From: Planctomycetota bacterium
Lineage (GTDB): Bacteria > Planctomycetota > Planctomycetia > Gemmatales > Gemmataceae
Length of the DNA stretch: 38,683 bases
Reading direction: 5' to 3'
Assembly: GCA_021413735.1 (NCBI GenBank)
Contig: JAIOPV010000251.1
Span: forward strand, 1-38,683
This document shows, one piece after another, positions 1 through 38,683 of this stretch. The notes beneath the pieces were generated by a model. That model saw only the letters and a program-made list of their open reading frames with translations, was not told where the DNA came from and ran no database searches. Position 1 is the stretch's first letter, and each line of letters starts with the position of its first letter. Position numbers and translations under genes: made by a program.

Positions 1-36
1 CGCCGCGAGTCTTCGAGCGGCGGGTGAGGGGGCACC
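1..36. repeat. End of a dispersed hairpin repeat element
   Basis: Bases 10-32 are the exact reverse complement of bases 28618-28640, which lie inside the hairpin element between the epimerase and FAD oxidoreductase genes. The match is 23 nt, so the window begins inside another copy of that repeat family (core GGGTGAGGGGG). Only one end is visible here. Confidence 0.6.
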
Positions 37-97
37 ACGACTCTCAAACACCAACAGCGTTATCCCTGATTCCGCCATTAATTACCAATTGTGTTCA

Positions 98-1138
98 TCA
101 GGAGCGTATCGGTTGCGGCAGCTTTTGCGGGCAAGATGCCCGCCGTCCCAGGATCGCAAACTGTTTCGCCACTTCCTTCCAGAAGCCCCACGCGAAGCCG
201 TAGTGAATCGCCACGAACACCAACGGTATCCGTCGCCCGACGCCTCGTGGTTGGCTTCGCCCAAGCACCATTCCCGCCGCGAGCAACACGGCTGCATAAA
301 GCCCGACGCTCGCGAGCCACGCCCAACCCACTTCCGACACGAACAGGCTGATTAAGCCGCCGAGGATTGACCACACCGCCCACAACGGCGGCACCAACGC
401 CGGCAATGTCAGCGAGTTCGGGTGCTTGAACGCGAGCTTGGCCCGTCCAAGACCGTAGCGTGAGAGTTGGTAGAATAACGCCTTGAAGTTGTTTCGCGGC
501 TCGTACACGATCTTCACGCTTGGGGCGAAGTAGCACGTCAACCCGGCCGCGTGAACCCGCTCGTTGAACTCCACATCTTCGCAAGCGTCGAACGCTTCAT
601 CGAACAGCCCGATGCGGTGCAGCACCGTTCGGCTGTACGCGACCGCCGTGCTTTGCGGAGGCACGAACTTCGCCTGATCGGAGTAGATGTCAGAGTCAGG
701 ATTGTGACCGAGGCGACTGCCGCGAGCCGTGGAGACAGCCATCTGGAACAGCGACGGTTCGGGCACGTCGAGCGGTTGCGGGCGACCAAGGCAATCCGCG
801 CCGCTCGTGGCGAACGCTGCCGAGAGGTTCTTGAGGTAGTCGCGATCCGGGACGTGGCAGTGTCCATCCACGACGACGACGACATCGTTCGAGGCGTGTC
901 GAATGGCGGTGTTACGGCCCGCCGACGAGAACCGCGACGGATTGAACACGAGCTTGAGGTTGTCGAACTCGCCCTGGAGTCGTCGCACGATGGGCACGGT
1001 GGCGTCGGTGGAAACGCCGTCGGCGACGATGACTTCGTACTGATCCTGCGGGAAGTTCTGGGTGAGCAGTAGCCGCAGGGTGTGTTCGATGGAGCGGGCT
1101 TCGTTCCGCACCGGCACAATAACGCTAACGGATGGCAT
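98..1138 (-). CDS. Family 2 glycosyltransferase, membrane-anchored
   Basis: This 346-aa protein should transfer a sugar from a nucleotide-sugar donor to a lipid-linked acceptor at the inner face of the membrane during exopolysaccharide assembly. The N-terminus (SVIVPVRNEARSIEHTL) is the GT-A fold opening of family 2 enzymes. Residues 91-93 (DGH) fill the DxD-like metal site, and an ED pair at about 187-188 (CEDVEF) fits the usual catalytic-base region. Hydrophobic segments from about residue 245 onward form C-terminal membrane anchors, as in ExoA-type succinoglycan enzymes. A GGAAA stretch lies about 9 nt before the ATG. It is the last gene of the minus-strand exosortase/polysaccharide block, 54 nt after the sugar transferase. 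The sugar and acceptor cannot be read from sequence. Confidence 0.85.
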   Translation of the reverse strand: MPSVSVIVPVRNEARSIEHTLRLLLTQNFPQDQYEVIVADGVSTDATVPIVRRLQGEFDNLKLVFNPSRFSSAGRNTAIRHASNDVVVVVDGHCHVPDRDYLKNLSAAFATSGADCLGRPQPLDVPEPSLFQMAVSTARGSRLGHNPDSDIYSDQAKFVPPQSTAVAYSRTVLHRIGLFDEAFDACEDVEFNERVHAAGLTCYFAPSVKIVYEPRNNFKALFYQLSRYGLGRAKLAFKHPNSLTLPALVPPLWAVWSILGGLISLFVSEVGWAWLASVGLYAAVLLAAGMVLGRSQPRGVGRRIPLVFVAIHYGFAWGFWKEVAKQFAILGRRASCPQKLPQPIRS

Positions 1139-1162
1139 GTGATGTGATTTCCAAAGTTTAGC

Positions 1163-1183
1163 CGCCGCCCCAGCGGGGCGGCG
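1163..1183. repeat. GC-rich palindrome between genes
   Basis: CGCCGCCCC and CGGGGCGGCG form a hairpin with a 2-nt centre in the 54-nt gap between the sugar transferase and the glycosyltransferase. The same type of CCCC/GGGG palindrome recurs at 2697-2760, 5158-5182, 10079-10105, 13528-13600 and 18001-18062, always between genes. Confidence 0.6.
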
Positions 1184-1192
1184 TTGGCAACA

Positions 1193-1930
1193 TCATTCCG
1201 TTGGTGTGTGTGGCTTACGCTGATAGAGCTTCTTCATTCCGAAGAGCTTCATTCCCGTGGCGAACAGGATGAACAGCCAGAGATTCGGCGAAGTGTTGCG
1301 AATGTAGAACAAGTCGTAGGCGAGCTTGTTCTTCACGCTCTGCAAACACGTATCCGGCGGCAGGTGAATCTGTGCGAAGCCCGTGATGCCCGGCTTCACG
1401 GTGTGTCGGCGGTTGTAGCCGGGGACCACGTCTCGCAACTTCGCCACGATCTCGGGTCGCTCCGGTCGCGGCCCGATCAGGCTCATGTCGCCTCGAAGCA
1501 CGTTCCACAACTGTGGCAGCTCATCGAGGTGCAACTTGCGGAACACGTGACCCAGCGGCGTGATTCGCGGGTCGCCCGGCGTACTCCACTTCGGGCCGGA
1601 GAGCCGTTCGCAATCGTGGTACATGCTGCGAATCTTGTACAGCGTGAAGATTCGCCCGCCCTTGCCGACTCGCGTCTGACTGTAGATCGCAGGTCCACGC
1701 GAGGTGAGCCTGACGAGCAACACGCAGACCGCCATGACTGGCAGCGCCACGAGCGAGAACGCTCCAGCGATCGCGAGATCCGCGACCGTGCGCACACGAT
1801 CCCCGATACCCGCCACGGGAGCGAGTACCGCAATCGGCTTCGGCGGTGGACGGCGGCGAGTCACGGTATGGGTTCGCAACGCGGGCCTCTGGGTCACCAA
1901 CCCGGCGAACCGGGACGTGCGTTGTGGCAT
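1193..1930 (-). CDS. Undecaprenyl-phosphate sugar phosphotransferase, short form
   Basis: This 245-aa bacterial sugar transferase belongs to the WbaP/WcaJ/PglC catalytic-domain family. It would load the first sugar-1-phosphate onto undecaprenyl phosphate and so initiate polysaccharide repeat-unit synthesis. One hydrophobic segment (DLAIAGAFSLVALPVMAVCV) anchors it. Family motifs follow: KIRSM, DELPQLWNVLRGDMSLIGPR (catalytic Asp-Glu and the GPRP signature) and GITG. The long N-terminal membrane domain of WbaP is absent, so it is a minimal enzyme. I chose the ATG at 1930 because TGAGGATCG lies 8-9 nt upstream. An earlier ATG at 2047 would add 39 low-complexity residues and overlap the EpsI-like gene. 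Confidence 0.88.
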   Translation of the reverse strand: MPQRTSRFAGLVTQRPALRTHTVTRRRPPPKPIAVLAPVAGIGDRVRTVADLAIAGAFSLVALPVMAVCVLLVRLTSRGPAIYSQTRVGKGGRIFTLYKIRSMYHDCERLSGPKWSTPGDPRITPLGHVFRKLHLDELPQLWNVLRGDMSLIGPRPERPEIVAKLRDVVPGYNRRHTVKPGITGFAQIHLPPDTCLQSVKNKLAYDLFYIRNTSPNLWLFILFATGMKLFGMKKLYQRKPHTPTE

Positions 1931-2013
1931 CGAGACGATCCTCAGGGGCGAGAACTCGGCTTGTCGGTCCGGTTCGCCCGGACACACACTGTGAACGTCC
2001 GGCACAACCGGAC

Positions 2014-2673
2014 TTACTTTCCAAACGCTGCGGAAAACTGACCCCACGCGGCGATCACGAACGCCTTCGTGGTGGCATCATCTTCAGGAACTCGTTCTTC
2101 GCTATCGCCTTCACCGAGCGGCGTGGCGACGTACAACTTGAACAGCACGGGCACGGAGTTGAGCTGCTTCGCGAACTGCCAGCGAGGGTTCTCAGGGGCA
2201 ACCCAGGTGCCGTTCGTGCTCCAGGCCCAACGAATCCGAACGCGGTCTACCTTCGTCTGCGTCTTCTTCTCAAAGTCCGCAATGTAATAATTCACAGTCG
2301 AGCCACCGGGCAAGTCCAGCGTTTCTCGCTTTGGACCGCGGAGGCACTTATACCCACTCCCGACGTAGCAGATATCGGGTGTGTGTGTCGATACCGATCC
2401 GGGAATGCCGCTGATGATCGACACGACGCCCGATTGTCCGGTGGCAACCGACACGTATCGTCGAGAAGTCGCGGTGCTGCGTTCGTTCGTCGGCATCTCG
2501 GTTGGCACCTCGGTCGGCTGCCAGTCGGCGAAATGCACTTCGAGTTTGTGAAGCCGTTCGGTTTGCGCCGGGTTCGGGCTGAACACAGACCAGCGCTGTG
2601 TGACCGCTCCGTGAACCAACGCCGCTCCGACGATCAGCACGGTAATGACAGCAAATATCGGGGTCTTCAGCAT
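2014..2673 (-). CDS. Exosortase-associated EpsI-family protein
   Basis: This 219-aa protein has one N-terminal membrane segment (residues 5-23) and an extracytoplasmic domain typical of EpsI proteins that accompany exosortases. The diagnostic motif is HTPDICYVGSGY at 97-108, matching the family's H-x-P-x-x-C-x-x-x-x-G-[WY] pattern, and a conserved YYI strand follows. In other bacteria EpsI is encoded beside or fused to the exosortase and is needed for exopolysaccharide/EPS-linked sorting, but its reaction is not settled. Here it sits between the chain-length regulator and the sugar transferase, with the exosortase two genes upstream in the same orientation. The C-terminus (from about 175) is less conserved. 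Confidence 0.85.
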   Translation of the reverse strand: MLKTPIFAVITVLIVGAALVHGAVTQRWSVFSPNPAQTERLHKLEVHFADWQPTEVPTEMPTNERSTATSRRYVSVATGQSGVVSIISGIPGSVSTHTPDICYVGSGYKCLRGPKRETLDLPGGSTVNYYIADFEKKTQTKVDRVRIRWAWSTNGTWVAPENPRWQFAKQLNSVPVLFKLYVATPLGEGDSEERVPEDDATTKAFVIAAWGQFSAAFGK

Positions 2674-2696
2674 CGGGGTGCTCGCTCGTGTTCGTT

Positions 2697-2760
2697 TAGC
2701 GGTGGTCCCAACGGGGACACCGTCTTTTCAATCGCGACCCCGTTGGGGTCGCGACTAAAC
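2697..2760. repeat. Paired CCCAACGGGG palindromes
   Basis: GTCCCAACGGGGAC and GACCCCGTTGGGGTC are each self-complementary and also pair with one another across a short AT-rich spacer. They fill the gap between the EpsI-like gene and the Wzz-like gene. They belong to the same dispersed family as 13528-13600. Confidence 0.6.
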
Positions 2761-2770
2761 CGTTCATCTT

Positions 2771-5125
2771 TCAACACAGCGCTTCTTCACCGGTCGCTCC
2801 GACGTACACGACGCCGGAATACGGAATCTCCATCGTCGCAACTCGCTCGGCCGCTCGCTTCAACAACGGCGACGTCGTTTCGCGATACAACGCACACACC
2901 AACACGACCTCACAGCGACGAGCCACTTCCACCGACTCGGCAGCCGTCAGCAAAGCGTGACCGTGAATCACCACGCAGTCGTAAGGAGCACGGAACCGTT
3001 CGAGCAGGTTTTCGAGCTGTTCACCGGTCGCGGCGATGCGTGCCTCGTCGGACCACTTGCCCGCCGACAGGAAGTGCAACCCGCTCGGCAGATGATGCAG
3101 AGCCGTCGATAGGTCGATCTCGGTTCGCAGGTGTTCGCACACCCCCGGCGAGTTCGCCACACCAGCGAAGTCGTGCAACTGCGGATCACGCAAATCGAAA
3201 TCCACCAGCAGCGTCTTGTATCCACTTTGTGCGAGGCTGCTTGCCAGCCCAAACGCGGCGAACGCTTTTCCTTCTTCGCCGAGCGGGCTGGTAACCGCTA
3301 CCGTCGTTGCTCCACGGGCGAGCCATGCTTGCGAAACGTGCGCCCGCAGTCGGTCCATTGCCTCGTTCGCGGCTGTTCGCTTGCTCGCATCGCGACTGTT
3401 GGCTTCATTCGGCTTGCACGGGATCACACCGACCACCGGCAGCGGCGTCGCGGATTTTACGTCGCTCAGCGAGCTGACCCGCTTCGCGAAGGTCTCGAAG
3501 GCGATGACGCCGAGGATCATCACGCCGAAGCCCATGAACCCGGCGAACACCGTGCCCATGATCTGCTTCTTCATGTCTTTCTGGGTCGGGTTCGAGCCAG
3601 GCTGAAGGATTCGCACCCGCGGCGGCGAAGCCAGTTCCATCTGCGTCATGTAGTACTGGCGAACGAGCCCGCGGAAGATGCCGTCTTGGCCTTCCTTCCT
3701 GCTGTTTTCGGGGTCGTACTCGACCACTTCGCGACCACTCGCCGGCTGAAATTGGTTTGCTCGCTCCGCGGGCGGCAGTTCCGCGAGATGCTTCTCCGAC
3801 TTCGCCAGCAAGAACTTCACGAGATCGTGCTGCTCCTGCAGACGCTGAATGGTCGCGATCAGTTCATCCATTTGCGTCGCGACCTTCTGAGCTTCGCCGA
3901 CTCGGCGAGCGCCCTCAAGTGCGTTGGCCTTCTCGGTGCGAATCTCCTTCAGCTTGGCCGTGTGTGCTTCCCAGGCCTGCTTCAACTCAAGCACCTTGGG
4001 AGCGTTCGGATCGCCAGCCTCAGAGTAAAACTTGTAAGCCCGATGCGCCTGACTGACCCTGAGAATCTGGACGATCACGTCCTGCTCTTTCTCGACAAGA
4101 TCGAGAGTGGCCTGGGGCACGGGTGCCGCCTGGATCGCGTCGAGCTTTTGCTTCATCTGGGCGAGCCGACGTTTGCCATCGTTGACTTGCCCCGGCAACC
4201 GTTCAAATTCCTCTCGCAACCTGTCGATCTTCGCCATCAACGCGCGAGGGTCCATCTTTGACGGATCGAATGCTGGCTGGCCAAGGGGCGCATTCGGGTT
4301 GCCCGGAGCGACAGCGCCTTCAGGAGCGAGTAGCGGAAGTGGCGCCGGAGGAGGAACCATCGGGTTCGGAATGACGTTCCCGTTCTGATCTTTCGGGGCG
4401 GTTGGGTCCGTGGTTCCACCGATCTGCTTCACCGGATCTTTTGACCCCGCGTGGACCGGTGTGAATCGACCGAGTTGCTTCTGCATGTCCTGCATCGCGA
4501 TTTCGACCTGCTCCATGAAGTACCGCTTGTCCTTCACGTCCTTCTCGATCACCTCCTTGGTGAACGCTTTCTGCACGGCATCCACGATTTTCTTGGTGTC
4601 GGCGGATTCGTGGCCCTTGAACGTGACGCGAATCACTTCGGAGCCGTCCTGCCAGTTAATCACCAGTTCCTCGTCGAGAAACTTGATCGGATCCTTCTGG
4701 GCCTTGATCGTCGGCAAGTCTTTGATGTCGCGCAGTGCGGAGTTCAACACGAACTCCGACTTGAGAAGTGCCGACGTGGTTTTCAGGTACGTCACGAAAT
4801 CGGTACGGGCCTGGCCGGGGTTGTTCTGGTTCGCCACTGTTGGCGGCACCGACGACACCTGGAACAGTCCGTAAGACTCGTACTTGCTGGAGAGGATTTC
4901 CCACGCGGCGAACGCTCCGCCACTGCCGAGGAGCGTGCCGCAGAACAGGATCATCAGCCAGTGCAGCCGAACGTACGTCAGGATGCGAAGGCCATTGCCC
5001 TCGTCGGGCTTGACCCCTGGTTTGCCAGCAGTTACAGGCCGAACCGCTGATGGTCTGGTCGGCGCTGCCGAGGTCGGCGTGGTCGGAATCGTGTGTGGAG
5101 CGTGCATATCCGTACCTGAGTCCAT
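2771..5125 (-). CDS. Wzz-type chain-length regulator fused to a degenerate BY-kinase domain
   Basis: This 784-aa protein has the polysaccharide co-polymerase layout. TM1 lies at about 56-76, a large periplasmic Wzz-like coiled-coil region with a Pro-rich insert at about 255-290 follows, then TM2 at about 522-545 and a cytoplasmic P-loop domain from about 600. Active BY-kinases need intact Walker A, A' and B and a Tyr-rich tail. Here Walker A is SPLGEEGKAF (613-622), keeping the Lys but with Ala where Ser/Thr binds Mg. Walker A' is LLVDFDLRDP (639-648) and looks intact. Walker B reads CVVIHGHAL (717-725) with His in place of Asp, and the C-terminus (GATGEEALC) has no Tyr cluster. I infer a structural chain-length or assembly role without autophosphorylation. 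A second possible start is the ATG at 5107. Confidence 0.85.
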   Translation of the reverse strand: MDSGTDMHAPHTIPTTPTSAAPTRPSAVRPVTAGKPGVKPDEGNGLRILTYVRLHWLMILFCGTLLGSGGAFAAWEILSSKYESYGLFQVSSVPPTVANQNNPGQARTDFVTYLKTTSALLKSEFVLNSALRDIKDLPTIKAQKDPIKFLDEELVINWQDGSEVIRVTFKGHESADTKKIVDAVQKAFTKEVIEKDVKDKRYFMEQVEIAMQDMQKQLGRFTPVHAGSKDPVKQIGGTTDPTAPKDQNGNVIPNPMVPPPAPLPLLAPEGAVAPGNPNAPLGQPAFDPSKMDPRALMAKIDRLREEFERLPGQVNDGKRRLAQMKQKLDAIQAAPVPQATLDLVEKEQDVIVQILRVSQAHRAYKFYSEAGDPNAPKVLELKQAWEAHTAKLKEIRTEKANALEGARRVGEAQKVATQMDELIATIQRLQEQHDLVKFLLAKSEKHLAELPPAERANQFQPASGREVVEYDPENSRKEGQDGIFRGLVRQYYMTQMELASPPRVRILQPGSNPTQKDMKKQIMGTVFAGFMGFGVMILGVIAFETFAKRVSSLSDVKSATPLPVVGVIPCKPNEANSRDASKRTAANEAMDRLRAHVSQAWLARGATTVAVTSPLGEEGKAFAAFGLASSLAQSGYKTLLVDFDLRDPQLHDFAGVANSPGVCEHLRTEIDLSTALHHLPSGLHFLSAGKWSDEARIAATGEQLENLLERFRAPYDCVVIHGHALLTAAESVEVARRCEVVLVCALYRETTSPLLKRAAERVATMEIPYSGVVYVGATGEEALC

Positions 5126-5157
5126 TCAGGGGACGAAACATTGTCGCGTTTGCGGTG

Positions 5158-5182
5158 TCGCGGCCGCCCCAGCGGGGCGGCG
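5158..5182. repeat. GCCGCCCC/GGGGCGGC palindrome
   Basis: A short GC palindrome of the same family as 1163-1183, in the 64-nt gap between the exosortase and the Wzz-like gene. Confidence 0.5.
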
Positions 5183-5189
5183 AATACTG

Positions 5190-6128
5190 TCACGCGGGCA
5201 TCGGGCTGAGCCCATGCACGCGAACCGGTTCTGATTTCGCTACCGGCGTCCTGGCTGGCCCAGTTTCGACCACCAACCGCGTGAGAACCCACAGTTCCAA
5301 CGCCAGCAAACCGAGCCCGATGGGCATCATCAGATAGCCGAGCGCATCGTGCATGAACTCGGTCGTGTTCTTGTTTGTGAAGAAGACGTAACACATGCCC
5401 GTAGCCGTGATTCGCAGCACATTCGCGGCAATGGCGATCGGCACGATTCCCAGCACGATCATGAACTTCTCGAACCGCGTGCGATCCATCAACAGCACGG
5501 CGCCGATCGAGAATGCCGCGAACGTCATGAGCATCTTCAAGCCGCTGCACGCATCCACGACGCCGAGGCGAACTTCGTCGATCAGGATGAGGTTCCCATC
5601 GCGGAGCGCCGGTTGCCCGAGCGTTTGAAGCAGGAACGTGCTGCACACGGTCGCGGTCGTTTTCAGCGGTTGCCCGACGTTCCGTTCCAGTTCATACGGC
5701 AACGGGATCATGAAGACCAAAAACGCGATGGCTGGCCCGGTTCGCTTGATGAGCGGCCAGCCGCCAGCCGCCACGTTGATGGCCACGAGCGCGAGCAGCA
5801 ATGAAGCCGCGTCGAGTTGGTGGAACAACATGCTGCCCGCGATAGCTCGCATCGCCAGCGCAACAAACAGCAGCAGACAGCCGACGATCGGCATGGGTCT
5901 TGGAGTAAACGTTCCGGATTGCCACGCTCGGCGAATCAGGAACGCCGAGAACAACGGGACGAGCAACCCGTGAGAGTATTGCGGGTCGTTGAGCCACTTG
6001 TCGGCGAAGACGCTCAGCATGGGCAGGTACGCCCAGACGAGCAATCCGCTGAGGACCGCGAGCGGCCACATCTGAGCGCGAACGATCGGAGCGGTGGTAT
6101 TCGGTGCAGGCACTTTCGAGGTCAACAT
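5190..6128 (-). CDS. Exosortase (EpsH/Xrt family transpeptidase)
   Basis: This 312-aa multi-spanning inner-membrane protein is the likely protein-sorting enzyme of the block. Exosortases cleave C-terminal PEP-type sorting tails and attach the protein to a surface polymer. The proposed catalytic residues are all visible: Cys194 in DACSGLKML, Arg239 in NVLRITAT and His260 in FMHDALGY. About eight hydrophobic segments surround them. Start ATG 6128 has AGGGA about 6 nt upstream. It is the first gene of the minus-strand cluster and is divergent from scpA across 225 nt. No PEP-CTERM substrate is encoded in the window, so targets must lie elsewhere. The subtype cannot be decided by eye. Confidence 0.9.
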   Translation of the reverse strand: MLTSKVPAPNTTAPIVRAQMWPLAVLSGLLVWAYLPMLSVFADKWLNDPQYSHGLLVPLFSAFLIRRAWQSGTFTPRPMPIVGCLLLFVALAMRAIAGSMLFHQLDAASLLLALVAINVAAGGWPLIKRTGPAIAFLVFMIPLPYELERNVGQPLKTTATVCSTFLLQTLGQPALRDGNLILIDEVRLGVVDACSGLKMLMTFAAFSIGAVLLMDRTRFEKFMIVLGIVPIAIAANVLRITATGMCYVFFTNKNTTEFMHDALGYLMMPIGLGLLALELWVLTRLVVETGPARTPVAKSEPVRVHGLSPMPA

Positions 6129-6353
6129 CCGTGTCCCTGTTTGAGAGGGGCGAACTCACGGGGCGGTGATCGCGGGTCGATCCGTGACCCTGGTATCCCG
6201 ACCGGCGCGGATTGTTGCCCAAGCGTGGAAAACCGGTCAACCCCAACCACTGCGGAATATCGACTGCAACGCTGCAAGCGGCGAATTTGCGTTCGGGATT
6301 GTCCCTGTTTGTCGTGGCGGTCATAGTGTCGAGCCGTTCATCCGGTGGTGTCA

Positions 6354-7157
6354 ATGTCCTACAACGTCGCGCTCGATTCCTTCCACGGTCCGCTCGACCT
6401 GCTCCTCTTTCTCGTTAAACGAAACGAGATTGACGTGCTCGATATTCCCATCGCCCAACTCGCGGACCATTTTCTCGAACATCTCCACGCAGTCCGCGAA
6501 CTCGACGTCGAATTCGCAGGCGAATTCCTGGTCATGGTCGCAACGCTCATGGTGATTAAGAGCCAGATGCTGTTGCCGGAAGAGACGCACGAAGCCCAGG
6601 AACAGCAAGCCGATCCGCGACGCGAACTCGTTCGGCAACTCCTCGAATATCGCAAGTTCAAGGACGCTGCTTCCGCGCTGGAAGAGCGAGCCGAGGAGCA
6701 AGGAACGCGAGTTTCACGACAGGAATTGCCCGAGCCGACAGCCGCCGCCGGGCCAGTCGTGAAGTCGGTGGAACTGTGGGATTTGGTGAGCGCATTCGCT
6801 CGGTTGATGCGAGAAACGCAATCGCTTCAAGCGGTCACGATCGCGGTCGACGACACACCGCAGCACGTCTACGAGGAGCAGATTCAGGAGCGTGTTCGCC
6901 TCGAAGGCCGTGTGCGATTCATCGACATTTTCACGCCGCCGTACTTCAAGGCGAAGCTGATCGGCATCTTCCTCGCGGTGCTGGAACTGGTCCGTCACCA
7001 CGGCCTCGGCCTGGAGTTGGGCGAGGTCGATACCGACATCTGGCTCGTGAAATTGCCCGAACAGATCGAAGGAGTGGTCGTTCAGGCCGGTGGTGACTTG
7101 GGTGGCTCAGTTTCACCCACCGAGGGGGTTACTTCAGATTCCGGCGGCTTATCGTGA
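6354..7157 (+). CDS. scpA: Segregation and condensation protein A
   Basis: ScpA is the kleisin subunit of the bacterial SMC-ScpAB condensin, bridging SMC heads to organise and segregate chromosomes in the cytoplasm. The 267-aa product opens with the family signature NVALDSFHGPLDLLLFLVKR and continues IDVLDIPIAQLADHFLEHL. The winged-helix C-terminal kleisin region is VRFIDIFTPPYFKAKLIGIF LAVLELVR at about 185-220, with EV.. DIWL after it. I prefer ATG 6354, although two in-frame GTG codons (6345, 6348) lie just before it. scpB is not adjacent. The last 76 nt overlap the end of the convergent DedA-type gene. Confidence 0.9.
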   Translation: MSYNVALDSFHGPLDLLLFLVKRNEIDVLDIPIAQLADHFLEHLHAVRELDVEFAGEFLVMVATLMVIKSQMLLPEETHEAQEQQADPRRELVRQLLEYRKFKDAASALEERAEEQGTRVSRQELPEPTAAAGPVVKSVELWDLVSAFARLMRETQSLQAVTIAVDDTPQHVYEEQIQERVRLEGRVRFIDIFTPPYFKAKLIGIFLAVLELVRHHGLGLELGEVDTDIWLVKLPEQIEGVVVQAGGDLGGSVSPTEGVTSDSGGLS

Positions 7158-7885
7158 TGATGGCGACCGGTTACTGCGTCGGCCACGGACTCAAACGCCG
7201 ACTCGACCGCGTGGCCGATTGCTCCGGCAGGCCTCGAGATGATAGTTGGTACGTGTGGTGCTTCGCCCGTGGGGACGTGGCGAGCCAAGAGATAGTGGTA
7301 GACGAATGCGCCCGCGACCATCGCGAGAAGGTGGCTCACAACGAGCGATTTGTGCGCGACGAGTTGATTCGCAAGAGCCAGGAATTGATCGGTGAACCAG
7401 TACGCCAGCCAGAACATCAGGTTCACGATCGGGATGGCGTAGATGGCGTCCGCGAGAACGAATTTCCACAGCGGCAAGCGAACCATTCCGGCGATCACGA
7501 ATACCCACCCGCGGATACCCGGCAGAAGCCGTACGCCAAGCAAGACCGCAACACCATACTTGTCGAACTTCTCCTCGATCTTCGTCCGTTGGTCGGGCGA
7601 GATGAATCGACGTTGCACCCACTTGCGGCTCAAAAGCCACGGTCCCCGCCAACGTCCAATCGCGTACAGCACGATGTCGCCGAGAACTGCTCCGACGATC
7701 ACGACGGGGAGCATGACCCACCATCGCACGCGATCGGGGTTCTCGCGGTCCTCGGCGTACTTCGCGTCCGAGTGGCCGCACAGCACTCCCGCACCGATGA
7801 CCGGCAATTCTTCCGGAATTGGCATCACGGTAGTCGACAGCAGCAGCGCGAGAAAGATGTCGAGGTAGCTGTTGGATGTCACCAT
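7082..7885 (-). CDS. DedA/VTT-family membrane protein
   Basis: This 267-aa inner-membrane protein belongs to the DedA/TVP38 (VTT, SNARE-associated) family, linked to phospholipid/undecaprenyl-phosphate flipping and envelope homeostasis. Seen motifs are STTVMPIPEELPVIGAG near the N-terminus (re-entrant loop with the acidic EE), GAVLGDIVLYAIGRWRG, and the conserved RLLPGIRGWVFVIAGM arginine loop, followed by two more membrane helices. The tail after about residue 215 is charged, histidine-bearing (GRHHHDKPP) and probably disordered. That tail is encoded by the DNA that overlaps the 3' end of scpA. Shine-Dalgarno support for the ATG at 7885 is weak. Alone among its neighbours it faces scpA tail to tail. 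Confidence 0.82.
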   Translation of the reverse strand: MVTSNSYLDIFLALLLSTTVMPIPEELPVIGAGVLCGHSDAKYAEDRENPDRVRWWVMLPVVIVGAVLGDIVLYAIGRWRGPWLLSRKWVQRRFISPDQRTKIEEKFDKYGVAVLLGVRLLPGIRGWVFVIAGMVRLPLWKFVLADAIYAIPIVNLMFWLAYWFTDQFLALANQLVAHKSLVVSHLLAMVAGAFVYHYLLARHVPTGEAPHVPTIISRPAGAIGHAVESAFESVADAVTGRHHHDKPPESEVTPSVGETEPPKSPPA

Positions 7886-7994
7886 CGGGAGACCGTCCGT
7901 GCGGTGCGGTTCGTGGCTCGCCCCATGCCGGGCGGTTCTGACAACGTACAGTAAACCCCAATCGGGGGACAGCCACGCCTTAGGAAGCTAACCA

Positions 7995-8819
7995 ATGAAA
8001 CTCGGCCTCATCAATTCCGCATGGGTTCAAGCGGGTCGCGGCACGGCCTGGGGCATTCGCCAAACCAAAGCCATCGGCTTCGACAGCATCGACATCTTCG
8101 CCGACCCACTCGACAGCGACGTGAAGGAACGCAAACTCATTCGCCTCGAATGCGAAGCGGCTGAGTTGCCGATCGTCAGCGTTGCGTGCGTCGCCGTCGG
8201 ACTCATCGACTTCAACCCGAGCGTGCAACGGTTTCACGTCGATCGCTGCAAATCCTACCTCGATTTCTGCTACCAACTCGGCGCGAAGAATCTGCTGCTC
8301 GTCCTCGGTGAATACATCTGGGAACGCCAGGTGATACCGCCCGCGGAGCAGTGGGCGACCGGCGTGAAGCATCTGAAGACGCTCGGCGATTACGCTGACA
8401 AACTCGGCTTACAGATCGCGCTGGAACTGGAACCGTTCAAGTTGTCGCTGCTGAACGACGTGCCGAACATGGTGCGATTCATCGACGATGTGAACCACCC
8501 CGCAGTGCAAGCGAACATCGACATCAGCCACCTTCAACTTGCTGGCACGAAGCCCGAGGAGTTGCGTGCGTTGAAGGACAAGGCGATTCACGTTCACATC
8601 AGCGATTGCGATGGGAAAATTCACGGCGACTTGCCGCCGGGTCGTGGTGTCGTGGACTTCGTGCCGTATCTGCGAGAGATCGCCGCGCTGGGCATCAACG
8701 GAGCGATCAGCATCGAACTGGAGTATTCGCCGGAGCCGGACAAGATCGCGGAGTGGGTTCACGAAGCCTACGTCGCGACGGATCGTTTGATGAAAGAAGC
8801 CGGCATCAGTCGCGATTAA
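7995..8819 (+). CDS. Sugar phosphate isomerase/epimerase, TIM-barrel family
   Basis: This 274-aa protein is a member of the xylose-isomerase-like TIM-barrel (AP endonuclease 2) superfamily, which interconverts keto and aldo sugars or epimerises them using divalent metal. The opening KLGLINSAWVQAGRGTAW gives strand 1. Metal-ligand candidates are Glu in IALELEPF, His and Asp in NIDISHLQLAG, and His/Asp in IHVHISDCDGKIHGDLPPGR, with the final Glu in SIELEY. TTAGGAAGC precedes ATG 7995 by about 6 nt. It is a single-gene unit with its own intrinsic terminator. The substrate cannot be inferred. Confidence 0.85.
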   Translation: MKLGLINSAWVQAGRGTAWGIRQTKAIGFDSIDIFADPLDSDVKERKLIRLECEAAELPIVSVACVAVGLIDFNPSVQRFHVDRCKSYLDFCYQLGAKNLLLVLGEYIWERQVIPPAEQWATGVKHLKTLGDYADKLGLQIALELEPFKLSLLNDVPNMVRFIDDVNHPAVQANIDISHLQLAGTKPEELRALKDKAIHVHISDCDGKIHGDLPPGRGVVDFVPYLREIAALGINGAISIELEYSPEPDKIAEWVHEAYVATDRLMKEAGISRD

Positions 8820-8825
8820 AACGCG

Positions 8826-8860
8826 AAAGCCCGGCCGTCGCGACGGGCCGGGCTTTCTGC
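8826..8860 (+). terminator. Intrinsic terminator after the isomerase gene
   Basis: AAAGCCCGGCC (8826-8836) pairs with GGCCGGGCTTT (8846-8856) around a 9-nt loop that itself contains GTCGCGAC. It begins 7 nt after the isomerase stop. With A and T runs on both sides it may also act on transcripts coming from yacG. Confidence 0.75.
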
Positions 8861-8916
8861 TATCGGAAATCGGCCGGAGGAACGGCCGGCTGGCAAGTTA
8901 CAGTGACACCGTGATG

Positions 8917-9102
8917 TCACTCTTCATCGGGAGAGTTCGATAGATCATCCGGCGTTGCGGGTCTTGAGGCTTTGTAGTCTTCCCCAAGCCAACGCCCGAG
9001 ATCGATCACACGGCACCGACGAGAGCAGAACGGATAATCAGGGTAATCCTGCCAGTTTCCCGGCATTGCCCCGTCACAGATCGAGCACCGTACCTTATTC
9101 AT
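8917..9102 (-). CDS. yacG: YacG-like zinc-ribbon DNA gyrase inhibitor
   Basis: This 61-aa protein matches YacG, a tiny zinc protein that binds GyrB and blocks gyrase in E. coli. The four zinc ligands are in CSICDG and FCSRRCR, followed by the family hallmark RVIDLGRWLGEDY. I take ATG 9102 (MNKVRCSIC), which has GGCGGAG just upstream. A GTG at 9147 preceded by GAGG would add 15 residues and cannot be excluded. It is the last gene of the minus-strand chaperone series, 94 nt after the FmdB-like gene. Its functional link to protein folding is unclear. Confidence 0.85.
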   Translation of the reverse strand: MNKVRCSICDGAMPGNWQDYPDYPFCSRRCRVIDLGRWLGEDYKASRPATPDDLSNSPDEE

Positions 9103-9196
9103 CGGCTCCGCCTGCCCGGAACTTCGGGATTTCTCGGAACAACCCACCTCATCGCCTCTGTTTGGTGAATGAGAACTCGACAGGTCGCGTTCTCAT

Positions 9197-9526
9197 TCAA
9201 GTGGCTTTCTTCGCGCTACCCTTGGCTTCGGCTTTGGGTGCGGCTGGTGGAGGCGGTGGCGGTGGCGAAGCTGCTGCGGGCGCGGCTGGCGTCTCCGCTT
9301 TGGTTTCGGTCTTGGGAGCTTCGGTCTCGGCTTTCTCGCCAGCGCGACGGTAATCGGTCTCGTAGAAGCCGCCACCCTTGAAGATGATCGCGCCACCGCC
9401 GCCGAAGAGGCGATGGAGTTTGTTCTTCTTGCACTTCGGGCACTTGGTCAGTTCCGGATCGGAGAACGATTGCAGTTCATCGAACCGGTGACCGCAGGCC
9501 GTGCATTCGTAGTCGTAAGTGGGCAT
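9197..9526 (-). CDS. FmdB-family zinc-ribbon protein
   Basis: This 109-aa protein begins with the FmdB regulatory zinc ribbon: MPTYDYECTACGHRFD followed by TKCPKCKKNKLHRLFGGG, giving two CxxC knuckles. A conserved GGGFYETDYR completes the domain at about residue 62. The rest is an Ala/Pro/Lys-rich, probably disordered tail with a run of eight prolines. FmdB-type proteins are small and ubiquitous, and their role is still uncertain; a DNA- or translation-linked function has been suggested. The gene starts 22 nt after grpE on the same strand and is very likely co-transcribed with it. Confidence 0.82.
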   Translation of the reverse strand: MPTYDYECTACGHRFDELQSFSDPELTKCPKCKKNKLHRLFGGGGAIIFKGGGFYETDYRRAGEKAETEAPKTETKAETPAAPAAASPPPPPPPAAPKAEAKGSAKKAT

Positions 9527-9548
9527 CGTTTAGCAATCCAAAATGCGA

Positions 9549-10058
9549 TTATGCGGAGGCGACGATAACGGAGGCGGGTCGCAGCACGCGGTCGTGGAAC
9601 ATGAAGCCCTGCTGAAGCACCTGCACAACCTGCCCAGGTGCAACCTCCGTGCTGGGTTGCTCCATCACCGCCTGGTGACGGTTCTCGTCGAACACGGTGC
9701 CGGGTTCGCACTCGATCCGTGTGACGCCGTGCCGCTTCAGAACGCCAAGGAACTGCTCGGCGGTTGCGGCAACGCCAGTCGCCAGCGGACCAGTCTCGCC
9801 GGCGGCTTTGGCAGCACCGAGCGCACGATCGAGATTGTCGAGAGCGCCGAGCAGATCGCGTGCGAACGACTCGGCCGCGTACTTCTTGTTGATCTCGGCA
9901 TCGCGAACCGTGCGCTTGCGTGCGTTCTCGTAATCCGCGACGGCCAGCTTGAAGTTCGCAAGCTGCTGTTCGGTCGCGTCCAACTTCGCACGGACGGCTT
10001 CGAGTTCGGATGACTCGGCAGTCGGAGCATCAACAGGAATCGAGGTATCGTCGGTCAT
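9549..10058 (-). CDS. grpE: Nucleotide exchange factor GrpE
   Basis: GrpE releases ADP from DnaK and works with DnaJ in the Hsp70 cycle. The 169-aa product has the long N-terminal coiled-coil helix (ELEAVRAKLDATEQQLANFK), the conserved DYENARKRTVRDAEINKKYA segment, LLGALDNLDRAL, and the C-terminal beta-wing motif with GTVFDENRHQAVM and HDRVLRPASVIVA. It lies 51 nt downstream of dnaJ in the same orientation. No dnaK is present in the window, so its partner is encoded elsewhere. Confidence 0.93.
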   Translation of the reverse strand: MTDDTSIPVDAPTAESSELEAVRAKLDATEQQLANFKLAVADYENARKRTVRDAEINKKYAAESFARDLLGALDNLDRALGAAKAAGETGPLATGVAATAEQFLGVLKRHGVTRIECEPGTVFDENRHQAVMEQPSTEVAPGQVVQVLQQGFMFHDRVLRPASVIVASA

Positions 10059-10109
10059 CGTGTTTCCGCTTCGTGAAGCGGCCGCCCCAACGGGGCAGCG
10101 GCCAAACCC

Positions 10110-11264
10110 TTAGTTCTTCTGTCCAGTTGGAGGGACGTCGCCGTTGATTAGATCCTTGAGTTTCCCGAAAAATCCTTTCCGGGGCATCGGCGGCGTGGTT
10201 CCCTCAAGCTCAGCCAACTTGCGGAGCAGTTGCTCCTGTTCGGGCGACAGCGACGTCGGCGTTTCCACGACCAGAATCACCAGTAAATCGCCCTTGCGTC
10301 GCGGGTCGTCGAGGTCCGGCATTCCGTGTCCAACCGCCCGCAGAACGGTCGTGTGAGTCTGTGCCCCGCGAGGCACTTCGATCGTCACCTTCTGATTCGT
10401 GAGCGTCGTCAACTCGACCGGTCCACCGAGCGCCGCTCTCGCGAACGACACGGGAAACTGACAGATCAGGTTGTGCCCGTCTCGCTCGAAGATCTTGTGC
10501 TCGCGAACCCGGATGATGAGTTCGAGATTCCCCCGCGTGGCCCCGGGTGCCCCTTCATGACCGTGGCCGGGTACGCTCAGTCGGATTCGCGTATCGACGC
10601 CAGGCGGGATGTTCAGGTCGAGCGATTCACGCGACTCCACGCGTCCCACGCCGCGACACGCTTTGCACGGATCGGGAATCACCGTGCCGCGACCGCTGCA
10701 ACCCCGACACGCTTGCGGGAACGAAAACAGCCCACCCGCCGAGACGTATTCCGCACCAGACCCCTTGCAACGCTTACACTGGACCGGCTGCGTGCCGGCC
10801 TTCGCACCGCTGCCGCCGCACTCCTTGCAGTTCGCCTCGTAACGAATCGACACCGTTTTCTTGACACCGGTTGCAGCCTCAAGCAAATCGACGTCGATCA
10901 CGTCCTCGATGTCCTCGCCGCGACGCGGGCCGCGAGCCTTCCGCCCCCTGCCGCCACCGCCGAGGAAGTCGCCGAAGACCTGCCCGAGCAGGTCGCCGAG
11001 ATCGACGCCGCCTCCACCGCCCCCGCCGGCTGCGGCTTGTGCGAGTCCTTCGTGACCGTAGCGGTCGTAAATCTGCTTGCGATTCCCGTCTTTGAGCACC
11101 TCGTAGGCCTCGGTGACCTCGTGGTACTTCGCGACAACTTCGTCGTCGCCGGGGTTCTGGTCGGGATGGTATTTCTTGGCGAGACCGCGGTACGCCTTCG
11201 TGATTTCGATTTCCGTGGAGGTTCGAGTGACCCCAAGGACTTCGTAGTAGTCGCGTTTCGCCAT
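10110..11264 (-). CDS. dnaJ: Chaperone DnaJ (Hsp40), type I
   Basis: This 384-aa DnaJ stimulates DnaK ATPase and delivers unfolded clients. Visible domains are the J domain (1-70) with the HPD tripeptide in KKYHPDQNP, a Gly-rich linker (about 79-105, a run of Gly then GQVFGDFLGGGG), and the zinc-binding region with four Cys repeats (CKECGGSG, CKRCKGSG, CRGCSGRG, CKACRGVG). The C-terminal substrate-binding domains follow. All elements of a full-length type I protein are present. A TATAAT-like box lies at 11306-11311 on this strand, inside a repeat-rich gap, so dnaJ may also be expressed apart from groEL1. Confidence 0.95.
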   Translation of the reverse strand: MAKRDYYEVLGVTRTSTEIEITKAYRGLAKKYHPDQNPGDDEVVAKYHEVTEAYEVLKDGNRKQIYDRYGHEGLAQAAAGGGGGGGVDLGDLLGQVFGDFLGGGGRGRKARGPRRGEDIEDVIDVDLLEAATGVKKTVSIRYEANCKECGGSGAKAGTQPVQCKRCKGSGAEYVSAGGLFSFPQACRGCSGRGTVIPDPCKACRGVGRVESRESLDLNIPPGVDTRIRLSVPGHGHEGAPGATRGNLELIIRVREHKIFERDGHNLICQFPVSFARAALGGPVELTTLTNQKVTIEVPRGAQTHTTVLRAVGHGMPDLDDPRRKGDLLVILVVETPTSLSPEQEQLLRKLAELEGTTPPMPRKGFFGKLKDLINGDVPPTGQKN

Positions 11265-11273
11265 GCGTGAAGC

Positions 11274-11383
11274 TCTCAGCTATCAGTTATCAGCTTTCAG
11301 CCAGCATTATACAGCATCAGCCCAAGCCGCACCCACATGGGTTTTGGCCGGGCTGATGGCTGATAGCTGATAGCTGATAGCTC
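11274..11383. repeat. CTGATAG heptamer repeats flanking the dnaJ upstream gap
   Basis: AGCTATCAGTTATCAGC near 11277-11293 faces GCTGATAGCTGATAGCT near 11359-11380, a degenerate 7-mer repeated in opposite orientations. The arms can fold into one long hairpin that fills the 124-nt gap between dnaJ and groEL1. A minus-strand TATAAT (11306-11311) lies in its loop. Confidence 0.55.
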
Positions 11384-11388
11384 CCAAA

Positions 11389-13029
11389 TCAAGCGATCGA
11401 GCCGCTGACCTTCGACTTCTTATCGTCTTCGTCGATCTTGGTGACCATCACCTCGGTCGTGAGCATCAAGCCAGCGATGCTTGCGGCGTTCGTCAACGCA
11501 CTGCGAGTCACGCGAAGTGGGTCGATGATGCCAGCCTTCAGCATATCAACGTACTTGTCGTTATTCGCGTCGTAGCCGATGTTCGGGTTCTTCTCACCCT
11601 GTGCCGCGACCTCGTCGGCGATGACCGCGCCATCCTTGCCGCAGTTCTCGGAGATGATGCGGATTGGCTTCAGCAGCGCCCGTGCGATGATCTCGGCTCC
11701 GATTCGCTCGTCGCCCTTCAGCTTCTCGGCCAGAGCTTCGACGACCGGAACGCATCGCAGCAGAGCCGTGCCACCGCCAGGAACGATGCCTTCAGCGACA
11801 GCCGCACGGGTTGCGTGCAGAGCGTCTTCGACGCGGCCCTTGGTCTGCTTCATCTCGGCTTCGGTCGCAGCGCCAACCTTCACGATCGCAACGCCGCCGA
11901 CCAGCTTCGCGAGACGCTCGGAGAACTTCTCCTTGTCGTATTCGCTTTCGGTCTGATCCATTTGCGTGCGGATCGTCTGAACGCGAGACATGATTGCAGC
12001 CTTGCGTTCCTTGTTCTTCTCTGCTTCGACGACCAGCGTCGTGCTTTCCTTCTCGACCACGACCTGATTCGCGGTGCCGAGCATTTCCAGCTCGATGTTC
12101 TCCAGCTTGATCCCGCGATCTTCACTGACGAACGTGCCACCGGTCAGCACGGCGATGTCTTCCATCATGGCCTTGCGGCGATCACCGAAGCCGGGCGACT
12201 TGACCGCACAGACTTCGAGGAGTTGCTTCAGACGGTTGACGACGAGCACCGCGAGTGCTTCGCTTTCGACGTCTTCGGCGATGATGAGCAGCGGCCGGCG
12301 AGCCTGCACAACCTTGTCGAGAATCGGCAGCATCTCGCGGACGTTCGAGAGCTTCTTTTCGAGCAGCAGCACGAGAACGTTCTCTTGCTCCCACTTCATG
12401 TCGGCGTTGCCGTATGGGAAATACGGCGAGATGTAGCCCTTGTCGAACTGCATGCCTTCAACGAAGTCGAGTTCGGTCTTGGAGGTCTTGCCTTCCTCGA
12501 CGGTGATGACGCCGTCCTTGCCGACCTTCTCGAAAGCGTTCGCCATCAACGCGCCGATTTCCGGGTCGTTGTTGGCGGAGATGCTGGCAACGTTCTGCAT
12601 CTCCTCTTTCTTGGTGAGCTTCTTCGTGAGCGCGGTTTCGAGATACTCGACGGCCTTGGCGACCGCCTTGTCGATGCCACGCTTGACGGTCATCGGGTTG
12701 GCCCCGGCGGTGATGTTCCGCAGGCCTTCCTGATAGATCGCCAGTGCCAGCACGGTTGCGGTGGTGGTGCCGTCGCCAGCGGTGTCGCTCGTCTTCTGTG
12801 CGACCGCGTTGACGAGCTTCGCGCCCATGTTCTCGAATGGGTCGGCGAGGTCGATTTCCTTGGAAACCGTGACGCCGTCCTTGGTGACGGTTGGCCCGCC
12901 AAAGGACTTGTCGATGATGACGTTTCGGCCTGTTGGCCCGAGGGTGATCCCAACCGCGTGGGCGAGCTTCTCAGCGCCGCTGAGGAGCTTCTTGCGAGCG
13001 TCGTCGGTATAGAGCAGTTGCTTCGACAT
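11389..13029 (-). CDS. groEL: Chaperonin GroEL paralogue 1, without a GGM tail
   Basis: This 546-aa Hsp60 should form the ATP-driven double-ring folding chamber with GroES. It keeps [11 protein letters not shown] of the nucleotide site, the ATP-hydrolysis Asp in RVEDALHATRAA and the GIVPGGGTALLR motif. It diverges in the apical/intermediate part (VEAEKNKERKAAIMSRVQ). It ends ...DDKKSKVSGSIA in place of the Gly-Gly-Met tail, which suggests a specialised paralogue. The start is ATG 13029 (MSKQLLYTDDARKKLL) with GGAG 7 nt upstream. An ATG at 13074 would fall in a repeat. It is third in the run groEL2-groES1-groEL1-dnaJ-grpE. Confidence 0.93.
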   Translation of the reverse strand: MSKQLLYTDDARKKLLSGAEKLAHAVGITLGPTGRNVIIDKSFGGPTVTKDGVTVSKEIDLADPFENMGAKLVNAVAQKTSDTAGDGTTTATVLALAIYQEGLRNITAGANPMTVKRGIDKAVAKAVEYLETALTKKLTKKEEMQNVASISANNDPEIGALMANAFEKVGKDGVITVEEGKTSKTELDFVEGMQFDKGYISPYFPYGNADMKWEQENVLVLLLEKKLSNVREMLPILDKVVQARRPLLIIAEDVESEALAVLVVNRLKQLLEVCAVKSPGFGDRRKAMMEDIAVLTGGTFVSEDRGIKLENIELEMLGTANQVVVEKESTTLVVEAEKNKERKAAIMSRVQTIRTQMDQTESEYDKEKFSERLAKLVGGVAIVKVGAATEAEMKQTKGRVEDALHATRAAVAEGIVPGGGTALLRCVPVVEALAEKLKGDERIGAEIIARALLKPIRIISENCGKDGAVIADEVAAQGEKNPNIGYDANNDKYVDMLKAGIIDPLRVTRSALTNAASIAGLMLTTEVMVTKIDEDDKKSKVSGSIA

Positions 13030-13048
13030 TCTGTATCTCCAGAAGAAA

Positions 13049-13133
13049 CTCACGCAAAGCCGCGAAGCCGCCAAGAGAGATCAGTTCAAACTCGACGGCT
13101 CTCAATCTTTGCGACTTTGCGGCTTTGCGTGAG
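13049..13133. repeat. CACGCAAAGCCGC inverted repeat
   Basis: CTCACGCAAAGCCGC (13049-13063) is perfectly inverted at 13119-13133, and pairing extends about 13 more bases with mismatches. It occupies most of the 121-nt gap between groES1 and groEL1. It is one of several distinct intergenic hairpin families in the window. Confidence 0.7.
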
Positions 13134-13150
13134 ATAAGTGTTGTGGGGGA

Positions 13151-13468
13151 TTACTTTGCGAGCTTCGCGAGGATGTCGCCTTCGCGGAGAATCTTGAAAT
13201 CCTTGCCGACGACTTCCACATCAGAACCGCTGTACTTGCCGTACAGAACGGTGTCGCCGACCTTCACGGCCAACGGGAGACGGTTGCCGTCGTCGTTCAG
13301 CTTGCCTGGGCCGACCGCGACAACCTTGCCCTGTTGGGGCTTCTGTTTCGCGGTGTCGGGGAGAAGGATACCGCCAGCGGTCTTCTCTTCGGCTTCGGTC
13401 GGCTCAACCACAATGCGGTCGTCGAGCGGCTTCAGGGTCAGTTGTGCGGGCTCAGGTTTCTTCGCCAT
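13151..13468 (-). CDS. groES: Co-chaperonin GroES, copy 1
   Basis: This 105-aa Hsp10 caps GroEL rings. Family features are [20 protein letters not shown], the mobile loop ending [24 protein letters not shown], and the closing [15 protein letters not shown]. An 8-residue N-terminal extension (AKKPEPAQ) precedes the usual start of homology. GAGGAG lies 7 nt before the ATG. It sits between two groEL genes read in the same direction, 122 nt from groEL1 and 138 nt from groEL2, an unusual EL-ES-EL order. Confidence 0.95.
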
Positions 13469-13527
13469 TGGTGGCTCCTCGGGGTCAGTGCGTTATTCGT
13501 GTTTTGTTTGTTGTGTTGTGCGGCTCA

Positions 13528-13600
13528 GGTTAGCGTCAGCCCCAACGGGGCTGCGCCAAACTCGCTCGGGGGCTCAGCCCCGTTGGGGCTGACGCTAACC
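13528..13600. repeat. Perfect 26-bp inverted repeat with CCCCAACGGGG core
   Basis: The arms 13528-13553 and 13575-13600 are exact reverse complements, each carrying the self-palindrome GCCCCAACGGGGC. The element fills the gap between groEL2 and groES1 and could form a very stable hairpin that separates their expression levels. It is the clearest member of the CCCCGTTGGGG family. Confidence 0.8.
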
Positions 13601-13606
13601 CCGCGA

Positions 13607-15358
13607 TCACATCATGCCGCCCATGTTTGGCATGCCACCCATTCCGCCCATGCCTCCCATTCCACCCATGCCGCCGCCGTGGTGGTCGTCGTGATGATCG
13701 CCGCCCTTGCCCTTCGGCTCGGGGATATCCGCGATCATGCACTCGGTGGTGAGCAACAGGCAGGCGACGCTCGCCCCGTTCTGGAGCGCACTGCGGGTCA
13801 CCTTCACCGGGTCGATCACGCCGTCCTTGCGGAGATCGGTGTACTCGTCGGTGTCGGCGTTGTAGCCGTAGTTCTTGTCTTTCTGCTTCGAGATATTGTT
13901 GACGACAACCGTGCCGTCGATGCCCGCGTTCTCGGCGATCATTCGTGCCGGCATCGCCAACGCGTTGTACAGCACTCGCAGACCGTGAGCCTCGTCGCTG
14001 TCGCCCTTCATGCCCTTCTCAAGCACCTTGCGAGCGTTCAGCAGTGCAACACCGCCGCCAGGAACGATGCCTTCCGCGATGGCCGCACGGGTTGCGTGCA
14101 GGCTGTCGTCGTACAATGCCTTGCGTTCTTTCATGGCGGTTTCGGTCGCGCCACCAACCTTGATGACGGCCACGCCGCCGGCCAACTTCGCGAGCCGCTC
14201 TTGCAGCTTGTCGCGGTCGTACTCGCTCTCGGTCTTGGTGATTTCCTTGCGGATCAACTCGGCTCGGCCGTCGATGGCCTTCTGATCGCCCTTGCCTTCG
14301 GTGACGGTCGTGTTCTCGGCGTCGATGCGAATCTTCTTGCAGCGACCCAAGCTCGCAACAACCGTCGGCTCGGCCGACTTGCCCTTCTTGATCTGATCTG
14401 GCGTCGGCTGCGTCATCGCTTCGAGAACGATGCCCGTGTCCTTCATGATCGCGGTGCCGCCGGTGAGAACGGCGATATCTTCGAGCATGGCCTTGCGGCG
14501 ATCACCGTAACCGGGTGCCTTCACCGCACAAACCCGCAACACGCTCTTGAGCTTGTTGTAGACCAGCGTTGCGAGTGCTTCGCCCTCGAAGTCCTCAGCG
14601 ATGATGACCAAGGGGTCTTTCTGCTGACGTGCCCATTCGAGCAGCGGAATCAGCGACTTCACGTTGCTGATCTTGTCTTCGAAGATGAGGATGTACGGGT
14701 TCTCGAACTCGCAGGTAACCTCAGCTTCGTTGTTGACGAAGTGTGGCGACAGGTAGCCGCGATCGAACTGCATGCCCTGAACGACGCTGACGACGGTTTC
14801 GGCGGTCTTGCCTTCTTCGAGGGTGATGACTCCGTCTTTCGCGCCGACCTTCTTCATGGCCTCGGCGAGCTTCTGACCGATTTCCTTGTCGTTGTTCGCC
14901 GCGATGGTGGCGACTTCAGTGATTGCCTTGTTGTCCTTCGGGTCGATCGGGTCGGCGAGCTTGTGCAGCTCCTTGATGACCTCTTCGACACCCTTCTGGA
15001 TGCCGCGAACGATGGCCATTGGGTCGCCGTCGGCGGCAACAGCCTTGAGCCCTTCGCGGAAGATGAACTCGGCGAGAACGGTGGCGGTGGTGGTGCCGTC
15101 GCCGGCGACATCGGAGGTCTTGCTGGCAGCCTCCTTGACGAGCTGGGCGCCCATGTTCTCGAATGGGTCTTTCAGTTCGATGTCTTCAGCGACGGTGACG
15201 CCGTCCTTGGTGATGGTTGGGCTGCCCCAACCTTTGTCGAGGATGGCGTTTCGACCGCGTGGCCCGAGAGTAGCTCGCACGGCGCGAGCGAGTTTGCTGG
15301 CTCCGCTGAGGAGCTTCTGTCGGGCGTCGTCGGCGTAGGAAAGTTGCTTGGAAGCCAT
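13607..15358 (-). CDS. groEL: Chaperonin GroEL paralogue 2, with His/Gly/Met-rich tail
   Basis: This 583-aa GroEL is the first gene of the minus-strand chaperone series. It has [15 protein letters not shown], the hydrolysis Asp in [11 protein letters not shown] and [12 protein letters not shown], so it should be an active ATPase. Two features are unusual. One is an insertion of about 17-20 residues in the apical domain ([19 protein letters not shown]) before the [11 protein letters not shown] strand. The other is a long tail with DHHDDHH then repeated GGM. Start ATG 15358 has AAAGGA 9 nt upstream; an ATG nine codons earlier is less likely. A sigma-54-type promoter lies at 15412-15427. Confidence 0.94.
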
Positions 15359-15411
15359 TGTGGTATGTCCTTTCGATTCGCCCAAAGCGTGGGGATCGTC
15401 CGGTGGCTCTC

Positions 15412-15427
15412 TGCAACTCCTGTGCCT
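15412..15427 (-). promoter_or_regulatory. Sigma-54 (-24/-12) promoter for groEL2
   Basis: On the minus strand this reads AGGCACAGGAGTTGCA, matching the consensus TGGCAC-N5-TTGCA with GG and GC exactly 10 nt apart. The predicted start is about 15401, giving a leader of about 43 nt before the groEL2 ATG at 15358. No CIRCE palindrome (TTAGCACTC-N9-GAGTGCTAA) is visible here. Confidence 0.65.
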
Positions 15428-15510
15428 TCAGAATTGGGAGTTGTTAGTCGTTGGTGGGTCGCTGTTTAGGAAACCGACCTGTGGTGCTGGTGTGCCGTGC
15501 GGTGACATTG

Positions 15511-15550
15511 TGGCAGGAGCCGTGCGAACCCGATGCGGCGAAATGGCAGG
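15511..15550. promoter_or_regulatory. Candidate enhancer sites upstream of groEL2 (two TGGCAGG)
   Basis: TGGCAGG occurs at 15511-15517 and 15544-15550, about 110-149 nt upstream of the predicted sigma-54 start. The same heptamer occurs twice at a matching distance before the second chaperonin operon (18068-18117). Sigma-54 promoters need an activator bound in this range, so these are candidate activator sites. This is an inference. Confidence 0.4.
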
Positions 15551-15690
15551 CAACAAAGCTGAAACCGTTGCTTGCGACTGAAGCGGCCCCGGCATCGCAA
15601 CGGCTCGCCCGCAAATGACGCACGACGAGGCTGAACGATGAGTTCGGGTCATCCCATGTCGGGTTCCGCAACCAGGACACATGGTTGCGC

Positions 15691-15719
15691 TTGGACTGTC
15701 ACGGACGTTCGCGTATTAT
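15691..15719 (+). promoter_or_regulatory. Sigma-70-like promoter in the groEL2-terC gap
   Basis: TTGGAC at 15691-15696 and TATTAT at 15714-15719 are separated by exactly 17 nt, with a predicted start near 15726 on the plus strand. No recognisable coding sequence follows for over 1 kb, so the transcript may be non-coding or a long leader of the TerC gene. Confidence 0.4.
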
Positions 15720-16382
15720 GCAGTCGCCTCTGCGGTGTTCGTGATGGGTCGTAATGCTTTTGGCGAACCTACACTAACTCGCTTTGGGAGCCTTAATTGT
15801 AATTCGGGTGGCGCACACAAGCCCGTCCACATCGCTCGTCGGTGTGATTGTAGCGGGATCTGTAACCCATCCGAGAGGCACCCAGTTCTTTAGCGGGTTC
15901 CCGAAGGATGACTCACACGGCACAGGTGGAGGCGTTCTCTTTTCCCCTTGTTTTGAAGGCGAAAGTACGGTTTTCCGTCAACGCACTGTCGATTTCGCAC
16001 GTCTCTTTTTCCTGCCTCATTTTTTTTTCTTCACCCGACCTTCGCACTTTGGCCCCAATACAGTTCAACTCCCTTCCTCAACCCGACTTGGGACGACGAC
16101 TCCTAGCCCACAACGACGGTCCAAGTTCCCGCCAGCAACCCCTTGACGCAGCGATTCCCGAATCGCGTGTCGGTCTTAAACCATGTGAGTGCCAAGTATT
16201 CGGACAGACGCGGATTGACACCGCACTGCCACTCGTTTACCCGTTGACATCGCCGTATTAAACGGTAACTTCCCCCCAACTGGCCGAATGCGAATCGCAA
16301 GAGGAACCGGGATGTATTTGCGGGTTACTTGCATCAGCAACACGACGATCACCATTCACCGCACGGCCACTCCAGGCGTGCC

Positions 16383-16755
16383 AATCACCGGTCCCGGTGA
16401 TTGATTTCTTTGACTCGAAGGCTGTCTCGCAACAGCCAGTATCGGATTCATAAATACCGCGCCAGAGATGGCGGCCACCATCAGACACACGACTCGCCCC
16501 GAGGACCGCAATCGGACCAAGGGAGTGCAGTCGTCACGAAGCACGCGAACGGACAGGTTCGGGCATGACCCCGTATCCCGCCGCAGGGAACGCGCCGGGG
16601 CAGGTGTCAGGATGACACGAGGCGGAACTCGCTTCCTCCGCCTCACCACGGGTAACCTCGAATCGACGTTGCGTGAAGCCTGGGGCAAGGACGCCCATAA
16701 TCAGGCTCGAATCGGCCGACCCGCCCAAGATGGAGCGGGTCGGCCGTTTAATTTC
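16383..16755 (+). ncRNA. Candidate structured RNA / TerC leader
   Basis: Successive local hairpins are readable on the plus strand: AATCACC/GGTGATT (16383-16402), GGCTGT/ACAGCC (16420-16437), CGCCA-GAGA-TGGCG with a GNRA-type loop (16461-16474), GTGTCA/TGACAC around 16605-16619, GAGGCGGA/TCCGCCTC (16619-16644) and AGCCT/AGGCT enclosing GGGC/GCCC (16677-16705). They are followed by a strong intrinsic terminator 72 nt before the TerC start. TerC-family genes are often under yybP-ykoY manganese riboswitches, but I could not find that consensus. It could be a riboswitch-type leader or a separate small RNA. Confidence 0.35.
16713..16754 (+). terminator. Strong intrinsic terminator upstream of terC
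   Basis: CGGCCGACCCGC (16713-16724) pairs perfectly over 12 bp with GCGGGTCGGCCG (16735-16746), with a 10-nt loop and the tract TTTAATTT after it. It lies before the TerC start with no annotated gene upstream in this direction. It therefore either ends a non-coding RNA or attenuates terC. Confidence 0.8.
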
Positions 16756-16825
16756 CACCTCTTCCGCAAAACGCAATCACCGCTAAACTCTTTGCATTGC
16801 CCACTGCCCCGCCACGGACCACGCC

Positions 16826-17995
16826 ATGCCACGCCACTTGCCTGTTTTGGCCCTTTCACTTGGGCTTGCTGTCGCCGTGCTGGCGTGCATCAGTCCCGTG
16901 TTCGGGCAGTCGCAACCGGCACCAGCCGAACCAGTCGCATTTCCGACGGTGAATGTCGAATCCATCGCTGGCGGAACCACTATCAAGGGAAAACTTCGGC
17001 TGACCGCGATCACGCTCAAGACCGACATCGGCAGCAACACGATCGACCTGAAGCACGTTCGCCGCATCACGTTTCAGAAGGATCCCGAAGGCACATCGCA
17101 GGACAACATCCAGCTCGCCGACAAGTCGGTGATTCGCGGACACGTTACCGCTGAGCAATTCGTGGTGGATCGCGACGGGGGTGGCGAGGTGACGTTCAAG
17201 AAGGCCGAGGTTCGCGAAATTCGCATCGTGAATGAAGTGGCCGTCTCGCTGGTGGGCATTCTGGTTGGCCTGCTGACGCTGACCGCAATGGAGATCATCC
17301 TCGGCGTCGATAACATCGTGTTCCTGGCGATCGTGGTCGGCAAACTGCCGAAGCCGCAGCAACCGAAGGCTCGCAAGCTCGGTCTGGCGGCGGCGCTCGG
17401 CACGCGGCTGTTGCTTCTCTTCTCGTTGACATTCCTCCTCGGCCTCACGACTCCCGTGTTCACGCTTCCCGATTTCGGGTTCCTTCACGACGCGGAGGCT
17501 CGTGAAGTTTCCTGGCGAGACATCATCCTGTTGGCCGGCGGGTTCTTCTTGATCGCCAAGAGCGTGAAAGAGATGCACGAGAAGCTCGAACACGCCAAGC
17601 AGGAACACAGTGGCAACCCCGCCGCGCCGTCCGGAAAGGTGGTCAGCTTCGCGTGGACGATCGTGACCATCGCGGCCATCGACATTCTGTTCTCGCTCGA
17701 CTCAGTGGTGACGGCTGTGGGTATGGTCGAGGAGTTGTGGGTGATGGTGACCGCGATGGTGTTGGCGATGCTCGTGATGCTGTACTTCGCGAAGAGCATT
17801 GGCGACTTCGTGGATCGTCACCCGACGGTGAAGGTGCTCGCGTTGAGCTTCTTGATTCTGATCGGTGTGATGCTCGTGGCGGAGGGTTTTGGTCAGCACA
17901 TGGACAAGGGCTACATCTACGCGGCGATGGCATTTGCCGTGGTGGTCGAGATGGTGAACATGAAACTGCGAAAACCCGCGAAGAAGGCGGTTTAG
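16826..17995 (+). CDS. TerC-family integral membrane protein with N-terminal exported domain
   Basis: This 389-aa protein has a signal peptide (1-27, cut near VFGQ) and a periplasmic beta-rich domain (about 40-135, with LKTDIGSNTIDLKHVRRITF and LADKSVIRGHV). A complete TerC domain follows from about residue 138. TerC signatures are EIILGVDNIVFLAIVVGKLP (156-175) and DILFSLDSVVTAVGM (286-300), with acidic residues inside the membrane expected to bind metal. TerC proteins export manganese or load it onto exoenzymes and are tied to tellurite/metal stress. The N-terminal part resembles small domains attached to many planctomycete envelope proteins (impression from memory) and is not part of standard TerC. 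A terminator-bearing leader precedes it. Confidence 0.85.
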   Translation: MPRHLPVLALSLGLAVAVLACISPVFGQSQPAPAEPVAFPTVNVESIAGGTTIKGKLRLTAITLKTDIGSNTIDLKHVRRITFQKDPEGTSQDNIQLADKSVIRGHVTAEQFVVDRDGGGEVTFKKAEVREIRIVNEVAVSLVGILVGLLTLTAMEIILGVDNIVFLAIVVGKLPKPQQPKARKLGLAAALGTRLLLLFSLTFLLGLTTPVFTLPDFGFLHDAEAREVSWRDIILLAGGFFLIAKSVKEMHEKLEHAKQEHSGNPAAPSGKVVSFAWTIVTIAAIDILFSLDSVVTAVGMVEELWVMVTAMVLAMLVMLYFAKSIGDFVDRHPTVKVLALSFLILIGVMLVAEGFGQHMDKGYIYAAMAFAVVVEMVNMKLRKPAKKAV

Positions 17996-18000
17996 CGTCC

Positions 18001-18062
18001 GCCCCAACGGGGCGGTGCTCGCCCGACTCCCAAAACGCAGCCCCGTTGAGGCTGCGGCTAAA
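18001..18062. repeat. CCCCAACGGGG-family hairpin after terC
   Basis: GCCCCAACGGGGC and GCAGCCCCGTTGAGGCTGC are two facing palindromes immediately after the TerC stop. They probably help end terC transcription and belong to the same family as 13528-13600. Confidence 0.55.
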
Positions 18063-18064
18063 CG

Positions 18065-18120
18065 AACCCTGCCAATCCGTCATCCGCTCCCGGTCGGAGC
18101 CACGCAATCCTGGCAGGGTT
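18065..18120. promoter_or_regulatory. Inverted TGGCAGGGTT sites upstream of groES2
   Basis: AACCCTGCCA (18065-18074) is perfectly inverted as TGGCAGGGTT (18111-18120), with a small GCTCC/GGAGC hairpin between. The arms lie about 98-153 nt upstream of the predicted sigma-54 start at 18218. They share the TGGCAGG heptamer with the two sites in front of groEL2, so they are candidate binding sites for the same activator. A terC terminator function is the alternative. Confidence 0.4.
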
Positions 18121-18191
18121 GGCCCAATTCGTTTGCCGCATGTTCGCTGCAACCAACCATCCATGAACAACTTCCGACGCTGTCATTCGCC

Positions 18192-18207
18192 GGGCACGGT
18201 TCTTGCA
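18192..18207 (+). promoter_or_regulatory. Sigma-54 (-24/-12) promoter for groES2-groEL3
   Basis: GGGCACGGTTCTTGCA matches TGGCACG-N4-TTGCA at all but the first base, with correct GG to GC spacing. The predicted start is 18218, 33 nt before the groES2 ATG at 18251. Confidence 0.7.
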
Positions 18208-18250
18208 GTGAGGCACCGGCACACGAAGTGTTCCACACCGAGGAACCGCG

Positions 18251-18553
18251 ATGGCGTTCAATTTGAAGCCGATTAGCGACCGTATCATCGTCCGCCGCGA
18301 AGCAGCCGACGACAAGACCGCTGGCGGGATCGTCCTGCCGGACTCAGCCAAGAACAAGCCGCAGCGAGGCACGGTTCTGGCCGTTGGTCCTGGCCGCATG
18401 AAGAAGGACGGCACACGCACCACGATGCAGCTCAAAGCTGGCGACAAGGTGCTGTTCACGTCCTGGGCTGGCGACGAGTTCAAAGACACCAAATCGAAGG
18501 CTGGCGAAGTTCTCGTCATGCACGAGGGCGACGTGATGTGCGTCATTGCATAA
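18251..18553 (+). CDS. groES: Co-chaperonin GroES, copy 2
   Basis: This 100-aa Hsp10 has the core LKPISDRIIVRREAADDKTA, the mobile loop GGIVLPDSAKNKPQRGTVLA, VGPGR, and ends GEVLVMHEGDVMCVIA. GAGGA lies about 6 nt upstream of the ATG. It differs clearly from copy 1 (13151-13468) in the middle region (KAGDKVLFTSWAGDEF) and is paired with its own groEL, 114 nt downstream. The operon has a sigma-54-type promoter, which recalls nitrogen-regulated groESL3 in Bradyrhizobium, but the inducing signal here is unknown. Confidence 0.94.
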   Translation: MAFNLKPISDRIIVRREAADDKTAGGIVLPDSAKNKPQRGTVLAVGPGRMKKDGTRTTMQLKAGDKVLFTSWAGDEFKDTKSKAGEVLVMHEGDVMCVIA

Positions 18554-18559
18554 GCGACT

Positions 18560-18617
18560 CGCGTAGCCGTGACCGAAGAGAGCGTTCACGTTCGCTCCCT
18601 TCGGTCGCGGCTACGCG
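18560..18617. repeat. Inverted repeat between groES2 and groEL3
   Basis: The 19-nt arms 18560-18578 and 18599-18617 are reverse complements with one mismatch (CGCGTAGCCG / CGGCTACGCG at the ends). The hairpin lies 6 nt after the groES2 stop and could set the groES to groEL ratio by partial termination or mRNA processing. Confidence 0.65.
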
Positions 18618-18624
18618 GCATCCC

Positions 18625-18658
18625 AAACACTGAACACTGAACACTAAACACTAAACAC
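18625..18658. repeat. Tandem heptamer (A/G)AACACT, nearly five copies
   Basis: AAACACT, GAACACT, GAACACT, AAACACT and AAACAC run directly before the groEL3 ribosome-binding region (GAGGCAG). Copy number could vary by slippage and so alter groEL3 leader spacing. Confidence 0.65.
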
Positions 18659-18667
18659 GAGGCAGAA

Positions 18668-20311
18668 ATGAGCGCCAAGCAGATCGCATTCGACCAGGAA
18701 GCCCGCGAAGCCATGAAGCGCGGTATCGGCAAGCTCGCTCGCGCCGTTAAGACGACGCTCGGGCCAAAGGGCCGAAACGTCATCATTCAGAAGTCGTTCG
18801 GCAGCCCGACCGTCACCAAGGACGGCGTCACCGTCGCCAAGGAAATCCAGCTTCCGGATCATTACGAGAACATGGGCGCGATGATGGTGAAGGAGGTCGC
18901 CAGCAAGACCTCCGACGTCGCCGGCGACGGCACCACCACCGCAACCGTTCTCGCCGAAGCGATCTTCAACGAAGGCCTCAAGGCTGTCGTTGCCGGCACC
19001 AACCCCATGCTCATGAAGCGTGGTATGGAGCGAGCCGTCGAGGATATCGTTGCGAAGCTCAAGGAAATGAGCATCCCGGTTGGCGGCAAGAAGGGTCTGG
19101 AACACGTCGCGACCGTCGCAGCGAACGGCGACGCCGACATCGGCCGCATCATCGCCGAGGCAATGGACAAGGTCGGCAAGGACGGCGTCATCACCGTCGA
19201 AGAAGCCAAGACGATGGTCACCGACCATGAGTTCGTCGAAGGCATGCAGTTCGACCGCGGCTACCTCTCGCCGTACTTCGTCAACAACTCCGAAACGATG
19301 GAGTGCGACTTCGAGGACGCTTACGTTCTCGTGTACGAGAAGAAGATCAGCAGCAGCCGCGACCTGATCCCTGTGCTGGAAAAGGTTGTCGAACAGCGCA
19401 AGCCGCTGCTCATCATCGCGGAAGACGTCGACGGTGAAGCACTCGCAACGCTGGTTGTGAACGTGATCCGCACGCAGGGTCAGTTCAAGGTGTGTGCGGT
19501 GAAGGCTCCTGGCTACGGCGATCGCCGTAAGGCCATCCTGCAAGACGTCGCCATCCTCACCGGTGGCGAGGCGATCTTCGAGGATCTGGGCCTCAAGCTG
19601 GAAGCCGTCACGCTCGAACAACTCGGCCGTGTGAAGAAGCTCAAGGTAGACAAAGACAACACGACGATGATCGAAGGGGCCGGCAAGAAGTAAGCGATCA
19701 AGGCCCGCATCGCCAGTATCCAGAAGGAACTGGACAAGAGCACGAGCGACTACGACAAGGAAAAGCTGAGCGAGCGAGTCGCGAAGCTGTCGGGTGGCGT
19801 TGCGAAGATCAACGTCGGCGGCGCGACCGAGAGCGAAGTGAAGGAAAAGAAGATGCGAGTCGAGGACGCGATGCACGCGACCAAGGCCGCACACCAGGAA
19901 GGCATTCTGCCGGGCGGCGGCGTGGCACTGCTGCGTTCGAGCAACGGCCTGACGGCCCCGAAGGAACTGACCGCTGACGAAGAGGTCGGCTACCGCATCG
20001 TGGTTCGTGCGTGCAAGGCTCCGATTCGCCAGATCGTGGAGAACGCGGGCGAAGACGGCAACGTCGTCGCGAGCGAGATTCTTCGCAAGGACGAGAAGAA
20101 CTGGGGCTACGATGCTCGCGGCAGCGAGTACGTGGACATGGTGAAGAAGGGTATCATTGACCCGACGAAGGTGGTGCGAAGCGCACTGCAGAACGCGGCG
20201 AGCGTTGCGACGCTGCTGCTGACGTCGGATGCGATGATCGCGGAAGAGCAGAAGAAGGACGACGGCAGCAAGAAGGGTGCGGCTGGCGGCGGCTACGACG
20301 ACATGTACTGA
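18668..20311 (+). pseudogene. groEL: Chaperonin GroEL paralogue 3, interrupted by an in-frame TAA
   Basis: One continuous frame of 548 codons encodes a standard GroEL from [19 protein letters not shown] to a [11 protein letters not shown] tail, except for a TAA at 19691-19693 (codon 342). Upstream it has [15 protein letters not shown]. Downstream the same frame continues [20 protein letters not shown] with the hydrolysis Asp in [12 protein letters not shown] and [12 protein letters not shown]. No other damage is visible, and codon use after the stop stays normal. The stop sits in the KK-x-AIKAR position where families have Glu, Ala or Ser, so one base change (for example GAA to TAA) explains it. 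A terminated product would lack half the equatorial domain. A GTG at 19838 is the only obvious restart. A recent pseudogene or a sequencing error are both possible. Confidence 0.85.
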
Positions 20312-20338
20312 CCCGTTGGCTCTTCCCGAATGTGAGTT

Positions 20339-20365
20339 AGCCCCCGGCTTGCCGGGGGCTTTTTC
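20339..20365 (+). terminator. Intrinsic terminator of groES2-groEL3
   Basis: AGCCCCCGGC (20339-20348), a TT loop and GCCGGGGGCT (20351-20360) are followed by TTTTC. It lies 28 nt after the groEL3 stop. Confidence 0.85.
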
Positions 20366-20406
20366 GTTGGGTGAAACACCGATATTACCGTCACCGATTC
20401 CGTGAA

Positions 20407-21882
20407 CTACTCGCCGATGCCAGCGCCGAACTCGTCTTCCTCGGTCACGGGCTTCGGCTTGGGCTTCGGTGCTTCAACCGGTTTGATCTCGGGCTTCCGA
20501 ACGACGGCAGGTTGCACCGGCGGTGGTGTCGGCTTCGCGGGCGCGGCCGGCTTCGGCGTCGGCTGAACCGCCTGCTTCGCGACGGGGGCCGGCTTTGCTG
20601 CGGGCTTCATCGCTGGTTTCGCGGCGGGCTTCGCCGGAGGAACTGCGGCCGGCTTCGCGGGCTTCCCGGGCGTATAGCTTGGCACATCATCGAGATCGTC
20701 GTCGAGGTCATCGAGATCATCGACGAGTGCGCGGCCGAGCGTGCGACCCTGCGGTGCGGCAGGTCGTTCCGGTGGTGGGGTGGCTGGTCGCAGCGCTGGC
20801 TTCGCTGGTGGTGGCGAAATCGCTGGCTTCACTGCGGCGGGCGGGCTGGCCAACTTCACTGGGGGCGGTGGTTGAATGGCTGGCTTCACGGGCACGGCTG
20901 GACGTTCGGGCAAGCGGTTCTGTGCGGGCCTCTCCTCGCGATTGGCGGGGAGCATCGCGGGCTTGACCACGACCATGACCGGCGCAGTTGGCTTGGGTGC
21001 TGTCGCTGGCGGTGCGGGACTCGGCAGCACAGCCAGTTTCGGCGCTTCCACCTGACGACGACCTTCATTCCCATTGCGAACAACCGCGACGACGCTCGGA
21101 GAGCCCGTCTTCATCTCCAGCCCGAAGCGTGTGACGACGTACATGCCGCTCGACTTGTGCTTTTCGATCTCCAGCAGGTCTTCCTTCTGGGCGTCTTCGA
21201 GCAACTCGCTGAACGTGCGGTAGCCGTAATACTCCTCGTTGAACGAGGGCTTCTTCCGCTTGATCGTATCCTTCAACATCGACGAATAAATGACTTCCTT
21301 GTTCTCGCGTCGCAGGGCGAGCAGCGAATCGAGCAGCAGAGCGAAGACCTTGCGCTTCTTCTCGGGAATCTGATCGTTCACCGCAACGGGAATGATCGGT
21401 GCCCGGTCGAGGTCTTCGTAATAGATGAACTCGTCGCAGTTGTCGCGGAGCAAATCCGAAGTGGCGTCGGCGAGGCCAAGCCCGATGACGTGCTTGCCGA
21501 GTTCCTTGAGCTTCGACACGAGCGGCGAAAAATCGCTGTCACCGGACACGATCACGAACGTGTCGATGTGATCCTTGCTGTATGCGAGGTCGATCGCGTC
21601 CACGACGAGGCGGATGTCGGCCGAGTTCTTGCCGGTCATGCCGCGACGCGGAATCTCGATCAACTCGATTGCCGCTTCGTGGAGTCCGCCCGTGTACATT
21701 CCGAATCGCGACCAGTCGGCATACGCCTTCTTACAGACGATCTTGCCCTTCTCGACTAGCCGTTCGAGAACCTTGGTGATCTCGAACCGATCGCGACGAT
21801 TGTTGAACCCCAATCCCATGTTCTCGAAGTCGATGAACACGGCCAGCGACCGTTCGCCTTCACCCGCGCGGTGAGGTTTCAT
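20407..21882 (-). CDS. NYN (PIN-like) nuclease domain with LOTUS/OST-HTH and disordered tail
   Basis: This 491-aa protein begins with a NYN domain. AVFIDFENMGLGF gives the first acidic residue, NSADIRLVVDAIDLAY the second cluster and VIVSGDSDFSPLVSKL the third, the expected Mg-binding set of LabA/DUF88-type RNases. An OST-HTH (LOTUS) module follows at about 180-265 (VFALLLDSLLALRRENKEVI, GYRTFSELLEDAQKEDLLEI), a fold linked to RNA binding. The remaining ~220 residues are Pro/Ala/Lys-rich repeats with an acidic DDLDDLDDDLDD patch. I chose ATG 21882 (MKPHRAGEGERS) with GGGGGCGGG upstream. An RNA-processing role is inferred; it stands alone next to a divergent SDR gene. Confidence 0.85.
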   Translation of the reverse strand: MKPHRAGEGERSLAVFIDFENMGLGFNNRRDRFEITKVLERLVEKGKIVCKKAYADWSRFGMYTGGLHEAAIELIEIPRRGMTGKNSADIRLVVDAIDLAYSKDHIDTFVIVSGDSDFSPLVSKLKELGKHVIGLGLADATSDLLRDNCDEFIYYEDLDRAPIIPVAVNDQIPEKKRKVFALLLDSLLALRRENKEVIYSSMLKDTIKRKKPSFNEEYYGYRTFSELLEDAQKEDLLEIEKHKSSGMYVVTRFGLEMKTGSPSVVAVVRNGNEGRRQVEAPKLAVLPSPAPPATAPKPTAPVMVVVKPAMLPANREERPAQNRLPERPAVPVKPAIQPPPPVKLASPPAAVKPAISPPPAKPALRPATPPPERPAAPQGRTLGRALVDDLDDLDDDLDDVPSYTPGKPAKPAAVPPAKPAAKPAMKPAAKPAPVAKQAVQPTPKPAAPAKPTPPPVQPAVVRKPEIKPVEAPKPKPKPVTEEDEFGAGIGE

Positions 21883-22270
21883 CCCGCCCCCGACATTGTG
21901 TTGCTGCCTGCCGACATATCGGCAGGTCAAAGGGGTCCGCCCGGAATCTGTTGGGCAGTCCCATTAGCATATTGTGCAAAAGTCTGCCCCGGATTGACAA
22001 TCCGATCTCACCGGGAAGCCAACTCCGCACGAGATACGTGCGAAGAATCGGCAAAATCCTTCGTTTCTGACTCGCGGATGGACGGCAACGGGAAAGACAC
22101 AAAAACCATCCCGCTTCTCGCCTTACTTGCCTTCGCTTGTCCGTGCCCGAGCCCGTGCCCGTGCCCCTGCCCGAAATTCTGTCTTTTCCCGCTTCCCGCG
22201 ATCGCGTCTTCCCGCTGGTCAGCGTCCGCCTACAACGTCACCCACCGATAAACTTCCTGGGGTGATTCTG
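21883..22270. other. 388-nt divergent intergenic region
   Basis: This gap between the NYN and SDR genes contains a hairpin CCTGCCGA-CATA-TCGGCAGG (21907-21926) and a degenerate hexamer run of GTGCCC/GAGCCC units (about 22142-22173). No credible gene is visible. Promoters for both divergent genes should be here, but I saw no strong -35/-10 pair. Confidence 0.5.
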
Positions 22271-23029
22271 ATGTCTGCGAACTTTTTTCGTCTTGATGGC
22301 AAAGTAGCGGTTGTGACGGGCGGCGGCCAAGGGATCGGCGAAGCGATTTGCCGACGACTCGCCGGTGCGGGTGCCAAAGTTGGCGTCTTCGACATGAACG
22401 CCGATAACGCGAACCGAGTCGCAAAAGACATCGGCGGCGTTCCGATGGTCGGCGATCTCACCAAAGAAGCCGACCTTGAACGAGTCTTCGCGGAGGTCAC
22501 GAAAGCGGCGGGCCCAGTCGATGTGCTGGTCAACAATGCAGGCGTGGCGAGCCGTAAGGGTCGCGATGTGCCGATCTGGGAGAGCGTTCGCGAAGACTGG
22601 GAATTCGTGCTCGGAATCAACGTGACGGGCCTGGTGCTGTGCTGCAAGGCCGTGCTCCCCGGCATGATCGAGCGCAAATACGGCCGCATCGTGAACATCG
22701 CCAGCATCGCCGGCAAAGAAGGCAACCCGAAGATGGGGCCGTATTCCGCGAGCAAGGCGGCGGTCATCGCGCTGACGAAATCGCTGTCGAAGGAGCTGGT
22801 TGGCAAGGGCGACATCTGCGTGAACAGCGTTTCGCCTGCTGTGATTCAGACGCCGATTCTCGATCAGTTGAGCCAGGACCAGATCAACATGATGCTGTCG
22901 AAGATTCCGCTGGGTCGCACCGGAAAGCCGGACGAAGTAGCCGCGTTGGTTCACTTCCTGAGCAGCGCCGATTGCAGCTTCACGACGGGATTCTGCTTCG
23001 ACATCTCCGGCGGACGTGCGACTTACTGA
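22271..23029 (+). CDS. Short-chain dehydrogenase/reductase (FabG-like)
   Basis: This 252-aa NAD(P)-dependent oxidoreductase has the classical SDR layout. The cofactor loop TGGGQGIGEAI is near residue 15, NNAG follows, then the catalytic Ser in NIASIAGKEG and YSASKAA holding Tyr and Lys. The closing segment GRTGKPDEVAALVHFLSS... FDISGG is typical of 3-oxoacyl-ACP reductases and sugar/hydroxy-acid dehydrogenases. ATG 22271 is preceded by GGGGTG. It lies 72 nt upstream of the YciI-like gene, with a perfect hairpin between. The substrate cannot be assigned by eye; no fatty-acid genes are adjacent. Confidence 0.85.
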   Translation: MSANFFRLDGKVAVVTGGGQGIGEAICRRLAGAGAKVGVFDMNADNANRVAKDIGGVPMVGDLTKEADLERVFAEVTKAAGPVDVLVNNAGVASRKGRDVPIWESVREDWEFVLGINVTGLVLCCKAVLPGMIERKYGRIVNIASIAGKEGNPKMGPYSASKAAVIALTKSLSKELVGKGDICVNSVSPAVIQTPILDQLSQDQINMMLSKIPLGRTGKPDEVAALVHFLSSADCSFTTGFCFDISGGRATY

Positions 23030-23041
23030 GTCCATTGACTT

Positions 23042-23089
23042 CGCCGCTTGCGGCGTAGCGTCAATCCGAGCGCTACGCCGCAAGCGGCG
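23042..23089. repeat. Perfect 19-bp inverted repeat with CGCCGCTTGCGGCG core
   Basis: Arms 23042-23060 and 23071-23089 are exact reverse complements. Each contains the self-palindrome CGCCGCTTGCGGCG, which recurs at 36433-36454. It lies between the SDR and YciI-like genes. Confidence 0.75.
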
Positions 23090-23101
23090 AGAATCACCAC
23101 C

Positions 23102-23404
23102 ATGCACTATCTGCTCATCTACGACGTGGTAAACGACTACGCGGAACGGCGATTGCCATTCCGCGCAGCACATCTTGCCCACGCTCAGGCTGCGGTTGCG
23201 AGAGGTGAACTCATCCTCGGCGGGGCACTGGCTGATCCCGTTGATGGTGCAGTGCTGGTCTTCAAGGGGGATTCCCCAGCCCCCGCCGAGGCATTCGCGA
23301 ACACAGATCCGTATGTGCTGAACGGACTCGTGACGAAGTGGCGGGTGCGAACGTGGACGACCGTCGTGGGCGAAGACGCGGCCGTCCGGTTACCACCCGT
23401 TTGA
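23102..23404 (+). CDS. YciI-like protein
   Basis: This 100-aa protein opens MHYLLIYDVVNDYAERRLPF, has HLAHAQAAVARGELILGGAL (the conserved His and the Gly-Gly-Ala/Asp segment) and GDSPAPAEAFANTDPYVLNG, all typical of the YciI / DGPF fold. YciI-like proteins are ferredoxin-fold domains, and some have dechlorinase or muconolactone-isomerase-like activity. Most, like this one, have no assigned reaction. Start ATG 23102 follows a hairpin. Its 3' end faces the small lipoprotein gene 7 nt away. Confidence 0.82.
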   Translation: MHYLLIYDVVNDYAERRLPFRAAHLAHAQAAVARGELILGGALADPVDGAVLVFKGDSPAPAEAFANTDPYVLNGLVTKWRVRTWTTVVGEDAAVRLPPV

Positions 23405-23410
23405 ACCGCC

Positions 23411-23512
23411 TTACTTACCACACGAGGAGCAGCCCGAAGAGTGGGTCTTGCAGCCAGCGACGCCGCTGATGGTGAGGGCGGCGATGAACAGGCCGAGGAG
23501 AAGCTTACGCAT
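23411..23512 (-). CDS. 33-residue predicted lipoprotein
   Basis: The translated peptide starts MRKLLLGLFIAALTISGVAG and continues CKTHSSGCSSCGK. It has a basic n-region, a hydrophobic core and a lipobox ending SGVAGC, so Cys21 would be lipidated. The mature part is only 13 residues with three cysteines (C...C..C). AAGGA sits 8 nt before ATG 23512, a very good ribosome-binding site. It is short enough to be missed by ordinary gene finders. Function unknown; tiny Cys-bearing lipoproteins of this kind are common in planctomycetes (from memory). Confidence 0.7.
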   Translation of the reverse strand: MRKLLLGLFIAALTISGVAGCKTHSSGCSSCGK

Positions 23513-23711
23513 GGGATAGTTCCTTCCGTGGTTAAGGGCGATTCATCCGCCCCATTGTCGGGGCGTGCCCTTGATATCGTCTTGCGTGAGCTTCGATCCG
23601 GGCAGGAAGACGCCTTCCGCGAGAAAGAATGAGGAGTTCGGTTCAGATCGTGTCGAAAAGTCCGATCGTGCGGGCTGTTGCCACGGCTAGAGGCCCGAGA
23701 CGCGGAAATGA

Positions 23712-23772
23712 GTCCGAGCCTGAGCGCCAAGCGAAGGCACGCGTGCCCCTCGCTTGGCGCTCAGGCTCGGAC
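23712..23772. repeat. Perfect 23-bp inverted repeat, likely bidirectional terminator
   Basis: Arms 23712-23734 and 23750-23772 are exact reverse complements (GTCCGAGCCTGAGCG.../...GGCTCGGAC). The loop contains a further GGCAC-GC-GTGCC pairing. It lies 24 nt beyond the stop of the Pro-rich cytochrome-type gene. Confidence 0.75.
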
Positions 23773-23795
23773 AACTAACGATTTCCTGAACCGAC

Positions 23796-26012
23796 TCACT
23801 TACTCTGATTGAAATTCGCCGGGTCGAACTCGTCGCCACCGGTTGGGCCGGTCGCGGGCGGTTTCGGTGGAAGCGCTGTTCCGAACTGGCTCGGCGCTGG
23901 TGGCGTCGGTGGCTTCGCTCCAACCGGCGGTTTCGGCACCGGCATATTCGGCACAACCGGCATCATCGGCAAAGCAGATGATTTTGGGTGCGGTTCAGCT
24001 TGCGGAATGCTCGGCGGTGTCGGCAACACCGGCGGCGGTCCCACTGGAATCACCTCGGCAGGTGCAGGAAGCGCTGGCTCTGTCGGCAGCGGAACGTCGG
24101 GCAACGGCGTTGCTGGAACCGAAGGCAGCGGGGCCGTCGGAACCGGAACGGCAGGAGCCGGAATTGGCAGCGGATCGACCGACGGAACCGGAAGCGACGT
24201 CGCCGGATCGACCGACGGAACCGAAGGTGTCGGCGGAAGCGTCGGAATCACTGGATCGGTGCTGGCCGGCGGTGGTGAAGGTGGAACGGCTGGTGGTGTC
24301 ACCAACGGCTCGGCGGGCGGGATCGCTGGAACCAACTCAGCCGCCGGCAGAACTGGGTTCGTCGCGGGCGGCGGGACTGGCACCGCCATTGGCGGAACAA
24401 CGGTCGCCGTGACCTGCGGCGGCAGCACTGGCTGTGTCGGCGGGGTCATCGGCTGAACAACTGGCGGCGTGGCCAGCGACACCCACGCTTCGAGCGTGCG
24501 ATACCCTGGAGCAAGCCGACTCACGAACGCGGGCTGCTTCATGCCGCCGTGCTGCGTGAGCGCCTTCGCCAGAAGCGGACTGCTCAGCGGATCTTCCTTC
24601 TTCAACTGAGAAGCGGTCGAACGCAGATTCGCCTTCGTCGATTGCGGACCAACCTCGAAGCCCGTGATGCGGATGAGTTTGAACGCACCCGGATAGTCCG
24701 GGCGTGCGTGGCAGTCCATGCACTGATTCGCAAGCACGGGTTGAGCGCGTGCCGAGAACGTCGTCGCACCCTCGGCGGTCACGTCGGCTTCGCGTTCCAC
24801 GGCAACGAGTGTTCCCGCAGCGGGCTTTGCGGCGACAACCGGCGTGCCTTCTGGTGGGAACTGCTTCAGTGATTCTTCGAGCGAACGAATCATTCCCGAT
24901 GCGGTCGTGTTCGCGGGCTGCAACTTCAGAATCTCGCGAGCTTCGATCAACGCCTGCTCACGAAGCCCCGCGAACATCAACCAGCGTGCGACACCTACCC
25001 GTGCTGCGGCGTCTGTCGGCTTCACCTGTGCCAGCATGAATCGGTAGATTTCATCCTTCGAGTCTGCGACATACAGCACGTCCGTCTTGGGAAGCGCCCG
25101 TTCGAGCGAACCCTGGCGAAGCACAGCCTTCTCGCCGGTGACGGTCACGTTTCCTTCGACGAGTTTGTTCTGCTTCAGCAGGATGAACTTGTTCGAGGTA
25201 ACAACGGCGGCTTCATCGCCTCCGGGCATCGGCTGCGTCAGCGGAGTTGTCGGCACCGGCAGCGGCGTGGGTGCTGGCAGCAGCACAGGCGGTTGCGGCT
25301 GCGGAGCGGGTGGCGTCGGCTTGGGTTGAACGCCTTCGGGCGGCACCAGGACCGGAACAGCGGGCATCGCGGGAATGATGGGCACTGCGGGTGCGACGGT
25401 CGGTGTAGCGGGAATCGCTGGCGCGACCGGAGGCGTGACAGGCACGACGGGAACCGATGGAGCAACCGCGGGAACCATTGGCGACACAGCGGGAACCGCT
25501 GGCGGCGCGACCACGGGCGGCTCGACCTTCGCGGGCGGGTTTACTGCAACCGGCGCAGGCACCGGAAGCGGCTGCAGACCACTCGGCGCGGGTGGCGGAA
25601 CCGTGACGGCTGGCGGCGTGACCGAGATCACCGGAGCAACCATCGGCATCGTCGGAAGCATCGCGGGAGTCGACGGAATCGCGGGCAACGCTGCGGGCGC
25701 GGCTGGTACGGTTGGCGTCGGAACGGCAACGGGAATCGCCGGGAGCGTCGCTTCAGCGGGCGTGGTCGGTGCTGCCGGAATTGCCAACGGAGCAGAGACC
25801 GGAACCACGAAATGGCTCGGTGGCGACACGACCGGCGGCAGCGTGACACCCTCGACCCCGAACGGGGGCGGTGACTCCGCAGTCAACGGCACAGTGGCCG
25901 TTGGAACCGGAGGTAGTTCGCGTGCTCCGGAACGTCCGGAGGACTGTGTGTGAAAGGTCACCGCGGCCGCGACGATGCACGCGGCTGGGACCAGGTAATA
26001 GGATGTTTTCAT
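23796..26012 (-). CDS. Pro/Val/Ala-rich exported protein with a cytochrome c-type CxxCH site
   Basis: This 738-aa protein has an N-terminal membrane anchor or signal ([20 protein letters not shown]), then about 250 residues of P-V-A-P low complexity. A folded region ([40 protein letters not shown], a TPR-like helix pair) follows. A single c-type heme motif, CMDCH at residues 431-435 in [20 protein letters not shown], comes next, then a second long Pro-rich tail. This resembles planctomycete-type cytochrome C domains in exported proteins. The spacing predicts a heme domain held between two extended linkers in the periplasm or envelope. ATG 26012 was chosen because it begins a clean signal sequence. 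Electron-transfer partner unknown. Confidence 0.75.
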
Positions 26013-26118
26013 GGTTCCGGCAGCCATACCGACCGCTCTGGAATGGGTCAACGTCAGAATCACGAACCAATTCAATCACCCAGGGCGGTTGCGTGTTTCC
26101 CATTGTGTAGGGTAGGTT

Positions 26119-26195
26119 CACCCCCTCCCTGTCGGTCGGGGTTCGCCAAAAGGCTTTGGTTTCAGGGGCGAACCCCGAGTGCCAGCGAGGGGGTG
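26119..26195. repeat. 29-nt imperfect inverted repeat upstream of cinA
   Basis: Arms 26119-26147 and 26167-26195 share CACCCCCTC and TCGGGGTTCGCC in inverse order with four mismatches in the middle. It lies in the divergent gap between the cytochrome-type gene and cinA and is another dispersed hairpin family. Confidence 0.65.
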
Positions 26196-26273
26196 CCGAT
26201 GAAACACATTACGCAATGTGAAACTCGCAAACGCCCTGTTCGATCACCGTTACCAACTCACGGCCCGCAGCAC

Positions 26274-27521
26274 ATGAAAGCCGAAATCCTCTCCATCGGA
26301 AGCGAAATCACGAGCGGTCAGAACCTCGACACGAACTGCCAATGGCTCAGTCGTCGGCTCGCCGAGATCGGCGTTCCCGTGGCGTTTCACACAACGGTTG
26401 CCGACGATCTCGCAGACAACATCGCCGTGTTTCGCACGGCCTGCGAACGTGCCGATCTCGTCATCAGCACGGGTGGCCTCGGGCCAACGCAAGACGATCT
26501 GACTCGCGAAGTGATCGCGGCAGTTGCGGGTGTGCCGCTCGAAGAAGACCCGGTTTCACTCGAACACATCAAAGGAATGTTCACGAAGCGTGGCCGCGTG
26601 ATGCCTGACCGCAATCATGTGCAGGCGCTCATTCCGAAGGGAGCCGAGGCAATCTACAACGTCTGCGGTACGGCTCCCGGGGTTTGGGCGAAGGTGGGGA
26701 AAGCAACAGTGGTGGCGATGCCTGGGGTGCCGAGCGAAATGTTCCGCATGTATTCGGAGCAGGTGCAACCGCGGCTCCTCAAGGAAGGGCTTGGCGGCGG
26801 CGTGATGGTTCAGCGGAAGATCAACACGTTCGGCACGGGCGAGTCGGCGGTGGAAGCGAAGTTGCTCGATCTCACGCGGCGCGACCACGTCCCGGAGGTG
26901 GGCATCACGGTAAGCGATGCGGTGATCTCGTTGCGTATCTTCGCGCGAGCGGCATCACATGCCGAAGCGCAGGCCCAGATTGCTCCAATCGAAGCGACCA
27001 TCCGCGAACGGCTTGCGGAGATGGTGTTCGGCGTGGAAGAGGAGGAACTGCACGACGCGGTGGTGCGATTGCTTCACGAGAAGAAGCAAACGCTGGCGAC
27101 CGCTGAGAGCCTGACGGGGGGGCTGGTGTCGCATCGTGTGTGCCTGGTGCCAGGAGCGAGTGACTTCTTCCGTGGCGGCGTGGTGACTTACACCAACGAA
27201 GTGAAGCATCGCGAGCTGGGCGTGCCCACGGAAATGTTGGAGCAGTTCGGAGCAGTGAGTGAGCCTGTGGCGCGAGCGATGGCGGAAGGCGTGCGAGCAA
27301 AGTTCGGAACCGATCTTGGCGTGGCGACGACAGGCTTCGCAGGCCCGGGTGGCGGCACGGAGACCGACCCCGTGGGCACGGCGTATGTGGCGTTGGCGTA
27401 CAAGGGTGGTTGCGAGGTCATGCGTTGGGGCTGGATCGGCACGCGCTACGAGATCATGAGCCGCACCGCGAAGCTGGCGCTGAACATGGTGCGGCTGAAG
27501 CTGATGGCAACGAACGTTTAA
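26274..27521 (+). CDS. cinA: CinA-family protein (competence/damage-inducible protein A)
   Basis: This 415-aa protein has both CinA halves. The N-terminal MoaB/MogA-like domain ([50 protein letters not shown]) is linked to ADP-ribose or NAD pyrophosphatase activity. The C-terminal PncC-like NMN amidohydrolase domain reads [37 protein letters not shown] and [20 protein letters not shown]. It should recycle pyridine nucleotide by-products (NMN to NaMN) in the cytoplasm. All key motifs look intact. It converges on the epimerase gene 27 nt away with a small TCCCGTTGGGA palindrome between. Confidence 0.9.
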
Positions 27522-27548
27522 TTGTGCGGTATCCCGTTGGGACGGCCG

Positions 27549-28547
27549 CTAAACGTGTTTGAGCCACCCCACCGCTTTGAACCACGCCACCGCTTCGGCG
27601 ATCGACTCACGCACGGGGCGGGGCACCACTCGCAACTCGGCCAAGCTGCGGGTCGCGTCGAAGTGCATCTTGCGGCGGGTGAGCTTTACGCCGGTCACGG
27701 TCGCGGCGGGGATGCGTGCCGTGAACACATCCGACACGAACTCGCTCACGTACGCAGCGGTCAGCGCCACGGGATACGGCACACGCCAACGCGGTTCCGG
27801 CAAGCCAGTGAGCTTCGCGAGGTAGCCGAACACCGAGCGAATCGACCAGTTCTCCGCACCGAGCAAATAGCGAACCCCCGGCCGACCGCGTTCCATTGCC
27901 GCGATCATGCCCGCCGCCACGTCGCGAACGTCCATCAGGTTCAGATCGCCATCAAGATACGCCGACCGCTTCCCGAGGCAGAAGTCGAGCATCATCTGCG
28001 TGGGCGGCGAACGTCCCCAATCACCGGGACCAATCGGCAGCGTCGGGTTCACGATGACCACCGGAGCCCCGCTGCGAGCGAGATGAAACGCGAACCGCTC
28101 CGCACGGAACTTCGACCGGCAATATGGCCCGATCACGTCGCGGGCGGGCACGTCCTGATCCTCTGCGATCGCCGACGTTTGCCGGCTGCGCGTGAGGATG
28201 CTTTCGGTGCTGGTGTGCAGAATCCGAGTGGCACCGGCCGCGAGTGCTTCTTCAAGCACATGAACGGTGCCGAGGTAGTTCACGCGGTTGAAGTCCGCAC
28301 GATGATGCGTCCAGAGTTGCGGGTTCGCCGCGAGATGGTAGACCGTGCCACAACCGCGAACAGCAGCCCGCACCGCAGCGCGATCACGGATGTCGGCACT
28401 TGCGATGTCGATGTTTGGGGGCAGGTGCTGGAACTTCACGCCTGGGCGGTCGATCACTCGCACACGCTCGCCGCGTTCCACGAGCAGCCGAACCAAGTGC
28501 GACCCGATGAACCCCGCCCCGCCAGTCACAACCGTAACGCCAGTCAT
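27549..28547 (-). CDS. NAD-dependent epimerase/dehydratase (extended SDR)
   Basis: This 332-aa protein has the extended SDR Rossmann start GVTVVTGGAGFIGSHLVRLL, the downstream YHLAANPQLW strand, a Ser/Thr-rich strand TRILHTSTES, and the catalytic pair in PYCRSKFRAE (YxxxK). It resembles UDP-glucose 4-epimerase and dihydroflavonol/steroid-type reductases, so the substrate is open. The start ATG 28547 (MTGVTVV) overlaps what was probably the stop of the FAD oxidoreductase gene (ATGA) before a hairpin element inserted between them. It ends close to cinA. Confidence 0.85.
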   Translation of the reverse strand: MTGVTVVTGGAGFIGSHLVRLLVERGERVRVIDRPGVKFQHLPPNIDIASADIRDRAAVRAAVRGCGTVYHLAANPQLWTHHRADFNRVNYLGTVHVLEEALAAGATRILHTSTESILTRSRQTSAIAEDQDVPARDVIGPYCRSKFRAERFAFHLARSGAPVVIVNPTLPIGPGDWGRSPPTQMMLDFCLGKRSAYLDGDLNLMDVRDVAAGMIAAMERGRPGVRYLLGAENWSIRSVFGYLAKLTGLPEPRWRVPYPVALTAAYVSEFVSDVFTARIPAATVTGVKLTRRKMHFDATRSLAELRVVPRPVRESIAEAVAWFKAVGWLKHV

Positions 28548-28886
28548 GCGGCCTTCTTGTCGTGAAAAACGGTGGCGTACTGAATGCGTGCGCAACGGGG
28601 TTCAAATGCAGGTGTCTCCCCCTCACCCGCCGCTCGAAGACACGCGACGACCTCTCCCCCATCAAAGCATGGGGGAGAGGTGGGGCTCTCCGACTTCTCT
28701 CGAAGGCAATGGATTTGTTTGAGTTGAAGAGAAGACGCTGCGCCCTCACCTCGCCCCCATGCTTTGATGGGGGAGAGGTCGGCGAGGCTTTGCGAGCCGG
28801 GTGAGGGGGAGTCACCTGCACATCCTCCCAGGCGTCGCTCCCCAGCTCGCAATTCGTGTCGTGGTGTCATGCGGCCTTCTTGTCGT
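28543..28886. mobile_element. About 300-bp non-coding hairpin element with 21-bp target duplication
   Basis: A 21-nt direct repeat (28543-28563 and 28866-28886, starting GTCATGCGGCC) flanks 302 nt of non-coding DNA. The copy at 28866 is the true end of the FAD oxidoreductase gene. The other copy carries the ATG of the epimerase plus a remnant of the same DKKAA codons. Inside, a 23-nt near-perfect inverted repeat (28607-28629 / 28798-28820) bounds two hairpins in opposite orientation (CCTCTCCCCCAT/ATGGGGGAGAGG). No transposase is present, so it would move by a source elsewhere (MITE-like). Confidence 0.6.
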
Positions 28887-29949
28887 ACAGGTCGAGGCGT
28901 GCGTTGCCGGTGATCGTCGCGAACACTTGCCGGATCTGCTCGAAGCCATCACGCAAAAGGAACCCTGCGTCGCGGCTCTTGGCACCCAGCACGAAATAGC
29001 CCGGCCCTTCGACACGCAGGTTCAGGTCAGGTCGGTAGCCGACGTTCGCGATCACACGCTCCACTGAGTACGAGATTGGCTTGCCGTTGCTCCGGCCCGC
29101 GATGCTGAAGCCCTTGTCGGGGCCGTGCGAAACAACCTCATCGAGCACCGTCTGCGGATGGAATTCGAGGTTGCCGTCGCAGCGAGTGGCGAGCGAATTC
29201 GCCTTCACCGCAAGGCGATCGCGTTCCTTGAAGGGGTCGTTCGCGATGCGTGGCAACGGTTGCCCACGAGCACCCCTCGTAATCCAGAACACCCACGTCG
29301 CGGAGTGTTCGACCGCCAGTGCTGCGAGAGCGCAGATCGTCGTTGCTGCGGAGTAGCCATCACCAATCAGTGCGATGCTGCGACCCGCGTAGTGGGCTTT
29401 GCGTTCGCCCGGGATGTCGTCGATGTTGAATGCGATCTGCGAACGTGCCGTCAGTTCGCCGACCGCTGGAATGCCGGCGTCGCCGAGCCACTTCGGTGTG
29501 CTGAACGTGCCTGTGCAGTCGAGGACGAAGTCGGCAGTGTCGATGCGTTCCTGTCCCTTCGCGGCCCGCACCAACAACCGGAATCCCTTGGTCACGCGGC
29601 CAACGTGAAGCACGGTGGTTTCTTGTTGCAGGCTTTCGAGAAGCTGTTCAGTTTCGCCAAGCGGCACGAGATAGGCGTCACGAAATTCGCGGCCGGTGAT
29701 GATGTCGGTGGCAGCAGGGAGCGTGCGGTTCGGCTTCTCGCGAAGAAGTGCCTTCAACCCGAGCGAAGTGGCGTTCACCCCAAACGGCGTGAACATGCGG
29801 ACGTGGCCCCACTGACGAATGTGGTCGGCAATCGCGCCTCGATCGTACACAGCGACCGTGAAGCCAGCGGCTTTCGCGTAGAGTGCCGCTTCCAGTCCGA
29901 TTGGCCCGGCACCGAGTACAGCCACTTTCTGTGGCGCAGCCTTGGACAT
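28867..29949 (-). CDS. FAD-dependent pyridine-nucleotide oxidoreductase-like protein
   Basis: This 360-aa flavoprotein opens KVAVLGAGPIGLEAALYAKA (GxGxxG FAD site) and has a second dinucleotide fold SIALIGDGYSAATTICALAA. It carries a DFVLDCTGTFSTPKWLGDAG segment and a C-terminal FAD contact near FVLGAKSRDAGFLLRDGFEQ. The layout resembles Trx-reductase/lysine-hydroxylase-like flavoproteins; no CxxC redox pair is visible, so it is not a disulfide reductase. I chose ATG 29949 (MSKAAPQKVAVLG) with GGGGAG upstream. Probably it was once coupled to the epimerase. The substrate is unknown. Confidence 0.8.
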   Translation of the reverse strand: MSKAAPQKVAVLGAGPIGLEAALYAKAAGFTVAVYDRGAIADHIRQWGHVRMFTPFGVNATSLGLKALLREKPNRTLPAATDIITGREFRDAYLVPLGETEQLLESLQQETTVLHVGRVTKGFRLLVRAAKGQERIDTADFVLDCTGTFSTPKWLGDAGIPAVGELTARSQIAFNIDDIPGERKAHYAGRSIALIGDGYSAATTICALAALAVEHSATWVFWITRGARGQPLPRIANDPFKERDRLAVKANSLATRCDGNLEFHPQTVLDEVVSHGPDKGFSIAGRSNGKPISYSVERVIANVGYRPDLNLRVEGPGYFVLGAKSRDAGFLLRDGFEQIRQVFATITGNARLDLYDKKAA

Positions 29950-29972
29950 CCCTGTCTCCCCAGAAAACACGA

Positions 29973-30089
29973 TTCACCGCAGAGAACACGGAGGGCGCAG
30001 AGAGAAGACAAGAGAATTCAGAGTTTGAAAGCCGACTCTGCTCTCGCCTTTGTTTTTCTCTCTGCGCCCTCCGTGTTCTCTGCGGTGAA
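29973..30089. repeat. Perfect 34-bp inverted repeat (CGCAGAGAACACGGAGGGCGCAG type)
   Basis: Arms 29973-30006 and 30056-30089 are exact reverse complements separated by 49 nt. The phrase CACCGCAGAGAACACGGAGG is a familiar dispersed repeat in planctomycete-like genomes that gives spurious frames translating as SPQRTRRAQRE. It fills the gap between the kinase-ATPase gene and the FAD oxidoreductase. Confidence 0.8.
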
Positions 30090-30105
30090 ACCTTCTTTCT
30101 AGATG

Positions 30106-33100
30106 CTACACCGTCGCCGGTTCCGGGTTCAACCCAAGTCGCGAACGCAGCTTCTCGCTCACACTGTCGAGCCACTCCGCCGACGGCAACCCATACGGCC
30201 GGAACTTCTCCGGGCGGTCCTGATCTTCCACCAGGAATAGCGCCCGATTGCGACCCAACCGCGACGCTGCGGGCGTGTCCATCAACGTGCTCGAATCGGT
30301 CGGACTCATCTGGAACAGCACACGCATTCCGAACTCGCGGAGTTGCGGCCGCTCGAAGGCACGGTTCAAGTTCGTCAGCGAATCGCACCACACGATGAGA
30401 TGGATGCCCACCGGCGGGCCATCTCGCAGGATCGCACTGAAGCGCTCCGCTGGCGTCGGTTCACGTTCCGCACCGCGACGTGCGAAGCCGAAATCTTCCT
30501 CCGATTTCCGCAGTTCCCGGAAGCGATGGATGCCGAACACGAACAGGAACCGCGGCGTTCGATCCGTCGATTCACCCTTCTGCCGACGGTCCATTTCGAT
30601 TGCGAGTTCCTTGATCGCTTCGGGCAAACCCGAACGAGCTGGTGCCACGATACCCGGCAACTTCGCGGCGAGATGCGAGAGATAATCCGCGTCTGGGCTG
30701 TCGTCCGGGGTGCCATCGAGAATGGTGAATGGGTTTCCTCCCCTCTCCCCTTGCGGGAGAGGGGTTGGGGGTGAGGGGTTGTCTTTCGCTTCATACCCCT
30801 CACCCGTCGGCGAAGCGCCGACACCCTCTCCCGCAAGGGGAGAGGGACGAAAACCCAGTTGCGGCGACAGTCCGATCACTGCCGACGTGAACAGTCCACG
30901 TGCCGCCTCTTCATTCTGACCGATCACCAACAGGTTCGCACCGCCAAGCGCCCGGAAGAGAGCCGCGGTGGGGTCTTTGATCGCGACCGGTTCGCCGAGC
31001 CACGCCGCCGGTGCCTTCGAGACAGTCTTCGTGCTGAGAACGCGAGTGAGGGCGTGGTTGTTCGCGAGATCGGCCGATGTGTTGCCCGCGAACACCAGCG
31101 GTGGCGGCCAGCGATCACCGGCACGGTCGCGAAGCTCAGTAAGTAGCTGTTCGCGTTTCTCTTCGGAGAGCCACACCACCTGGAACGGGTCGTTGCCTTC
31201 CACGAGGCCGTTCTGGTCGTTGTAGATCGCCTCGCCCGGCCGCGACAGCAACCGAGCCGCCGAGTTGTCCTTGCTCAAGATGAGTTGGGCGTCGGCGTCG
31301 GAGCATTGCAGTGCGACCCGAACCGCCATCTGGTCGATGGTGCTGCGTGCGAGCGAATACGCCCCGCCGAGCGTCTGCGAGCCGAGCACGACGTGCAACC
31401 CGAACGCACGACCCTGGCGAACGAGGCGGTCGAGCAACAGCGACGCTTCCTGGGCGACCTTGTCGTCTTCGGTGAAGAACGCCTGGAATTCGTCGACGAT
31501 GAGCAGGATTCGCGGCGTTTTCTCCTCGGGATGTGCAACGCGATAACCGGCGAGATCGTTGACGCCACTGTCGCGGAACTTCTCGCCACGTTCCCGCAGG
31601 ATGCCGTCGAGTCGTTGCAGCACGCTCAGCCCGAACTCCCGTTCGCTCTGAATCGCAACCACGCGAGCGTGCGGCAACCGATACGTCGCGTACCACTGGA
31701 ACTCGACGCCTTCCTTGAAGTCGATCAGGTACAGTTCAGCTTCGTCAGGGCTGTACGTGAGCGCGAGGTTCGTGATGAGTGCGTGCAGCAGTGTGGACTT
31801 ACCGGAGCCGGTTTTGCCTGCGACGAGTGCGTGCTGTGCGGTGCCGCGACCCAGGTTGAACGATTGTCGGCGAGTCGCACCGGCACGGCCAACGGGAACC
31901 TCGAAACCCTTCGCGGCGCTCGCGGTCCATTCTTCGCCCGGCTTCGGGGCGATGTACTCGAACGGCACCTGCACCCGCACCGCGTCCTTGCTCGCCTTGC
32001 CGATTCGCTGCACGATCTGCGTGACCGCAGCCGTACCCGGAGGCGGGTCAAGCACAATCGGGAACGTCGCCAGTGTGGGATCTTTCGGCGTGAACGCTCC
32101 GTCTTTCCACGACAGCGTGAAGCTCGCGGCTTCGATGTCGGCGATGTTGAAATCGCGGGGCATCGCGAGGCGTGTGTCGGCGCTGACGAGCGTGCAGACG
32201 CCACACGATGGACCGCTCTGCACGATACTGATGAGACGCTTCGCGGCGTCAGGGCTGAAGCCAGCGGGGAAGTTCGCGATGACCAGCACGCGGTACGGTT
32301 CGGCCACTTCACCGGCCGCACGGTTGTAGTCCTCGATCGTCTTGTACTGGTTCCGCAGATACTTCTGAATGACGCTCGCGATGTGATCCGTGAGATCCAC
32401 GAGCCGTTGCTCGATCTGCATCGGCTCCGTCCAGATTTGCGACGTGACCAGCTTCTCGTCGTAGTCCGCGAGATGCATGAACGCCGCGAAGTTGTCGCCG
32501 AGGCCGACGGGGTCGATGATCGTGAACCGCACCTTGCCCGGTGGCAACCCCGTGAGGAATCGCAGCATCATCGACTGAAGCGCCGACACCGCAACCGCTC
32601 GGCCTTCGTCGCGAGAACGCAGCAGTACCGAGCAGCGATCCGGGAACGGCAAGAACGCGGGCACGGGTTCCGATAGTTCTGCTGGTGGCGCGAGCCTGGC
32701 ATCGGCTGAGATGCCATCGGGCACTGCTTTCATGTCCATGAGCCAGTCGCCGCAACGCACTCCCTGCGGAACCCGCGACACGAGCGCACGGTCGGGGCGG
32801 GCCACTTCCTCCCACGATGGAAACAGCTCGTGCCCTTCCTGTCGGAGTGCGTCGAACTCCTCCTTCACGCTGTTCGTGGCGGCTTGCCATGCGGCCGCCG
32901 CGGCGCTCCAGGCAACATCGCGAGTCGCGGTTGCCGCAGCCATCCGCTCCGCGTGAACTTCCTCAACTCGCTTCAACTCGTTGGCGAGCCGAGACTCGAC
33001 GTTCGCTCGCTGTTCGCGGTAGTTGCTTTCCTCAATCTTCGTCTCCGATGCGAGAAGATGATCGAGCGTCTCGATCTGCGTTGCGTGTTCGGTTTCGAGG

Positions 33101-35124
33101 CGTTCGATCTGAGCGTCGAACGCTTTCTTCTGCGACTCGAACGACGGCAGGTAATGCTCATCGTTGTCGGCGCGTTTGCGGTTGTGGCGTTCGGTGAGCC
33201 GGGTTCGTTCCGCAACGTATTCCTGTGCCGCGAAGTCGTTCAGCAAGCGGATGGCCCGGTTCGCGTCGGCGAGTTGTTCGTCGAGCGCCTTGCCCACGCG
33301 AAGCGTTGCGTTTCTGCCCACGGATCGCAGGAGCATCCACAACGCGACGCCGACCACGAGCGCGACGCCACCGGTCACGGCTCCCGCCGTCGGAGGAGCA
33401 AGAAACGCGAACGACACCGCACCAACCGCCGCCCCCACGAGCAGCGAAGCGACCAATCCCTTGAACCCGCACCACGGCGGCACGACCAACTGACCGAGCT
33501 GTTCGAGCAACGACTCCGCGACCTGAATGGTCTTGTTCATCCGCGTGATCGGGTCATCGTCGGAAGGCATCGCCACTTCACCGGTGTACTCGATGTCGTG
33601 CCGCTTCACGCCCGTGCGTGCCAGCAGTGGTTCTGCCTCTGCCCAGATCGCCGTGACACGTTCCGAACCGCCCGCGGCCTTGCGTTGCAGCGCGTCGAGT
33701 TGTTCCTTCGCGGCCTTGTCGCCGGCCTCCAGAAGCGAATCGTACTTCCAGATTTTGTCCTCGTATTCCGCGCGTGCCTTTTGTTCCGCACCCTTGAATT
33801 TCTCGGTGAGCGTGCGTCGCGTGTCCTGCACCATGCGATCCGCTGCGAGCGTTTCCGACTCGTGTTTCGTGGTGATGTCGGCGAGCGTTTCCGCGTGCGT
33901 CGTATCGATGCGACCGAGTTCGCTTTGCTGAGCGCTGGCGTTCGACTTCCTCGCGCGGCCAACCTCGCGTTCGGCCTTATCGACGGCCGTGTCGAAGCCA
34001 GCCTTCAGTTCGGCCTCGCTTGCGGCCCTGGCGCGAACCGCGTCAGTGAGCCGTGCCACGGCAGCGCGTTCCCGGTCGAAATAGTTTTCGGACATGGGCC
34101 TTGTTCCCATCTTGCGAAGACCGGTTGGGCTGCCGGGGGTGGTGGAAGGTTTCGGAACGGGCGGCGGCGTGGGGCTGCCGAGTTCCCAGAGAAGTTGATC
34201 GAGTGCGGCCCCGACTTCCGCCGCGGTCTGATGCCGATCTGCGGGATTGCGTGCGAGCATCTTGCGAACGATTGCATCGAGTTTCGCGGGCACGTCTTTG
34301 CGAAGCGAGAGCGGCGATGGCGGCGATACCGCTCGCGACTGTTGGAGTTTTTCCGCGATTGTCTTGCCAGGAAATGGCAACTCGCTCGTGAGCAGGAAGT
34401 ACAGCGTTGCGCCAAGGCTGAAGACATCGGATCTCGCATCGACCTTTCGCGCATCGTCGGCTTGCTCGGGCGAAGCATAGTCGGGTGTGCCGACGAATCG
34501 CGGCGATGCTCCATCTTCCGCGTCGTTCCCGGCAGCCATCACTCGCGCCAAACCGAGATCGAGCACCTTCACGCGCGGCGGCTTGTTGGTCTTCGGTTCC
34601 CCTGGCAACGGACTCGGTGAAACCATCAAGTTCGCCGGTTTGATGTCGCGGTGAATCAGCCCTCGCTCGTGCGCATGCTGAAGACCCTCGGCCGCCTGAC
34701 GTATGTAATAAACGGCATCTGCGATCGCGAGAGGACCAACAGTCCGCACAAGGCGTTGGAGATCGAGGCCAGGCACATACTCCAACGCAAGATAAGGAAA
34801 CGGACTGTCGAGTTCCGTGTGGTAAACGGTGACGATGTTCGGATGGTTGAGGCTCGCGGTCGCCTGCACTTCATGGGCGAACAGCAGGCGATTGCCATCG
34901 ACTTGCAGGGCATCCGGGTTGATCGCTTTCAGCGCGACGATTCGATTCAGCGAGATTTGACGAGCCTTGTAAACGATGCCCATACCGCCGCGGCTGAGTT
35001 CGCCGAGCAACTCGAAACCTGGCACGATCCGACCGGGGAACAACGCTCCTGATTCCGCCGCCGAGTGTGCCAACTCCGATGGCGATTGCACAATGGTTTT
35101 CGGCTCCTGCGTTTCGTCCGACAC
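30106..35124 (-). CDS. Ser/Thr kinase - coiled coil - EssC/FtsK-type ATPase fusion
   Basis: This 1672-aa protein starts with a Hanks-type kinase (about 35-315): the Gly loop SRGGMGIVYKA, VALK with Lys66, HRDIKPAN (Asp160), DLG (189-191) and GTPDYASPEQ. Two long charged coiled coils (about 345-505 and 610-760) flank a pair of membrane segments (about 555-601). ATPase domains follow. A degenerate first domain has FTIIDPVGLGDNF. A canonical FtsK/EssC domain has Walker A GKTGSGKST (1103-1111), LIDFKEG and Walker B LLIVDE (Asp1211-Glu1212). A third degenerate domain begins near NLLVIGQNEEAARGLF. This is the EssC plan with a kinase where FHA domains usually sit. GTG 35124 has GAGG upstream; an ATG at 35292 would overlap the preceding gene. 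Residues 1425-1464 are repeat-encoded. Confidence 0.88.
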   Translation of the reverse strand: MSDETQEPKTIVQSPSELAHSAAESGALFPGRIVPGFELLGELSRGGMGIVYKARQISLNRIVALKAINPDALQVDGNRLLFAHEVQATASLNHPNIVTVYHTELDSPFPYLALEYVPGLDLQRLVRTVGPLAIADAVYYIRQAAEGLQHAHERGLIHRDIKPANLMVSPSPLPGEPKTNKPPRVKVLDLGLARVMAAGNDAEDGASPRFVGTPDYASPEQADDARKVDARSDVFSLGATLYFLLTSELPFPGKTIAEKLQQSRAVSPPSPLSLRKDVPAKLDAIVRKMLARNPADRHQTAAEVGAALDQLLWELGSPTPPPVPKPSTTPGSPTGLRKMGTRPMSENYFDRERAAVARLTDAVRARAASEAELKAGFDTAVDKAEREVGRARKSNASAQQSELGRIDTTHAETLADITTKHESETLAADRMVQDTRRTLTEKFKGAEQKARAEYEDKIWKYDSLLEAGDKAAKEQLDALQRKAAGGSERVTAIWAEAEPLLARTGVKRHDIEYTGEVAMPSDDDPITRMNKTIQVAESLLEQLGQLVVPPWCGFKGLVASLLVGAAVGAVSFAFLAPPTAGAVTGGVALVVGVALWMLLRSVGRNATLRVGKALDEQLADANRAIRLLNDFAAQEYVAERTRLTERHNRKRADNDEHYLPSFESQKKAFDAQIERLETEHATQIETLDHLLASETKIEESNYREQRANVESRLANELKRVEEVHAERMAAATATRDVAWSAAAAAWQAATNSVKEEFDALRQEGHELFPSWEEVARPDRALVSRVPQGVRCGDWLMDMKAVPDGISADARLAPPAELSEPVPAFLPFPDRCSVLLRSRDEGRAVAVSALQSMMLRFLTGLPPGKVRFTIIDPVGLGDNFAAFMHLADYDEKLVTSQIWTEPMQIEQRLVDLTDHIASVIQKYLRNQYKTIEDYNRAAGEVAEPYRVLVIANFPAGFSPDAAKRLISIVQSGPSCGVCTLVSADTRLAMPRDFNIADIEAASFTLSWKDGAFTPKDPTLATFPIVLDPPPGTAAVTQIVQRIGKASKDAVRVQVPFEYIAPKPGEEWTASAAKGFEVPVGRAGATRRQSFNLGRGTAQHALVAGKTGSGKSTLLHALITNLALTYSPDEAELYLIDFKEGVEFQWYATYRLPHARVVAIQSEREFGLSVLQRLDGILRERGEKFRDSGVNDLAGYRVAHPEEKTPRILLIVDEFQAFFTEDDKVAQEASLLLDRLVRQGRAFGLHVVLGSQTLGGAYSLARSTIDQMAVRVALQCSDADAQLILSKDNSAARLLSRPGEAIYNDQNGLVEGNDPFQVVWLSEEKREQLLTELRDRAGDRWPPPLVFAGNTSADLANNHALTRVLSTKTVSKAPAAWLGEPVAIKDPTAALFRALGGANLLVIGQNEEAARGLFTSAVIGLSPQLGFRPSPLAGEGVGASPTGEGYEAKDNPSPPTPLPQGERGGNPFTILDGTPDDSPDADYLSHLAAKLPGIVAPARSGLPEAIKELAIEMDRRQKGESTDRTPRFLFVFGIHRFRELRKSEEDFGFARRGAEREPTPAERFSAILRDGPPVGIHLIVWCDSLTNLNRAFERPQLREFGMRVLFQMSPTDSSTLMDTPAASRLGRNRALFLVEDQDRPEKFRPYGLPSAEWLDSVSEKLRSRLGLNPEPATV
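30733..30852. repeat. Palindromic repeat inserted in frame within the kinase-ATPase gene
   Basis: CCCCTCTCCCCTTGCGGGAG...GGTGAGGGG and CCCCTCACCC...CTCTCCCGCAAGGGGAGAG face each other over 120 nt. The insert is a multiple of three and translates as SPLAGEGVGASPTGEGY... PSPPTPLPQGERGG, a sequence with no ATPase homology. It lies early in the third ATPase-like domain and is related to the hairpin element at 28564-28865. Confidence 0.75.
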
Positions 35125-35167
35125 GTTCCGCCTCGGAGTTGGGGATATGTGATCGCGATTCTCCGCG

Positions 35168-35392
35168 TCAGTAATTAGAGTATTCGCACTCCTGGCGGAC
35201 CTGAATGAAAAGCGTTGCGAGTTGGTCGATCGCACGCAGCGTATCGGAGACGGCACGGTCGAGTTCTTCCACGACCTGTTCGCCATGCTCACGACGGACG
35301 CCGTCGTCCCAGTCGTCGGCGGTGGCGTCCCACTTCGCGCGTGCGGTCTTCTGGGCGTCGTAAATCTGACTGCGTGTGGTGCCGAACCTCAT
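35168..35392 (-). CDS. 74-aa helical protein, possible WXG100-like partner
   Basis: The product is almost entirely helical and charged: MRFGTTRSQIYDAQKTARAK, a mid-chain ADDWDDGVRREHGEQ turn, then a long helix ending QVRQECEYSNY. The W-D-D turn and following helix parallel the W-R-D turn of the 90-aa WXG100-like protein upstream (36041-36313), so it could be a diverged heterodimer partner. This is an inference, since identity is low. Its ATG overlaps the stop of the 189-aa gene (ATGA), implying translational coupling, and it ends 43 nt before the kinase-ATPase start. Confidence 0.65.
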   Translation of the reverse strand: MRFGTTRSQIYDAQKTARAKWDATADDWDDGVRREHGEQVVEELDRAVSDTLRAIDQLATLFIQVRQECEYSNY

Positions 35393-35958
35393 GATGGTTG
35401 CTCGGGGTTTGGCGGAGTGATTCCGGGTGGCGCTGCCGTTGGTTGCACGGATGTCGCGGACGGTGCGGGAGCGTAATCGGTTCGCATCCCCGCGTAGCTT
35501 TCCAACGCACCGATACGCCGAACGAGATCGGCCAGCGCTCGCGGCAACCCCGCTTCGAGGAAGTTCGCCAGCCGCCGACCGGAGCCTGAATACGTCTCAT
35601 CGACCAACTTCGGAAGCCGACTCAACCATTGCCGGCACTTCAGAACTTGATCCTCGGCGTGTTCCAGTCTAGCCTTCGCCATGCGAAGATTCTTCTCCTG
35701 CACGGTGCAATCTGGCTCGCGACCATCCCAGTTCACGAACTTCCGCTGCGAGAGTTCGGCTTTCGCGCGGGTGACTTCATCCTCGAAGTCACGGATCGCG
35801 AACTGCCAGCGTGACAGTTGCTCTGCGAGCCAGTCGTGAGCACGCTGAATTTCCATCTCCACACCTGCAAGCGCCTCGCTGAGCGTGTCGCCATAGGTGG
35901 AGAGCGCGGCGTGCCACTCGCGAACCGCGTCGATGGATCGAACGTCTGCCCCGTCCAT
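35389..35958 (-). CDS. 189-aa coiled-coil protein of the WXG100/EssC-like operon
   Basis: I do not recognise a named family. The first 150 residues are predicted helical and heptad-like (REWHAALSTYGDTLSEALAG, RDFEDEVTRAKAELSQRK, KARLEHAEDQVLKCRQWLSR), with several Trp residues. A Pro/Ala/Thr-rich tail (PAPSATSVQPTAAPPGITPP) follows. No signal peptide or membrane segment is seen. Position and form suggest a substrate or structural partner of the WXG100-like protein, or an adaptor for the kinase-ATPase coiled coils. Stop and next start overlap as ATGA. Confidence 0.75.
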   Translation of the reverse strand: MDGADVRSIDAVREWHAALSTYGDTLSEALAGVEMEIQRAHDWLAEQLSRWQFAIRDFEDEVTRAKAELSQRKFVNWDGREPDCTVQEKNLRMAKARLEHAEDQVLKCRQWLSRLPKLVDETYSGSGRRLANFLEAGLPRALADLVRRIGALESYAGMRTDYAPAPSATSVQPTAAPPGITPPNPEQPS

Positions 35959-35962
35959 AAGT

Positions 35963-36032
35963 CGTAAAGTCGAAAGTCAAAAAGTCGTAACGTCAACCGC
36001 CGGGTTCTGGCTTTATGACTTTCGACTTTACG
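35963..36032. repeat. CGTAAAGTCGAAAGTCA inverted repeat
   Basis: The 17-nt motif at 35963-35979 is perfectly inverted at 36016-36032, in the 82-nt gap between the WXG100-like and coiled-coil genes. Adjacent partial copies (AGTCGTAA) surround it. It may modulate transcription within the operon. Confidence 0.7.
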
Positions 36033-36040
36033 ATCTGCGA

Positions 36041-36313
36041 CTACCTTTGTGAGAGGTATTCTTCGATTCGTTCCGCTTTCCGCAGCAGGAACGGAATGTG
36101 TTCCTCGGCTACTTCCAAGAAACGGTCGATGACCTGCATCGTCGCCTCGAATTCCTGGCGGAAACGGTCGTGTTCCTGGTCTCGCCACGAATCGCCAAGG
36201 CCGACGAGTTGCCCGTGCAGCCCCGCGACGCCTGCTTGCAGGTCGGCGTTGAAGCGTTTCAGATTCGCCGCGAACCGTCGTAGCTCTGCTGGATCGACGA
36301 TCGCCTGAGACAT
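36041..36313 (-). CDS. WXG100 (ESAT-6-like) family protein
   Basis: This 90-aa protein has the size and helix-turn-helix hairpin of WXG100 secretion substrates. Helix 1 is PAELRRFAANLKRFNADLQA, the turn is LGDSWRDQEHDRF with Trp43, and helix 2 is FEATMQVIDRFLEVAEEHIP. The third turn residue is Asp45, not the usual Gly. In firmicutes and actinobacteria such proteins are exported as dimers by EssC/EccC ATPases. The same operon here encodes an EssC-like ATPase, which supports the assignment. GGAGAG lies 6 nt before ATG 36313. Confidence 0.8.
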   Translation of the reverse strand: MSQAIVDPAELRRFAANLKRFNADLQAGVAGLHGQLVGLGDSWRDQEHDRFRQEFEATMQVIDRFLEVAEEHIPFLLRKAERIEEYLSQR

Positions 36314-36369
36314 GGCAGACTCTCCGAAACACCACTGACATGAAAAGACGCAACGAGGGTGATCCCTGA

Positions 36370-36375
36370 ATTATA
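36370..36375 (-). promoter_or_regulatory. -10 box upstream of the WXG100-like gene
   Basis: On the minus strand this lies in GCGGTATAATTC, a perfect TATAAT about 57 nt before the ATG. No good -35 is visible. The 11-mer GCGGTATAATT occurs again upstream of the zinc-ribbon gene. Confidence 0.45.
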
Positions 36376-36432
36376 CCGCGACGCGGCCGTTGCGTTGGTG
36401 GGATTCGGAGGAGTTCGGAAGAGGTTCCCAAG

Positions 36433-36454
36433 TTTTCGCCGCTTGCGGCGAAAA
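36433..36454 (-). terminator. Hairpin after the zinc-ribbon gene
   Basis: TTTTCGCCGC-TT-GCGGCGAAAA is a perfect palindrome with T and A runs, 13 nt beyond the zinc-ribbon stop. It is a plausible bidirectional terminator. It shares CGCCGCTTGCGGCG with the repeat at 23042-23089. Confidence 0.6.
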
Positions 36455-36467
36455 TCGAATCGTTCGT

Positions 36468-36887
36468 CTACTCGGCGTGCGTTTCGTCGGCGTCGTCCGG
36501 TGTGACCTTCGGAGGCTTTCTGAAAATGGGCATGGGAACGGTCTTCGGAAGCGGTTGTTCTTCCTCCGACTCATCGACATCCGCGATGTTTTCGGAGGTG
36601 TGTTCCTCCGAGGCTTCTTCCTCGTTGTTCTCTTCTTCGTCCTCTTCGTCGTTCTGTTGCTCAGTGTTGGGGGGCCGTCTCAGCATCGGCACCTGCTTCG
36701 TCTTCGGCAGCGGTTCCGATTGCTGCTGAGCGATTCGTTCAACGGTGATGGTTATCTCATCGTCATCGTCTTCGTCAACGACGAGCGAGAATTGTTTACC
36801 GCACTTGGGACAGTTTGGTGTATATCGCCCTGGCTTCAGATTCTTCGGTGTAAGAACAGCTTTACAAAACGGACACGCGACGTTCAT
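36468..36887 (-). CDS. Zinc-ribbon protein with acidic disordered tail
   Basis: This 139-aa protein begins with a four-Cys ribbon: ACPFCKAVLTPKNLKPGRY then NCPKCGKQFSLVV (Cys5, 8, 26, 29), of the MJ0042/zinc-ribbon type. The rest is an acidic, Glu/Asp-rich tail containing two copies of a PLPKT..VPM motif (PLPKTKQVPMLRRPP and PLPKTVPMPIFRKPP) that flank the acidic stretch. No enzyme motif is seen. It is first in the minus-strand series with the WXG100-like and kinase-ATPase genes, so a scaffold or kinase-substrate role is possible but unproven. GAGGG lies 6 nt before ATG 36887. Confidence 0.75.
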   Translation of the reverse strand: MNVACPFCKAVLTPKNLKPGRYTPNCPKCGKQFSLVVDEDDDDEITITVERIAQQQSEPLPKTKQVPMLRRPPNTEQQNDEEDEEENNEEEASEEHTSENIADVDESEEEQPLPKTVPMPIFRKPPKVTPDDADETHAE

Positions 36888-36935
36888 ACACGGCCCTCGT
36901 GTCAGAGCAATATTTTGCAGGAGGTTACAGAGTTA

Positions 36936-36941
36936 ATTATA
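36936..36941 (-). promoter_or_regulatory. -10 box upstream of the zinc-ribbon gene
   Basis: On the minus strand this reads GCGGTATAATTA, a perfect TATAAT placing the start near 36929, about 42 nt before the ATG. A clear -35 is lacking. It shares the 11-mer GCGGTATAATT with 36370-36375. Confidence 0.45.
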
Positions 36942-37064
36942 CCGCAAGACAGGACGACCGCGAGACGAGAAACCGAGGCCGGACGCGCTGCCTAATTTGA
37001 CTCACGATCCGTTGTAGCGCATTGAAATGGTAGACACTTCCAGCCGCTCCGCCTCGATATTTTG

Positions 37065-37135
37065 GCGAGCCGCGGGGTTGAGCCCCGTGGTCTTTTCTCC
37101 TCCCCGACACCACGGGGATCAACCCCGTGGCTCGC
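37065..37135. repeat. 27-nt inverted repeat upstream of the HTH-like gene
   Basis: Arms 37065-37091 and 37109-37135 pair with two mismatches (GCGAGCC...CCCGTGGT). The hairpin ends 17 nt before the ATG of the HTH-like gene and is another dispersed intergenic family. Confidence 0.65.
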
Positions 37136-37152
37136 AAATCATTTGGTGTTCC

Positions 37153-37701
37153 ATGCTCACAATCACCCCCGAAGTGGAGGCCGTGCTTGCCCGCGCTGCG
37201 GAACTCCGCGCCGAGGGGTCGAGCTGGCACGCTACCGCCGACACCCTCGGCTACGAAGGCGATGACCTCAAACAGCTCTGCAACAAGGCTGGCAACACAT
37301 ACGATCGACTCTACTCCAAAGCCCGGCGAACCGTTGTTCGCGAAGGGCTATCCGAATCCATGTTCACACTGCGGAAGTTGCTTCGAGCCAGCGACCCACG
37401 CGAAGCCCGCAAAGCCGCGGATTGCCTCGCTCGCATCGGCATGACGTTCATCCGGCATCGTCGGCGGGCGAAGGCCAATGAGCCAAAACCCGATCCGCGT
37501 CTGGAAGGACTGCGAGAAGAAGACATCGAACTGGTGAAATGGCTGTCCACCCACAGCGACGAGGAAATTGCCGAGCTCGCCCAGCGCGGCAAACCTCGCA
37601 ACAACACCGTCACAGAGAACAACGACAATCCCGACGATGCCGAAGGCAACAACGGCAATGCCGTGCCGCGTGAACCGAACCCACCCACGAACCCGAACGA
37701 C
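37153..37701 (+). CDS. HTH-like planctomycete protein; frame has no stop in the window
   Basis: The frame starts MLTITPEVEAVLARAAELRA and continues with EGSSWHATADTLGYEGDDLK, an HTH-like helical opening, then ARRTVVREGLSESMFTLRKL and DPREARKAADCLARIG. This resembles short proteins frequent in Gemmata-like genomes (impression from memory). After about residue 147 it becomes Asn/Asp/Pro-rich (NNTVTENNDNPDDAEGNNGN). The frame stays open through the antisense of glutamate-cysteine ligase to the window edge. I end the feature where that gene begins, as the credible coding part. The true C-terminus is unknown: a lost stop, a frameshift in the Asn-rich tract, or a genuine long overlap. Confidence 0.6.
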
Positions 37702-38683
37702 TCAGGGATATTCGCAGACCGCCAGGATGTCGGCAACGCTTCCGCCAACTGGCCAACGGTCGCCGGGCGAACGGCCAGTCGCGATCACGGCACGCAGCGG
37801 ATCGAGGAACGCGGCCTGCCTCGGATTCTCGCTCCTGAGCAAACTATCGCCAGCAATGGCGACCAACTCACGACACCAATTAGCGAGCGACTTCCCACGA
37901 TGTTCGGCTCGCAATCCCTCGCGAGCTGCAGCATCGGAGAGACTTCCCAACTCGGCGGGCGGAAACTGTCCAGCGACTTCGATGGCCGCGGCGAGTGCGT
38001 CGGCGTCGTACAGCAACCCCTTCCAAACAGCAGGCACAGCGAGTGCGAGCGGAGTCGGGTTCGCGTCAGCTCCGCGAATCTCGATGAAGCGCTTCATGCG
38101 GGCTTCGGTAAAGACCGTCGAGATGTGAACGTCCCATTCGTGCAGCGTCGGGTAGTGACCATCGAGCCCGTGGTTCATCCATTCGCGAAACGTGATGCCC
38201 GGTGCGGGTCGGAATGTGCCGTCGATCTCGGTGAACAGCAACGGCACATCGAGAACGAAGCCTGCCCAGCGCGAGAACGTGACATCGCCAGCGAGCAGTT
38301 CCGTGAGGAAGCCGGAACGGTCGGGGTCCATGCCCTGCCAGATGCGGCCACGGAACGAAGCGAGCCCCGTCGGCTTGCCAGCGTAGAGCGGGGCGTTCTC
38401 GAACATGGCGTTGATAACGGGACTGAGGCACAACGCGACGGCGAACTTCTGGCCAGCGTCGGCTTCGTCGGCGAAGTCGAAGGTGACCTGCGTGCTGCTC
38501 GTGGCCTTCATCATGTGCAGACCGAACTCGCACCGCGTGGGCAGATATTCGGCCATGAGCTTGTGACGCGGTCGCGGGTTGAGCGGGATCTCTTCAACCT
38601 TGCTGAACGGCGACACACCTGCCGCACACCATGCGACGCGATCCGCATCGCAGACTGTTCGCAGTTCCGCGAGATGCCGCTCG
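37702..38683 (-). CDS. gshA: Glutamate-cysteine ligase, 5' end outside the window
   Basis: The visible 326 residues belong to gamma-glutamylcysteine synthetase (GCS2-like, plant/proteobacterial type), the first enzyme of glutathione or related thiol synthesis. Recognisable segments are ADRVAWCAAGVSPFSKVEEI, LMAEYLPTRCEFGLHMMKAT, STQVTFDFADEADAGQKFAV, FRGRIWQGMDPDRSGF, FREWMNHGLDGHYPTLHEWD and RFIEIRGADANPTPLALAVP. These hold the ATP/metal and substrate-binding residues. The frame is open to the right edge, so a GTG at 38616 is not the start; about 130 N-terminal residues should lie beyond. Its C-terminus ends in the region occupied by the plus-strand HTH-like frame. Confidence 0.88.
   Translation of the reverse strand, partial: ERHLAELRTVCDADRVAWCAAGVSPFSKVEEIPLNPRPRHKLMAEYLPTRCEFGLHMMKATSSTQVTFDFADEADAGQKFAVALCLSPVINAMFENAPLYAGKPTGLASFRGRIWQGMDPDRSGFLTELLAGDVTFSRWAGFVLDVPLLFTEIDGTFRPAPGITFREWMNHGLDGHYPTLHEWDVHISTVFTEARMKRFIEIRGADANPTPLALAVPAVWKGLLYDADALAAAIEVAGQFPPAELGSLSDAAAREGLRAEHRGKSLANWCRELVAIAGDSLLRSENPRQAAFLDPLRAVIATGRSPGDRWPVGGSVADILAVCEYP

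What the first reader, a model, noticed from the sequence alone, without database searches (positions are those of the whole stretch)
30106..36887. WXG100/EssC-like operon in which a Ser/Thr kinase replaces the EssC FHA module
Five genes run in one direction: zinc-ribbon protein, WXG100-like protein, coiled-coil protein, 74-aa helical protein, and a 1672-aa fusion of Hanks kinase, coiled coils, two membrane segments and three FtsK/EssC-type domains, of which only the middle keeps full Walker A and B. Firmicute EssC has paired N-terminal FHA domains that read phosphothreonine; here the same place is taken by an apparently active kinase. This suggests secretion gated by the enzyme's own phosphorylation, in a cell with a planctomycete envelope. 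I recognise no EccB/D/E, MycP, EsaA, EssA or EssB gene beside it. I do not know of a described system with this layout.
Basis: partly seen in the sequence, partly recalled or inferred. Interest (0 to 1): 0.87.

Follow-up and report, generated by a model that had tools for sequence, protein, structure and literature searches.

The report
Planctomycete WXG100 secretion-like cassette with kinase
This is a four-gene, type VII secretion-like cassette that recurs in the same gene order across the bacterial phylum Planctomycetota, and in this bacterium and a few relatives its motor protein has also gained a fused protein kinase that might switch it on and off.

Summary
In detail: five co-directional genes with the stated content. 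The core is not a curiosity of one genome. WXG100, a coiled-coil hairpin protein, a 74-aa WXG100-like protein and an EccC/EssC-type ATPase form a cassette conserved in Planctomycetota: all three partners lie upstream on the same strand in 38 of 39 family loci and 49 of 58 named loci with enough upstream sequence, always in that order where all are found. The ATPase matches EccC best by Foldseek; only its middle NTPase domain keeps Walker A and B.

Relatives without the kinase show no FHA domain (26 scanned), and the fusion was found in six genomes only, all of the window's GTDB family. The kinase keeps its catalytic motifs, so self-gated export remains possible but untested.

The layout is not new in kind: Bell et al. 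2024 (PMC11090510) describe it as an extension of CoCoNuT loci and cite a stand-alone form. New here: the stand-alone version across planctomycetes with predicted membrane segments, and the kinase fusion. Best reading: a minimal T7SS-like exporter. Secretion itself is inferred, not shown.

The parts
36468..36887 (-). Zinc-ribbon protein, 139 aa. Not part of the wider cassette; related zinc ribbons were found in 7 of the 40 other family loci read, upstream of the WXG100 gene: stand-alone in 2 and as the N-terminus of a kinase in 5
36041..36313 (-). WXG100 protein, 90 aa; the bend motif is W43-R44-D45, not W-x-G
   Evidence: Pfam PF06013 E 1.4e-8 over cut-off; invariant columns of 30 rows; PDB relatives HP0062, EsxB, EsxA
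35962..36033 (.). Palindromic repeat between the WXG100 and coiled-coil genes (30-nt arms, 87% complementary)
   Evidence: 7 places in the genome, this one included, for a 20-nt arm stretch at up to 1 mismatch, 0 in the reversed control
35389..35958 (-). Coiled-coil protein, 189 aa: predicted two-helix hairpin (residues 7-73 and 85-158) with a variable Pro-rich tail; proposed cargo or cargo domain
35168..35392 (-). 74-aa helical protein; W21, W28 and D30 invariant in 30 rows; probable remote WXG100 relative, proposed partner protein
30106..35124 (-). Kinase-ATPase fusion, 1672 aa from GTG 35124
34228..35013 (-). Hanks-type Ser/Thr kinase domain, residues 38-299; ALK, HRDIKPAN, DLG and SPE motifs present
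30109..34095 (-). ATPase proper, from Met344; this ATG sits where unfused relatives start
33316..33471 (-). Two predicted membrane segments (552-580, 581-603) between coiled-coil stretches
   Evidence: Kyte-Doolittle only
31924..32793 (-). First NTPase-like domain (approximate limits), no Walker motifs found
   Evidence: co-linear with EccC 4nh0
31105..31926 (-). Middle NTPase domain (approximate limits) with Walker A (31795-31818) and Walker B (31489-31506)
30181..31098 (-). Third NTPase-like domain (approximate limits), no Walker motifs found
   Evidence: aligned to EssC D3 6tv1, Z 17.3
30730..30857 (.). Palindromic repeat inside the ATPase gene (34-nt arms, 91% complementary), read through as a Pro/Gly-rich insert in the third domain

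Best explanation
A minimal, membrane-anchored type VII secretion-like exporter. Shown: the conserved four-gene cassette, WXG100 homology, an EccC/EssC-type fold with one complete ATPase site, predicted hydrophobic segments, and an intact kinase motif set on the window's ATPase. Inferred: the ATPase forms a ring at the inner membrane; WXG100 and the 74-aa protein act as EsxA/EsxB-like partners; together they present the coiled-coil hairpin protein, whose C-terminus is the exchangeable part; ATP hydrolysis in the middle domain drives it out of the cytoplasm. In this lineage a Ser/Thr kinase domain, probably copied from a stand-alone kinase of the same genome, was added to the ATPase N-terminus and may tune assembly or opening by phosphorylating the cassette's own proteins. 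How cargo would cross the outer membrane is unknown.
For: Genome level in the family: ATPase and WXG100 both in 69 of 95 genomes, ATPase only in 6, WXG100 only in 1, neither in 19 (Fisher p 7e-14, relatedness ignored); the coiled-coil gene has the same pattern. All three partners upstream in 38 of 39 and 49 of 58 loci; order WXG100, coiled coil, 74-aa, ATPase in 39 of 39 and 52 of 52 loci that have all four. Foldseek: EccC 4nh0 E 1.2e-31 along the whole model, EssC 4lya 3e-21, FtsK 5e-15. PDB profile hits of the WXG100 family are HP0062, EsxB and EsxA. The 74-aa family matches the WXG100 family by hhalign at 95.6% probability, against 1.2% for the reversed control. Plasmid relatives of the ATPase in other phyla have a WXG100 relative beside them in 4 of 5 fetched loci; in Helicobacter the gene between carries a WHH/colicin-type nuclease domain and is followed by a SUKH-type gene. 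In 3 named planctomycete loci the coiled-coil protein carries an Imm33-like domain. Gly loop, Lys, HRD and DxG motifs are present in 5 of 5 fused kinases with a readable N-lobe.
Against: No secretion was tested here. WXG100 and the coiled-coil protein are single-copy in the family genomes that have them (one genome, G029, has a second WXG100 match below cut-off), unlike toxin-delivering T7SS with many substrates. No YukD or EssB; no outer-membrane component was identified, though none was systematically sought. The planctomycete coiled-coil HMM hits only the Rhodococcus protein among the plasmid coiled-coil proteins, weakly (11.9 bits), and not the Helicobacter or Caballeronia ones; the 74-aa HMM hits none of the 73-77-aa plasmid proteins, so those are matched by position only. 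On 30-row alignments the hhalign probabilities against WXG100 were 10% and 11%. Foldseek TM-scores to EccC 4nh0 are only 0.36-0.37 (rmsd 15 A), so the domains are not arranged alike. The middle domain alone is closest to FtsK motors (Z 29.6). The coiled-coil model has no PDB match at E 0.001.
Confidence: 0.55

Rival explanations
1. It is an intracellular defence or stress module of the CoCoNuT/TerY-P kind: the ATPase and its small helical partners handle an effector inside the cell and nothing is exported.
For: Bell et al. 2024 describe the same gene set (EssC-like ATPase with only the central domain active, two WXG100-type proteins, coiled-coil nuclease) inside Type III-A CoCoNuT operons with vWA, PP2C and kinase genes (PMC11090510 section 10); the Caballeronia relative has vWA, PP2C, kinase and CARF genes and the Rhodococcus AH-ZY2 one has two TerD-family genes nearby.
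Against: The planctomycete ATPase has predicted membrane segments, which the CoCoNuT ATPases are reported to lack. The Caballeronia vWA, PP2C and CARF proteins find no relative within 6 kb of the cassette in 101 loci; its kinase finds relatives in 7. The authors themselves infer secretion from the WXG100 genes.
Confidence: 0.2
2. The ATPase is an FtsK/HerA-like DNA pump and the small proteins are its regulators.
For: The middle domain aligns best to FtsK motors (Z 29.6, 279 residues).
Against: The three-domain chain is matched by EccC/EssC before FtsK; EccC/EssC models score 95-102 bits against 23 for FtsK; close pairing with WXG100.
Confidence: 0.07
3. The kinase domain does not gate the ATPase: it is a passive or separately useful passenger, and the working ATPase may be made from the retained internal ATG (Met344). 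This rival concerns the kinase only and can hold together with the best explanation.
For: The Met at the unfused start is kept in the 5 fusions whose junction I read; 36 of the 41 family loci compared lack the fusion; several fused kinases have longer branches than the stand-alone paralogues; fusion is patchy, 3 changes on the ATPase tree.
Against: Gly loop, Lys, HRD and DxG motifs are kept in 5 of 5 readable fused kinases; kinase genes also lie within 1.4 kb upstream of the WXG100 gene in 5 related loci; kinases are common in other T7SS types (PMC11217815).
Confidence: 0.35

Closest known systems
[quoted passage not shown] 2024, PMC11090510), and the stand-alone form credited there to Anantharaman et al. 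2012
   Same: EssC-like ATPase with three NTPase domains of which only the central one is predicted active, N-terminal coiled coil, a WXG100 protein plus a second one without the motif, and a coiled-coil protein that can carry a nuclease domain
   Different: Here stand-alone, with predicted membrane segments in the ATPase, no relatives of the Caballeronia vWA, PP2C or CARF proteins nearby, usually no recognised domain on the coiled-coil protein, spread within Planctomycetota, and a kinase fused to the ATPase in a few genomes
T7SSc (Garrett et al. 2024, PMC11217815)
   Same: One WXG100 gene, EccC-type ATPase without FHA, and a Ser/Thr kinase with conserved active site in the locus
   Different: T7SSc has seven core components including a YukD-like protein and a separate membrane kinase TscD, and is reported only from Bacillota; here the kinase is on the ATPase and YukD was not found
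T7SSa (ESX) and T7SSb (Ess/Yuk)
   Same: WXG100 plus membrane-bound EccC/EssC-type ATPase
   Different: No EssB/YukC or YukD homologue found in the genome; EccB test had no ringing control; only one NTPase domain with both Walker motifs
Helicobacter pylori HP0062, said to be clustered with an FtsK/SpoIIIE-domain protein (PMC3397514, passages read)
   Same: ESAT-6-like hairpin in a diderm bacterium with the same W-R-D bend motif; best PDB match of the window's WXG100 family
   Different: Function unknown there; I did not compare its gene neighbourhood

Membership tests
Type VII secretion system (T7SS) | EccC/EssC-type multi-domain FtsK-family ATPase | tested here: met
   Foldseek top hits EccC and EssC, profile hits EccC/YukB before FtsK; NCBIfam EccC/EssC models match but below their cut-offs; TM-score to EccC low (0.36)
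Type VII secretion system (T7SS) | ATPase anchored in the membrane | tested here: inconclusive
   Two hydrophobic segments by Kyte-Doolittle, in most of the 26 aligned ATPases as one or two stretches; no dedicated predictor or experiment
Type VII secretion system (T7SS) | Gene for a WXG100 protein beside the ATPase | tested here: met
   38 of 39 and 49 of 58 loci
Type VII secretion system (T7SS) | YukD/EsaB ubiquitin-like component (in most types; T7SSd lacks it, PMC11217815) | tested here: not met
   0 matches in the window's genome, 95.74% complete; B. subtilis control rang
Type VII secretion system (T7SS) | Type-specific membrane partner EssB/YukC (T7SSb) | tested here: not met
   0 matches; B. 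subtilis control rang
Type VII secretion system (T7SS) | Type-specific membrane partner EccB (T7SSa) | tested here: inconclusive
   0 matches, but no control genome rang
Type VII secretion system (T7SS) | EccD, EccE, MycP, EsaA, EssA | not tested
   no search was made for them
Type VII secretion system (T7SS) | ATPase-dependent secretion of WXG100 proteins | not testable with these tools
   needs a secretome experiment
EssC with N-terminal FHA (T7SSb and others) | FHA domains at the ATPase N-terminus | tested here: not met
   No FHA model at E 0.01 in any of 26 ATPases or in the window's full protein at E 1
WXG100 family (36041-36313) | Pfam WXG100 score over the curated cut-off | tested here: met
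   35.3 bits against 27.3
WXG100 family (36041-36313) | W-x-G motif at the bend | tested here: not met
   W-R-D invariant in 30 of 30 aligned members; HP0062 has the same W-R-D (PMC3397514)
WXG100 family (74-aa protein) | Detectable homology to WXG100 | tested here: inconclusive
   hhalign 95.6% on large alignments, reversed control 1.2%; 10% on smaller ones; Pfam WXG100 in 3 of 30 members, best E 0.0014
LXG-type effector (coiled-coil protein) | LXG domain (Pfam PF04740, number recalled) | tested here: inconclusive
   Not among the 25 of 38 families shown for 29 members; long helical hairpin predicted
CoCoNuT Type III-A extension | EssC-like ATPase with only the central domain active and N-terminal coiled coil, with two WXG100-type proteins | tested here: met
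   against PMC11090510 section 10; the second WXG100-type protein rests on the inconclusive row above
CoCoNuT Type III-A extension | Flanked by TerY-like vWA, PP2C and CARF genes | tested here: not met
   0 of 101 loci within 6 kb, with the Caballeronia proteins as queries; of 14 other window frames scanned in Pfam, none matched these. McrB/McrC were not sought
Hanks-type Ser/Thr kinase | Catalytic Lys, HRD..N and DFG-type motifs | tested here: met
   ALK 64, HRDIKPAN 158, DLG 189

The most novel reading that the evidence does not exclude
Planctomycetota carry a widespread, single-copy, single-cargo type VII-like exporter in a diderm envelope, and in the window's lineage the export motor is switched by its own covalently attached kinase: a self-gated secretion ATPase, possibly made both with and without the kinase from one gene.
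Probability: 0.25. Interest if true: 0.78.

Novelty: new variant of a known kind. Interest (0 to 1): 0.6.

Why it matters
Garrett et al. 2024 (PMC11217815) treat T7SS as systems of Bacillota and Actinomycetota; Zhang et al. 2012 (PMC3482391, passages) add Chloroflexi and 'other bacterial lineages' whose footnote I did not see. My searches of the held papers showed no listing that describes one in planctomycetes; subscription papers were not searchable. A conserved WXG100/EssC cassette in a diderm phylum would widen the known range of T7SS-like export and offers a very small version, four genes, in which to ask what the minimal machine is. The kinase fusion is a natural experiment on phospho-control of such a motor: related strains with and without it can be compared directly.

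Tried and rejected
Kinase replaces FHA: rejected. Kinase-EssC as the conserved unit: rejected. The fusion was seen in 5 of the 41 family loci compared (window plus 40), plus G015, and in 4 of the 80 named loci, which I match to four of the same six genomes. The other family genomes I judged only by frame length, and frames cut by contig ends are undecided. A long frame in G243 (1577 aa) and one in G168 (1469 aa) hold no kinase match.

Single or multiple origin of the fusion: unresolved. The ATPase tree of 42 rows needs 3 changes; the six fused kinases form one side of the kinase tree at support 48/65, not significant. Linkers of the window, L043 and L046 look alike by eye, which would favour one origin with losses. 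My pattern for the APE motif matched only 3 of the 6 fused kinases, though the other motifs matched.

Which EccC domain the active middle domain corresponds to: unresolved. Sequence favours ATPase 1 (70 against 54 bits); the co-linear structural alignment favours ATPase 2.

Extra conserved component in the flanks: none found. The top families were a kinase (16 loci) and the downstream oxidoreductase (15 loci) in 101 pooled loci (frames of 80 aa or more within 6 kb), after I dropped 19 of the 80 named loci as duplicates by my own contig matching. Other WXG100 genes in the window's genome: none at E 1.

Coiled-coil hairpin: no Foldseek PDB hit at E 0.001; VIA was not run on it. Phage relatives of the ATPase are distant (best 262 bits on an unannotated record, others under 100 in the rows shown). 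The plasmid ATPases do not show the paired hydrophobic segments. Anantharaman 2012 and Iyer 2004 were not held; what I say of the former comes from PMC11090510.

Loci without the full cassette: of 58 named loci with room, 5 have none of the three partners (L135, L144, L145, L157, L173), 2 only the 74-aa gene (L156, L162), 2 lack WXG100 (L167, L172); a relaxed search found no convincing match for the missing genes. L067 lacks a WXG100 gene beside the ATPase; its genome G093 has one on another contig. Dropped from these counts for under 2.6 kb upstream: 22 of the 80 named and 2 of the 41 family loci.

Full report
WHAT IS THERE. Five genes run on the minus strand from 36887 to 30106. The WXG100 gene passes Pfam's cut-off (35.3 bits against 27.3); the large protein has a kinase domain (residues 38-299, E 4e-44) and an FtsK_SpoIIIE domain (E 2.6e-31). 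EccC and EssC models give 95-102 bits against 23 for FtsK, although none reaches its curated cut-off. Two hydrophobic segments lie at 552-580 and 581-603, and one Walker A and one Walker B lie in the middle domain. The genome has 9.8 Mb and well over 100 kinase-domain matches. Named relatives with the closest cassettes are titled Planctomycetaceae and Gemmataceae (L113, L114), so I take the window to be from Gemmataceae; that is inference.

THE CASSETTE. With the ATPase without its kinase as query, 75 of 95 genomes of the family match at E 1e-30; with the alignment, 66 of 392 genomes sampled across the phylum match at E 1e-20. Upstream of the ATPase on the same strand lie the 74-aa gene, the coiled-coil gene and the WXG100 gene: all three in 38 of 39 family loci and 49 of 58 named loci with at least 2.6 kb upstream, in the order WXG100, coiled coil, 74-aa, ATPase in 39 of 39 and 52 of 52 loci that have all four. 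The two sets overlap; I matched 19 of the 80 named loci to family genomes by contig. By genome in the family, ATPase and WXG100 occur together in 69, ATPase alone in 6, WXG100 alone in 1 and neither in 19 of 95; the coiled-coil gene has the same pattern. The 6 and the 1 may be fragmented assemblies; I did not check each. The coiled-coil protein gives one match in each of its 70 genomes, WXG100 one in 69 of 70 (G029 has a second, below cut-off). Flanking genes are less conserved: at most 16 of 101 pooled loci share any flanking family in my test. I therefore treat the four genes as the unit and the zinc ribbon as a local addition.

THE PROTEINS. The ATPase model (895 residues, pLDDT 85.3) matches EccC along its whole length (4nh0, E 1.2e-31), then EssC (4lya, 5fv0) and FtsK; TM-scores to 4nh0 are low (0.36-0.37), so the domains are packed differently. 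VIA ranks FtsK motors slightly higher for the middle domain alone, aligns EccC along residues 1-872, and aligns the third domain to EssC D3. None of 26 ATPases shows an FHA domain. The WXG100 family has an invariant W-R-D in place of W-x-G and its best PDB relatives are HP0062 of H. pylori, EsxB and EsxA. In the 74-aa family W21, W28 and D30 are invariant in 30 rows; with 105 against 96 sequences hhalign gives 95.6% probability of homology to WXG100, against 1.2% for reversed sequences, while 30-row alignments gave only 10%. The coiled-coil protein is a confident two-helix hairpin (pLDDT 90.7) without a clear PDB match and with a variable tail.

RELATIVES ELSEWHERE. On plasmids, related ATPases occur in Rhodococcus, Caballeronia, Helicobacter and Deinococcus. 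Four of the five loci fetched have a WXG100 relative beside the ATPase (81, 54, 43 and 22 bits with the planctomycete HMM; only the Caballeronia one passes Pfam's cut-off). The coiled-coil and 73-77-aa proteins of these loci are matched by place and look: the planctomycete coiled-coil HMM hits only the Rhodococcus AH-ZY2 protein, weakly (11.9 bits), and the 74-aa HMM hits none of the small ones. In Helicobacter the long protein ends in a nuclease domain (WHH E 1e-11, colicin DNase E 1e-8) and is followed by a SUKH-type gene. In Caballeronia the locus also has vWA, PP2C, kinase and CARF genes, the CoCoNuT context; the vWA, PP2C and CARF proteins find nothing beside the planctomycete cassettes (0 of 101 loci). 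In three named planctomycete loci, L155 and L183 titled Phycisphaerales and L170 titled Planctomycetota, the coiled-coil protein carries an Imm33-like domain (E 1e-10 to 1e-14). These suggest a hairpin domain with an exchangeable C-terminus. In the other planctomycete loci read I saw mostly short low-complexity tails, so what is delivered, if anything, is open.

THE KINASE. Of the window and 40 family loci compared, 5 have the fusion (window, L042, L043, L046, L057); G015 is a sixth, cut by a contig end. The conserved start Met of unfused relatives is kept inside the 5 fusions whose junction I read. The window's genome and each of the 7 genomes searched, with or without the fusion, carry a stand-alone kinase 52-63% identical to the fused one, so a copy of that gene is the likely source. 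The kinase tree does not settle whether fusion happened once (48/65 support), and the ATPase tree needs three changes. The five fused kinases with a readable N-lobe keep the Gly-loop, Lys, HRD and DxG motifs. In five related loci a zinc-ribbon kinase lies within 1.4 kb upstream of the WXG100 gene. So phosphorylation is a recurring neighbour of this cassette in this clade, but nothing here shows that it gates export.

WHAT IS KNOWN. Garrett et al. 2024 (PMC11217815; abstract, first part of Results and passages read) describe T7SSa-j in Bacillota and Actinomycetota, several with kinases; FHA domains are absent from T7SSa, c, g and h. Poulsen et al. 2014 (PMC3935865, passages) found WXG100 almost only in Actinobacteria and Firmicutes, with a few in Chloroflexi. 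Zhang et al. 2012 (PMC3482391, passages) list T7SS also in 'other bacterial lineages' under a footnote I did not see. Bell et al. 2024 (PMC11090510, section 10 read whole, passages elsewhere) describe this ATPase-WXG100-coiled-coil set as a CoCoNuT extension, without membrane segments, and credit Anantharaman et al. 2012 with the stand-alone form. Kim-type structural review PMC3397514 (passages) notes HP0062's W-R-D motif and an FtsK/SpoIIIE neighbour. My literature searches (long lists shown in part) listed no paper whose title or abstract start describes such a system in planctomycetes; most listed papers I did not open. I did not see Anantharaman et al. themselves.

VERDICT. Real, widely conserved and, as far as I could search, under-described; a new variant of a known kind. 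The kinase-for-FHA story is not the key; the planctomycete minimal cassette is.

Noticed in passing
window 30730-30857: A palindromic repeat (34-nt arms) sits inside the ATPase coding sequence and is read through as a Pro/Gly-rich insert; similar strings occur in related ATPases and in tails of coiled-coil proteins.
   Followed up: partly
window 35962-36033: A palindromic repeat between the WXG100 and coiled-coil genes; an arm stretch occurs at 7 places in the genome, some as facing pairs (C36, C277), against 0 in the reversed control.
   Followed up: partly
window 28867-29970: Pyridine nucleotide-disulphide oxidoreductase-like gene directly downstream of the ATPase, same strand; a homologous family is seen in 15 of the pooled loci.
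   Followed up: partly
L155, L170, L183 (coiled-coil proteins): In three named planctomycete loci (two titled Phycisphaerales) the coiled-coil protein carries an Imm33-like C-terminal domain.
   Followed up: partly
L195 (Helicobacter plasmid stretch): WXG100 relative, long protein with nuclease domain, SUKH-type gene, 77-aa protein and EssC-like ATPase in one row: a compact polymorphic-toxin-like version of the cassette.
   Followed up: partly
G000 C176:7285-8247: Stand-alone kinase 62% identical to the fused kinase; a likely paralogue of its source.
   Followed up: yes
window 16826-17992 (+): TerC-family membrane protein gene (Pfam E 1e-45), about 12 kb from the operon and probably unrelated, though Ter genes neighbour a Rhodococcus relative of the cassette.
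   Followed up: no
window 2771-6128 (-): Exosortase EpsH-family gene beside a 784-aa protein with a CbiA/ParA-type nucleotide-binding domain.
   Followed up: no
window 11389-15385 (-): Two adjacent cpn60-type chaperonin genes near a DnaJ gene.
   Followed up: no
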